64,000 bases of DNA from Terebella lapidaria. Its lineage: Eukaryota > Annelida > Polychaeta > Terebellida > Terebellidae. Positions 1-64,000 of the stretch are shown here, one piece after another (position 1 is the first letter of the stretch; each line of letters begins with the position of its first letter). The stretch covers positions 100,039,515 to 100,103,514 of the forward strand of contig OX424555.1 of assembly GCA_949152475.1 (NCBI GenBank), in the 5' to 3' direction. Below the pieces are notes generated by a model. That model was not told the DNA's origin and ran no database searches. It saw only the letters and a list, made by a program, of their open reading frames with translations. Made by a program: the position numbers and the translations under genes.

Positions 1-824
1 AATAAAAATAGTTAAGTCTATTATTGACCACAATAAAAATAGTTAAGATGAGAACTATTTATTATTAAGCTCAACAAGGTGAAAGTATGTCCTGTACAGA
101 TTTCATGGGTGTACTGAATAAGTTAACATTATTTTTACTAGTTTAGTCTATTATTGACCACAATAAAAATAGTTAAGACAAGAAATATTTATTATTGGGC
201 TAAAATAAAGATTCTGTCCAGTAGACATTTTATGTCTGTAACCAAATAAGTTAACTTTTTTTTTGCTAGTTAAGTCTATTATTGACCTCAATAAAAATAG
301 TTAAGATGAGAAACAATTATTATTGAGCTCAACAAGGTTAATTTTTTGTCCGGTAGAAATTTCTGGGTGTAACCGAATAAGTTAACGTTATTTTTACATG
401 TTAAGTCTATTATTGACCACAATGAAAATAGTTAAGACAAGAAATATTTATTATTGGGCTCAACAAGGTGAAGGCTTTGTCCAGTAGAGATTTTGTGGCT
501 GTGACCAAATAAGTTAACATTATTTTTTTGCTAGTTAAGTCTATTATTGATCACAATAGCTTTTTATGAAAACATTGATGAACTTTTACTTTGACTTTCG
601 ACTTGAGACCATATTTGGCACAAATTATGAGTTAAAATATAACTTATGGTGAAAAATTTGATCTGGCTCCAATTTCGTCATCTTGAAATGCAGTTTTGGT
701 CAACTTTTACTTTGAATTTCAACTTGAAAGCATGTTTGGCACATATTATAAGTCGAAATATAACTTATGGTGAAAAGTTCGATCTGGCTCCATTTTCGTC
801 ATCTTGAAATGCAGTTTTGGTCAA
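1..824 (+). mobile_element. Family B Helentron-like element B0, left part (5' end outside window)
   Basis: Bases 1-550 are tandem ~130-bp units carrying the words AAGTCTATTATTGACC and AATAAGTTAAC. Bases 550-824 are ~123-bp units carrying CTTGAAATGCAGTTTTGG. The same two repeat blocks, in the same order, form the body of the complete family B copies at 17099-21818 and 35459-37773. The 123-bp array stops inside a unit at about 824, where an A element begins, and resumes at about 8708, so this is one element split by an insertion. No coding capacity is seen; it is a non-autonomous element. Confidence 0.75.
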
Positions 825-829
825 TTTTA

Positions 830-911
830 GGTTACCGGACCTTTGGTCCGATAACCTATTGGCATGGCGTTGCGTCCGTCGTCCGTCCGTCCGTCCGTCC
901 GTCTGGCCGTC
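830..911 (+). mobile_element. Family A element A1, left end (split by element E)
   Basis: The left terminus starts GGTTACCGGACC, followed by a palindromic hairpin with GGTCCGATAACC, then a (GTCC)n microsatellite. The same terminus opens the copies at 3255 and 22567 and closes, reversed, those at 39521 and about 59489. The element continues at 7688 after a 6.8-kb insertion located in the microsatellite. Confidence 0.7.
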
Positions 912-1224
912 CTCCCGCCAGGGGATTGTGAGGTACTTTGTCAGTAGAAAAAATCCTTCCGAGGTACCAATTCCTTATGAAGTATCCTCACAAGGAAATT
1001 GTACCCACAGTGCCCCTATGAGGTACTGAGCCCGTTTGACACAGCGCCTGATTGAACCTTGTGAGGTACCGTCCATTCACATGTCCGTTTCAATGGACAT
1101 CGTCTCTTTTGTCCGAAATCAGGTGGAGCCACTGTTTGTGACTGTCCTTGGTGTAGGCACAGTCTTGAGAGGTCTTGAGGTGACATTCCCGCCAATTAAA
1201 TCACACCCCCCCCCCTCTCCCGCG

Positions 1225-1278
1225 TGACGTCATTTTGCGGGAATCATAGCAGCCTCGTTGGAGTGTTGCGCATGCGCA
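1225..1278 (+). promoter_or_regulatory. Promoter-like CpG patch with CRE and NRF-1 type sites
   Basis: TGACGTCA at 1225-1232 is a perfect CRE/ATF palindrome. TGCGCATGCGCA at 1267-1278 is a perfect NRF-1 type palindrome. Both lie just upstream of an ATG (1310) that is followed by a good 5' splice site at 1337 (GTAAGT). This is the usual layout of a TATA-less animal promoter. Here it probably drives the gene inside element E. Confidence 0.5.
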
Positions 1279-1309
1279 GTCACACACAACAGCAAAGCAC
1301 CTGGGAGAC

Positions 1310-1336
1310 ATGCCCAGAGATGGCGAACATTCTTGG
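1310..1336 (+). CDS. Candidate first coding exon of the element E gene
   Basis: An ATG at 1310 gives nine codons up to a GTAAGT donor at 1337; a second ATG lies at 1320. It follows the CRE and NRF-1 sites directly. Its reading phase (0, or 2 from the second ATG) does not match the frame that gives the conserved domain in the last exon, which needs phase 1. Either an intermediate exon has been missed or this exon is only partly coding. I regard it as a weak call. Confidence 0.3.
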
Positions 1337-1619
1337 GTAAGTTGTCAAAAGTTTTTAGTATTTATGGCGTATATCTAGCTATCCGGAAGTTATATTACCA
1401 GGTACTATATATTTATTGTTCCCAGTAATCAATATCGATGAAATATACCTGACGATAGACATGACACACCCTGGCAGAGAGCCAATTCGAATGAGGAAAA
1501 TTTTGCCACGCCCGCACTGTCAATGTGACAAAAATTCAGCTAGGCGACAGGTTTTTTTTCATATTCTCCTTGACAAATCCACCGGCAAGTGCAAAAATCT
1601 CCGCCAAAAATAAAATCTA

Positions 1620-2406
1620 TGGGATTAATAATATATTCCCAAGACAAAGACATCTTTCGGGAATACCTGTCAAGGACTGCAGGTCCGAAAGACGAAGTTC
1701 CATCATGCATGGTCTTGTGTTCCTCGATGCGAACGAAATCTACGCCGTTTGACGGCTCAAAACTTGGTGAAAACTAACAGAAATTACAGCTAAACCTACC
1801 AAAATGGCAAGCATAATCATTTCAAAGTTGTTATCTGTGTTAAAATCGTTGATCCAATGTGTTCTACAAACATTTTCAATCGTTTGAACTAAACCGAGAA
1901 AGTTTGTCGCTTCGTTTCAATGGCGGTTTCACCATTGCCTCGACAAACTCCGTCACATAGAACTGCGATGTAGCATCAAATCGAAACGGAAAACGTGGTG
2001 TGTGATGCTAAACAACATGCACGCAACACTAAGCCAGTTTCGATTTGATTCAACATCGTATAAAACCTCCATTGATTCGAAGCGAGAAAGTTGCCAGATT
2101 TTGCATCTTTGGTTCAAACGATTCAAGATGTTTGTAAAACATAATAAGTCAGCGATTTTAGTGCAGATAACAACTTATAAATGATTATCATAGCCACTTT
2201 GGCAGGTTTAGCTGTAATTCTCCTCAGTTCTCACCATGTTTTGAGTTCTCAAATGGCGAATAGATTTCATTCGCATCCAGGTACAAATTTTATCATGCAT
2301 GGCACTTCGTGTTTCGGACCTGCGGTACTCAGCAGGTAACCCCGATAGACGTGCTTTGTCTATTATTTCTCCTGACAATTATCCAGGTGATGAAGGTTCA
2401 GTTACA
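1620..2406. repeat. Fold-back inverted repeat, arms ~370 bp, inside element E
   Basis: The stretch from about 1620 to 2000 reappears reversed from about 2030 to 2406. Matching blocks include GCAGGTCCGAAA (left) with TTTCGGACCTGC (right), ATTACAGCTAAACCT with AGGTTTAGCTGTAAT, and ATCAAATCGAAAC with GTTTCGATTTGAT. The arms are diverged by eye, and the centre is near 2013. It lies in the presumed intron of the E gene and looks like a nested fold-back transposon. No target duplication was identified. Confidence 0.6.
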
Positions 2407-2742
2407 TGGTGTTTTATCCTTAGACACGACAGGGACAGCATAGTGATTGTGTACTCGTCTGATATCACAAGGCACATGTAATAGTTTGATATGAACTTGA
2501 TTAGTGAATTTTGTAGGACAAGAAAAACGGAAAGTTTCTGATGAGGTCACAACAGAGAACAAGAGAGCAAAATCACCACCGTCAAAATACCTCAAATTGA
2601 CAGGTATTTTCAAATTTGGGTGTTTTGAAGTGTTGCCATGTGAAGGATCTCATCTAGTGCTTTTCATGTAATGGGTTTGAATAATATATTCTACCAAAAT
2701 CCCTAACTTGTGTGTGTCTGATTCTATGCATTTTTTTTGCAG

Positions 2743-3203
2743 GAGGAAAGCATGGAATACCCAAACGTGACGATGACGTTGACCCGGACTGGGTTCCAGA
2801 TACTGGTGTCCAGGCTAGACCACATCTGCCGAAACCATCAGGTATTTCAATACAACAGTGTCGAATTGTGCCAAAATGAGGCTCAAATGTTATAGTATTG
2901 ATACTGTCTAGGCAGTTTTCACCACATGGGTTATATTGTTCTAGTTTTCATTCCTATAGTTTGAAAATGGTTTCATATGTTGTAGGAAGTAGAACGTCAA
3001 CTAAACGGCTTCATGTGAATTGGAGTGAAGAAGAAGTTCGTGAAGTCAAGACATTCTTTGGGGACCATTTGAGGCAAAAGACAGTACCTGGGAAGAAAGA
3101 TTGTCTCTCCGCCATGCGGCAAAGTCAAATCAGTGGCGGTCTACTCCATATGAGACCCTATGCCAATATTGTCAAAAAAATATCCAATATGAATAAGAAA
3201 TAA
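2743..3203 (+). CDS. Two terminal exons of a small uncharacterised gene inside element E (5' part unresolved)
   Basis: The exons are 2743-2841 (acceptor TTTTTTTTGCAG, donor GTATTT) and 2986-3203 (acceptor TGTTGTAG, stop TAA at 3201). Joined in phase they give about 105 residues. An acidic linker containing DDDVDPDW is followed by a small domain with the pattern W-S-E-E-E-V-x3-K-x-F-F ... P-G-K-K-D-C-L ... R-P-Y-A-N-I-V-K. From memory this resembles a C-terminal W..EEE..V..F..PGK..C domain found in many uncharacterised multicopy invertebrate and fish proteins; I could not check that. The other open phase ends after ten codons of the last exon. Because the gene lies between the TIRs of element E, it may be the element's own gene or a captured fragment. 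It may be a 5'-truncated pseudogene. Confidence 0.45.
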
Positions 3204-3204
3204 A
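3199..3204 (+). terminator. Poly(A) signal AATAAA overlapping the stop codon of the element E gene
   Basis: AATAAA at 3199-3204 contains the TAA stop (3201-3203), so the 3' UTR would be only a few tens of bases. This supports 2986-3203 being a true terminal exon. Confidence 0.5.
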
Positions 3205-3254
3205 CGTGGCCATTCATGCCGTTTGAATCACATTTTTGGGTTGTCTTTGTTTTT

Positions 3255-3795
3255 GGTTACCGGACCTTCAATTCGATAACCTATTGCCATGGCATTGCGT
3301 CTGTCGTCGTCGTATGTCTACATTTCTATCTTAAAAGTTTTCAATCGTATCTTTCTGAAGTTTTGCACAAAAATGCATAAAACTATTTCGGGAGGGAGGT
3401 AATTTTTTTTTTTTTTTCAGCAAATTTTTCTCAGAATGGCAGCCAATTTTGGACATTGACAGTCGTTTCCTCAAAATCTGTTCAGTAACTCTTTTCCTTA
3501 TTGATACATACCACTTCTCATATGTACCTGTGTATAAGTTTCGTTGCCCTTGAATCACTCCAAGTGGGTTTGGGTCCAAACTCGCCCAAATGGGACTTTC
3601 CCATGTTAAATTCTCCTGAGCTTTATATTGGGATTAGAGATTAGGAATCAATTGTGGACATGTAGGAAATGATACATGATGAATATTTCCATGACCTTGG
3701 ATTTGACCAGGGACCTTATGTTAAAAATAAACAGGATAAAGTGGCTAAAATATAAAACATGTCCGGTGACCGGTCTTAGCCTTTAGGCCAATTTT
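3255..3795 (+). mobile_element. Family A element A2 (short, nested in element E)
   Basis: It begins with GGTTACCGGACC and ends at about 3770-3795 with GTCCGGTGACCGGTCTTAGC and a TTAGCC..GGCC hairpin followed by a T-run. Its body matches other family A copies, with the words GAAGTTTTGCACAAAAATGC and GACCTTG. It has no coding potential. It lies just downstream of the poly(A) signal of the element E gene. Confidence 0.7.
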
Positions 3796-4017
3796 GTTAT
3801 CATATATGCCTTAAGTATAATGAATAAAAATCATTTACTGTCACAAGATTCAATAAACACATGCTACTATCCCATTTCAATTTCTGCTGTTGGAATAATA
3901 ACCCCCAAGAACCTGTCAAGTATGGAAATCTTGAATTTTGTATACAGCTATAAAAAAACATTCACATATCACTGATTTTTAAAAATCAATAATCTCCGTA
4001 TGACCCTGCAATGATGG

Positions 4018-7000
4018 CACCCAACTGTAGGTCTGGTGTACTCCCTGTGAGGTAGTGTCCAACTGTAGATTTGGTGTAGTCCCTGTGAGGTAGTGTCCAA
4101 CTGTAGGTCTGGTGTAGTCCCTGTGAGGTAGTGTCCAACTGTATGTCTGGTGTAGTCCCTCTGAGGTAGTGTCCAACTATAGATCTAGTGTAGGCCCTGT
4201 GAGGTAGTGTCCAACTGCAGGTCTGGTGTAGTCCCTGTGAGGTAGTGTTCAACTGTAGGTCTGGTGTAGGCCCTTTGAGGTATTGTCCAACTGTAGGACT
4301 GGTGTAGTCCCTGTGAGGTAGTGTCCAACTGCAGGTCTGGTGTAGTCCCTGTGAGGTAGTGTCCAACTGCAGGTCTGGTGTATGCCCTGTGAGGTAGTGT
4401 CCAAATGTAGGTCTGGTGTAGTCCCTGTGAGGTAGTGTCCAACTGTAGGTCTGGTGTAGGCCCTGTGAGGTATTGTCCAACTGTAGGACTAGTGTAGTCC
4501 CTGTGAGGTAGTGTCCAACTGTAGGTCTGGTGTAGTCCCTGGGAGGTAGTGTCCCATTGTAGGTCTGGTTTAGGCCTGTGAGGTAGTGTCCAAATGCAGG
4601 TCTGGTGTAGTCCCTGTGAGGTAGTGTCCAACTGTAGATCTGGTGTATGCCCTGTGAGGTAGTGTCCAACTGTAGGTCAGGTGTAGTTCCTGTGAGGTAG
4701 TGTCCAACTGTAGGTCTGGTGTAGTCCCTGTGAGGTAGTGTCCAAATGTAGGTCAGGTGTAGTCCCTGTGAGGTAGTGTCCAACTGCAGGTCTGGTGTAT
4801 GCCCTGTGAGGTAGTGTCAAAATGTAGGTCTGGTGTAGTCCCTGTGAGGTAGTGTCCAACTGTAGATTTGGTGTAGTCCCTGTGAGGTAGTGTCCAACTG
4901 TAGGTCTGGTGTAGTCCCTGTGAGGTAGTGTCCAACTGTATGTCTGGTGTAGTCCCTCTGAGGTAGTGTCCAACTATAGATCTAGTGTAGGCCCTGTGAG
5001 GTAGTGTCCAACTGCAGGTCTGGTGTAGTCCCTGTGAGGTAGTGTCCAACTGTAGGTCTGGTGTAGGCCCTTTGAGGTATTGTCCAACTGTAGGACTGGT
5101 GTAGTCCCTGTGAGGTAGTGTCCAACTGCAGGTCTGGTGTAGTCCCTGTGAGGTAGTGTCCAACTGCAGGTCTGGTGTATGCCCTGTGAGGTAGTGTCCA
5201 AATGTAGGTCTGGTGTAGTCCCTGTGAGGTAGTGTCCAACTGTAGGTCTGGTGTAGTCCCTGTGAGGTAGTGTCCAAATGTAGGTCTGGTGTAGTCCCTG
5301 TGAGGTAGTGTCCAACTGCAGGTCTGGTGTATGCCCTGTGAGGTAGTGTCCAAATGTAGGTCTGGTGTATGCCCTGTGAGGTAGTGTCCAACTGTAGGTC
5401 TGGTGTAGTCCCTGTGAGGTAGTGTCCAACTGTAGGTCTGGTGTAGTCCCTGTGAGGTAGTGTCCAACTGTAGGTCTGGTGTAGTCCCTGTGAGGTAGTG
5501 TCCAACTGTAGGTCTGGTGTAGTCCCTGTGAGGTAGTGTCCAACTGTAGGTCAGGTGTATGCCCTTTGAGGTAGTGTCCAACTGTAGGTCTGGTGTATGC
5601 CCTGTGAGGTAGTGTCCAACTGCAGGTCTGGTTTAGGCCTGTGAGGTAGTGTCCAACTGTAGGTCTGGTGTATGCCCTGTGAGGTAGTGTCCAACTGCAG
5701 GTCTGGTGTAGTCCCTGTGAGGTAGTGTCCAACTGTAGGTCTGGTGTAGTCCCTGTGAGGTAGTGTCCAACTGCAGGTCTGGTGTATGCCCTGTGAGGTA
5801 GTGTCCAACTGTAGGTCTGGTGTATGCCCTGTGAGGTAGTGTCCAACTGCAGGTCTGGTTTAGGCCTGTGAGGTAGTGTCCAACTGCAGGTCTGGTGTAT
5901 GCCCTGTGAGGTAGTGTTCAACTGTAGGTCTGGTGCATGCCCTGTGAGGTAGTGTCCAACTGCAGGCCTGGTGTATGCCCTGTGAGGTAGTGTCCAACTG
6001 TAGGTCTGGTGTAGTCCCTGTGAGGTAGTGTCCAACTGTAGGTCTGGTGTAGTCCCTGTGAGGTAGTGTCCAACTGTAGGTCTGGTGTAGTCCCTGTGAG
6101 GTAGTGTCCAACTGTAGGTCTGGTATAGTCCCTGTGAGGTAGTGTCCAACTGTAGGTCTGGTGTAGTCCCTGTGAGGTAGTGTCCAACTGTAGGTCTGGT
6201 GTAGTCCCTGTGAGGTAGTGTCCAACTGTAGGTCTGGTGTAGTCCCTGTGAGGTAGTGTCCAACTGTAGGTCTGGTGTAGTCCCTGTGAGGTAGTGTCCA
6301 ACTGTAGGTCTGGTGTAGTCCCTGTGAGATAGTGTCCAACTGTAGATCTGGTGTATGCCCTGTGAGGTAGTGTCCAACTGCAGGTCTGGTGTATGCCCTG
6401 TGAGGTAGTGTCCAACTGCAGGTCTGGTGTAGGCCCTGTGAGGTAGTGTCCAACTGTAGATCTGGTGTATGCCCTGTGAGGTAGTGTCCAACTGCAGGTC
6501 TGGTGTAGTCCCTGTGAGGTGGTGTCCAACTGTAGGTCTGGTGTATGCCCTGTGAGGTAGTGTCCAACTGTAGGTCTGATGTAGGCCCTGTGAGGTAGTG
6601 TCCAACTGTGGGTCTGGTGCAGTCCCTGTGAGGTAGTGTCCAACTGTAGGTCTGATGTAGGCCCTGTGAGGTATTGTCTAACTGTAGGTCTGGTGTAGTC
6701 CCTGTGAGGTAGTGTCCAACTGTAGGTCTGGTGTAGTCCCTGTGAGGTAGTGTCCAACTGCAGGTCTGGTGTAGTCCCTGTGAGGTAGTGTCCAACTGTA
6801 GGTCTGGTGTAGTCCCTGTGAGGTAGTGTCCAACTGTAGGTCTGGTGTAGGCCCTGTGAGGTATTGTCCATCTGTAGGTCTGGTGTAGTCCCTGTGAGGT
6901 AGTGTCCAACTGTAGGTCTGGTGTATGCCCTGTGAGGTAGTGTCCAACTGCAGGTCTGGTGTAGTCTCTGTGAGGTAGTGTCCAACTGTAGGTCTGGTGT

Positions 7001-7480
7001 AGTCCCTGTGAGGTAGTGTCCAACTGTAGGTCTGGTGTATGCCCTGTGAGGTAGTGTCCAACTGTAGGTCAGGTGTAGTCCCTGTGAGGTAGTGTCCAAC
7101 TGTAGGTCTGGTGTATGCCCTGTGAGGTAGTGTCCAACTGCAGGTCTGGTGTAGTCCCTGTGAGGTAGTGTTCAACTGTATGTCTGATGTAGGCCCTGTG
7201 AGGTAGTGTCCAACTGTAGGTCTGGTGTAGTCCCTGTGAGGTAGTGTCCAACTGTAGGTCAGGTGTAGTCTTTGTGAGGTAGTGTCCAACTGTAGGTCTG
7301 GTGTATGCCCTGTGAGGTAGTGTCCAACTGTAGGTCTGGTGTAGTCCCTGTGAGGTAGTTTCCAACTGTAGGTCTGGTGTAGTCCCTGTGAGGTAGTGTC
7401 CAACTGCAGGTCTGTTGTAGTCCCTGTGAGGTAGTTTTCATCTGTAGCTCTGAAGTAGGCTGTGTGAGGTAGTGTCCAAC
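4018..7480. repeat. 38-bp minisatellite, about 90 copies
   Basis: The unit contains TGTCCAACTGTAGGTCTGGT followed by GTAGTCCCTGTGAGGTAG. Variants differ mainly by GTAGTCC versus GTATGCC, GTAGG versus GCAGG, and a contracted TTTAGGCC form. A block near 4072-4320 recurs about 797 bp later (about 21 units), showing higher-order duplication. The minus strand of the unit has no stop in any frame, and 38 is not a multiple of 3. Long minus-strand open frames (up to 543 codons) therefore run through the array without indicating genes. The TGAGGTAG core matches the subterminal motif of element E. Confidence 0.9.
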
Positions 7481-7687
7481 TATAAGTACTTTTAAGACCC
7501 TGTGAGATAGTTGTCCGACTGTAGGTCTGATGTAGCCCTGTGAGGTACTCCTAATTTCCCTTGTGAGGTAGAATATGGCTGTCCTTGTCAAGTATTTTCA
7601 TTGTCCTTATCAGGTGTCTTCACAAGGACGAACATGACGCCAAAAAGTACGTCATAAGGACAATACCTCATAATCCCTTGGCGGGAG
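7481..7687. repeat. Right subterminal region and TIR of element E
   Basis: Degenerate copies of the minisatellite core and of the CCTTGTGAGGTA motif lead into the right TIR (7662-7687). The TIR is the reverse complement of 912-937 with three mismatches. Confidence 0.6.
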
Positions 7688-8707
7688 TATAGCCGTCCGT
7701 CCGTCCGTCCGTCCGGCGTTAACATTTTTATCTTTAAAGTTAACGATCGAATCTTTCTGAAATTTTGCACAAAAATGCCTAAAAATATTTTGAGAAGGAG
7801 GTATTTTTTTGTTTTTTGATTTTCGCATTTTTTTCAAAATGGCGGCCGTTTTTGTCGAAAAACGCTCAATTTTGGACTTTGACGGCCATTTTCTCAAAAA
7901 CTGTCTGATCAGTTTTGAGTTTTTGGTTTCAAAAGATTCCCCTCATATACCTCTGTGATATGTATAAGTTTGGTTGCCCTAAATCTGCCGGTTTTCGTGT
8001 GGCGGCCATTTTGAATTTTTGGCGGGTCGGCGAAAAAAAATTTTTTCGCCCCAGATCGCATTACTATCCATTTTGGGCCATTTCTAGAGCAAAAAAAAAT
8101 TTTCTCCCTTTGAAAAGAATTTTGGACTTAGAAAATTTTCGGCACTTTTTCCCTTCATAATGGGAGCTGTCCGGACTGTACTCATAGAACGCTTGAAGAT
8201 AGAGCTTAGAAATTGGCACTTTCAAATGGGAAGTCATATATGGCGACTTGTGTGGTGACCTTGAATTTGACCTTGGATGACCTTGAAAGGTCAAAACAGC
8301 CATTTTGGGGTCAAAAAATGCCCAGATTTGCCTTTGTAGATGAAATGCTTGCAGATAGAGCTCCTGTTTGCATTATGAACATATAGGAAGACATATATGG
8401 CACAACTAATGATGACCTTGAACTTGACGTCAGATGACCTTGAGTGCCAAATGTCTGACATGGAATGTGTAAATTGACCTGAGCGGCCTAAACGATTCCA
8501 CCCAACATATAGAATATCAAATGCCGCACACATACATGTAATGGTTACATCGAAGTTCATACGGATGACCTTGATTGGTAAATCCCAAGGTCATATGTTT
8601 ACACTGCGAACCTTGATTGGTAAATCTCAAGGTCTGTTACCTGCCAATGCTGCCATGGCCAAACCAAAATTGTCCGGTAACCTATCTTAGCCTTTGGGCT
8701 AATTTTT
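7688..8707 (+). mobile_element. Family A element A1, right part
   Basis: It resumes in the (TCCG)n tract and continues with the standard family A body, including AAATGGCGGCCGTTTTTG-like and GACCTTGA words. It ends at 8670-8707 with TGTCCGGTAACC, the hairpin TTAGCCTTTGGGCTAA and a T-run. The end carries the inverse of the left GGTTACCGGAC word, forming short asymmetric terminal inverted repeats. Confidence 0.7.
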
Positions 8708-9660
8708 AGTTTGAATTTCAACTTGAAACCAAGTTTGGCACATATTATGAGTTAAAATATAACTTATGATGAAAAGTTCGATCTGGCTCCAATTTCTTCA
8801 TCTTGAAATGCAGTTTTGGTAAACTTTTAGCTTGAATTTCAACTTGAAACCAAGTTTGGCACATATTATGAGTTAAAATATAACTTATGACGAAAAGTTC
8901 TATCTGGCTCCAATTTTGTCATCTTGAAATGCAGTTTTGGTCAACTTTTACATTGAATTTCAACTTAATACCAAGTTTGGCACATATTATGAGTTGAAAT
9001 ATAGCTCATGGCGAAAAGTTTGAACTGGCTCCAATTCCGTCATCTTGAAATGCAGTTTTGGTTAACTTTTAGTTGGAATTTCAACTTGAAATCAAGTTGG
9101 GCAGGTATTATGAGTTAAAATATAACTCATGACGAAAAGTTTGATCTGACTCCAATTTTGTCATCTTGAAATGCAGTTTTGATTAACTTTTACTTTGAAT
9201 TTCAACTTGAAACCATGTTTGGCACATACATGTATTATGAGTCGAAATATAACTTATGGTGAGAAGTTCAATCTGGCTCCAATTTCGTCATCTTGAAATG
9301 CATTTTTGGTCAAATTTTACTTTGAATTTCAACTTGGAACCAAGTTTGTAAAATATTCTGAGTTGAAATATAAATAGGTGAAAAGATTGATCTATCTGTA
9401 TTTTCGTTATTTTATCAAATTCATATAAAGATTTCAGTGGTGATTTTGAATTCGACCTTCAGTAACCTCGAAAAATCAGTGCAGCAATTTTGGTGGGGAA
9501 AAGAAAACAGTTGTGACTTGAGATTTAACATTTCTCTGGTAATCTTTTTTAGCCCTTGCTCTAGTTTTTCACACTTGACAGTGATATATTTGGGGCAACA
9601 GAGATGATAAGGCTACGGGGGATACACCCAAGCGGTCGTAGGCGACCGGAAGCGTCTAGT
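8708..9660 (+). mobile_element. Family B element B0, right part with 3' end
   Basis: It continues the ~123-bp repeat units interrupted at 824. It ends at 9601-9660 with GGGGGATACACCC, the hairpin CGGTCGTAGGCGACCG and the terminus GCGTCTAG followed by T, as in the other family B copies. A 3' hairpin a few bases before CTAG is typical of rolling-circle (Helitron/Helentron) elements. Confidence 0.75.
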
Positions 9661-9725
9661 TATAAATATGCATTCAGTGTCCCGGTGAAACTGAAAAATG
9701 TAGACAGAGCGGGACAGTACTTTAA

Positions 9726-10147
9726 AGTGATATTGGCAGTAAGTTATGGATTTTTCCATATCTTTCTGATCGAACGAAGAAAACATAATCGTTATATATC
9801 TGCACTTGTATGCCCAAACAGACGCCCCTTTTTAATAGATTTCGGTGCGAGTTTCTGGTGGAGATTTTGAGTTTGTTTACATTACCGCCGGTCTCGGTGC
9901 TTTGTATACCGTGACGCAGTGCGATTCCAGCTTACTCGTGTATGTTCGAGCCAATCGAGCGTGAACTAGGTTAAGTCAGAGGTAACTCTGAGTGGCACAC
10001 AAAACAAAAAAAAGCGGCTGCTAGTACTGTCATATGCTTGATTTATTCATTTGATCAAGCAAAGTTTGTTTTGTAACCTATTTTTCTGAGATCACAGGCA
10101 TATATGTAATTGATTTGGAAAAAAATAGTTTTCCTGCCAACATCACT
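9726..10147. mobile_element. 422-bp MITE with TTAA target duplication
   Basis: Inverted termini AGTGATATTGGCAG (9726) and CTGCCAACATCACT (ending 10147) are flanked on both sides by TTAA (9722-9725 and 10148-10151). There is no coding capacity. A TTAA duplication fits piggyBac-like elements; a shorter TTA/TAA reading would fit Harbinger. Confidence 0.6.
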
Positions 10148-10151
10148 TTAA

Positions 10152-10374
10152 GATTGACCAGGACACTATCATAAGTGTGGCTTACAATGATTGCATCAGT
10201 GAAACTGCATTAGATACATAATTATATGAATCATCGAGGTAGTAGCTAATAAGTGCAAGAGAGAAAACAAAAGTATGCTGACAAAATGTCCTGATCGAAA
10301 GTGCAACCAATTATATTGTTTCATATGCTGAACATTAAGAATGAATGGCACCAATAACGGTGTTTTGTGAGAAA
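10152..10374. other. Unassigned AT-rich stretch
   Basis: I see no gene, repeat boundary or structured element here. Confidence 0.4.
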
Positions 10375-10870
10375 TAAAATACAACAGGAATTTGACCTTT
10401 GACCTAATTTTCAAAGTTGCAAGACAACATGGCTAATATCTTGCTTCTTATCGATTTTATAGCTTGGGAATCAATTGTGGACATATAGGAAATGATATAC
10501 GTCGAATATTCTGATGACCTTAAATTTGAACTTGAATTCATTTTCAAGGTCAGAGCACGAAATTGCCAATATCTCGCTTATTAACGACTTTACAGCTTAT
10601 ATAGGAATCAATTGTGGACTTATAGGGAATGATATATGTAGCTTAAAGTTCTCGTGACATCGAACTTGCCCTTTGACGTTATTTTCAAGGTCAGAGCACG
10701 AAATGGCTAATATCTATCTCGTTATCAACTTTACAGCCTAGGAATCAATTGTGAACATATAGAAAACAATGTTCCCCTTGGGCACATGTTGTTGAAAAAT
10801 TTTCATTTCAGACTTTGAGAACTTAACACTGTACATTTCCCCAGTAACCTTTCTCAGCCTTTGGGCAGCT
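10375..10870 (+). mobile_element. Decayed family A fragment
   Basis: It contains three diverged units of the family A body repeat (AATCAATTGTGGACATATAG, GACCTTGAATTTGA-like words). It ends near 10850 with a mutated right terminus, CAGTAACCTTTCTCAGCC. The left terminus is missing. Confidence 0.55.
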
Positions 10871-11340
10871 CATACATTCCAGGATAAATCACAATAAATA
10901 TGATACCATTCCACAACATAGGCACTTCATTTAATGTGTCCTGCTCAACCTGAAATTTGATGTAGTTGTATTCAGGGTGACTGGGACCCTTCTGTTTTCT
11001 CCTTTATTATCACTCATCTACACTGACAGAAATTGCACATAACGAAGACATACTCTGCTACCGACGTGGAGTTAATACAATATAAGTTTTAATTTCTGGT
11101 ACTTCTTCTGTGATTTTGAACATCTTAACAAAAGTAAATCTTTTTTCACAGTATGGGAACGTTTTACAATTTTTCTACATTCGATGCTCAAACCCTACAG
11201 TGTTGCAGACGACCAGTAACCAGAGACGCCAGAAGTGCACAAAATACATAAAACGGTTAGCTGTTTCATAGGTAGATGGGTATGGGAGCCAACTGGATTG
11301 AAATGAGTGTCAAACATTATTTTCATAAAAGTGTCCCCCG
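10871..11340. other. Unassigned non-coding stretch
   Basis: I see no open frame of note, no splice-bounded exon that I can defend, and no repeat. Confidence 0.4.
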
Positions 11341-11773
11341 CTCATACTGAATATACCCTATAGGAAATGATATATGCTGAATATTCTGATTACTTTGAAT
11401 TTGACCTTTGACCTCATTTTCAACATCAGAGCATAAAATGGCTAATATCTCGCTTATTATTTACTTTTCAGCTTGGTAATCAATTGTGGACATATGAGAA
11501 ATAATATATACTGAATATTCTTGTGACTTTGGATATGACCTTTGACCTCATTTTCAAGGTCAGAGCACGAAATGGCACATATCTCACTTGTCAACTTCAC
11601 AGCTTACGAATCAATTGTGGACATACAAGAAATGATATATGGTGAATAAACTTCTAACCTTGAAGTTACCAGACCATCGGTCTGATCACCTATTGGCTAG
11701 CCGGTAAGCTACAGGTCCCTTGGGCCTATGTTTCCATGCTTCACATGAAATACCTCCAAGGCCTTTATGCCTT
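11341..11773 (+). mobile_element. Decayed A/C composite fragment ending in a family C terminus
   Basis: Bases 11341-11660 are family A body units. Bases 11667-11700 are a mutated A-type terminus (TTACCAGACC..GGTCTGAT). Bases 11740-11773 are the family C 3' end: CCTCCAAGGCC, a short hairpin, then GACGTCTAG followed by T. The same C end is found at 24708 and, reversed, at 37975. Confidence 0.5.
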
Positions 11774-12239
11774 GACGTCTAGTTTGACTTTTACTTAGGC
11801 TTTAAGGACAGTGATGATTTTTGGAGCGTAATTTTTGCCGACAACGATATCTTTCATATTTGATATCGTCCTTAGTGTTCAAAATTTAAAATTTGAAGAA
11901 ATTGACCGGTGGTGTTGACATGGTGGAATATAACCAGATTGTTGAACATTTTCTAAAACAATGTTTATATGGTGTTGTTCGGATAGTTTCTGAATCTCAC
12001 AGAATGCCGTTTGAACAACCCAACCCCTGTAGTTTGTTCACTGTTCAATCATTGTTTTCAACACCACGCCGTTCCGTGCACAATGTTGTGACAGGTTTTT
12101 TTTTTTTTCAAAACGGCTATTGTTCTTTGCTTACATGTATATATAACCAGTGCACTCATAAACGGCATGACCAGTGATTACATGATATATAATTAAGAAA
12201 TTTCAATACATAGACCACGAACAGTTGTTTGCACAATTT
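11774..12239. other. Unassigned stretch upstream of the first visible SIRT7 exon
   Basis: No exon encoding the N-terminal basic region expected for SIRT7 was found here or further left, so that exon may lie outside the window. A T-run occurs at about 12096-12110. Confidence 0.35.
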
Positions 12240-12480
12240 ACTTACTAGGGGCACCACCCATTCATCATCCATGGCCTTAAGGCGCTTCACAATTTAGAAC
12301 TTAGTCCTCTGAGAGTGGTCACTGCCAGGGTACATGTCATTCCAAGAATGAGGGCAGGGAGAAAACCACCCTACAAATACCGCACCTGTGGCCGAACATG
12401 GGATTCAACCCACACCGGCAATGGCTCTTGGTTCAAACTGAACGTCTAAGCACTTGAACAGCAATTGAACCTTATATATA
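12240..12480 (-). repeat. SINE-like fragment
   Basis: On the minus strand, GGTTGAATCC (12401-12410) matches an RNA polymerase III B-box, and GTGCTTAGACGTTCAG lies upstream where an A-box-like region would be expected. The body ends in GTGAAGCGCCTT-like sequence. This layout suggests a tRNA-derived SINE, but no second copy is in the window and no flanking duplication was seen. Confidence 0.35.
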
Positions 12481-12512
12481 CAACAGATTCTTATGTAGAT
12501 TTTTCTTTGCAG

Positions 12513-15500
12513 GTTGAAGATCCTGAAAACATTCTGAAGGAGAAATGTAATGAACTTGCACAAATCATCAATGACTCTCAGTGTCTGGTGATTTACACTG
12601 GCGCTGGAATCAGCACTGTAAGTTTGTACATTTGAATACACTGGCGCTGGAATCAGCACTGTAAGTTTGTACATTTGAATACACTGGCGCTGGAATCAGC
12701 ACTGTAAGTTTGTACATTTGAATACACTGGCGCTGGAATCAGCACTGTAAGTTTGTACATTTGAATACACTGGCGCTGGAATCAGCACTGTAAGTTTGTA
12801 CATTTGAATACACTGGCGCTGGAATCAGCACTGTAAGTTTGTACATTTGAATACACTGGCGCTGGAATCAGCACTGTAAGTTTGTACATTTGAATACACT
12901 GGCGCTGGAATCAGCACTGTAAGTTTGTACATTTGAATACACTGGCGCTGGAATCAGCACTGTAAGTTTGTACATTTGAATACACTGGCGCTGGAATCAG
13001 CACTGTAAGTTTGTACATTTGAATACACTGGCGCTGGAATCAGCACTGTAAGTTTGTACATTTGAATACAATGGTGCTGGAATCAGCACTGTAAGTTTGT
13101 ACATTTGAATACACTGGTGCTGGAATCAGCACTGTAAGTTTGTACATTTGAATACACTGGCGCTGGAATCAGCACTGTAAGTTTGTACATTTGAATACAC
13201 TGGCGCTGGAATCAGCACTGTAAGTTTGTACATTTGAATACACTGGCGCTGGAATCAGCACTGTAAGTTTGTACATTTGAATACACTGGCGCTGGAATCA
13301 GCACTGTAAGTTTGTACATTTGAATACACTGGCGCTGGAATCAGCACTGTAAGTTTGTACATTTGAATACACTGGCGCTGGAATCAGCACTGTAAGTTTG
13401 TACATTTGAATACACTGGCGCTGGAATCAGCACTGTAAGTTTGTACATTTGAACACACTGGCGCTGGAATCAGCACTGTAAGTTTGTACATTTGAACACA
13501 CTGGCGCTGGAATCAGCACTGTAAGTTTGTACATTTGAATACACTGGTGCTGGAATCAGCACTGTAAGTTTGTACATTTGAATACACTGGTGCTGGAATC
13601 AGCACTGTAAGTTTGTACATTTGAATACACTGGTGCTGGAATCAGCACTGTAAGTTTGTACATTTGAATACACTGGCGCTGGAATCAGCACTGTAAGTTT
13701 GTACATTTGAATACACTGGCGCTGGAATCAGCACTGTAAGTTTGTACATTTGAATACACTGGCGCTGGAATCAGCACTGTAAGTTTGTACATTTGAATAC
13801 ACTGGCGCTGGAATCAGCACTGTAAGTTTGTACATTTGAATACACTGGTGCTGGAATCAGCACTGTAAGTTTGTACATTTGAATACACTGGTGCTGGAAT
13901 CAGCACTGTAAGTTTGTACATTTGAATACACTGGCGCTGGAATCAGCACTGTAAGTTTGTACATTTGAATACACTGGCGCTGGAATCAGCACTGTAAGTT
14001 TGTACATTTGAATACACTGGCGCTGGAATCAGCACTGTAAGTTTGTACATTTGAATACACTGGCGCTGGAATCAGCACTGTAAGTTTGTACATTTGAATA
14101 CACTGGCGCTGGAATCAGCACTGTAAGTTTGTACATTTGAATACACTGGCGCTGGAATCAGCACTGTAAGTTTGTACATTTGAATACACTGGCGCTGGAA
14201 TCAGCACTGTAAGTTTGTACATTTGAATACACTGGCGCTGGAATCAGCACTGTAAGTTTGTACATTTGAATACACTGGTGCTGGAATCAGCACTGTAAGT
14301 TTGTACATTTGAATACACTGGTGCTGGAATCAGCACTGTAAGTTTGTACATTTGAATACACTGGTGCTGGAATCAGCACTGTAAGTTTGTACATTTGAAT
14401 ACACTGGTGCTGGAATCAGCACTGTAAGTTTGTACATTTGAATACACTGGTGCTGGAATCAGCACTGTAAGTTTGTACATTTGAATACACTGGTGCTGGA
14501 ATCAGCACTGTAAGTTTGTACATTTGAATACACTGGTGCTGGAATCAGCACTGTAAGTTTGTACATTTGAATACACTGGTGCTGGAATCAGCACTGTAAG
14601 TTTGTACATTTGAATACACTGGTGCTGGAATCAGCACTGTAAGTTTGTACATTTGAATACACTGGTGCTGGAATCAGCACTGTAAGTTTGTACATTTGAA
14701 TACACTGGTGCTGGAATCAGCACTGTAAGTTTGTACATTTGAATACACTGGCGCTGGAATCAGCACTGTAAGTTTGTACATTTGAATACACTGGCGCTGG
14801 AATCAGCACTGTAAGTTTGTACATTTGAATACACTGGCGCTGGAATCAGCACTGTAAGTTTGTACATTTGAATACACTGGCGCTGGAATCAGCACTGTAA
14901 GTTTGTACATTTGAATACACTGGCGCTGGAATCAGCACTGTAAGTTTGTACATTTGAATACACTGGCGCTGGAATCAGCACTGTAAGTTTGTACATTTGA
15001 ATACACTGGCGCTGGAATCAGCACTGTAAGTTTGTACATTTGAATACACTGGCGCTGGAATCAGCACTGTAAGTTTGTACATTTGAATACACTGGCGCTG
15101 GAATCAGCACTGTAAGTTTGTACATTTGAATACACTGGCGCTGGAATCAGCACTGTAAGTTTGTACATTTGAATACACTGGCGCTGGAATCAGCACTGTA
15201 AGTTTGTACATTTGAATACACTGGCGCTGGAATCAGCACTGTAAGTTTGTACATTTGAATACACTGGCGCTGGAATCAGCACTGTAAGTTTGTACATTTG
15301 AATACACTGGCGCTGGAATCAGCACTGTAAGTTTGTACATTTGAATACACTGGCGCTGGAATCAGCACTGTAAGTTTGTACATTTGAATACACTGGCGCT
15401 GGAATCAGCACTGTAAGTTTGTACATTTGAATACACTGGCGCTGGAATCAGCACTGTAAGTTTGTACATTTGAATACACTGGCGCTGGAATCAGCACTGT

Positions 15501-18500
15501 AAGTTTGTACATTTGAATACACTGGCGCTGGAATCAGCACTGTAAGTTTGTACATTTGAATACACTGGTGCTGGAATCAGCACTGTAAGTTTGTACATTT
15601 GAATACATTGGTGCTGGAATCAGCACTGTAAGTTTGTACATTTGAATACACTGGTGCTGGAATCAGCACTGTAAGTTTGTACATTTGAATACACTGGTGC
15701 TGGAATCAGCACTGTAAGTTTGTACATTTGAATACACTGGTGCTGGAATCAGCACTGTAAGTTTGTACATTTGAATACACTGGTGCTGGAATCAGCACTG
15801 TAAGTTTGTACATTTGAATACACTGGCGCTGGAATCAGCACTGTAAGTTTGTACATTTGAATACACTGGTGCTGGAATCAGCACTGTAAGTTTGTACATT
15901 TGAATACACTGGTGCTGGAATCAGCACTGTAAGTTTGTACATTTGAATACACTGGCGCTGGAATCAGCACTGTAAGTTTGTACATTTGAATACACTGGCG
16001 CTGGAATCAGCACTGTAAGTTTGTACATTTGAATACACTGGCGCTGGAATCAGCACTGTAAGTTTGTACATTTGAATACACTGGCGCTGGAATCAGCACT
16101 GTAAGTTTGTACATTTGAATACACTGGCGCTGGAATCAGCACTGTAAGTTTGTACATTTGAATACACTGGCGCTGGAATCAGCACTGTAAGTTTGTACAT
16201 TTGAATACACTGGCGCTGGAATCAGCACTGTAAGTTTGTACATTTGAATACACTGGTGCTGGAATCAGCACTGTAAGTGTGTACATTTGAATGACATGAA
16301 TAATGTAGTCACCTAAATGCCGAGGTAGATCTAATCCAGACTGTGAAGTATTACCTTCATTTGTCGTGTCAATGAGGTACCTGCTGATGCCATGTGTGCT
16401 TTTGGGGCTCTAAAACAGTCTATTATGCTCAAGAAGTACAAAAAACGTCATGTCCATTGTCTGCATTATGCAAAAACAAACATGACGAATTAAAATGTAA
16501 CATTATTGCGTTTTGTATGTATTTGGCACAGTAGACTGATTCTATGGTTTATTTATACCTAAATTACATGGTGGCGATCCTGGTGGTAAACAGGAACCCC
16601 ATTGATGCATGTTTGTTAAATGTTACTACTGCAGGCTGCTTCCATTCCCGACTATCGCGGACCCAATGGCGTGTGGACACTGCTACAGCAAGGCATCCAA
16701 CCTGAGTAAGTGGCTGTTGATGTCTGTCAGCCTGGGATCTAGATATATATTCGGGGAGCCGATATTTCTGACAGATTGTTTTCCCTTGCAGAGCCCAGGA
16801 ACTGTCCGAGAGTGAGCCGACCTTCACTCACATGTCTCTTGTGGTGCTCCATAAGCAAGGCTTGGTGAGTTGGGTGTCAAGCACATAGTCCACTTGTGTT
16901 TTTGATGTTGTTTGTGGCAGTGACTCCCAAGTTGTGCTGTCTGGTACCCAGGTGAAGCACGTCGTCTCTCAGAATTGTGATGGTCTACACGTCCGCAGTG
17001 GTTTTCCTCGTCTGGCACTTTCCGAGGTCCACGGGAACATGTTCATTGAGGTGTCTTATCAGCGAAGTATCTCACCATGATAATCACTTGTTGCTTGTTG
17101 TATCCCCCGAACAAAGTTCGGCGGATACTATGGATTTACGATCGTCGCGCCGCCGCCGCCGCGTCCGCGTCCGCGTCCGCAGACACTTTCTTGTGAACGC
17201 GCTACAGCTTACAAATCTGAACCGATTTTGATAATATTTTATATGGACATGACTTATGGTGAGATCTCAACACCTATCGATTTTGGTTGCCATAGCAACC
17301 AAAATAGCCGATTGGCGTAACATTTTGTGCTCAAATTAGCCTGTTTAACACACATGGGTTGTGAACGCTCTACGGGTGGGAGTTTTCGATGAATGATGAT
17401 GAAATCGCACAGGCTCAATGAGAAAGACCATCACACGAAACCTATTGTTTTTCAGAATGATCGAATAAATATTAATAAGTTTGAGAGGTTAACTTATTAC
17501 AACAATTAAAATGCCTACTTTGACATGTGTGATCACTCCAATAACCTGTACTATGAAAGCAAATTGCACTGGAGTCTTGTTCAGAATACAGAACTGATGT
17601 TTTTGGTGAAAACAGAACAATATTACTGAATAAGTTAACATTGGTTTTACTAGTTAAGTCTATTATTGACCACAATAAAAATAGTTAAGATGAGAAACAT
17701 TTATTATTGAGCTCAACAAGGTAAAGGTTTTGTCCAGTAGAGATTTCACAGGTGTAACCAAATAAGTTAACATTATTTTCACTAGTTAAGTCTATTATTG
17801 ACCACAATAAAAATAGTTAAGACAAGAAACATTTATTATTGGGCTCAACAAGGTAAAGCTTCTGTGCAGTAGAGATTTCATGGCTGTAGCCGAATAAGTT
17901 AACATCATTTTTGTATCCCCCGAACAAAGTTCGGCGGATACTATGGATTTGGCTTCGTCGTCCGCGTCCGCGCCCGCGTCCGCGTCCGCAGAGATTTTCT
18001 TGTGAACGCGCTACAGGCCGCAATTCTCACCCGATCACCATTATTTTTTGCAGGCACATATATAATGGTAAGATCCCGACACCAATCGATTTTGGTTGCC
18101 GTGGCAACTGAATTGGTCGTTTGGGGACACATTTTGCATTGAAAACAGCCTGTTTGAGACACATGGCTTGTGAACGCGCTACAGGCCGCAATTCTCACCC
18201 GATCACCATTATTTTTTGCAGGCACATATATTATGGTAAGATCCCGACACCAATCGATTTTGGTTGCCGTGGCAACTGAATTGGTCATTTGGGGACACAT
18301 TTTGCATTGAAAACAGCCTGTTTGAGACACATGGCTTGTGAACGCGCTACAGGCTGCAATTTTTGACGAATCTCGATAATATTTGGAAGTGTTGTTGGGA
18401 AGGGCTGTCACACGAAACCAATCGTTTTTTAGAATGATCATATAAATATTAATATGTTAACAGCCTAACTTATTACAGAATTTTGAAATATCCATTTTGA

Positions 18501-21500
18501 CATGTACGATCATTCCAATAGCCTGTACAGTGGAAGGTAATGACACTGGTTTCTTGTTCAGAATGGAGAACTGAAGTTTTCAGTGAAAACAGGACAATAT
18601 TACTGAATAAGTTAACATTAGTTTTATTAGTTAAGTCTATTATTGTCCACAATAAAAATAGTTAAGACGAGAAACGTTTATTATTAAGCTCAACAAGGTA
18701 AAGGTTTTGTCCAGTACAAATTTCATGGGTGTAACTGAATAAGTTAACATTATTTTTAATAGTTAAGTCTATTATTGACCACAATAAAAATAGTTAAGAC
18801 AAGAAATATTTATTATTAACCTCAACAAGGTAAATGTTTTGTCCAGTACAAATTTCATTGGTGTAACCGAATAAGTTAACATTATTTTCACTAGTTAAGT
18901 ATATTATTGACCACAATAAAAATAGTTAAGTCTATTATTGACCACAATAAAAATAGTTAAGATGAGAAATATTTATTATTAAGCTCAACAAGGTGAAAGT
19001 ATGTCCAGTACAGATTTCATGGGTGTACTGAATAAGTTAACATTATTTTTACTAGTTTAGTCTATTATTGACCACAATAAAAATAGTTAAGACAAGAAAT
19101 ATTTATTATTGGGCTCAACAAGGTAAAGATTCTGTCCAGTAGACATTTTATGTCTGTAACCATATAAGTTAACATTTTTTTTGCTAGTTAAGTCTATTAT
19201 TGACCTCAATAAAAATAGTTAAGATGAGAAACAATTATTATTGAGCTCAACAAGGTTAAAGATTTGTCCAGTACAAATTTCATTGGTGTAACCGAATAAG
19301 TTAACATTATTTTCACTAGTTAAGTCTATCATTGACCACAATAAAAATAGTTAAGTCTATTATTGACCACAATAAAAATAGTTAAGATGAGAAATATTTA
19401 TTATTAAGCTCAAGAAGGTGAAAGTATGTCCAGTACAGATTTCGTGGGTGTACTGAATAAGTTAACATTATTTTTACTAGTTTAGTCTATTATTGACCAC
19501 AATAAAAATAGTTAAGACAAGAAATATTTATTATTGGGCTCAACAAGGTAAAGATTCTGTCTAGTAGACATTTTGTGTCTGTAACCAAATAAGTTAACAT
19601 TTTTTTTGCTAGTTAAGTCTATTATTGACCTCAATAAAAATAGTTAAGATGAGAAACAATTATTATTGAGCTCAACAAGGTTAAGGTTTTGTCTGGTAGA
19701 AATTTCTGGGTGTAACTGAATAAGTTAACTTTATTTTTACATGTTAAGTCTATTATTGACCACAATGAAAATAGTTAAGACAAGAAATATTTATTATTGG
19801 GCTCAACAAGGTGAAGGCTTTGTCCAGTAGAGATTTTATGTTTGTGACCAAATAAGTTAACATTATTTTTTTGCTAGTTAAGTCTATTATTGATCACAAT
19901 AGCTTTTTATGAAAACATTGATCAACTTTTACTTTGAATTTCAACTTGAAACCATGTTTGGCACAAATTATGAGTTAAAATATAACTAATGGTGAAAAAT
20001 TCGATCTGGCTCCAATTTCGTCATCTTGAAATGCAGTTTTGGTCAACTTTTACTTTGAATTTCAACTTGAAAGCATGTTTGGCACATATTATAAGTCGAA
20101 ATATAACTTATGGCGAAAAGTTCTATCTGGCTCCAATTTCGTCATCTTGAAATGCAGTTTTGGTCAACTTTTACATTGAATTTCAACTTAATACCAAGTT
20201 TGGCACATATTATGAGTTGAAATATAACTCATGGCGAAAAGTTTGATCTGGGTCCAATTTCGTCATCTTGAAATGCAGTTTTGGTCAACTTTTACTTTGA
20301 ATTTCAACTTGAAAGCATATTTGGCACATATTATGAGTCGAAATATAACTTATGGTGAAAAGTTCGATCTGGCTCCAATTTCGCCATCTTGAAATGCAGT
20401 TTTGGTCAACTTTTAGTTTGAATTTCAATTTGAAACCAAGTTGGGCAGGTATTATGAGTTAAAATATAACTTATGACGAAAAGTTTGATCTGGCTCCAAT
20501 TTTGTCATCTTGAAATGCAGTTTTGATTAACTTTTACTTTGAATTTCAACTTGAAACCATGTTTGGCCCATACATGTATTATGAATCGAAAAATAACTTA
20601 TGGTGAGAAGTTCAATCTAGCTCCAATTTCGTCATCTTGAAATGCATTTTTGGTCAAATTTTACTCTGAATTTCAACTTGGAACCAAGTTTGTAAAATAT
20701 TCTGAGTTGAAATATAAATAGGTGAAAAGATTGATCTATCTGTATTTTCGTTATTTTATCAAACATGTCGAATGGAAATTCATATAAAGAGATTTCAGTG
20801 GTGATTTTGAATTCGACCTTCAATAACCTCGGAAAATCAGTGCAGCAGTTTTGGTGGGGAAAAGAAAACAGTTGTGACTTGGGATTTAACATTTCTCTGG
20901 TAATCTTTTTTAGCCCTTGCTCTAGTTTTTCACACTTGACAGTGATATATTTGGGGCAACAGAGATGATAGGGCTATGGGGGATACACCCAAGCGGTCGT
21001 AGGCGACCGGAAGCGTCTAGTTACTAGTTAAGTCTATTAATGACCTCAAGAAAAATAGTTAAGACAAGAAACATTTATTATTGAGCACAACAATTTAAAA
21101 GTTTTGTCCAGTAGAGATTTCATGGGTGTAACCGGATAAGTTAACATTATTTTTACCATTAAAGTCAATTTTTACTTTGAATTTCAACTTGAAACCAAGT
21201 TTGGCACATATTATGAATTAAAATATAATTTATGGTGAAAAAATCGATCTGGCTCCAATTTCGTCATCGTGAAATGCAGTTTTGGTAAACTTTTACTTGA
21301 ATTTCAGCTCGAAACCAAGTTTGGCACATAATTATTATGAATTAAAATTTAAATTATGGTGAAAAGTTTGGTCTGGCTCCTATTTCGTCATCTTGAAATG
21401 TAGTTTTGGTCAACTTTTACTTTGAATTTCAACTTGGAACCAAGTTTGGCATATAGTATGAGTTGAAATATAACTTATGGTGAAAAGTTCGATCTGGCTC

Positions 21501-24500
21501 CAATTTAGTCATCTTGAAATGCAGTTTTTGTCAACTTTTGCTTGAATTTCAACTTGGAACCAAGTTTGTCAAATATTCTGAGTTGAAGTATAACTTTGGG
21601 TGAAAACTTTTATCTGGCTGTAATTTCGCTATTTTATCAAACATGTCGAAATGGAAATTCGTATGCAGTGATTTTAGTGGTGATCTTGAATTCGACCTTC
21701 AATAAGCTTGAAAGGTTTCACACTCACAATGTACATCAGTGATATATTTGGGGCAACAGGGATGATAGGGCTACGGGGGATACACCCAAGCGGTCGTAGG
21801 CGACCGGAAGCGTCTAGTTTGTCTTGTATGTCAAGGCATTTGTATAATCTGTATCATGTAAGCATGAAGGACGGTTTCTGTGTGTCACTGTGCAGGTCTG
21901 CGGACGCTGTGTACCAGCTGTCGAGTATCTTCGAGTCTTTGATGTTACCGAGCGTACTGGAGTCAGGAAGCACAGGACGGGTCGCCTTTGTGCTCAGTGT
22001 GGTGGTGAGCTCCAGGACTCTATCGTTCACTTTGGCGAAAAGGGTGATCTGGGACCGCCTCATAACTGGGACCAGGCTGCGGCCGCCACGGATTGCGCTG
22101 ATGTTATTCTATGTTTGGGCTCCAGTCTAAAGGTAAACAGTCAGCTTTTCAAACACAATGGTGTACTCGTAGACAAGTAGGTTGGTCATGGACAAGATGA
22201 TAATTGTTTTCTATATCCAGGTGTTGAAGAAGTACCCTTGTCTCTGGCACACACACAAACCTCCGTCAAAGCGAGCCAAGCTCTGTATCGTCAATCTCCA
22301 ATGGACGCCGAAAGATGATTCCGCACATCTTAAAATCAACGGTCGCTGTGACCAAGTCATGGAGATTGTCATGGAAAAACTGGGGCTGGATGTGCCCAGG
22401 TATTCAATGTAAGTGACATCTCTCTTTCTCTCGTGTGCCCAGGTATTCAATGTAAGTGACATCTCTCTTTCTCTCATAAGTGATGTCATACTCTCACTGT
22501 CTCATAGTCAGTAATCTTGCTAGGTTTATGCTATTAAAAAAAACTATGGTTTTAGCAGATTTTTTAGGTTACCGGACCTATGGTCCGATAACCTATTGGC
22601 ATGGCGTTGCGTCCGTCGTCCGTCGTCCGGCGTCCGTCGTCGTCCGTCGTCGTCGTCGTCCACATTTTTATCTTTTTTGTTTACAGGCGAATATTTCTGA
22701 AATTTTGCACAAAAATACTTAAAAATAATTCAAGAAGGAGGTATTTTTTAGTTTTTTGATTTTCGCATTTTTTTCAAAATGGCGGCCGTTTTCGACGAAA
22801 AATGCCTGATTTTGGACTTTGGCGGCCATTTTCTCAAAATCTGTTCAGTAACTTTTTTTCTTTTTGATAAATAACACTCCTCATATGTACTTCTATGATG
22901 TCTATAAATTTCGTTGCGCTTGAATCGCTCGAAGTGGGCCATTTTGGCCCAAACTCGGCTCAAATGGGACTTTCCCATGTTAAATTCTCCTATGCTTTAT
23001 AATGGGACACATTATGCCTAATATCTCACTTGATATTGAGATTAGAGACTAGGAGTCAATTGTGGACCTATAGGAAATGATATATGCTGAATATTCTCAT
23101 GACCTTGAATTTGACCTCTGACCTCACTTTCAAGGTCAGAGCACAAAATGGCTTATATCTCGCTTATTATCGACTCTACAGCTTAGGAATCAATTGTGGA
23201 CATATAGGAAATGATATGTTCTGAATATTCTCGTGACCTTGAATTTGACCTCTGACCTCAGTTTCAAGGTCAGAGCACAAAATGGCTTATATCTCGCTTA
23301 TTATCGACTCTACAGCTTAGGAATCAATTGTGGACATATAGGAAATGATATATGCTGAATATTCTGATGACCTTGAATTTGACCTTCGACCTCATTTTCA
23401 AGGTCACAGGACAAAATGGCTAATATCTCGCTTGTTATTGACTTTACAGCTTAGCAATCAATTATGAACATATAGGAAATGACATATGCAGATTATTGTC
23501 ATGACCTTGAATTTGACATTTGACCTCATTTTCAAGGTCACAGGACAAAATGGTTAATATCTCACTTATTATCGATTTTACAGATTAGGAATCAATTGTG
23601 GACATATAGGAAATGATATATGCTGAATATTCTCGTGACCTTGAATTTGACCTCTGACCTCATTTCTAAGGTCCAAGGACAAACTGGCTCATATCTTGCT
23701 CCTCTATTGACTGTATGGCTTGGGAATCAATTGTGGACATGATATACATGATATAGAAAATGATATACACTGAATATTTTGATGACCTTGAATTTGACCT
23801 TTGCCCCTTCATTTTCAAGGCTACAGCATAAAATTGCTAATCTTTCTCTGATTATTGAACTTACAGCTTAGCAATCAACTGTGGACATGATATATGCTTA
23901 ATGTTATATATGCTGAATATTCTCTTGACCTTGAATTCAACCAGTGACCTGGCTAATACCTAAAATATTAAACATTGTCCGGTAACCTATCTTTGGCCCT
24001 TGGCCTAATTTTTTCATCTTTTTCTTCCGCCGTTTTGGTTTCCGAACGATAACTTTTGTTTGCCTCAATGGATCTTTGACAAATTTTCATCACTGGTCCG
24101 AAATGATACGTGGAAGAACCCTATTCTTTTTGAGCCAGATCTGAGGTCCGTGAGGATGAAATCAAGGTTGATTTTGAGACTCGGTTTCCGGGCAATAACT
24201 CAATATGTATTCATGCAATGGCTGCAGATCTTCATGCAATGGCTTTCATAGAGGTTCATATACAACCAAGGAAGAACCCTATTGATTTTTGGATCAATCC
24301 GTCCAACAAACTATGACCTAGAGCTCGAAAGAATCTTTGCTGATTCATCCTTGAGGCTTTCATGCATACCTCTGAAACGGTGTGTCGTAGAGCGAAGGGG
24401 GCGTTATTTTCAGACTCGTTGCTTTAGACAAACATGTCTGAGGGGTATTGGGGATGACTTTTGACCTTGACCTGAATTTTTTTTTCTGAGTGGGCATTTT

Positions 24501-27500
24501 TTCGTTTTCGTCGATATCTCGGTAATAGTGCATCGAATAATGACACAGGCCCTGACCTGGATTTTTTTTTTGAGTCAGCATTTTGTTTGTTTGGTATCTC
24601 AGTACGGTGTGTCGTAGAGCGAGACGGATGTCCTTCATTTCAAACATGCTATAGGTTAGTCTCTACACCGAAATGCCTCCAAGGCATCTTTAGGCCTTGA
24701 TGTCTAGTTATTAGTATTAATGAAGTGTCTACTTTGTTTGTAGGCACACAGACCCGTTGTTTTACTTGGCCACCCCCCTCGCTGTCAGTGAGCAGGCCAC
24801 GACATGCAAGAAGCAGCTTGTGGCACCACCTGACTACAACCGGGATGAGGTGCAGAGAATGGTGGCGGCCTCCTCACAGGCCCTCTCCCTTAATGCCACG
24901 CACCCGACTGGCGGTCCTAATCCCCGACACAAACGAGACGCTCTCCCGCAGACTGCCAACCGTGTGGCCAGGGACTGGAAGGGCAAGCGAATCAAGCGGC
25001 TTTGTGCAACGTCTCCAGCTCTACATCAAGGCACCGACTTCTGGAGGAAAAAGCCCGACACAAGTTTGAGGACAATGCGAAGTCGCAAAGTCCCATCCAA
25101 CAGAGCAGAAAACACGACACACAAAGCTAAACTCAAGTCAGCTCTGGTCAAATCTGCGGAGGTGCGAGTGGATTACATATCAGCATCAGTCGGCAGACAC
25201 ACCCGACAGAGAAGGAAACAGGCAAGGCTACAGGCCATAAATCATAGCCACCAGTGTTCAGACCAGCCACATTCCAACAACAACATTGACACAAAGGGCA
25301 TCAAGAAGGACCAGGGATTGAATGGGACACACTGTCAGCAGGACATTGACAGTAAACCTCACACGGCCGACCCCGCACCGGCTGTATCTCGGACAGACAT
25401 CAAACCTCAAACAAACATTTCCAAATCAACCAATGCTGCCAGCACTGATAGCAAACCTCAGATTGACTCTTCTAGCTTGGTCAGTGCTTCAGACTTGGAT
25501 TCTGTACATCGGGTGGGAAGCGCCACAATAGCTGCGCCCAACTCAACATTGTCCAACCGAATTACAAGTAACAGACAAACAAATGAGGTCGTTGGTTCTA
25601 TGTCTGATTCATCCAGTACAACTGCCATAAAGTCTGAGCCTCTTCCTTTGACAGAATGTTCAGACAACCAGAAGATATCCGACTCTAAGTCTGGTCACTG
25701 TGAGCAAGACAGACCCATAGATCATCTGATCTGTGAGGCTGTGGAGCGGCTTGAGGCACATCCCAGCCCTGGCAATCCCACAGAGACGATGCACGGATCT
25801 ATTACACAATCACTGTTGACTGCCGCTAGAACAGGTCCAGAGAGCACACCGTCAGGTTCCAGTTCACCAGAGCTGGTTACCAAGGATACCAATAGGTCGG
25901 CACACTTCACACCCAAGTCCCTAGAGAACTCGCATTTAATGGCCACAAGCCAGGCTTTGACATATCCGAAGGTCTGTGAACCTCAAGCCATCACCTCCAA
26001 CCCTGTTCAAGTAACACCTAGCCAGGTCATATCGACTGCAAACAACATGATTACTGGCTGCGACTCCAGCAACATTTCAGCTGACATTAGGGAATCTGTG
26101 ACAACACCTGCTGAAAGTACAACAAACAGTCCACACATGTCCAGAGTTGGACAGGGAAGTGAGTTGAAGACTGTGCTAGATGCTCTCCAAACAGACACCA
26201 ACTCAAAATCTGTGATTGCCATGACATCAAACAGCTCGCAAAATTGTCAAGTGACCAACACTTCCCGAGTCTTGATCAAGGAACGGGAATTTCCACACTC
26301 GGACACAAAGTCTGTTGACATTATTCCCATTCAAAGAGATAGTAGATATATTGCACTTAACTCATCATCGGAGAAGTATGAAACAAACGGTCAGAATGTT
26401 TGTACAGCTGAGAGCTCAACAACAGGAATCGACCAGTCCCAGGCTGGTACACCCGGGGTCACTGTACAGAGTACAACAGGAATCGACCAGTCCCAGGCTG
26501 GTACACCCGGGGTCACTGTACAGAGTACAACAGGAATCGACCAGTCCCAAGCTGGTACAGCCGGGGTCACTGTACAGAGTACAACAGGAATCGACCAGTC
26601 CCAGGCTGGTACAGCCGGGGTCACTGTACAGAGTACAACAGGAATCGACCAGTCCCAGGCTGGTACACCCGGGGTCACTGTACAGAGTACAACAGGAATC
26701 GACCAGTCCCAGGCTGGTACAGCCGGGGTCACTGTACAGAGTACAACAGGAATCGACCAGTCCCAGGCTGGTACACCCGGGGTCACTGTACAGAGTACAA
26801 CAGGAATCGACCAGTCCCAGGCTGGTACACCCGGGGTCACTGTACAGAAAACAACAGGAATCGTCCAGTCCCAGGCTGGTACACCCGGGGTCACTGTACA
26901 GAGTACAACAGGAATCGACCAGTCCCAGGCTGGTACAGCCGGGGTCACTGTACAGAGTACAACAGGAATCGACCAGTCCCAGGCTGGTACACCCGAGGTC
27001 ACTGTACAGAAAACAACAGGAATCGACCAGTCCCAAGCTGGTATACCCAGGGTCACTGTACAGAGTACAACAGGAATCGATCAGTCCCAGGCTAGTGCGT
27101 CTCTGTGTCACACAACCAGTTTACAACATACGACATCACCTCTGACAATCAAGACTGATATTGAGATACCTGTCAACTCCCTGCAGACTCCCAGCTTCAT
27201 TTCCAGTGCCCAGAGCTCCACAACGCCCGGCCCCACAAAGATGATCACCATGACCGTGTCCGAGTACATGTCCTCAATAACCACCAAGGTTTCTGGTAAC
27301 ACCACCACAACACCCTCCAGAGCCGACACTGCCTCAACACCACCGAGACCCAGAGCTGCAACTCCAACCAAGGTCTGCCCAGTCCACGGAGTTGTGTCAC
27401 CCCGGAAACGAGTTGCCACAAGTCCACAGGCCCAGGGAACCTCAGTGATCCGCCAACAGCTCATGACGCCCCCAGTCGCTGGCCCGGTTCGAGGCCTGAT

Positions 27501-30225
27501 GTCCCCACCTGTACCAGTCTCCGGACCGGTTCGAGGTATGATGTCCCCGCCTGGACCAGTCTCCGGACCGGTTCGAGGTATGATGTCCCCACCTGTACCA
27601 GTCTCTGGACCGGTTCGATGTATGATGTCCCCACCTGTACCAGGCTCCGGACCGGTTCGAGGTCTGATGTCCCCACCTGGACCTCGGCATGCGGGATCTG
27701 CCCCATACTTCAGTGCCACTTACAGGCCACACTTTGTACCCATGGGCAGTCCACCTGTTGTCCAGAAAAAGAACATTGTTGACATTGCTTCGCGGATCTC
27801 TCCACCACTGGAAAACAAACACATGCAGCTCCCAATCCAGCTCCCAGGAGAAAATACTGTCCGGTCCACCACACAGTCTGCAGCGAACAGCAAGGCTGAC
27901 AACAAGCCATCACCAACACAGCAACAGCAGACCGCTCCAGGCACCATACACCCAAAACCCAAGTCGAAAAAGCGGAAGCGATCGAAACAACAGCAACCAC
28001 TTCCAGCGGAGTCCTTGCCAGAAGCGACAGATGTTGTGAAGGATCAGAATCTCCAGGTTGCTGTAAGTCAGCCACCAGAAACCGAGGGCGCTAAGACAGA
28101 CGTCCCTGTACCAGGTGCAGCTGATCCTCAGATGTACAAGTTCTTGTCTGATTGTCTGATGAGAAACATCCAGCTGATCACAGGTCTTCCGGTGTTGCCA
28201 ATACCTGCCCCCTCATCTAGCATACAGAGTGCTGGAGTAAAGGTGTCAACCTCTGAGTCTCAGGCTCCACCTCTCAAGGTCCCTGTTCCACCCAAAGGTC
28301 CTGGAACTGTGCCAGCCAGAGCCCACTCTACTGGTGCCAAACATTCCCCATCGAAGGCCAAAAAATCAAAGCAACGAGAGGCTGCAGTGCGTCAAACGCC
28401 GCAGTTAGACTGGCACCCCACGGAGCACAGGGAGGATCAGAGACATAGCGGTCCACACGTGGAAGGTCTTGTCCACCATCACATGCTTACAGATGTGCCA
28501 GCTCCACTCCGACTTCCACCACCTGCTCACCAAGTCCAGATCCCAGTCCTGATCCAGACCACACGACCCTCCCCTGCCCATCAGTCCTCTCACGCCGCAC
28601 TCTCTGCGCTCAAACCCCGCGAGACACACACCACAGCCCCCCACACACCCAGCACCAGTATCCCACAACCTGCTGCCGTCAACCTCAGCAGTCATGTCCC
28701 TGCCACTCACCAGCGTGCGCCACTACCCCGCGATCCGACCGTCAGCTGCCCCAACATTGTGGCAGCCCTAGGCAAGCCGCCGCCACCTGGTTGGTCAGAG
28801 ACATGCCACGCCCCCGGAGACCCACCCCAGCACCACATGGAGGCTCTGAAGAAGAACATTCAGATCCAAAACATACTGGCTCATCTCCGGAAAGCGACGC
28901 CTGGGACACCACTGCCTCCTTACATGTACGACTCCAAGCTGTCTGCACCACTTGCAGGGGTTACGGAAGCCAGCTCTCAGGGTGTGTCAGCCACCAGTGC
29001 TAGCTCACGATCATCTTCAGAACAATATTCCCAGACCACGCAGCCCACACAGCTCCATGCACCCCATCACATTACTGCTGCTAAGCCTGGCACTGATCAA
29101 GCTGCTGATCCCAAATCAATCCCTGCCTCTATGTCTGAACAACAGCTCCTTGCTCTGAATGCTCTGTATGGCTCAACACACAGCTGGCACTTGCCCCAGA
29201 ACCGGTCCATTGAGGGGCCACCTCAGTCTGTGCCAAGTGCAGTTCTGATCAGCAGCATCCCTGAGCGAGCCATCAACCCGAACCAGATTGCGGGTAGTCT
29301 GGAGACCTCTGGGACAGATTCCCAGCTGTCGGCCAGTGCCTCGTATGATGGGATCCAGGACCCTGCCCAGGACTCATCTCTCTTGAGTGCTCCAGTCGCC
29401 GGGCCGGGGGAGACGGGTGATGAGGACATCTGCTACGAGACGTACCTGATTGACACGACCTCGGCAGCGGACGAGGCCACAGCGCTCCAGCAAGCGCAGG
29501 CCGCCGTACTCCAGCAGCTGTGTACGGACGGCTCCGATACCGCTCAGACTGTTGTCGTCATGAACACGCAGGATGTCTCCTTTCTGGATGACATCGAGTG
29601 TGAGATAGAGATTGAGGACGCAGAGAGTCAACAGGCAATGTCACTCACGGATGGCGTGATCATGGACGCTGGGGGCGTGTCCGGCCTCCGTACCGAGAGC
29701 ACAGCGACCACGCCGTCAGCAGAGCTCCATGCCACACATGTGTACCCGGAGGTCCAGCAGCGCAGCACAGTCACCACTCCATCCACGGAGCTCGAGGCCA
29801 GCTCTCTGCACTCACACTACTCAGATCTACTGCACCAGTCAGGAGGTTCGGATATACTCCACCAGTCAGCCGGGTCAGAAATGCTGCATCAGTCCTCGAG
29901 CTCAGAGATGCTGCACCAATCAGTGAATGCTGAGCTGCTCCAACAGCCTCTTCTCCAGCAGGCGGCGACATCAGCCTCCTTCCCAGAGACGACGGTGTCA
30001 GGGCCGCCTGTGTACACAGAGGTGGTGCACCAGCAAGCCCCAGAGGACGGTCAGATCGGACAACTCGGCATGCAGCTGATGGAGACTGGCGATGTCAACA
30101 TGCCGACTCACAGCACTACCTGGGACACAACACACAAACCCAAACACAACTCCGTCCTGTCTGTGCCTGGCTGGTACGGAAAAGGACTCGGTATCAAGAA
30201 AAATAAACGCAAGAGAACAAAGTAA
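12513..30225 (+). CDS. SIRT7: SIRT7-like NAD-dependent protein deacylase with giant C-terminal extension (N-terminal exon(s) not seen)
   Basis: Exons are 12513-12617, 16635-16705, 16792-16864, 16952-17050, 21896-22132, 22221-22408 and 24744-30225. All introns are GT-AG, and the joined frame is open for 2,084 codons. SIRT7 removes acyl groups from lysines (for example H3K18ac) using NAD+, in the nucleolus and on chromatin. Numbering from the first visible codon: GAGIS at 30-34, [11 protein letters not shown] at 39-49, QNCDGLH at 90-96, catalytic His at 110 (EVHGN), zinc cysteines at 118, 121, 148 and 151, GSSLK at 191-195, and the family-typical [13 protein letters not shown] near 267 matches the end of the vertebrate core. 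The last residues (GWYGKGLG followed by a Lys/Arg cluster) match the basic C-terminus of vertebrate SIRT7, although human SIRT7 is only 400 residues. The first visible exon starts in phase 0 and corresponds to vertebrate sequence just before the core. Introns free of mobile elements are 86-88 bp. Confidence 0.93.
12595..16291 (+). repeat. 43-bp minisatellite made of the SIRT7 exon end plus its 5' splice site, 86 donor copies
   Basis: The unit holds ACACTGGCGCTGGAATCAGC, ACT and the donor GTAAGTTTG, then TACATTTGAAT. It therefore copies the last ~23 bases of exon 12513-12617, which encode TGAGIST, plus about 20 intron bases. Donors lie at 12618, 12661 and so on to 16273; the distance of 3655 is exactly 85 x 43, so no net indel has accumulated. 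The main variation is GGCGCTGG versus GGTGCTGG, occurring in blocks, for example a run of T-type units at about 14279-14720. This suggests recent unequal exchange or conversion. The last copy has GTAAGTGTG and then unique sequence. Confidence 0.97.
16292..16634. other. Remainder of SIRT7 intron after the minisatellite
   Basis: Unique AT-rich intron sequence leading to the acceptor CTACTGCAG at 16634. No other feature is seen. Confidence 0.6.
17099..21818 (+). mobile_element. Family B Helentron-like element B1 in a SIRT7 intron (outer element, split by B2)
   Basis: It starts TGTATCCCCCGAAC with a hairpin CCGAAC..GTTCGG, followed by a CG-rich (CCGCGT)n tract, GTTGCCATAGCAACC, ~130-bp units and then ~123-bp units. 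It ends GGGGGATACACCC, hairpin CGGTCG..CGACCG, GCGTCTAG and T at 21818. B1 itself consists of 17099-17911 and 21022-21818; the middle is the nested B2. It fills most of the 4.8-kb intron between exons 17050 and 21896. There is no coding capacity. Confidence 0.75.
17912..21021 (+). mobile_element. Family B element B2, complete, nested in B1
   Basis: It has the same termini as B1 (TGTATCCCCCGAAC at 17912, GCGTCTAGT at 21021). The uninterrupted relative at about 36250 reads CATCATTTTT joined directly to ACTAGTTAAG. Here those two words flank B2, so the insertion fell in a T-run with no target duplication. B2 has expanded arrays: a ~130-bp repeat block at 18600-19900, including an internal ~400-bp duplication (compare 18930-19260 with 19340-19680), then ~123-bp units to 20760. 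Confidence 0.75.
22391..22475 (+). repeat. 43-bp tandem duplication across the next-to-last SIRT7 5' splice site
   Basis: TGTGCCCAGGTATTCAATGT and the following ~22 bases (donor, GACATCTCTC, TTTCTCTC) occur at 22391 and again at 22434, a spacing of 43. The copy includes the exon end and a second GTAAGT donor at 22452. Using the second donor would read ATG TAA, a stop, so the first donor (22409) must be used. Confidence 0.95.
22567..24012 (+). mobile_element. Family A element A3, complete, in the last SIRT7 intron
   Basis: Left end GGTTACCGGACCTATGGTCC, hairpin and GTCCGTCGTCC microsatellite. The body has about eight ~120-bp tandem units with GACCTTGAATTTGACC, AAATGGCTAATATCTCGC and AATCAATTGTGGACATATAG. 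Right end TGTCCGGTAACCTATC, a TTGGCCCTTGGCCTAA hairpin and a T-run. This is the clearest full-length copy of the family. There is no open frame of note. Confidence 0.75.
24013..24708 (+). mobile_element. Family C element C1, directly abutting A3
   Basis: The body has diverged ~120-bp units (CATTTTTTCGTTTTCG, GATATCTCGGTAAT, GTGTCGTAGAGCGA). The 3' end is GCCTCCAAGGCATC, a hairpin AAGGC..GCCTT, then GATGTCTAG. Its start is the T-run at the end of A3, so A3 and C1 may behave as one composite unit. The reversed pair at 37975-39521 has the same order. Confidence 0.55.
24744..30225 (+). CDS. SIRT7: SIRT7 last exon: 1,827-codon exon with low-complexity tail
   Basis: Acceptor TTTGTTTGTAG; the first base completes a split Met codon from exon 22221-22408. 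It encodes [10 protein letters not shown], the end of the SIRT7 core, then about 1,780 residues rich in Ser, Thr, Pro and Gln with no recognised fold. Within it are 12 full plus one partial copies of an 18-residue repeat ([18 protein letters not shown]) at about 26416-27095, and five 14-residue [15 protein letters not shown] repeats at about 27478-27690. There is also a basic cluster KSKKRKRSK near 27960, an acidic segment ([13 protein letters not shown]) near 29590, and LHQS repeats near 29830-29960. The exon ends with GWYGKGLG and a basic run matching the vertebrate SIRT7 terminus, so the frame is under selection to its end. The tail is probably disordered; its function is unknown. Confidence 0.9.
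26416..27095 (+). repeat. 54-bp coding tandem repeat in SIRT7
   Basis: Twelve complete units and one partial unit of 54 bp, each 18 codons, so the frame is kept. Variation is mostly P/A (ACACCC versus ACAGCC) and a few S/K and D/V changes, all non-disruptive. The antisense open frames over this stretch are by-products of the repeat. Confidence 0.95.
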
Positions 30226-31008
30226 CTGCTGCCCAGAGCAGAAACACTGGTGAATGACTCGGTTGAACTCCTGATGTTAAAAAAATATACATGTCGTGTT
30301 GCAGCACATGTTGTTGTATATTTTGTGACCAATGTGTACAGTTTTGCTGATATTGTGCAGTACTATTAGTTACATCCAGCTGTGGGTGTGGCAGATTATC
30401 GAGGCTAGGCGAGTTTCCATGGTTACCTGATGGAGATCTTACTGTAAACTTATGTCCCAGAGATTGTTGCTTAGCAATCAACTTGAACAATGGTAGAAAC
30501 GAAACAGCATGTGTTGTACTTGCACAGTTTTATCAAGTACCAATGCTTGTGTGTAGATGTGTAGTACAGTTCAATATTTGATAAACATATTGTGTACAGC
30601 ATTCCCCTGAATTTGTAGAGAAACAAGCAAGCATAAGCTAGAGGCTCGTGTTTTCAGAACAGTGTATTATGATCAATCTAGTCATTTGGAAAACTTCCAC
30701 TGTATTTGCAAAAGTATATGGTATTATTTACGGACACTGTTCACACAGAGTATTTGAAGAACCCTTATAAATTAATTTTGTTTAGGGTTTTAATTCTCAT
30801 AACTAAATTTAGGCCTGATCGGTCCTTATGGTTTTGTCTGGGTTGTTTTTTGGTTTTTACCTTCCAACATTTTTGGTTCTTTTGACCGGGAACTTATGAA
30901 TGGTGAAGTATATTACATGAAGACCCCTTGCTGGATTGACATGTAATGTTTAGGCAATAGTTATTTAATTTTTTGGTTTACAGGATCCCTGACCCTAAAC
31001 TTTGCATT
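30226..31008 (+). other. Presumed SIRT7 3' UTR
   Basis: There is no AATAAA in this stretch. The nearest plus-strand AATAAA in non-mobile sequence is at 33849. The SIRT7 3' UTR may therefore be long, or a variant signal may be used. No gene is seen. Confidence 0.4.
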
Positions 31009-31012
31009 TTAA

Positions 31013-31821
31013 AGTCCAACTAAAGTCAGGATACTTATTTTTGACAGATGATAGAGTGAATCTTATGAATTATTATAGTTTTTACAGCATGCCAATATCT
31101 CATTTATTTATGAAGATATGACAGTTTTAGTGGAATTTTTGGGGAACCTTTTTGTGCCTAATCACCTATTATAATGAGTGTTCGTGACGTCACAAGGGTA
31201 AAACAAGTTAATTAGTGTAATGAAACGTCTATTTTCAAACATGTTTGATGATAATATGAGCTTTATTTGGCACGATATATAATCAGTATTCAAATTCCAG
31301 AATTGGTTGCCAAGGTAACTATTCTCGAGATACGACCCATAGCAACCATAGTTGCTAGGGGCCCAACGCCCTGAATATTGAATGAGGTACCATAAAACCG
31401 GTGAAAATGTGGACAAGGATATTGTCTGAAATCCATTGAATAATTTTAAACGTCATTTCGCAAACCAGCCCCGAGTTAAGTCCCCTAGCAACCATGTTGC
31501 TATGGGCCATATGTTAAGTATGGTTGGCATGGTGACCAGACACATTTTATGGGTGTGGTATATTTATATTTTACGGATCATTCAGAAAAGGGCTTTAAAA
31601 GTAGCTAATTAAAGTAACTTACTCGTGTGACGTCACGAATACTCATAATAATGAGCTTCAGAATTCAAGCACAAATATTTTAATAACTTGACACAAAATT
31701 GGTAATATCTCGAGAACGGTGAAAGATATTAAGGTTCTGTAAAAGCCAGCATATTACATTTTGCATTTTCTATCGCACAAAACATAATAACCTGAAATTT
31801 ATTTTGACTTCGAGTTGGCCT
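31013..31821. mobile_element. 809-bp MITE with TTAA target duplication
   Basis: Inverted ends AGTCCAACTAAAGTC (31013) and GACTTCGAGTTGGCCT (ending 31821) are flanked by TTAA at 31009-31012 and 31822-31825. A second inverted pair, TTCGTGACGTCACAAG near 31180 and GTGTGACGTCACGAA near 31630, lies inside. It contains GTTGCCAAGGTAAC- and CATAGCAACCAT-type words. Non-coding. Confidence 0.6.
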
Positions 31822-31838
31822 TTAAGAACCTAAAAATA

Positions 31839-32754
31839 ACTAGACGCTTTCTGGTCGCTGACGACTGCTGGGATGTATCCCCTTCAGCCCTATCATCCCT
31901 GTCGCCCCCAAACCATCAAAATTCTACTCACCAGAGCCATTACCTTTTATTAGCCCAATATTAAATGTTTCTTGTCTTAACTATTTTTTGTTGTGATCAA
32001 TAATAGATTTAACTAGTAAAACTCATGTTAACTTAAATTCGGTTGAAACCATGAAATCTTTACTAAACAAAACCTTTACCTTGTTGAGCCCGATAATAAA
32101 TGTTTCCTGTTTTAACTATTTTTTATTGTGGTCAATAATAGACTTAACTAGTGAAACTAATATTAACTTTTTCAGTTACAGCCATGAAATCTCTACTAGA
32201 CAAAACCTTTACTTTGTAGAGCCCAGTAATAAATGTTTGTAGTCTAACTATTTTTATGGTCAATAGTAGACTTAACTAGTAAAACAAATAAAATAAACAT
32301 ATTTGGTATTATTGTTCTGTTTTCACCAAAAACATCAGTCATCTATTCTGAACAAGAATTCCGTGTTATTTGCTTTCATAGTACAGGTTATTGGAGTGAT
32401 TACACATGTCAAAGTGGGTATTTTAATGGTCATGATAAGTTAACCTGTTAACTAATCATTATTTATTCGATCATTCTGAAAAACAGGTTTCGTGTGACTG
32501 TCTTTTTCATCAAGCCTGTACGATTTCATCATCATTCATAGGAAACTCCCACCCGTAGAGCGTTCACAAACCATGTGTGCTAAACAGGCCAATTTGAGCA
32601 CAAAATGCATCGCCAATCGGCCAACTTGGTTGCTATGGCAACCAAAATCGATTGTTGTCACAACCTCACCATAAGTCATGTCCCCTAAAAAATTATCATA
32701 ATCAGTTCAGATCGCAAATCCATAGTATCCGTCGAACTTCTTTCGGGGGATACA
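31839..32754 (-). mobile_element. Family B element B3, reversed, complete but short (916 bp)
   Basis: It reads ACTAGACGC with the terminal hairpin at 31839-31880 and ends CGGGGGATACA at 32754. Both are reverse complements of the family B ends. It retains only a few ~130-bp units (32,000-32,290) and the GTTGCTATGGCAACC region. It lies 18 bp after the MITE ending at 31821. Confidence 0.75.
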
Positions 32755-33089
32755 ATTAGGGCATGTTTAGGTGTAACGGATAATTTTTTCGGGGATATAA
32801 CCAAACATTGTAACAAATGTTCTCTTATTCAGCGTTACAAAAATCTAACATTTTGGGGAAAAGGAGGCGCTGTACTATTAGGGCGCATGCCACTATCAAT
32901 GACCCCCCCCCCCCCCCCTTCCCCAGTTGGAAACTGCATAGGTAAAATTTAATTTTTTGACCAACCAAATCTTCCTCTGGGAAAATTTCTGTAAACCAAA
33001 CAATCGAATAACTATGGCCATGGCCATATTTCTTCATATGCTGTAAATGGCACATCGAGGATAAGAAAAGACAAGATTAGTTGACATTA
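32755..33089. other. Intergenic stretch with a poly(C) tract
   Basis: A run of about 17 C occurs at 32902-32919. I see no gene or element boundary. Confidence 0.5.
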
Positions 33090-33260
33090 TTTAGGTTGCC
33101 ATGGCCTTGCATCCATTGTCTTGGTATTTTTATCTTTGAAGTTTACAATGGAATCTTTCTGAAATTTTGGTGACCTTGAACTTGGTCTAAGATAACATTG
33201 AGTGATAACTGTCAAAGTAATAGAAGTATGTCAGCCTTAGTTTCCCAAGGCTTCTTGATT
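33090..33260 (+). mobile_element. Internally deleted family A remnant
   Basis: AGGTTGCCATGGCCTTGCATCC, a shortened (GTCC) tract, ATCTTTGAAGTTTACAATGG and TTTCTGAAATTTTGG correspond to the start of family A. CCCAAGGCTTCTTGATTTTT resembles its end. Confidence 0.4.
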
Positions 33261-33848
33261 TTTAGTTTTTCATATAATTTGAAATCTTGCATGCTTTGCC
33301 AGACAATAGTTGGATAAAAGATACAATGTATGTTAGTGAATTTAGACTGTGTCTGACCAGTGCGGATGAATGATTGTGCAGCAATGACCCACTATTCCAT
33401 GTTGTATGTGGAGTAAATGTTGTTATCTGTTTGTTACCTGGCTGTTGACTGTGGGTCTGGTTCCTCATAGACTTGTTGTAAACTGTATTGTTTATGTATT
33501 GTCAGTGAATCGTGTTATTATAAAACTGCTTTGTTGTGATTGACTAACTTAAGAGCTCAGCAAACAAGGCAGCTAGAACCTAGATCTTGTGTTTTTGATG
33601 TCACAGTGTACATAAGAGATATGACTCAATTTAGTTGTGCCATGTACCAACCAGTAAAATATTACTGTTCGTTTTGAAACTAACAACTTGAGTTGACTGT
33701 ACAATGTATTCTAATTTATGCTCATTCAAGTTAAAATTCTAACCACAAAATATACTTTATTAACAACAGCAGCTGATCATGTATCCAAATGCTATGCAGA
33801 TATTGTATTGACCTGCAAGTGCAACTAAATTTGTACAATGACATGGGC
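33261..33848. other. Intergenic sequence between SIRT7 and GEMIN6
   Basis: No open frame, repeat or element is recognised here. Confidence 0.5.
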
Positions 33849-33875
33849 AATAAATATATTATGAGACTGTTTATT
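33849..33875. terminator. Opposed poly(A) signals of convergent genes
   Basis: Plus-strand AATAAA is at 33849-33854 and minus-strand AATAAA at 33875-33870. The minus signal contains the GEMIN6 stop TAA (33873-33871). The two signals are 15 bp apart and face each other, so cleavage sites for either strand would overlap the other signal. The plus signal could serve SIRT7, but that is unproven. Confidence 0.5.
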
Positions 33876-34416
33876 GCTCTTGTTCTGACTTGGCAGGCAT
33901 GTTTCTGATGAGTTTCTGCACTCTAGCAAGAATGATTTCGTTTGTACTCTGGCAGTTTTCTGGCTGATACGGTGAAGTAATGGTCAAAGCGCCAGACAAA
34001 CATACCAAATCCGGACTGAAGGCCTCGGTTTCTACTGGAAGTCTATTCTTGACCAGCCACTGGTACAGGCTCTCCTTGCATACAAGCAGTTCCTCGCGGC
34101 TCAGGCGGTCTGTACCGACACAAGCCTTGAACAGCGATTCCAGATCCGCTGTGCTGTTGTCCAACACACTCAATCCCACCACAGCATGACCAACAATCAG
34201 CTGTAGGTTCGTCAGTTTGCCGGTGACGTCAAGCGACACGAGCACCAGACTCTCTGAGACCGGGTCGATGGTGTACAGAAGACCTTTGTGTATTGTCCCA
34301 TCCCGGGCCTCCACACTCACTTCCCGGTTCACATATCTCATGTAATCTGCCGGATCCTTGTGGAATATTCGATGACAGTATGGACTCTCTTTCTCCCCTT
34401 TGCTGCTGGTCTCCAT
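33871..34416 (-). CDS. GEMIN6: Gem-associated protein 6 (SMN complex subunit)
   Basis: GEMIN6 pairs with GEMIN7 in an Sm-fold heterodimer inside the SMN complex, which loads Sm proteins onto spliceosomal snRNAs in the cytoplasm and Cajal bodies. The 181-residue intronless frame is close to the vertebrate length (167). The N-terminal half (about residues 20-90) is the Sm-like domain, with DPVSESLVLV and IVGHAVV in the places of the vertebrate strands. The C-terminal half has LxxRKxSLxxWLxKNxxP-like sequence (CKESLYQWLVKNRLPVE) and the family signature PYxPENCxSxNEIILxRVQxLI at about 154-174. The start has an excellent Kozak context (ACAAAATGG). It lies only 5 nt after the MED9 stop on the same strand, so the two probably share an mRNA. 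The stop overlaps AATAAA, implying a very short 3' UTR. Confidence 0.93.
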   Translation of the reverse strand: METSSKGEKESPYCHRIFHKDPADYMRYVNREVSVEARDGTIHKGLLYTIDPVSESLVLVSLDVTGKLTNLQLIVGHAVVGLSVLDNSTADLESLFKACVGTDRLSREELLVCKESLYQWLVKNRLPVETEAFSPDLVCLSGALTITSPYQPENCQSTNEIILARVQKLIRNMPAKSEQEQ

Positions 34417-34421
34417 TTTGT

Positions 34422-34632
34422 TTACTTTATGTCAAAGTCTGAAAGGTTCTTGTATTTACGAAGCAGATCGATCTTTGTGATGAGTTGTTGCCGGAGTATT
34501 TCTATCTGTCGCTGCTGTTCGCTCCTGCTGAGGTCGATTCCTGGAAGAGCCTCCACGTGTTGTCTTGCTTTCTGCAGCTTGGCTCGCAGTTCAGTGATCT
34601 TAGGGTTCAAGTCGTAGGAATCCTTGTCTACA
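34422..34632 (-). CDS. MED9: Mediator subunit 9, last exon (upstream exons not found)
   Basis: MED9 is a small middle-module subunit of the Mediator complex, which links activators to RNA polymerase II. The exon starts after the acceptor TGTATGATTACAG at 34632, finishing a split codon, and encodes 69 residues to a TAA at 34424-34422. The pattern VDKD-x5-NPKITELRAKLQKAR, then LPGIDLS, EQQRQIEILRQQL and LLRKYKN matches the C-terminal helical region of vertebrate MED9, including the PGI-LS turn and the final K-Y-K motif. The N-terminal part must be in an exon at higher coordinates; none was recognised as far as the window's end. The stop is followed by ACAAA and then the GEMIN6 ATG, so this 3' end lies inside a shared transcript unless GEMIN6 has its own promoter within the MED9 exon or intron. 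Confidence 0.85.
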
Positions 34633-34890
34633 CTGTAATCATACAAATTACAACTATTAAAATGCATGATCGGGATTGCAGCTATGTTTAATCAAACATG
34701 GACCATGTGACTCTATAGGTTACTGGACAACTACTAGTATTTCATATGAAGTCCGTTCAGTTCATGGTCACCAACATATGCACCATATCATCTTTGCTTA
34801 TTACAAATCTCCGCCTCCAAACATTTTGTCTCCAATACCAGTTTGCATGTGTAATTGGGGCATTTCAGCACGAAATGGCCTTATGGTTTG
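34633..34890 (-). other. MED9 intron sequence
   Basis: AT-rich sequence upstream of the MED9 acceptor. No further exon is recognised. Confidence 0.4.
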
Positions 34891-35170
34891 AGTTTTTAGA
34901 TTACCGGCCCATATGGTCTGATAAGCTATTGTCAGGGTTTTTCGTCCGTCCAGCAAATAACTTTTTTTGCCTTGATGAATTTTTCTGAAAATTTACCTTT
35001 GAAATTTTATTTTTTTGAAAATTTACCTACCTTTTTTTTGGCCTTTGAAAAATGCAAATTTTCCTTCATAATGGGTGCTTTGCGGAGTAAACTCCCACGA
35101 CACATCAAGATAGAGCTTAAATATTGTCACATTCAAATGAGAAATCATATATTGAATGAAGGTGACGCGA
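34891..35170 (+). mobile_element. Family A 5'-end fragment
   Basis: ATTACCGGCCCATATGGTCT, GCTATTG, a GTCCGTCC remnant and AATTTTTCTGAAAATTTACC correspond to a decayed A start. GGTGACGCGAATAAGAG lies near its end. The right terminus is missing. Confidence 0.45.
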
Positions 35171-35458
35171 ATAAGAGATTGAAGATTTCACTAGTATATC
35201 AATGGAGTTGAATGTTGCTTGAACAAATGTAACCTATGTTGCGTACACGAAGCATTACATGGTGTAGTTTTAAATTTTTAACTACACCGAGTGCACATAT
35301 CAATAACCTACCCTTAAATTTAAGTATCCCATCGATATTCATGTCAAATTGATGTGCAAATAGTCTTGTGCCGCTGGTCAGTGGAGCGCTAAGTACAGAT
35401 CAGCTGATTATTCGTATGGCAAATACCGTCTATGCTCAGCTGTCGAGAACATGTTAAT

Positions 35459-37773
35459 TGTATCCCCCGAACAAAGTTCGGCGGATACTATGGATTCAGT
35501 GATGGATACTATGGATTCAGCGTCCGCAGACACTTTCTTGTGAACGCGCTGCAGCTTGCAAATATGAACCGATTTTGATAATATTTTATATGGACATGTC
35601 TTATGGTGAGATCTGGACACCTATCGATTTTGGTTGCCATAGCAACCAAAATAGCCGATTGGCGTAACATTTTGTGCTCAAATTAGCCTGTTTAACACAC
35701 ATGGGTTGTGAACGCTCTACGGGTGGGAGTTTTCAATGAATGATGATGAAATCGCACAGGCTCAATGAGAAAGACCATCACACGAAACCTATTGTTTTTC
35801 AGAATGATCGAATAAATATTAATAAGTTTGAGAGGTTAACTTATTACGACAATTAAAATACCTACTTTGACATGTGTGATCACTCCAATAACCTGTACTA
35901 TGAAAGCAAATTGCACTGGATTCTTGTTCAGAATACAGAACTGATGTTTTTGGTGAAAAAAGAACAATATTACTGAATAAGTTAACATTGGTTTTACTAG
36001 TTAAGTCTATTATTGACCACAATAAAAATAGTTAAGACGAGAATCATTTATTATTGAGCTCAACAAGGTAAAGGTTTTGTCCAGTAGAGATTTCACAGGT
36101 GTAACCGAATAAGTTAACATTATTTTTACTAGTTAAGTCTATTATTTACCACAATAAAAATAGTTAAGACAAGAAACATTTATTATTGGGCTCAACAAGG
36201 TAAAGCTTCTGTGCAGTAGAGATTTCATGGCTGTAGCCGAATAAGTTAACATCATTTTTACTAGTTAAGTCTATTATTGACCTCAAGAAAACTAGTTAAG
36301 ACAAGAAACATTTATTATTGAGCTCAACAATTTAAAAGTTTTGTCCAGTAGAGATTTCATGGGTGTAACCGGATAAGTTAACATTATTTTTACCAGTAAA
36401 GTCAATTTTTACTTCGAATTTCAACTTGAAACCAAGTTTGGCACATATTGTGAATTAAAATATAATTTATGGTGAAAAGATCGTCTGGCTCCAATTTCGT
36501 CATCTTGAAATGCAGTTTTGGTAAACTTTTACTTGAATTTCAGCTTGAAACCAAGTTTGGCACATATTATGAATTAAAATTTAAATTATGGTGAAAAGTT
36601 GATCTGGCTCCAATTTAGTCATCTCGCAACTTGGAACCAAGTTTGTCAAATATTCTGAGTTGAAATATAGCTTTAGGTGAAAACCTTTATCTGGCTGTAA
36701 TTTCGTTATTTTTTTTGAACATGTCGAAATGGAAATTCGAATGCAGTGATTTAGTGGTGATCTTGAATTCGACCTTCAATAAGCTTGAAAGGTTTCACAC
36801 TCACAATGTACATCAGCGATGTACTATTTCAGAGATGCCAACATGGTGAAATTGGAACCTGTACTTTCCAATACCAAAACCTGTATTTTCATGGACGAAC
36901 CTGTATTCCTATCGCGTTAAACCTGTATTTTCACATGAGAACCTGTATTCACTCTGAAAAACTGTATTTTATGTATTTATACATATAATATTGACCTCAT
37001 TATGTACGTAAGTATATTTGTTAGGATACATATGGGAAGATTGTGCTCCACCACAATTCCGAAAATAAGCACTCAGCGTTTGTCACACTTTGACTGTGGT
37101 CATCTTTGGTCATGAAGTTGGTAATTGACGTAGTTGCTTATCTGACTGGCCTGGGCCTTGTGCTTATTGGTGGCCGTGTGCTCTTTCACATCGTATATAT
37201 GCCAACATGTTTCACACTAAAGTCACAGGAACACACGGTGCAGAACGCATAATGTTGTCCTTTTTTTTGACTCTGTGACACACGGATATTGTGAATGATA
37301 GTGCGGTTTGTACTCTTGCGACCTCGCACGTTTGTATTTCTTGCATGTGTTATTGTTTTTATCTGTCGAAGCCATTTTTTGTTAACTTGTTGCTATTCAA
37401 TCGCGGCCGACCATGACATTGAGGTGATCAGCAGATCAGCCAATCAGCGTGCAGCATTGACAAGACCGCTACCGTATCTGTCCGTCTTCGCGCGTCTTCA
37501 TAATAAGTGTGCGCACTTGTCAAAATTCTCGATTTTATGCACGGAAAAAAACATTTTTTACGTATGAAATTATTTTATTTGGCGCCACAAAACCGTACTA
37601 TTTTGGTAACTGGTCGTACTCCCGTATTTTGCTCTCAAAACCGTACTAAATACGGGAAAACTGTACGAGTTGGCAACTCTGTATTTGTACTATTTTTACT
37701 ATTTGGGGCAACAGGGATGATAGGGCTACGGGGGATACACCCAAGCGGTCGTAGGCGACCGGAAGCGTCTAGT
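35459..37773 (+). mobile_element. Family B element B4 (split by a hAT-like insertion)
   Basis: It starts TGTATCCCCCGAAC at 35459 and ends GCGTCTAGT at 37773. It carries two to three ~130-bp units (35,990-36,390) and ~123-bp units (36,400-36,700). At 36821 the end region, which in B1 reads continuously into TTTGGGGCAACAGGG, is interrupted by an ~850-bp insertion. At about 36250 it preserves the empty form of the site occupied by B2. Confidence 0.75.
36830..37681. mobile_element. hAT-like insertion in B4
   Basis: Inverted ends CAGAGATGCCAAC (36830) and GTTGGCAACTCTG (ending 37681) are of the CAGAGWTGCCAAC type common in hAT elements. GTACTATTT occurs directly before the left end (36821-36829) and again at 37687-37695, five bases beyond the right end. 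That is close to an 8-bp duplication but not perfect at the right border. The interior has AACCTGTATT repeats at 36,855-36,970. No transposase frame is seen. Confidence 0.55.
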
Positions 37774-37974
37774 GTTGTTGTGATTTTGGTTCTATACTGA
37801 ACGGTGAGTTCGCCAGGTGGCAGCGTCGTCCAATGTGAGCTGAGTTATGAACTGGTCAAATGACTTGAGTGGGCTGGGAAGTTGAGTTACGGAGTTGATT
37901 TGAAAGTAGTGTTTTCTGGTCAAGTGAGCGGGGACCTGATGTAAAATGCGTGATCTGGTGAAATATCTTATGAA
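37774..37974. other. Short unassigned segment with an uncharacterised minus-strand open frame
   Basis: A 64-codon minus-strand frame (37986-37792) looks protein-like in composition (LPSPLKSFDQFITQLTLDD) but matches nothing I know. A related stretch lies at 39,575-39,600 beyond the C2/A4 pair. They may be the two flanks of an older element. Confidence 0.25.
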
Positions 37975-38402
37975 ACTAGACGTCAAAGTCTAAAGATGCT
38001 TTGGAGGCATTTCGGTATTAAGACTAATTTATAATATAACATGTTTGCCAAGGGCTCTGAGATGCCCGTTTCGAAGATACTGACGAAAAAGGAAAAATGT
38101 CGACTCGGCAAAACATTTGAGGTCAAGGTCAAAGTTCATCCAAAATATCCCTGAGACATGTATGTCTAGCGCGATGAGTCCGAAAATATCGTCCGTTTCG
38201 CTCCAGGACGCACCATTTCCGAGATATCGCCAAAAACGAAAAATGCGGACTCCGCACAAAAATTTCAGGTCAAGGTCAAAGTTCATCCATAGCAGCCCTT
38301 AAACATGGTTGCATAGGGTGACGAGTCCGAAAATAACATCCATTTCGCTCTATGACGCAACATTTCCTAGATATCGCCTAAAACGAAAAATGCTGAATCA
38401 GC
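37975..38402 (-). mobile_element. Family C element C2, reversed
   Basis: It starts ACTAGACGTC with GATGCTTTGGAGGCATTT at 37990-38012, the reverse of the C 3' end. It then has three ~120-bp units containing GATATCGCCAAAAACG or close variants and CCAAGGGCTCTG / AAGTTCATCC words. It abuts reversed element A4, repeating the A-then-C order seen at 22567-24708. Confidence 0.55.
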
Positions 38403-39521
38403 AAAATCAGCCCAAGGGCCAAGAAAGGTTACCGGACAATGTATATTTTAGATATTGGCCATTTTGTACTATGACCTTGAAAATAAGGTCATGGGTCAAA
38501 TTCAAGGTCATCAGAATATTCGGCATATATCATTTCCTATATGTCCACAATTGATTCCTAAGCTGTAAAGTCGATAATGAGCGAGGTATTTGCCATTTTG
38601 TGCTTTGACCTTAAAAATGAGGTCAAAGGTCATATTCAAGGTCAAAAGAATATTCAGTATCGTTCTTATATGTGTACAATTGATTCCCAAACTGTAAAGT
38701 AAATAATAAGCGAGATATTAGCCATTTTGAGCTCTGATCTTGTAAATGAGATGGAAGGTTCAAGGTCATCAGAATATTCGGCATAGATCATTCCCTATAT
38801 GTCCACAATTGATTCCCAAGCTGTAAAGTCGATAATAAGCGAGATATTAGCCATTTTGTGATCTGACCTTGAAAATGAGGTAAAGTCAAATTCAAGGTCA
38901 TCACAATATTCGGTATATATCATTTCCTATATGTCCACAATTGATTTCTAAGTTGTAAAGTCGATAATAAGCGAGATATTAGCCATTTTATGCTTTGACC
39001 TTGAAAATAAGGTCAAAGGTCAAATTCAAGGTCATGAGAATATTCGGCATTATCATTTCCTATATGTCCACAATTGATTTCAATTTTCAAGTCTCCAATC
39101 TCAATATTAAGTGAGATATCAGGAACATTGTGACCCATTATAAAGCATAGGAGAATTTAACATGGGAAAGTCCCGTTTGGCTATTTTGGGCCCCGTAGAA
39201 AACATCAAAATGGCCGCCACACACAGATAGGCGATTCAAGAGCATCAAAACTTATACACATTATAATGATATATATAGGGGGACATTTTGAAGTTGAAAA
39301 AATGCAAAAACAGCCATTTTCAGCATAAGAATGGCCGCCAAAACTGAATAAACGATTGAATAAAAAAAATGAAAAAACGTCTTGGGGTATTGACCCAACA
39401 CATATTCACACAAATTCGTGGGCAAATTCATCAGCCCGAAAAAAAGATAACAGATGATGCGGAGCACGACGACGGACGAAAAACCACGACAATAGCTTAT
39501 CGGCCCATAGGTCCGGTAACC
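38403..39521 (-). mobile_element. Family A element A4, reversed, complete
   Basis: CAGCCCAAGGGCC, AAGAAAGGTTACCGGACAAT at its 3' end; GCTTATCGGCCCATAGGTCC, GGTAACC at its 5' end. About six body units with AATTGATTCCTAAGCTGTAAAG lie between. Confidence 0.7.
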
Positions 39522-39906
39522 TTCCGACAAAACCAAACTGATATTATCAGTGATAAAGGCATTTCGGCATGCATGTATTGTAAGCTGAGTTACGAAGTGG
39601 TGAATCACACCAACATGAACCAGTCATAGCGGACGAATAACATCGTAGGTATTTAATAATGGTATATAGAATCTGGCACCTTTTGAGAATCTCGTATATC
39701 AATGGCAAGATATTTATGTCTGTATTTTCCTCGTTCACACTTTCCGCCATCGCTGAAGCGTTCCGCAATGAATTGCTTTTCTTGGAATACCTGACAATCT
39801 TGAGAAGGTTCTATGCAAACTTGGAATGTGTAAAACCAAAAAAAGATGTATTTTTGTAATCATTGAAAACATGTTGGAAAATTGTTTGTTTAGAAAATTG
39901 TTAAAC

Positions 39907-39953
39907 AAACAATTTCGTTCTCGCCCTTCGCGTGTCCGAGAACGAAATTGTTT
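39907..39953. repeat. 17-bp perfect inverted repeat, 13-bp loop
   Basis: AAACAATTTCGTTCTCG at 39907-39923 and its exact reverse complement at 39937-39953. The loop is CCCTTCGCGTGTC. Confidence 0.85.
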
Positions 39954-39988
39954 ATTTAGAAAATTGTATGAATGAATATTTCATTTTC

Positions 39989-40056
39989 ATTACTGTGTAC
40001 AGCGCTGTATGGACTCAATACATGTATTGAGTCCATACAGCGCTGTACACAGTAAT
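39989..40056. mobile_element. Perfect 68-bp palindrome flanked by a 7-8-bp direct repeat
   Basis: The two 34-bp halves meet between 40022 and 40023 and are exact reverse complements: the left begins ATTACTGTGTACAGCG and the right ends CGCTGTACACAGTAAT. CATTTTC directly precedes (39982-39988) and follows (40057-40063) the palindrome. This is 8 bp, TCATTTTC, if the last palindrome base is shared. It fits a minimal fold-back element inserted with a target duplication, for example of hAT type. Confidence 0.75.
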
Positions 40057-40988
40057 CATTTTCAGTGAAATTGTGTTAATATTGTTCGTACTACACAGAT
40101 AATCTAATACTTTGGAAAAAAAAACCCCAGAATTTATATTCCTTACTATGCAAGCACTGTGTTGATACTGGATGTACCGGTTACAAGCGCTTGCACACTG
40201 CATAGTAGTTATATTCCAAGATTGTACCAGGCAAACTGGGCACGGCCAAGAATGTACAATTGCCCAAGAATGAGCACATGTTGTGGTCATTCTTGGAAAT
40301 TTGGACAATCTCGAGAAGGTCCAGGGCAAACTTGAGCATTCCAAAATGGCCCTGGACCATTTTGGAACAGTGCTTTACTAAGATGATTTTGATTTATTTC
40401 TTGACAATATGGCAAAAAATATTAAATGTACTTATGTTTTATAACCAAGTTAGATTATACAAAGCTAATTAAATGGCAGATAATTGACAAGCAGGGAAAC
40501 ACCATGAATTTCACTGATAAATTTGAATGAAACAAATTTCCATATAAATGTATTTAATCATGGAATAAACATGTGGGAAAAATTTATGAATTTATATTCC
40601 TCCATTTTAATTGGAAGGAAAATCGTGTAAATACTTTTTGCTGTTTACATCCAATATTTAATAAGAAACATTTCATATTCCAAGATTGTCCTGGGCAAAC
40701 TGAGCATCCCCGAGAATGTCCAAATGCCCAAGAATGAGCACGACACACACCAGCAACCACACTCTGTTATTGCGGACTGCGCATATCCAGCCATGTACCT
40801 GTACCATGACAAAAGCGACATGTGAGAACCGAACATCTTCCACGTCGGGTTTCTCACAGTCAAATCCTTATTATCGCCCATGTCCCCTTTCCACGCCGCA
40901 TGTGATTGGTGGGGAATATTTTATTCCAGTCTGCATGTAATTTCCACATCATAGATTGTTTGACTTCTAAAATATAATATGTTTTTGT

Positions 40989-41432
40989 GCAGAGCATAGA
41001 GACGCAGCGAGTGGAAATGCAGATTCCTTGTATAAATTATATTCCTCTAAACACGTATTATCTGATTATAGTCGCATTAATTATTATCATGTTAATGGGC
41101 ATATGTGTGCCGGTGTATTATTGTATGCATATGATATAAATACTTTCACTGTCCCCGGTGCAGAGTGGGGCGGGATCAAACAATATAAATACACTGCAAT
41201 GATGCTGATAGATCTAGGCCTAGAAGATTGCCAAAGAATATTGACTAATATATTACTTGCAAGCGGTTGAATAATACAACTGTCTGAATCAGGCTCATGG
41301 ACAGTCAGTGGGCCTAGATCTATGTGTGTAACAATAAAACTAAAAAAAAACCTTTCATCATAACCAATTGTTGTTATTGTATCTACATATTCAGAAGGCT
41401 TCTTTTCCACTCGCTGCGTCCCTATGGTCTGC
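40989..41432. mobile_element. 444-bp MITE with 29-bp TIRs
   Basis: 40989-41017 and 41404-41432 are inverted repeats with 27 of 29 matches (GCAGA.CATAG.GACGCAGCG...). A second inner inverted pair, TAGATCTAGGCC and GGCCTAGATCTA, lies near 41210 and 41310. There is no coding capacity and no clear target duplication. Confidence 0.65.
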
Positions 41433-41719
41433 ATAATAACATATTAATATGAAGGTGTGTTAAATGCTTTGAACATCCCAAAATGTTGACGAATTTAGGA
41501 CACATGGCTCGCATGCAGATAATCAACTCACTGATTCAGCAGCACTGTAACCTCAGTTAAGACGCGGAGAGAACAAACAGGAAAATAGATGTGACCTCAA
41601 GATACAACAGTTACTATAGGAGATTAAATGGGAGTCAAATTACTCAAGACTTCTGACATGAGGTTTGATAGGTATGAAAGGTGACCCAGTATGGGCGATA
41701 TTTGTCCCTCTAGATAATC
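41433..41719. other. Unassigned sequence left of the LTR retrotransposon
   Basis: AT-rich; nothing recognised. Confidence 0.4.
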
Positions 41720-41723
41720 AATA

Positions 41724-42586
41724 TGTGGCGATTTTGCCCTAAGCACGCGGCAGGTGATTGTAAACATAAATGCCATTTATGTGGCCTTTTCGTACTTGGC
41801 CTTGTTTTGACATGCTCCGTTCGAGCGTGCGTTGCCACGGCGACGTATTGTAATTTACGCTCCAGTAAACTATAACAATGGATCGATTAGACCTCGCGTG
41901 CGTCCTACAGCTTGTGGTGTATTATATATACACTGGAAGCGACTCGATCGAGGAGATTGTCCGAGAGAGAGTGAACAGGACGCACGCAAGGCTCGCCATG
42001 AGCTTTGCGTTCCCTGGTCAGGAGTAGTGGGCTCTTAGAGCCCTGGGGACGATTTCCATGGGGAGGCCCGGGCTGGGAGAGACAAGTTGCTGACTCGGGG
42101 GCGTAAGCCCTGTGGATCGCCAGTTCTCTCCCTTCCCGGGACGTGTGACACAGGCTCTGGCAGACCGTCGGGCTGGCTCAGAGTTCTATCTCTGTGACAG
42201 TGCCTTCGGCGAGACCGGCCAGCAACATGCCCACGTGTACGTGCTCCGTGGAGCCGCTCCATGGCTCCTCGGACTCTACACACGGCTACATTACCATAAC
42301 GAATGTATAATGTGCATGTTGTAGATAAGGTGATGATGATGATATGTGTTATGTTGTGATGTATGACGGCCGGACCCGTTCCGGATATGCGGAGCCCGTT
42401 CCGGATGTGCGGAGTCCCGTTCCGGATGTGCGGGACTCGTTCCGGAGCCCGTTCCGGATGTGCGGGACCCGTTCCGGATGTGCGGAACCCGCTCCGCATG
42501 TTCTGGATCCGATCCGGAGGTGCTGTTACCTGGTTGTAGTTGTTACCGTAGAGAGCGGCGCCCTGTAGCGGGCACCGAACTTTACA
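41724..42586 (+). repeat. 5' LTR (863 bp)
   Basis: TATATATA at 41923-41930 is a plausible TATA box for the element's promoter. Bases 42378-42500 carry about six imperfect tandem copies of CGTTCCGGATGTGCGG. It ends TTTACA. Confidence 0.95.
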
Positions 42587-42587
42587 T

Positions 42588-42605
42588 TGGTGCCGTGACC
42601 AGGAT
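42588..42605 (+). other. Primer-binding site, tRNA-His type
   Basis: TGGTGCCGTGACCAGGAT, one base after the LTR, is the complement of a CCA-tailed tRNA-His 3' end (CACGGCA plus CCA, with CCTGGT). The match is 18 bases by my knowledge of animal tRNA-His. Confidence 0.75.
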
Positions 42606-42704
42606 CAGTCCGACGGCGTCCCATTGCAGCCTAATGTCACAGTGTCGTAGCCTCCTTCGTCCCTGGGGACCCTCCGCTCCTCCGGGACCATCTCCGCACG
42701 AGAT

Positions 42705-44942
42705 ATGAGTGAGAAAGACAATGGGAGGGAAAAGGGAGGAAACGTTGCGGACCGGACCCGGTCCCGCGACGGCCGGGAGCCGCTCCAGGGTGGCTCCGGC
42801 GATGGTGCGGAGCGCGCGGAGCCCTCCGCAGACAGTACCCAGTCTGCGGAGTCGACTCCGGCGTCCGCGGCTCCGTCTCCGGACGTGGAGCCGAGCCCTG
42901 CGGGGCTGCAACATGTGTTGCCATCGAGGCCTAGTCTTGATGTGTTAGGTGCGGTTTGCGGAGCTGGCAACGGCTCTACACCGCGCCTGCCCTTGTCCGG
43001 ACGACGTTCGTGGCAGGCGGCGCTCTTCCAGGGGATGTCTCCAGACGTCCGGAGATCCAGACATTCGGAGCTCCGGACATCCGGAGGTCCGGATATCCGG
43101 AATAGAGTGCCAACTGCTGCAATCAACTCCGGATCTGCGGACCAACTCCTCCGGTTACCTAACCCGGCTGGGTGGACCCCCTCGAGGGTCTCCGGCCCGG
43201 ATACCGGACGGTCCGCACTGGGCGAGATGGACCAGCTCACCAACACACTGAGTGCGCTGGCTCCTCTAGGGTGCTACGGCCGCGCCCGGTCGCCCCAACA
43301 GGGACGATCAGATCGGCGGATCCGCTCACCCTCTCCGCGGCCACGGAGCCCTTCGGGACCCATGTCGGAGAGGGAGCAGCGGCTGATAAACGTGGCGCTT
43401 GACCAGTACAAGTGCAGTCAGCCAGTTCCGAGCGTGGATCCGACGATCCCTTACAGTCCGGGGATGACTGGGCCTATGGCTCCTCCCCAAGTCCTGCCAA
43501 GTCCGCAGGCGCCAGTGGTCTCAGCAATGGGATCCGCGCCTGCTCCGCGGCTTGGAGGCACCACGCTGGCTACCGCTCTGACCGTTCCTGCGGCCGGAGT
43601 TAACGCCGCGTGGTCGACTTACCCTGGTGCGCCAAGTGTGTTACGCGGGCAGTGGCAACCGGCGGCCCCGGCCCCGAGCTATGCTAGCTTTGCCGCCCCA
43701 TCTGGAGCCTACCCCGTAGGTTCGATGGGAGCCCCGCCCGCACCTAGCCAGGGTGGGCTACAAGCGGGAATGTACCCAGCGGCGAGCGTGAGCTTTCCTG
43801 CTCCTATGTCCGCGGCGTCGATGTTCGCTCCGGCAGACTCCGTCGCAGGCGCGGGTAGCTCGCGGACCTTGCCGTCTTACACGGACGACCCCGGAGCCGG
43901 ATCCGCACGTCGGGCGCGCAGCACGCGCGATAACGGGCCCGACCACTCTTCGTGGCGGAAAAAGTTCAACGGGGATAACGCCGACTTGGAGGACTACTTA
44001 CTCCAAGTGTGGCGGACCGCCGTGTATGAAGGATGGACCCAGCAGGAGGCTGGGCATGTCCTCGCGGGGAGCTTGGAAGGGAAAGCTCTCGGCGTTATGC
44101 AGTGTCTGCCGGTGGGAACGGTAACTTTCGGCGAGGTTGCCCGTCAACTTCGTTTGCTGTTCACGCCGACGACCAACAGGCGGCAGTTTGAACGGGAGTT
44201 CAAAGCACGGATCCGCCTACCGACTGAGTCCGTGACAGAGTATGCGTTTAACCTGCGCATACTCGGCCGGAGAGCTTTTCCGGACATGGACCCCAGACGG
44301 TTTGAAACGATGCTGATCGATCAGTTCATCGATGGCCAGCCTTACCACTTAGCGTACGGGCTGGCCACCCATGAAAAGCGATCGATGGAGGAGGCAATAG
44401 ACTCCGCGCTTGCGCTTGAGGTGGCTGTCCGCCCTAGACAGTTGCCTCCGGCCCCGGCTCCGGCCTCGGCTGTTCCCGCACAGGCGGCGACCCCTCCTCC
44501 GGCCAAAGCATCACAGGTAACCCCGTGGCAGGACCCGGTCGTCCGGGAACCCACCAGGGAACCTACCCCGCAGTGGGTTAGTGCGTCGGCACCCTCCACA
44601 GGGACGCCCGCACATGCGGCACCAGTCGCCGCGCCGTGCTCGTCCTCGGACGAGTGCGACATGGAGGAATACGACCTCGGCGCCGCGCAGATGATTGCGC
44701 ACTGCGCCGGGCTCGAGGCTCCGGGACCCGCAGAATGTTGCGCGTTCACTTCCGGACCAGCTCAGAACCGTCCCTGCTACTTCTGCGGAAAGCAGGGACA
44801 CTTTTGGCTGAAGTGTCCGGAGTTGTTGGAACGCCTGCGGTCGCGCGGATACCAGGGAGCTCTCCCTGGCCCGCAACGGAGGAATTCCTTCCGGTCTGGT
44901 CCTCCGGGACAGCAGAATCGGAACCCGCGACAGGGAAACTAG
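42705..44942 (+). CDS. gag: Retrotransposon Gag polyprotein
   Basis: 745 codons. Gag assembles the virus-like particle and packages the element RNA. Residues 1-400 are Pro/Ser/Ala-rich and probably disordered. About residues 415-585 form the capsid-type helical region (WRKKFNGDN, QVWRTAVYEGWT, RRFETMLIDQFIDG). A Pro/Ala-rich linker follows, then a CCHC zinc knuckle C-x2-C-x4-H-x4-C at residues 691-704 and a basic tail. The length exceeds many Ty3/Gypsy Gags because of the disordered N-terminus. The ATG lies about 100 nt past the primer site. The frame ends at TAG 44940-44942, directly after the frameshift heptamer. There are no internal breaks, so it appears functional. Confidence 0.92.
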   Translation: MSEKDNGREKGGNVADRTRSRDGREPLQGGSGDGAERAEPSADSTQSAESTPASAAPSPDVEPSPAGLQHVLPSRPSLDVLGAVCGAGNGSTPRLPLSGRRSWQAALFQGMSPDVRRSRHSELRTSGGPDIRNRVPTAAINSGSADQLLRLPNPAGWTPSRVSGPDTGRSALGEMDQLTNTLSALAPLGCYGRARSPQQGRSDRRIRSPSPRPRSPSGPMSEREQRLINVALDQYKCSQPVPSVDPTIPYSPGMTGPMAPPQVLPSPQAPVVSAMGSAPAPRLGGTTLATALTVPAAGVNAAWSTYPGAPSVLRGQWQPAAPAPSYASFAAPSGAYPVGSMGAPPAPSQGGLQAGMYPAASVSFPAPMSAASMFAPADSVAGAGSSRTLPSYTDDPGAGSARRARSTRDNGPDHSSWRKKFNGDNADLEDYLLQVWRTAVYEGWTQQEAGHVLAGSLEGKALGVMQCLPVGTVTFGEVARQLRLLFTPTTNRRQFEREFKARIRLPTESVTEYAFNLRILGRRAFPDMDPRRFETMLIDQFIDGQPYHLAYGLATHEKRSMEEAIDSALALEVAVRPRQLPPAPAPASAVPAQAATPPPAKASQVTPWQDPVVREPTREPTPQWVSASAPSTGTPAHAAPVAAPCSSSDECDMEEYDLGAAQMIAHCAGLEAPGPAECCAFTSGPAQNRPCYFCGKQGHFWLKCPELLERLRSRGYQGALPGPQRRNSFRSGPPGQQNRNPRQGN

Positions 44943-44976
44943 ATCCGGACGTGGTGGCGACCAACACTACGTCCGG
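44933..44976 (+). promoter_or_regulatory. -1 ribosomal frameshift signal joining gag to pol
   Basis: The slippery heptamer GGGAAAC (44933-44939) is read as G-GGA-AAC in the gag frame. The gag stop TAG follows at once (44940-44942). After a 5-nt spacer, CCGGACGT (44945-44952) pairs exactly with ACGTCCGG (44969-44976). G-U, G-C, U-A and G-C pairs extend the stem to 12 bp with an 8-nt loop (44957-44964). The pol frame is -1 relative to gag and open on both sides of the site. Confidence 0.85.
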
Positions 44977-47900
44977 GGATAGTTGTTCCGTGGCAAAAGA
45001 TGCCGCCCCACCCGCTGATGAGCAGGACGAACCCCAAGTTGATATGACTTCTCCGGAAGTAGTCCTTGGAGATCAGTCTAGCTCCTCCGCGGCTGAGGCG
45101 GATGGTGAGGACTCCGTAGATGAGCCCAGCGCGTGCGAACGGTATCGCCTTACCTGCGCACTGGTGAGGGACCCCCGCTGGTACCTGCCCCTGTCCTTCG
45201 GACGGGAGCCGGTCCGGTTCCTCGTGGACTCTGGCTCGGAGGTGACCCTCGTTGCCGCAGGAACGTTTAAGAAAGAGCCCGCGCTCCGCAACCTAGAGTT
45301 GCGGGATCCCGGACCTTACAAGCTCTACGGAGCGGGTAATGACCGCATCCGCATCCATGGCATCATCGATCTGCCTATTACCCTTGGGGACAAGGTGTAC
45401 CTAACAGAGGCAATCGTTGCGGATGTCGGAGCGGCCGGGATTATTGGGATGAATTTTCTCCGGACCCACCGGGTGACCGCCAATTTCAATGCTGGCGAAT
45501 TCCGGATGGGAGAGGACACACATTTCCTCTTCCGCACGGGTCCGGCGCATTCATTTCAATTGCGGGCGGCGCGCACTACGGTTGTGCCGCCGATGAGCGA
45601 GATGATCATTGAGGCGAGGCCGCGTCGTCCCCGCATGCCCCTCGATGGTCGTCCGTGCATAGTGCAACCGGTGAGCAGTTTCGCCAAGGGAACTGGACTC
45701 GTGTTGGGTGGGGCTCTGGTCAAGTCCGACGCCCGCTCGATGCCCATCCTTGTGGTGAATCCTACGGATGCTCCCGTTGTACTGCGGCGCGGCTGCGTGG
45801 CAGCTACTGCTACGCCCGCGTCGTCGAGTCGTGTCCTCCCCGACGATCCTGTCTGCCGCGCTGCGTGTGCGGCGGCGGCCGCCGGAGATGACCCGTTCAC
45901 CCTGCCGGACCATTTGGAATCTCGGGTTCCGAAGGACCGGTTGGATGAAGAGCAGCGTCAAGCGCTCCGCAGACTGCTGCGGCAGTATGCGGATGTGTTC
46001 ATGGGTCCTGATGGTGCGGTTGGCAAGACTGACGTCGCCAAACACCGCATCGACCTCGTGGACGAGCGTCCTCTCAAGCAGCGTCTTCGTCGGGCAGCGA
46101 TAGTGCACCAAGAGGTCATAGATCAGGAGGTGCAAAAGATGCTCGACTTGGACATCATCGAACCCAGTGACAGCCCTTGGGCCAGTCCTGTGGTTATGGT
46201 GAAGAAGAAGGACGGCTCGTGGAGGTTCTGCGTGGACTATCGGAAACTCAACGATGCCACGCGGAAGGACTCATACCCTCTCCCGCACATTGAAGATACC
46301 TTCGATGCCCTGGCCGGGTCGCACTATTTCTGTGCTTTGGATCTGGCCTCCGGGTATTGGCAGGTGGAGATGGAGGAGAGGGATCGGGCGAAGACTGCCT
46401 TCGTTACCAAGAACGGGCTCTACCAATTCAAGGTAATGCCGTTCGGGCTCTGTAACGCACCAGCGACGTTCGAGCGCCTCATGGAGATGGTACTCAAAGG
46501 GTTCCTCTGGAAGCGATGTATGGTCTACATCGACGATGTCGTCGTGTATGGCCGGTCGTTCGAGGAAACCCTCACCAACCTCCAGATGGTGCTCCATCGC
46601 ATCCGCGGAGCAGGGCTTAAATTGAAGCCAAGTAAGTGCGAACTATTCGCGCAGGAAATCCTGTACTTGGGCTTCATGGTAACGGGCACCGGAGTGAGAC
46701 CAGACCCCGCAAAGGTGGCGGCCGTACAGAAATGGCCTCCGCCATGTAACGTGGCGGACGTGAGGTCCTTCTTGGGCTTCGCGAGCTACCACCGCAGGTT
46801 TATTCGCGGCTTTGCGGAGATCGCGCGTCCCCTTACTATCCTCACGGAAAAGGGCGCCGATTTTGTTTGGTCCGCCGAGCAGGCTGACGCCTTCTCGGGA
46901 CTCCGGCAGGCCTTGGTAGTGGCCCCGGTGCTGCGGCACCCTCGTCCGGACTGCGAGTTCATCCTGGACACTGACGCGAGTAACTTTGCACTCGGCGGTG
47001 TCCTCTCGCAGATCGTGGACGGGCAAGAGCGGGTAGTAGCTTATGCGAGTGTGGCCTTGAGCCGCTCTCAAATGAACTACTGTACCACTCATCGCGAGTT
47101 GCTCGCGGTGGTTACGATGACCAAGCGCTTCCGGCACTATTTGTTGGGACGCCATTTCCGCTTGCGGACTGATCATAGTTCGCTGAGATGGCTCCTCAAC
47201 TATAGTGAGGCCGATGGCTTGGTGGCGCGGTGGCTCGTCAAACTCCAGGAGTATGACATGCAGATAGAGCATCGCGCTGGTAAGTTGCACGGCAACGCGG
47301 ACGGCCTGTCCCGTTGTCATAAGTGCAAGAATCCGGGTTGTGCAGGGATGGCGCCATTCCAGCAAGCCGCGGATTCGTCCTCAGACTCGGAATTGGACGT
47401 TCCGGGGAGACCGCAGGCTGCCGCCCCCTCTAACAACACGGCGGCCAGAGCGTCTAGGGCTCATCTCCGCGCGCGGACCCGCCGATATCGGCGAGGGCGT
47501 CCCGCATATGAAGCGGAGGTGCGGCTCAGCTCCAGCGAGTCTTCCTCGAGTCCGGCGGTGTACTCCTCGTGGGTACCCTCGTCCTCTGGAGAGTCTGAGT
47601 ATGAGCGGTCCTTGCCCCCTGTGGTAATGGCCGCTGCGGCGCAGCCGGACGCGACGGATGAGGAGCCTAATTACTTGGGTGGCTACTCTCCGGCGCAGAT
47701 AGCTGCGACGCAAAGAGCTGACAGAGCTCTGGCACCGGTAATTACAGCCCTTGAGGCCGGCCAGAAGCCCTCGAAGGATGAGCGAAAGACCTACAGGGAG
47801 GAGACCTTGTCTCTAGTATCTCAGTGGGAACGACTCTCCTTGAGGGATGGCCTCTTATACCGGCGCTATGAGCCACCGACCCCACTGCCTCCAATATGGC

Positions 47901-49249
47901 AGTTGGTGCTTCCGGCGGAGCTGCGGAAAGAAGTACTCCACCAGTTGCATGACCTCCGGGTGACCGGTCACTTGGGAATCCGGAGGACCGTCCATAGGCT
48001 ACAACAGCGCTTTCATTGGCCTGGTAGCGGCTTGGACGTGCAACGGTGGTGCGCAGCCTGCCCTCGGTGTCAAGCTCGCAAAGGAGTCCCGACTCCTGGC
48101 CGCCACCCCTTAACCACGGTTAAGGCGGGCGCGCCATTTGATCGGATAGCTTTGGATATACTGGATACCCACCGGGTCACCCCGCGCGGTTTCCGGTACA
48201 TCCTGGTGATATCCGACTATTTTACCAAGTATACCGACGCCTACCCACTGCGCCGCCAGACTGCGGACGAGGTAGCTCGGTTATTGGTGAATAGATGGGT
48301 GGTGTACCATGGGGTACCTAAACAGGTACATTCGGATCAGGGCACGCAATTTGAGAGCAACCTGTTCCGGAACCTAGCACAGATGCTAGGGAGTACCAAG
48401 GTGCGGACCACCCCCTACAGGCCCCAGTCTGATGGCCAGGTCGAACGCTTTAATCGATCGGTCCTCAACATGCTGGCGGCCTTTGTGAATGATCGTGCGA
48501 ATGATTGGGATGACCACCTCCCGTATGTCTTAATGGCGTACAGGTCGTCGGTCCACTCTTCGACCGGAGTTACTCCGCACGCGATGTTGTACGGCCGGGA
48601 GCTAAATTTGCCCGTGGATATTATGTATCCAACTGCGGCAGAGACCGGCGCAGTACCCCAGTGCGGTCCGGAATACGTGGAGTGGATTCGCCGCGCCCTG
48701 GCGAACGCCCATGATTTCGCGCGCGCGCGCCTGGACAAGTCTGCCATCCGGCAGAAGCGAGGCTATGACGCCCATGCTAAGGGTAGGCCAGCTTTTGCGG
48801 AGGGCGACAAGGTGCGCTACTATTATCCGCCGCTTAAGCAAGGCAATAAATTTGCTAAGCCGTGGATAGGCCCGTTTACGGTACTGAAACAGGTGACAGA
48901 TGTGGACTACCGGATCCGGAGGGATTCCGATCCGGACAGGGTTCTGGTTGTCCATATCGATAATCTGAAGAAGTACGAGGGCCCGCTTGTCATGGATCCG
49001 CTCGTTCAAGATGCGGAACCGGATGATGCTCCCGTATGGGATCCGTCTGGTCAGCATCCGCGGACTCCGGACGAGCGTGTGCGCCGTATGGTGGGCCTCC
49101 CGGACCTCTCTGACCCGTCAGATGATGGACTGGGTGGCTATCAGCCCGATGACGGCGATCCGCAGGTACCCCCACTCCCTCCAGTACCTGCGGATGACGG
49201 GCGGCCACGCCGGAAACCACGTGCGCCAGCCCGGTATGGGTGGGAATAA
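44939..49249 (+). CDS. pol: Retrotransposon Pol: protease, reverse transcriptase, RNase H, integrase
   Basis: Pol is expressed as a Gag-Pol fusion by -1 frameshifting and has 1,436 residues after the shift. The aspartic protease has the active site DSG at 45227-45235. Reverse transcriptase has SPWASPVVMVKKKDGSWRFC, an LDLASGYWQ block, and YIDD at 46526-46537. RNase H has DTDAS near 46967, a THREL-type Glu and a C-terminal HGNADGLSR. The integrase zinc module HHCC lies around 47947-48075. The catalytic core has the first Asp in LDILD (~48155), the second in HSDQGTQ (~48335) and Glu in SDGQVERFNRS (~48440). A GPF motif (KPWIGPFTVLK) follows near 48865. The frame has no stops or shifts and every catalytic residue expected is present. 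There is no chromodomain and no env after it. Confidence 0.93.
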   Translation, partial: LDPDVVATNTTSGDSCSVAKDAAPPADEQDEPQVDMTSPEVVLGDQSSSSAAEADGEDSVDEPSACERYRLTCALVRDPRWYLPLSFGREPVRFLVDSGSEVTLVAAGTFKKEPALRNLELRDPGPYKLYGAGNDRIRIHGIIDLPITLGDKVYLTEAIVADVGAAGIIGMNFLRTHRVTANFNAGEFRMGEDTHFLFRTGPAHSFQLRAARTTVVPPMSEMIIEARPRRPRMPLDGRPCIVQPVSSFAKGTGLVLGGALVKSDARSMPILVVNPTDAPVVLRRGCVAATATPASSSRVLPDDPVCRAACAAAAAGDDPFTLPDHLESRVPKDRLDEEQRQALRRLLRQYADVFMGPDGAVGKTDVAKHRIDLVDERPLKQRLRRAAIVHQEVIDQEVQKMLDLDIIEPSDSPWASPVVMVKKKDGSWRFCVDYRKLNDATRKDSYPLPHIEDTFDALAGSHYFCALDLASGYWQVEMEERDRAKTAFVTKNGLYQFKVMPFGLCNAPATFERLMEMVLKGFLWKRCMVYIDDVVVYGRSFEETLTNLQMVLHRIRGAGLKLKPSKCELFAQEILYLGFMVTGTGVRPDPAKVAAVQKWPPPCNVADVRSFLGFASYHRRFIRGFAEIARPLTILTEKGADFVWSAEQADAFSGLRQALVVAPVLRHPRPDCEFILDTDASNFALGGVLSQIVDGQERVVAYASVALSRSQMNYCTTHRELLAVVTMTKRFRHYLLGRHFRLRTDHSSLRWLLNYSEADGLVARWLVKLQEYDMQIEHRAGKLHGNADGLSRCHKCKNPGCAGMAPFQQAADSSSDSELDVPGRPQAAAPSNNTAARASRAHLRARTRRYRRGRPAYEAEVRLSSSESSSSPAVYSSWVPSSSGESEYERSLPPVVMAAAAQPDATDEEPNYLGGYSPAQIAATQRADRALAPVITALEAGQKPSKDERKTYREETLSLVSQWERLSLRDGLLYRRYEPPTPLPPIWQLVLPAELRKEVLHQLHDLRVTGHLGIRRTVHRLQQRFHWPGSGLDVQRWCAACPRCQARKGVPTPGRHPLTTVKAGAPFDRIALDILDTHRVTPRGFRYILVISDYFTKYTDAYPLRRQTADEVARLLVNRWVVYHGVPKQVHSDQGTQFESNLFRNLAQMLGSTKVRTTPYRPQSDGQVERFNRSVLNMLAAFVNDRANDWDDHLPYVLMAYRSSVHSSTGVTPHAMLYGRELNLPVDIMYPTAAETGAVPQCGPEYVEWIRRALANAHDFARARLDKSAIRQKRGYDAHAKGRPAFAEGDKVRYYYPPLKQGNKFAKPWIGPFTVLKQVTDVDYRIRRDSDPDRVLVVHIDNLKKYEGPLVMDPLVQDAEPDDAPVWDPSGQHPRTPDERVRRMVGLPDLSDPSDDGLGGYQPDDGDPQVPPLPPVPADDGRPRRKPRAPARYGWE

Positions 49250-51870
49250 CCTTCCGCCCATGCGGATGCGTCTGCGGTACCCGTCTATCATACTACGGAT
49301 GGGTTTTAGGTCGTTCCGTGAGAGTCCGCACGACTTACCTCCGCGGGTGGCTACTTTGTGGCTATCTTCGGAGTTGAGGTCTGCGGAGACTTTCACGTCG
49401 TAACGCCGCCGCTCCGCATCCGCCCTCCTGTCGTTTCCAGTGCCAGGGACGTGCAGATGGCCTGTCCGCACATTGTGGACGGCTGTCCGGCGTAATCCGC
49501 CCAACGGTTACGCTGGCCGGACGAATTTACTGATCCGGCCGGACGCCCCTGGTCCCGGGACAACCTCTTATATGGCCAGACTGAGGTTGGGATTTACGTC
49601 CGCTACGGGAGAAGCGCCTTCCCACGGATTTGGGGAACTGGCTCTGGACGCGGGGATAGTGTCCGCACGTTAGGACTGACGTCCGCGGTTCGTCCGCGTG
49701 ACTCGTCCGGCGTCCGCGGCGCTTTAAGATGACGCACTTCGGTGTAGTTATCCCCCGTGAGCCATTACGATAATTACGGTTATAGTAATTAAGGTTTCTT
49801 ACGGCAGGAAACCGACTATCCATTATGATAATGGAGCGGTTGTTAAGTCCGCGTGTGCGGACCAGCCGCGGCAGCGGGTGACCTCATTCTCGTCCGGATC
49901 GTACCTTACAATACGCGGTCCGGCCGGAATGACCGGAACCCCGGCCTCCTTCTAAGAAGGGGGTCGTATATTACATGCGCAACACTTGTGGTGGCTTTTA
50001 ATTCCAATTTCATCTTCATTGGATAAGGGCAATACGCCGTACAATGGTAGGCGTCCGGCCTGGACTCCGTCCGCGGGTAGCTCCGGACGTCCGCCGGCTA
50101 TTGCTTTCACCATCTTTGGGCGCCTCTAGATTGGGCGCCGGTATGAAGGGTTCGCCCCCTAACCATTGAGGTTATGGACCATGCCGGCTCCGCGTCTAAT
50201 CTATTGGCTCCGCGCTCCGGTAGTCGTTTGTTTGGGCTCTGGGCTGGACCGGGCACCGCTCCGCGGCCGGGCAGTACGTTGGGGTTGCTAGTGGGCGCGT
50301 CATGAACGCCCACAGGGCGCCCAATTGTCTGTCCGCCTGTCATGGGCTTGTCCGATCGCCTTGTAAGCGTACCAGCGGCTATGGGGAGTGATTTTGTTTA
50401 TTTTCCATCTCAGTTATTATTTATTGGGAGGATTATAAGCCACAAGTGTGCGGCATGTCTCTGGAGAATTCTGTTCTTGCTCATTTACTGATACAAAGTG
50501 AGACAAGTATGTGAAATTTCCTTTCCGGTGCAAAAGAGAGTAAGAAATCGGGAGATTTCTGCTTTCGCTATAGGGGTGTAAGGGATTGCGCTAATTTTGA
50601 CAGTGACGGATTGCTGTGATATTTGAAAAGACTGGAGAACGGCAATTTATTGTTGTTTTCGTCTGACATATTCGTACAAGCCACAAGTTAGTGGTTACTG
50701 TCAATTTTATGCCCAATTTCTACCTTGCTGGGGTGGTTAATTTTACGTCATTTACCGCCGGTGCGGACGCAAAAGCGAATGACTAATCTTAACTACTGTA
50801 GGATATTAGCAAGGTCCCCCGGGATAGAAATTTATTTTCTACCCGTATACATGGTTTGATTTGGAGTCACCGGAGGGAAATGATTGCACCCGCATGAGCT
50901 AATAGTGCATGTATTTTGGTTCGGGCGTGTGTCAGTATGACCGGGGACAGAGTTTTGCAGCGACACCGCGTGCATTGCTGCACGTGTAGTATAGCTGTCA
51001 TTTGTTACATGTATATATATGTAAAAATGTCGTTCTCGGATTTTTATTAATCTCCAGATGTGTAGCACATGTGTTTTGTGCCACTCGCAGTTCGTCCGCT
51101 GATGCCGCGCTGGATCCCGCGGGATCCGCGTGTCCGGTGTTCGAGATGCGGGTGATTTTGCCAGTTGTAAATTCCCCAGGCGGGCCGTGCTGGAGATGTG
51201 CGGGCGGGCGGGCGGCTGCATGTTAGTGCAGACGTCCGTCCATCTGCGTGTCTTTACACAGGCCTGTGCGGGTTGCAGTATACAGGTACTGGCAGTCGAT
51301 GCGGCTTGCCGCGTTGGCTTTGATAGCTGTCTGCGACAGCTGTCCGCAGGTGTATGTGTGTCTGTTAGATGTACATATGTCATGCGGGCGTGCCGGAGTC
51401 GCTCCCGCGGCTCCGCCCCGCCTCAGACCCGTTCCGCGGATCTGAGGAGCCGGCCGGCAGGGCGGTCGGCAACACTTTTTAGAGGTACTATCACTTTTGA
51501 TCACTCGGTGTGTCGTTTTACAAAATTTCTAAATTTAAAGTCTAACCTTAAAGATATTCCAAAGACTCGACACACCGTCCTTTTATAATGGATGGCCTTT
51601 CAAGGTCATCACACGGTTTTGGACCACCTCGGTCAAAATTTTAGCTTGTTTATGAGGATTTATTCAAAATTGCAAAGCGCGTTATAGTTTACTCCATAAG
51701 TCCGGGGGTAGTTCCCCATTCTTCCAAAAGGGACTCTTAAAGTCCTAGTGTTTGCGCCGTGACTTCCGGGCGTTGCCATCGTGCCTTCTTCCGGCCCCCG
51801 CCATGCGAAGCCTTCGTCGGGTTTCGAGCATTTTGGGCGCGGGCGGAACATGTTGGGGACCAACATTGTA
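49250..51870 (+). other. Long 3' non-coding region of the retrotransposon
   Basis: 2.6 kb lie between the pol stop and the polypurine tract without a convincing plus-strand frame. The best frame (51130-51588, 152 codons) has no signal, membrane segment or known motif. A 183-codon antisense frame (51383-50832) is also unremarkable. AAGAAGGGGGT at 49954-49964 repeats the 3' polypurine core exactly. CGGTGTGTCG near 51505 and CGACACACCG near 51570 form an inverted pair. Confidence 0.6.
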
Positions 51871-51882
51871 AGAAGGGGGTAA
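51870..51882 (+). other. 3' polypurine tract
   Basis: AAGAAGGGGGTAA directly precedes the 3' LTR and would prime plus-strand DNA synthesis. Confidence 0.85.
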
Positions 51883-52745
51883 TGTGGCGATTTTGCCCTA
51901 AGCACGCGGCAGGTGATTGTAAACATAAATGCCATTTATGTGGCCTTTTCGTACTTGGCCTTGTTTTGACATGCTCCGTTCGAGCGTGCGTTGCCACGGC
52001 GACGTATTGTAATTTACGCTCCAGTAAACTATAACAATGGATCGATTAGACCTCGCGTGCGTCCTACAGCTTGTGGTGTATTATATATACACTGGAAGCG
52101 ACTCGATCGAGGAGATTGTCCGAGAGAGAGTGAACAGGACGCACGCAAGGCTCGCCATGAGCTTTGCGTTCCCTGGTCAGGAGTAGTGGGCTCTTAGAGC
52201 CCTGGGGACGATTTCCATGGGGAGGCCCGGGCTGGGAGAGACAAGTTGCTGACTCGGGGGCGTAAGCCCTGTGGATCGCCAGTTCTCTCCCTTCCCGGGA
52301 CGTGTGACACAGGCTCTGGCAGACCGTCGGGCTGGCTCAGAGTTCTATCTCTGTGACAGTGCCTTCGGCGAGACCGGCCAGCAACATGCCCACGTGTACG
52401 TGCTCCGTGGAGCCGCTCCATGGCTCCTCGGACTCTACACACGGCTACATTACCATAACGAATGTATAATGTGCATGTTGTAGATAAGGTGATGATGATG
52501 ATATGTGTTATGTTGTGATGTATGACGGCCGGACCCGTTCCGGATATGCGGAGCCCGTTCCGGATGTGCGGAGTCCCGTTCCGGATGTGCGGGACTCGTT
52601 CCGGAGCCCGTTCCGGATGTGCGGGACCCGTTCCGGATGTGCGGAACCCGCTCCGCATGTTCTGGATCCGATCCGGAGGTGCTGTTACCTGGTTGTAGTT
52701 GTTACCGTAGAGAGCGGCGCCCTGTAGCGGGCACCGAACTTTACA
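51883..52745 (+). repeat. 3' LTR (863 bp)
   Basis: Same length as the 5' LTR and, by eye, the same sequence throughout. TATA at 52082-52089. Confidence 0.95.
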
Positions 52746-52749
52746 AATA

Positions 52750-54425
52750 TAATGATTGAGTTTATGAGTAACACAAAATCATAAATGCAGACATTTCATC
52801 ATGACCCCTGTTATTTCTGAACCTGACAACTTACTATAAGAAACTATGGAATACATAATTGCCCAAGACTAACTGCATGAGATTCAATGGATATTATGTG
52901 ACTAGAATTTTATGAGCGAAATACACTTAAAACGGTAATTACAGCTGTATCACATAATGAAGTTCTTTAGTTGATTTAAGAAAAAAAAAACATTTTTCAT
53001 AACCGTTTTGATAGGAAACTAACTTTTGTGAACTGTGATAATCAACGATAAGAATATATCAATAACACAAAGTGATAAAGGCAGATACAGACAACCCCAT
53101 ACTTGTTGTGTTGTGAATAAACTTTCCAACAAAAAACTTTCTTTCATAACCAATTGTGATATTTATACCCAACTAGTGCAACCACCAACTATAAAGGAAT
53201 AACTGAGATCAAAATTGCCTGGGAAATTCATCTGATGACCTGCCAATTCAAGAAATCAGATCAAGACAATAGATCTATTCGAGCCAACAATATGCCTATG
53301 TAGTGTCAAGCACCACATACACACACAGGAAAATTAAGGACGAACGAAATTATGAGCGATGGCAGTGCTGCAGATTACATCAAACAGTGATTTTACTGCA
53401 CAATATTGTGGAAACAATGCCTACTTGATGACTATTCAATTTGAAGGTGTGAAAGTGTGGGTCACACTGAACATACCTCTGCATAACATTGAATCTGTAA
53501 AATCGTTGTTGTAGCATATTATCATTTCATTGATATCATGTATACAATGGACAAATTTTATCGTCATTATTATTTGTGACTATTACATATTGCATGTATC
53601 AAACAGAATAATTTCACTCTGATATATTCATCAGTCGTCAATATATCAGAGTGGTTGACTGAATGTGTAGAGACACACAATTATGTCAGTGTAATTTTGA
53701 CAGCGCATATCTTTATGTTGTTATCCATGTTATCGGTCTGGCTTCCTATTGTGAAAATAAAATTGAGTGAAATACTGACCGAAGTCTTTTTTATTCGATC
53801 AGCGAAGAACACGGTTTCGTGTACAATAACCTATACTGAACAAAATAATATAAACGAAAAAATAAGCCTATTTGACATGGGAAGGTTATATTTTGTCCAG
53901 CATGTTCACTGTACAACTCGACATGAATGGAATTACTTATAAAGTAATGGGTGTTTAATTTTCTTCCCTATACTAGAATAATTGCGTGTATCGCCAAGTG
54001 TATGCCAGGCTCCAGTCTTTTGTGGATATCAAAAACTATCTGATGCATTCAAATAAATCTGTTAACATGTGGAAAATACCTATATCCGTGGTAAGGAAGA
54101 AATTATATTTATATGTTCTTGTATAAATGTTCAACAAGTGAATTCATTAATAAGCAGAGATATGTCATTGTACCAGTTCAATATTTGGAAGAAAATAATG
54201 TTGGGCAAAAAAGAGTATTTTTTTTCTGTGCTTGCAAGCATTAATTTGAGCGAAAATTGCATAATTTGAACTATTCACCATCCAGCATCAGGCATTCAAA
54301 AGCCCTTTGCGTTTTGGAACAGAAGGCGCCAAAGTTCTAGAATATACGCTCGAATACGGCATAACTCACTATCATATACTCGTATACAGTAGTAGGCATA
54401 CTGATTCATGTATGCATGTTCGCGT
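52750..54425. other. Gene-free AT-rich stretch
   Basis: I see no defensible coding exon. A 14-bp inverted repeat (CACTCTGATATATT at 53615-53628, complement at 53640-53653, 11-nt loop) is the only structure noted. Confidence 0.5.
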
Positions 54426-54433
54426 GACGCTAT

Positions 54434-55188
54434 TAGGGTTTAATATATTCCCGGTTTTCCTGGAACCGGGAACCGGGAATGAAAAATACTCAGAACCGGG
54501 TACCCGGGAATGGAACCGGGAATAAACTTGCAGCTTCAAAACAATAGCACACATGAATTGGTTCGTTAGTTATCACTCCTGACACTACTAGTATCTGTCA
54601 ACGAGTTTTCCTTATAAATCACAATGCAACCATGCTTACAGCAATTTATAAAGCATGCAAATGTAAACATGGGTGAAATCAAAGTTCAGAATCCTACGTT
54701 GGAGGTATATGATGTGACAGGAGAGGGCTCACAAGTTCACAACCCTCCCCCGTCTTTGCTCATATTCAATATGGATTATGGACAAAAATATTGTGAAGGG
54801 ACAAATCGCTGCGTGGTCCCACTGTTGCATTAGGTTTTGTTTTAGATTTTGAAAAAAAAGTGTCTTTTTGCATGTGCTAGACAAAAATGTCACTGACTTT
54901 CCATGACAACGGCAAATGGAAGCATACAGAACGGTTATTAAGTACTCATTATTCTTTATTATTAACTTATTTTGGCAATACATTGTCCTGCTATACCACA
55001 GAGTGTTGTAGGAAAAGTACAGGAACGTAAGATACCGTTGTTTTCTTCTGTTAATATGTAGTTTTTTCTTGGGGGAGGGGGCGATATATTCCCGTTTCCT
55101 GGCCACCTTATTCCCGGGAAACGGGAACTCTGATATCTTAGTAATTCCCGGGAATTCGAGGGAATTCCATTCCCGGGATTAAACCCTA
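54434..55188. mobile_element. 755-bp hAT-like non-autonomous element
   Basis: Inverted ends TAGGGTTTAATATATTCCCG (54434) and CCCGGGATTAAACCCTA (ending 55188) are followed inward by multiple CCCGGGAA/TTCCCGGG words. The 8-bp duplication GACGCTAT lies at 54426-54433 and 55189-55196. An 8-bp duplication with TAGGG ends fits the hAT superfamily. No transposase frame. Confidence 0.8.
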
Positions 55189-55196
55189 GACGCTAT

Positions 55197-57690
55197 ACAG
55201 AAATCTACTTTTTTCTAGAGTATCCTGCTTGCGTGAAATTACGGTACCGGGCGGCCGTTGTCATGGAGTCGCGTTGTGATGTCTCGCAGATCCAGTCTCG
55301 TTGTTTGTCCACGACACAAAAAAGACTGATAAATGTCATCTAGCTGCCGTGTTCATGTTATATACTCGAATAAAAATTGCAATAACCGATTGAGGAACGC
55401 TCGTGAAACCATATTGCGAAACGGTGCTTCATCGCGAAAAAAAAAATCACTGAGCGGTGAAATTTGCTCCCAGATCGCTAGGGGTTTCCTGTCTAAAAAA
55501 ACTTCCGGTCAAAACTCGCAGAGATGAAAATTGTGATCATAGTTGGGAGTCGGGACTATCTTCAGTTTCTGCTGCTTTCGTGTTAATTTCTCGGACATGC
55601 AATACCATTAGACGCAGTTCGGCGCGCTTCGCGCGCCTCGCTGCGTTATTAATTTAATTATTGTTGCATCAGGAAATGTAAACAGAAAGAGACATTTGTT
55701 TTTAGGTTACCGTACTGTAGCGATTTTATGATTATTTGGTGCCGTGTGGTGTTGGTGTTGTTGACGTGTGTTTATTTTCTCTCGTTGTGTTTATTTTTCG
55801 TATAGTTCTTGTGCAGTACCTCTCGTCTTTGTGTCCGAACGCTATAGACAATTATTGGTGAGACGTCCGCAATTCCATAGTATTTCTCTGGTTGGATAAA
55901 CGTGCTGAAGACATATTAATTCAAAGACACGGGTTTTATTACCAATATACGACGAGTTACTCACTCACAAAATATATGAAATGTTTCCCAAATTACACAG
56001 TGACCAGGTTTAGACTAAGTCACCGGGCTTTACAATACTGGAAGGTTACACCGGGTCCAGGTTAAGAATAAGACCCTGTTTTAAAGTCATAGTAGCAAGG
56101 TACCATTTTATGGTTTTATTCCTGTTCAGATAAAGGCATTGTGGACATTTGGTGATAAAAAAAGATGTTCGCGTTAATTGGTAATTAATAACAGCGACAT
56201 ATAATGGAGTATATTGAGCCGGTATGGCAATCTCCTTCTCATGCCGATGAAAACAAGAAAATGCAGCTACCTGCGGGAGACGACATTAGAGCTCGAGCAC
56301 ACCATCAGCACCACGAGACCTGAATATATCTTAAACCCCCCCCCCCCCCCCCTTACAAAAAAGAACATTGAAACATATCATGTCCCACATGATTCCAATT
56401 CATTCCCGTATATTATGATGAAACACATAGGCCTACTTCAATCATATTCCTAATGAGTAAACATTTATTTTGAACTCAATGAAACAGATACGCCTGATAA
56501 AATGATATTGAACCTCAATAAAATATCTTTGAAATATTGGAAACTATCAGGAATATCTGCATCTGATATCATGATATAGATAACACATGCATACTGAGCA
56601 AATTAAAAGACCAGTTTAAAATAAAAAGGTTTCGCAACCCAGCATGGAACACCTTGTCATGTGATAAAATATGTCCAATTACGGTAAATGTAGTCGTGGT
56701 ACCGTAGACGAATCGTTGTGTTTACTTCATTACGCCAAAGAAGGCCGCACGCAAGGTTACATGTACATGCATGCACAAAATGCTGCACAGAAAATTGTAC
56801 GTTCCAAAGTACGCGTCATTGCGGTAAAATTTGCTTTGCATTCTGGGAACGTGAATTTCCATCGGCTCCGCCATTTTGACGTTTTCCAGACGAGCTGACC
56901 ATTTTGCGTAATTTTCTCGAACCTAACACATCGATTCATGCATTATATATCTGTGGAAATATTCAAAACTTGCCATCAAATCGAGAGATTTTATGTCAAG
57001 GACAAAGAAAATACTCATTTGAAGTAGGTGTACAAAGGTTTACATGCGAAAACGGGCGTCGATAGGTTGGCATGAAACCTCCATAAAAAAGTCAGCACAT
57101 ACACATGTAGAGAGTTGGGGGCTTCGCCCCCAACGCTCTAATGTCAAAAATAGCTTCGGCAGTTTCCGTAATCGTGACGTCAGTTGAGGCAAAATGTGCT
57201 TTTGACGGCTGGCCAAAAACGTAAAACACGTAATTTGGTCGGTCAGCTCAAAGATAGAAAACCACTCCAAAATGCATGAGATTCAAAAGAAAACACGTGA
57301 AAACCAACAAATACTGGACATCTTGCAGTTCAACAAACCTCCCTTCTGGGAGAATGAATAGTACTGATTTTAAATATCAAGACAAGAAATGACGTATTCC
57401 AACCATCTCACCCGTTCACTTGAATTGTCAAACATACACAACGAGAATGAATATGCGACATGCAGTTTACCTTGCTGGCTACATGTACTTTCAGTACTGC
57501 CTCAAATGACGTCACAAACCAAGTGACCCATACTAAAATCGTGATCAAAATCTTCGGCAATTTACGGAAGGAGTGCCTATTTGATTCAATATCTCGAAAC
57601 CCATTGATTGTATTTGTAAAATTCGTTCGAATTTACAGATAACTATTCATAATGGACTGAATGAAAAGCACTTTCATCGGCATGCTACTA
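55197..57690. other. Gene-free stretch with simple repeats
   Basis: It contains a CG hairpin (GGCGCGCTTCGCGCGCC near 55,622), a poly(C) run of about 17 at 56,337-56,352 and a 9-bp hairpin GTTGGGGGCTTCGCCCCCAAC near 57,114. Short open frames lack codon or motif support. Confidence 0.45.
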
Positions 57691-57699
57691 GGTCTTTAA

Positions 57700-58258
57700 C
57701 ATTAGGCATCAGAACTAGCATCAGTCTCTTCCTACGCCAAGTCCATGCGGAGGTGAAGGTTCTCTGGCTCTGCAACTCTTCCGTCTCCGAACCCCGGTCC
57801 TCTTGACTTACAGCTGACGGCAAGGCGGCGATTTCTTCTTGCACAGCAGTGCGAGCGTGAGGGAAGGCTCTGGTGAACCTCCGCATCACGCGGACCAGTG
57901 AGGGACGTCCCATGATGTGCGGAGACACCTTGTCTCCACAGTAGACACTCTTCGGGCTTGTGAAGGAAGTCTCTGACAATACTCCGCACCCTCAGAGTGG
58001 CGAGGGAAGCCCCCTGACGTGCAGAGACACCCAGTCTCCGCAGGCGACGAGCCTCCGCACCCGCGGAAGAGGGAGGTGCAGCAGACGTGCGGAGGACCCT
58101 CCGCAAGGACGAGGGAACTCTGCGGAGCCATGGAACCTCCGCAGCGCGGAAGACCTCCACAGTGCAGAAGACCTACGCAGATACAGAGGACCACCGCAGA
58201 AGTGAGGACCTCCGCACAGGCAACACCTCCTCGGAAGACGGCGAGACAGTCTCTGCAA
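57700..58258. repeat. GC-rich patch of CTCCGCA/TGCGGAG words
   Basis: About 560 bp of strongly different composition, with repeated CCTCCGCA, TGCGGAG and GAAGACCT words. The most regular part is 58,120-58,220 (AGACCTCCACAG, AGACCTACGCAG, GGACCACCGCAG). Open frames exist on both strands but none is recognised. The word use resembles the gag leader and LTR of the retrotransposon at 41.7 kb, so it may be a fossil of a related element. It abuts reversed element A5. Confidence 0.45.
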
Positions 58259-58270
58259 GTAATGAAAATA

Positions 58271-59489
58271 AAAAAATTAGCCCAAGGGCTAAGAAAGGTT
58301 ACCGGACAATGTTTTTATATATTAGATATTGGTCATTTTGTCCCCTGATCTTGAAAATGAGGTCAAAGGTCAAATTGAAGGTCACGATTATATTCAGGAT
58401 ATATATCACCTCATGTCCACAAGTGATTCCTAAGATGTAAAGTCGATAATAAGTGAGAGATTAGCCATTATGTGCTCTGACCTCAAAAAGGAGGTCAAAG
58501 GTCCAATTGAAGTTCATCAAAACATTGAGCATACATAATTTCCTATATGTACACAATGTATACCCAAGGCTGTAAAGTCGATAATAAGTGAGATATTAGC
58601 CATTTTGTGCTCTCATCTTGAAAATGAGGTAAAAGTCAAATTCAAGATTGTCAGAATATTCGGCGTATATCATTTCCTAAATGTGCACAATTGATTCCTA
58701 AGCTGTAAAGTCGATAATAAGCGAAATCTTAGCAATTTTGTGATTTGACCTTGAAAATGAGGGCAAAGGTCAAATTCAAGGTCACGAGAATATTCAGCAT
58801 GTATCACTTCCTATATGTCCACAATTGATTCCCAAGCTGTAAAGTTGACATGAAGTGAGATATTAGCCATTTTGTACTTTGACCTTGAAAATGAGGTCAG
58901 AGGTCAAATTCAAATTCAAAAAATATTCGGACTATATCATTTCCTATATGTGCACAATTGATTCCTAAGCTGTAAAGTTGATAATAAGCAAGATGTTAGC
59001 CATTTTGTGCTCTGACCTTAAAAATGAGGTCAAAGGTCAAATTCAAGGTCATGACAATAATCCTAGTCTCTAATCTCAATATTAAGTGAGATATTATGCA
59101 TAATGTGTCCAATTATAAAGCATAGGAGTATTTAACATGGGAAAATCCCATTCGGGGCCAGTCGAGAAAATGAAAATGGCCACCACACGCAGACCGGCGA
59201 TTCGGGGGCAACGAAACTTATACACATCACAGAGGTATATGAGGGTAATCTTTTGAAACAAAATTCTCAGAACTGTCTGAACAGTTTTTGAGAAAATGGC
59301 CGCCAAAGTCAGAAATCGGCCGTTTTTCGTCGAAAATGGCCGCCATTTTGAAGAAAACACGAAAATAAAAAAAATAAAAAATACCCCCTTTTTAAATTAT
59401 TTTTAGGCAGTTTTGTGAAAATGTGGACGGACGACGCCGACGACGACGGAACGCCATGCCAATAGGTTATCGGACCATAGGCGGTAACC
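58271..59489 (-). mobile_element. Family A element A5, reversed, complete
   Basis: The 3' hairpin TTAGCCCAAGGGCTAA is at 58277-58292, followed by GAAAGGTTACCGGACAATG. About six body units follow. The 5' end has CCAATAGGTTATCGGACCAT and GGTAACCT at about 59489. Confidence 0.7.
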
Positions 59490-59499
59490 TAAAAACTAA

Positions 59500-59632
59500 A
59501 ATTTTTGTAGGCATTTTTGTGCAAAATTTCAGAAAAATTCCCCCCTAAACAAAATTGATAAAATGTGGATGACGACGGACGTCGGACGCAACGCCATACC
59601 AATAGGTTTTCGGACCATAGGTCCGGTCCCCT
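59500..59632 (-). mobile_element. Second family A 5' end in tandem
   Basis: The microsatellite and GCCATACCAATAGGTTTTCG, GACCATAGGTCCGGT repeat the A 5' terminus just outside A5 and in the same orientation. Only the first ~130 bp of the family are present. Confidence 0.6.
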
Positions 59633-59639
59633 TATAATA

Positions 59640-60327
59640 AATATTCAATTGAAATATTGGTTAGCTATTCTGCTGTCTGGTATCAGCTTTACATGAAGTG
59701 TCTGGTGGATTTGGTTTCTGTACCCTAAATACTAAATCAGTAAAATTCATTTAGATCTCTACAGTATATCCATAATATAATTTTAAAAAGAATTTTTGGA
59801 CAGCTGTTTTAGGCCTACCTATGTCATTATAATCATGCGGCGATACGTGTAGTTTTGACTAATCATCCACACTTTAAGGTGAATGTATTTATTATTAATC
59901 ACATTTCATACGATATACTATATATAAATATATGTCTCGATCTAATGATCTGATCTAAATATATGGAAACTAGAGACAACTGACCAATTGACTCGTCGAA
60001 CGCGAGCGCGCCCCACACAAACATGTAACTTAAGGCTTGCCTGGAATGGCTGGCAAACTGAAGGCCTGCATTGCTTTCTCTCGATTTATCGTTAGTTACT
60101 TTTGACACGAAAAGTACAATGCACAATCCATGAATCTGGCCTTTGTATGTGTTTATATTGATGTGTACAAAGTTAATTTAGTGGAAAGATATATTTTGGG
60201 GCAATTTTACATCTAGTGTTACTTGAGTACTGAAGCGCCTGTTATGTGAATCCTGTATCACATATCTCGTGTGTGCTACGATAAACAATTGCTTGACAAA
60301 CACAAACAGACGAGTGTCACCTGCCAT
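59640..60327. other. Gene-free AT-rich stretch
   Basis: No feature recognised. Confidence 0.45.
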
Positions 60328-60330
60328 TAA

Positions 60331-61476
60331 AGGGCCATTTATACTGCATCGCTTTCGCTTCGCTTTCATTGAAAAGCGAATCGCTAACGATTCGCCGACG
60401 ATTCTAGCTTAATTAACCCGACGCTTGGTTTACTATTGTTCTATTACACTATATATCTCACCATGATAACGATTGTTCGCATATAAAAAATGAGTACAAG
60501 CAAATTTGATTTATTTTGAAAGCTTTCCGACGATATCCGGCGATTTCCGATAAATGGCCAAAGCTATTTTGAATAGGCCAAAAATAGTATCATCCATTCT
60601 ACTATATTATTCATATAAGGAATAAGAGTCTAAGAAACTCCTACATACGGGATTTTTGCAATAAAAGGGACGAGATATGAGAATATCGTGCACTTGTAGA
60701 GAATCTAGCAAGAGAAGACCTAGATTCTTTCCAAAACTACACGAGAATTTTCGCGGAATGTTTCGAGGATCTGATAGAAAAGTTGTGGTCTTATATAATT
60801 GAATGTGAAAGATTTGGGATAACGTCATGAATAGATATCTTATTCCACGCTGCAAAAAAATTGGCAATCACACTGAGGTAGGCATATATATGTTTAGAAA
60901 AAAAAACTAGTATTTAAGGTCCATCATATCATGGAAGTATATTTCTATGATCATATGGAGTTTGGTATATTTTATAAATATTTATGGATATTCATATTGA
61001 ATTAACATACACTGTACGATGGTTATTCGGCATATGTGCCTGAATATGGGCATCCCGAACGGTCGCATTATGATTGATTTGATAATATCAATTAAGATAT
61101 AGACCTATCGACACTCTTTCTTTTTTCTTTTTCTGTTTCCAAGTTATTTTGTGCATACGTGTTATATTAGAGATTTTTGTCATCAGGAGATTCCCAGATA
61201 TCATTCTCCCTTCGGTACCGCATATAGCCGTCTTCTATCTATCATCGCCGACGTGTATGGGATAATGAAAACAAAACATGTTACCCTTCTTTACTAGTAC
61301 TAGTACTTTTGATATATTATTTACCCTTATCTGCTGTATCAATCAGACAGATCCGCCATACAGTTATCATGTTGTCAGAGGCTAACAAAACACAACACCA
61401 TAAAGCGAATCGCCGGCGAATCGCTAGGGATTCGCTTTTGAAAGCGAAGCGAAAGCGATGCAGTATAAATGGCCCT
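60331..61476. mobile_element. 1,146-bp Harbinger-like MITE
   Basis: The 38-bp inverted termini are perfect (60331-60368 and 61439-61476), beginning AGGGCCATTTATACTGCATC. They are followed inward by GAAAGCGAATCGC-type repeats on both sides. The 3-bp duplication TAA lies at 60328-60330 and 61477-61479. A GGGCC-type end with a TAA/TTA duplication fits PIF/Harbinger. No transposase frame, so it is non-autonomous. Confidence 0.8.
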
Positions 61477-61479
61477 TAA

Positions 61480-62773
61480 CTCTTGAGTTTTATCAACTGT
61501 GAACCAATCAACCCCCATGCACATTAGCAGTGGGCAAAAGTTCCATTATATGGTGATTACATGTACACAAAGAGGCAATCGGACGATAATTGAGTACTAA
61601 TCTCACTTCATGTGTTTATAGTTAATAATAACGAAGGTTGAACAACAAATGAAACTACCACCCAGAAGAATATCTTTATGTTAGTCTATCTGCTGAGTCC
61701 CTTTGCTGGAAACCTCCTTTTGGATGTGTCTCCAACCAGAAATATCCACCTACCATCATTTTTCTCAGATTATGCTGTTGTTTTTTGCAGGCTTACTGTA
61801 ACACCGCTACGTTGATGACTGTGTAAAATATACAGGTAAAAACACGTGTACATGTAGTAAAATATTGCCGAGGATAGCACAAAAAAGCAGCCAAAAAGGC
61901 ACTTATTTCCATTGTGGTCCTGTTAAGATGGACGACAGGCTAGCAAGAACACATCGACTAGTAACTGATAACTGTATATAATGTAAGATGTTAAAGCAGC
62001 TGCCAGTTTTGTTTATATACATACGAAATTTATCCATCAAACTCGAATGTAAACAAATGCCCAATTTGGCCTCAACATTCCACATTGAGTACATTTGCCA
62101 GTTTGTATCTGCAAATATGGTGTAGTTATGAGAAAATAATTAGTGATATACCGTTTTGTCTGTGGAATTGTCAGTCCATCTTGCATTTTTACGCTTTGTT
62201 TACATCTGCGTGTGATGGATACAATTCGTTTGTTTATATACAAAACTGGCATAAAATGTGTGTTCAATCAGATGAAAAGACAACTCGGACGGAGTGTAAT
62301 CGTCAAAATCAATTTGCACATGTTTTATTATCTTGTATTAGATGTGTTGCACTAAGATTTAGTTTGGAAGAAATATTGCATACATTCGAAGGCAGCTGCT
62401 TTAATATAACATTTGTAAATAATAATGAATACTAATATTAATAGTATATATCTCCGAAATCGATCAGCAATCTAGTGTTGGTGCTACACAAATAGTACAC
62501 CCCCAGAGTGCTGGTGCATACTCCAGTGATAGGGTACACTATCCTCTCTCTATCTGTAAATTAGTTTGTTCATTAGTTTTGCAGTCCGTGAAATACCATG
62601 TGCCATATTCACCCGATCATGTGATCACGACCTATCGAGAAACGCCTTTGGTTTTGATTTTGTGTGCGGAAAATGAAATGAATACGCTGTAGCGTATATA
62701 TAATTTCATCAATGATGATACACACTGAATATCGCTTACGATACTATATGTTCTGCTCTATGACATTGACATA
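61480..62773. other. Gene-free stretch
   Basis: A 116-codon plus-strand frame (62085-62435) has no supporting motif or splice context. Nothing else is recognised. Confidence 0.4.
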
Positions 62774-62781
62774 TTGTTGAC

Positions 62782-63639
62782 CACAGGCACTTGGAAACCA
62801 TTTAATTGAGGGTGCAATGTGCTATCTATAATAATATATACAAGGCACTCAAGCCCCTGTCGTCGGTAAAATGGCGGTTGGACAAACACTCGAAACTTCA
62901 AAGCTCCAAAAATGCTACTTGTCCACCAAATTGATACAAAAATTACAAACCAGCATATCCCGTGAAAGCCGTGAAGACTCTATATCCAAATTAATATAGT
63001 ATTTACACATAATATTTATGAAATGAAGGTTTTCTAGCTAATTTTATAGCACCACTACCGCTTCCAAGACCTTGCGTGGCTAGAATTTGGATTCAAAACA
63101 TCCGTTGTGCATTTGTTTGGGTGAGAAACACATGAGCTCATTGAACCATGTCCGTTTCTTGCGACACAATTGGTCAGCAAAAACAGCCGAACTGATGTGA
63201 GTACAGCTCGCTCTAATCGTAAACTAATATACTCATATAGAAAGCTATATATCTGGTATGACTTACAGTTCGTGATCCCAAGTTTGAGCAATGTCAAAAC
63301 AACGTGTTCGACCAAAAACAAGTGCACAACGGATGTTTTGAATCCAAATTCCAGCCACGCAAGATCTTGGAAGCGGTACTGGTGAAATGAAATGTGCTAG
63401 AAAACCCTTATTTCATGGATATATGTTTCAACAGTGTACTAATTTGGATATAGTGACTTCATAGCCTCCACGGAATATGCTGGTTTGTATCAATTTGGTG
63501 GACAAGTGGCATTTTTGGAGCTTTGAAGTTTCGAATGTTTATCCAACCGCCATTTTCCCGGCAGGGACTTGAGTGCCTTGTATATATTATTATAGATAGC
63601 ACAATATACCCTCAATTAAATGGTTTCCAAGTGCCTGTG
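62782..63639. mobile_element. 858-bp hAT-like fold-back element
   Basis: Left arm 62782-~63115 and right arm ~63310-63639 are inverted copies (begin CACAGGCACTTGGAAACCAT, end ATGGTTTCCAAGTGCCTGTG) with scattered differences. They are separated by about 190 bp. The 8-bp duplication TTGTTGAC lies at 62774-62781 and 63640-63647. An RNA read through it would form a hairpin of about 330 bp. Confidence 0.8.
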
Positions 63640-63647
63640 TTGTTGAC

Positions 63648-64000
63648 ATCATGATCAGACTCAGAGCATTAGTCATTACCAGCCCCACCGTGGCTAATGG
63701 GGCATGAGCAGAAAAACGCCTATTCGCTAGCTGGCAGCACTGTTATAGTGGTAAAATGACGTCATAACGTTATTTATTATCAGGATACCATGGTATTACT
63801 CCAAACATACGGAATTTTCGCGCCAAATGCCACGTGCATGGTTGACAACAGACGACATTCCCTAGTGATTTGGCGCCAAATTTACCACTATTACAATGCT
63901 GCCACCTATCGAATGAGCTTTGCCCACGCCCCATTACGGTCTCACCGTCTAGGCTACCGACTGACTGCACATATGCAGTCGGTATGTAAAGTCTAGTCCC
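63648..64000. other. Unassigned end of window
   Basis: Short open frames only; nothing recognised. Confidence 0.4.

Follow-up and report, generated by a model that had tools for sequence, protein, structure and literature searches.

The SIRT7 gene at the locus

The window, that is the whole stretch of 64,000 nucleotides that was analysed, contains on its forward strand seven exons that join in one open reading frame with intact splice sites and that, judged by sequence homology, belong to the gene for the sirtuin SIRT7. An exon of 35 residues in a single open frame (12513..12617), preceded by the acceptor CAG at 12510-12512, is followed by an exon that continues the reading frame with 23 residues and two bases of the following codon (16635..16705), by exons at 16792..16864, 16952..17050, 21896..22132 and 22221..22408, and by a last exon with a very long open frame of 1826 codons up to the stop (24744..30225). 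The Sir2 core scores 403.2 bits against the SIRT7 chain 9gmk_K as compared to 181.5 bits for the next best match, a SIRT6 chain, and the spliced core aligns to 9gmk_K (E 5.9e-120) with no gap at the junction formed across the array described below. In addition, the closest among the homologues listed is a protein named sirtuin-7 with 67% identity, Pfam SIR2 is matched with 86.2 bits at a cut-off of 24, and a basic C-terminal tail of the SIRT7 type, GW[FY]G[KR]G..., is present at the end of the frame and by eye resembles GWFGRGCTKRTKRKKVT in P0002. The original prediction is borne out in that the exon end at 12617 is part of SIRT7.

The gene model is incomplete, since a tblastn search of the 32.5 kb upstream, in which N-terminal segments from 114 of the 121 homologues served as queries, gave nothing convincing for the N-terminal exon or exons (best E 0.036). 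The last exon matches no Pfam family at E 0.01, and among 7987 candidates scored a single weak homologue appeared, covering 9% of it, a protein named organic cation transporter. A search for Gemin6 returned 0 of 123 candidates. Half of the 12 matches in the genome lie outside these exons and are merely 38-56% identical, and therefore no near-identical second copy exists that could replace SIRT7; as the seven exons are also intact, a pseudogene superseded by another copy was rejected. In a protein tree of 23 rows, made up of the query and 22 of the 121 homologues chosen by hand, the query falls together with Lottia and Helobdella at a support of 90/89, and a long-branch warning applies. The host is probably a mollusc or a kindred animal.

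A minisatellite across the exon-intron boundary

The 3' end of exon 12513..12617 seeds a mirage minisatellite of 86 head-to-tail copies of 43 bp on the forward strand (12594..16291), each unit consisting of the last 24 bases of the exon and the first 19 bases of the following intron and carrying one GTAAGT. Copy number and exact spacing, both part of the original prediction, were confirmed by three approaches. TRF reports period 43 and 86.0 copies at 12594-16292 with 99% matches and 0% indels; ACTGGYGCTGGAATCAGCACTGTAAGT with up to 3 mismatches is found 86 times in the window, always on the plus strand at intervals of 43, against a mean of 0.00 in 100 shuffles; and in the copy-by-copy comparison CTGTAAGT occurs 86 times in register-aligned copies. 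GTAAGT is present in 86/86 copies, as had been predicted, with donor positions running from 12618 to 16273, which equals 85 x 43.

The copies are nearly identical. In register, 57 of the 86 match the consensus and 24 differ by a C>T change at unit position 9 alone, so that two copy types cover 81/86 and the interior of the array is homogenised; two copies have T>C at position 1 and three have two changes. Altogether, four of the 43 columns are variable (positions 1, 5, 9 and 31). The position-9 variant is clustered in 14 runs where 38 would be expected (0 of 20000 shuffles were that low), a pattern expected under local duplication. The first copy is identical to the exon and forms its true end. 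The last copy (16249..16291), on the intron edge and with GTAAGTGTG replacing GTAAGTTTG, is variant F, whose two changes occur in no other copy, and it likely is a remnant of the original intron start. Read from the sequence, the repeat junction GAAT/ACACTGG combines GATT/ACACTGG of the exon with GAAT/GACATG of the intron.

Two other identities for the repeat were considered and rejected. A query of two units gave at least 42 matches in the genome, all of them within the SIRT7 array, which argues against a dispersed repeat. A structured RNA was rejected since Rfam gave no match in the window at gathering scores and the unit and a trimer fold no better than shuffled sequences (z 0.45 and 0.68). 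With the C>T change a 7-bp hairpin forms (-10.2 vs -6.3 kcal/mol, z -1.21).

How strong are the donors and which of them is used? Of all the donors, only the first 5' splice site (12618..12623) can be joined to the next exon with no stop arising in frame. The original prediction was right in this point, because read-through of the first donor meets a TGA at 12633-12635, which any later donor would include in frame. Its description of the donors as strong consensus sites stands for the intron side, a perfect GTAAGT, but not for the exon side, where ACT differs from CAG at each of the positions -3 to -1. With a simple scorer based on consensus frequencies, the first donor reaches 3.11, a middle value among the gene's six donors, the other five ranging from 0.33 to 5.31. 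The array donors are fair sites, not the strongest. Reading frame and homology suggest that the first, exon-proximal donor is the one used in splicing. Where 5' splice sites are duplicated, the exon-proximal one is not always the winner.

A second, small exon-end duplication is found in the same gene at the 3' end of exon 22221..22408. It comprises two copies of 43 bp on the plus strand (22391..22475; TRF 2.0 copies, 100% matches), with the exon end TCAAT followed by GTAAGTGAC and donors at 22409 and 22452.

Arrays in other genes of the genome

Elsewhere in the genome, five of the six longer donor-bearing arrays examined (at least five copies) sit at exon ends. These are found in MORC2 (37 bp x 25), in a SEC14-like gene (43-53 bp, 8-10 copies) and in a mitochondrial carrier gene (40 bp x about 30), and two further exons probably have the same architecture (31 bp x 94 and 35 bp x 44-46). 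All were picked by the donor motif, a selection that favors intact donors. Among the 6-mers of the unit, intact GTAAGT ranks high in three of the six arrays, L051 (rank 4/26, intact in 84/94 copies), L047 (2/38, 8/10 copies) and L044 (4/31, 12/17 copies), and intermediate in L053 and L045 (13/30 and 14/35), whereas in the MORC2 array (L046) the donor is among the least-kept stretches (26/32, 16/25 copies). Across the six arrays, which are diverged enough for this comparison, the conservation of GTAAGT does not consistently exceed that of the remaining unit. In the SIRT7 array itself variation is too low for a comparison of the donor with the rest of the unit.

Comparison with known systems

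Minisatellites across exon-intron boundaries have been described as "mirages" in amphioxus, where the genes concerned include Adh3, the globins BflGb6 and BflGb9, troponin C and PGBD5, where RT-PCR points to regular splicing, and where length and somatic instability are reported for Adh3, according to the accounts available (PMC3087553, PMC3902484). The SIRT7 array resembles them as an intragenic tandem duplication over an exon-intron boundary with a unit of comparable size (10-72 bp in Adh3), and its interior and edges resemble the concerted evolution and distinct edge copies recounted for BflGb6. The unit spans the boundary, the interior is homogenised with a distinct edge copy, and coding frame and splice sites are intact over the seven exons found. 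Unlike BflGb6, for which 3 and 6 copies in two haplotypes are given, it has 86 copies, its host groups with a mollusc and an annelid and not with amphioxus, and beside SIRT7 three, probably five, exon ends of the same genome hold arrays of 8-94 copies.

Copying of splice-site sequence in tandem within a gene is also the basis of the Rogers model, in which introns are gained when a splice or proto-splice site is duplicated in tandem (outlined in PMC3087553), and for which cases are described in Drosophila and potato (PMC2891723, PMC4974935); premature stop codons within the duplicated sequence were there taken to suggest a role of NMD (PMC2891723), as far as these accounts extend. In contrast to intron gain, the SIRT7 unit has on inspection no evident good acceptor and no new intron was made, the array lying inside an existing intron between 12513-12617 and 16635-16705. 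Short units in introns are likewise known from intron 3 of the abalone TSSK1-like gene, a 27-bp-unit array whose repeat number varies among individuals (PMC6905558), and from the C. elegans intronic minisatellite CeRep25B (PMC4039745), but in the descriptions available these units, unlike that of SIRT7, are not presented as an exon end plus splice site.

Origin and consequences of the array

How could such an array arise and be tolerated? With a probability of about 0.8 we regard it as a young, nearly neutral mirage minisatellite that originated from a 43-bp duplication and expanded, with the first donor being used. The structure has an exon-end seed, low internal divergence, clustered variants, a second duplication in the same gene and similar arrays in other genes. 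A tandem duplication of 43 bp spanning the boundary would have occurred at a 1-bp microhomology, slippage or unequal exchange would have led to 86 copies, and ongoing turnover would uphold their uniformity. The spliceosome may commit to the exon-proximal donor, which emerges in the transcript before all others and whose distance from the upstream acceptor is the natural one for exon definition, and transcripts from later donors would gain the in-frame stop and be degraded by NMD. Given such commitment and removal, the array would be close to neutral except for making the intron longer (4017 nt instead of about 362). Against this reading counts that SIRT7 has two exon-end duplications, both with a 43-bp unit, more than expected if births were evenly spread.

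It could be imagined instead that the donors act as an array of U1 sites that delay or tune splicing, suppress premature polyadenylation, or tie SIRT7 output to copy number. The intact donors in all 86 copies and the high ranks of GTAAGT in three other arrays speak for such a role, but with so few variable columns in SIRT7 the intact donors mean little, and the other arrays were selected in a manner biased to intact donors, one of them, in MORC2, keeping its donor poorly and two being intermediate. Moreover, the SIRT7 unit lacks exon-side pairing to U1, and amphioxus mirages are reported, in the accounts available, with regular splicing. We therefore consider this role very unlikely. The original prediction of U1 titration, splicing delay, polyadenylation shielding and dosage dependence found no support, given the likeness to amphioxus, the other exon-end arrays and the absence of consistent extra donor conservation; some functional effect of the array is possible. 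That the array is an assembly artefact at a locus with in truth one or a few copies is highly improbable. Assemblies are prone to error in long near-identical tandem arrays, but here the variants follow a pattern, the array differs between its two edges, the assembly has long-range contiguity with a contig C1 of 100.8 Mb, and it contains other exon-end arrays of 25 to 94 copies, mostly more diverged, so that the class is real even if the SIRT7 copy number were inexact.

Exon ends might also be favored, beyond being tolerated, for minisatellite birth in this lineage, by a process linked to transcription or splice-site sequence. The exon-end position of five of six arrays and the two duplications within SIRT7 would fit, but pairs of the form AGGTAAGT-N15-45-AGGTAAGT are no commoner than in a backwards control (347 vs 342), and in a hand count among the matches listed for C1, C2, and C3 up to 25.7 Mb, the donor motif forms 6 clusters with at least three places and the backwards motif 4. 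Furthermore, AGGTAAGT itself is often a real donor, and the exon-end location is therefore partly built in. We hold favored birth to be unlikely, and quite unlikely the broader proposal that exon ends are a preferred birthplace tied to transcription or the 5' splice site, that many genes in this lineage would therefore have tens of near-identical donors behind a used exon end, that the first donor is taken, and that copy number fine-tunes the output of some genes including SIRT7.

The kind of structure is already known; new are its size, its repeated occurrence within a single genome and its host, which probably does not belong to the cephalochordates. Tens of near-identical tandem 5' splice sites of which the first alone is productive constitute a natural test of donor choice among equals, whether by transcription order, exon length or later quality control, and several exon-end arrays of 8 to 94 copies in one genome suggest that mirages extend beyond amphioxus and provide a dose series for this question.

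The SIRT7 gene and its array

The exon at 12513-12617 runs in an open frame through the first unit of the array to TGAGIST, and is followed by exons at 16635-16705, 16792-16864, 16952-17050, 21896-22132, 22221-22408 and, as the last one, 24744-30225, all on the plus strand, with GT/AG junctions and in one open frame. Once spliced, the 271-residue core aligns with SIRT7 chain 9gmk_K at E 5.9e-120, and the alignment runs without a gap across the exon junction split by the array, while the best SIRT6 chain reaches less than half of the 9gmk_K score with the same query. The open frame and this ungapped match bear out the original prediction that the exon from which the array was seeded belongs to SIRT7. 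In a protein search the named sequences among the best 120 of 2429 homologues were mostly sirtuin-7 (top identity 67%), and in a SIRT7 tree with long branches and no amphioxus sequence included the query grouped with Lottia (mollusc) and Helobdella (annelid) with support 90/89. N-terminal exon(s) were not found when the N-terminal parts of homologues were compared with 32.5 kb upstream. The last exon contains a single open frame of 1826 codons without a Pfam family, located between the Sir2 core and a conserved basic C-terminal tail and including coding repeats (54 bp x 12.5; 42 bp x 5.0); with this exon the SIRT7 protein would exceed 2000 residues.

Searching the 761.6-Mb assembly with the core yielded 12 matches, six of which are the SIRT7 exons (74-95% identity as aligned). 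The remaining six, on contigs C330, C2, C109 and C8, are 38-56% identical, which indicates that a near-identical second SIRT7 copy is absent and that these matches stem from foreign contigs or from sirtuin genes other than SIRT7. The C330 match, second by E-value, lacks introns over most of the query and contains stop codons. TAA/TAG codons lie inside the frames of the Sir2 matches at C330:22827-23600 and C109:16643-16963, which may be old pseudogenes or else belong to contigs of a different organism that uses a ciliate-type code.

A tandem-repeat search of the window found the 43-bp unit at 12594-16291 in 86 copies with 99% matches and no gaps. Moreover, a 27-base probe of exon end plus donor matched the window 86 times, always on the plus strand and at a spacing of 43, and shuffled sequence not at all, so that the predicted number of copies and their exact spacing both hold. 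The array makes up 91% of an intron of 4017 nt, which would measure about 362 nt without it. Aligned in register, 57 of the 86 units equal the consensus, 24 carry a single C>T at position 9, two a T>C at position 1 and three two changes; only columns 1, 5, 9 and 31 vary. The position-9 variant occurs in blocks (14 runs versus 38 expected; none of 20000 shuffles was as low). Upstream, at 4021-7547, lies a second large minisatellite (38 bp x 92.9, 91% matches).

Unit structure, donors and origin

Each unit joins 24 bases of the exon, TACACTGGCGCTGGAATCAGCACT, to 19 bases of the intron, GTAAGTTTGTACATTTGAA. The final copy leads into the remaining intron and has GTAAGTGTG to itself, and therefore probably preserves the original intron start. 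As read from the sequence, the edges of the array are GATT|ACACTGG at the exon and GAAT|GACATG at the intron, with GAAT|ACACTGG at the repeat junctions; for the founding duplication one shared T would suffice. As predicted, the frame is kept by the first donor (12618) alone, since use of any other retains an in-frame TGA at 12633-12635. The donors had also been called strong consensus sites. This is true of the intron side, GTAAGT, but not of the exon side, where ACT adds no match to CAG, so that by sequence the sites rate as fair rather than extreme.

A second duplication is found in the same gene at the exon end 22408 (TCAAT|GTAAGTGAC), where the 43 bp are repeated once without any mismatch, giving the same donor again at 22452. 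The edges are consistent with duplication at an AT common to both, followed by one change. Use of the donor at 22452 would break the frame, with a stop immediately past the first donor. The duplication also yields a pyrimidine-rich tract and CAG ahead of GTATTCAAT|GTAAGT, a potential 9-nt microexon (22443-22451) whose preceding intron would span just 34 nt.

Elsewhere in the window, a piece of the SMN pathway gene Gemin6 (Pfam Gemin6 and Gemin6_C) lies near SIRT7 at 33871-34431 on the minus strand, probably by chance. The GC-rich region 42372-52682 has long gag-like and pol-like frames and the same 152-bp tandem stretch twice, 10159 bp apart, as in two LTRs; by its motifs we take it to be a Ty3-type LTR retroelement.

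Donor-bearing arrays elsewhere in the genome

Is such an array special to SIRT7? Genome-wide, two AGGTAAGT motifs at a distance of 15-45 bases occur 347 times, versus 342 for the backwards motif as control. Among the matches listed, 12 stretches on contigs C1, C2 and C3 (to 25.7 Mb) were examined, and in six the motif lies within an array of at least five copies (TRF); the other six were short repeats or chance pairs in which no coding exon was seen. Five of the six arrays stand at an exon end. The array in MORC2 has 25 copies of 37 bp (joined exons versus MORC2 chains, E 2e-30), and that in a SEC14-like gene (SEC14-like protein 2, E 2.7e-11) has units of 43-53 bp in 7.7 copies by TRF or 10 by in-register count. 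The array in a mitochondrial carrier gene (Pfam Mito_carr, E 1.7e-4, 21.7 bits at a cut-off of 22.3; E 0.28 at best against PDB) has about 30 copies of 40 bp, and an exon that is presumably carrier-like follows downstream. A coiled-coil exon (L051; open frame and splice sites, no Pfam or PDB family match) bears 94 copies of 31 bp, and a galactose-binding-like exon (L053; Pfam 18.8 bits, below the cut-off of 27.8) 44-46 copies of 35 bp, from which a diverged stretch separates its own donor GTATAT. For these two the position at an exon end is probable, mainly from open frames and splice sites. An early stop past the first donor is also present in MORC2, the SEC14-like gene and L051. Exon-end arrays are thus not special to SIRT7. 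Nor is there a clear surplus of arrays that bear donors, since among the listed matches from the same genome stretch clusters with at least three places numbered six for the donor motif versus four for the backwards motif.

Are the repeated donors maintained?

If the donors matter, GTAAGT should outlast the rest of the unit in diverged arrays. The SIRT7 array is too uniform for this test, which rests on the six others. Among unit 6-mers intact GTAAGT ranked 2/38 in the SEC14-like array, 4/26 in L051, 4/31 in the further array L044, 13/30 in L053, 14/35 in the carrier array and 26/32 in MORC2, a mixed outcome with three high ranks and one low, in a sample whose selection by motif favours intact donors. 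RNA folding of the SIRT7 unit and its trimer was ordinary.

Comparison with amphioxus mirages

Tandem minisatellites spanning exon-intron boundaries are called mirages in amphioxus, where reports describe units of 10-72 bp in Adh3, units of 150-160 bp in the globin BflGb6 with six and three copies in two haplotypes, unstable length, and regular splicing as suggested by RT-PCR (PMC3087553), as well as further cases in PGBD5 and troponin C (PMC3902484). The SIRT7 array shares all features of these mirages that could be tested here. Its host is probably no amphioxus, as suggested by the SIRT7 tree, by contigs of 56, 62 and 101 Mb and by the repeat content. No report of mirages outside amphioxus was found in the literature searched, which covered few subscription papers. 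The SIRT7 array is a confirmed and striking mirage minisatellite, large for its kind, and is probably nearly neutral. What makes it interesting is that the same genome carries several such arrays, which together form a natural experiment on how a single donor is picked from many equivalent ones.
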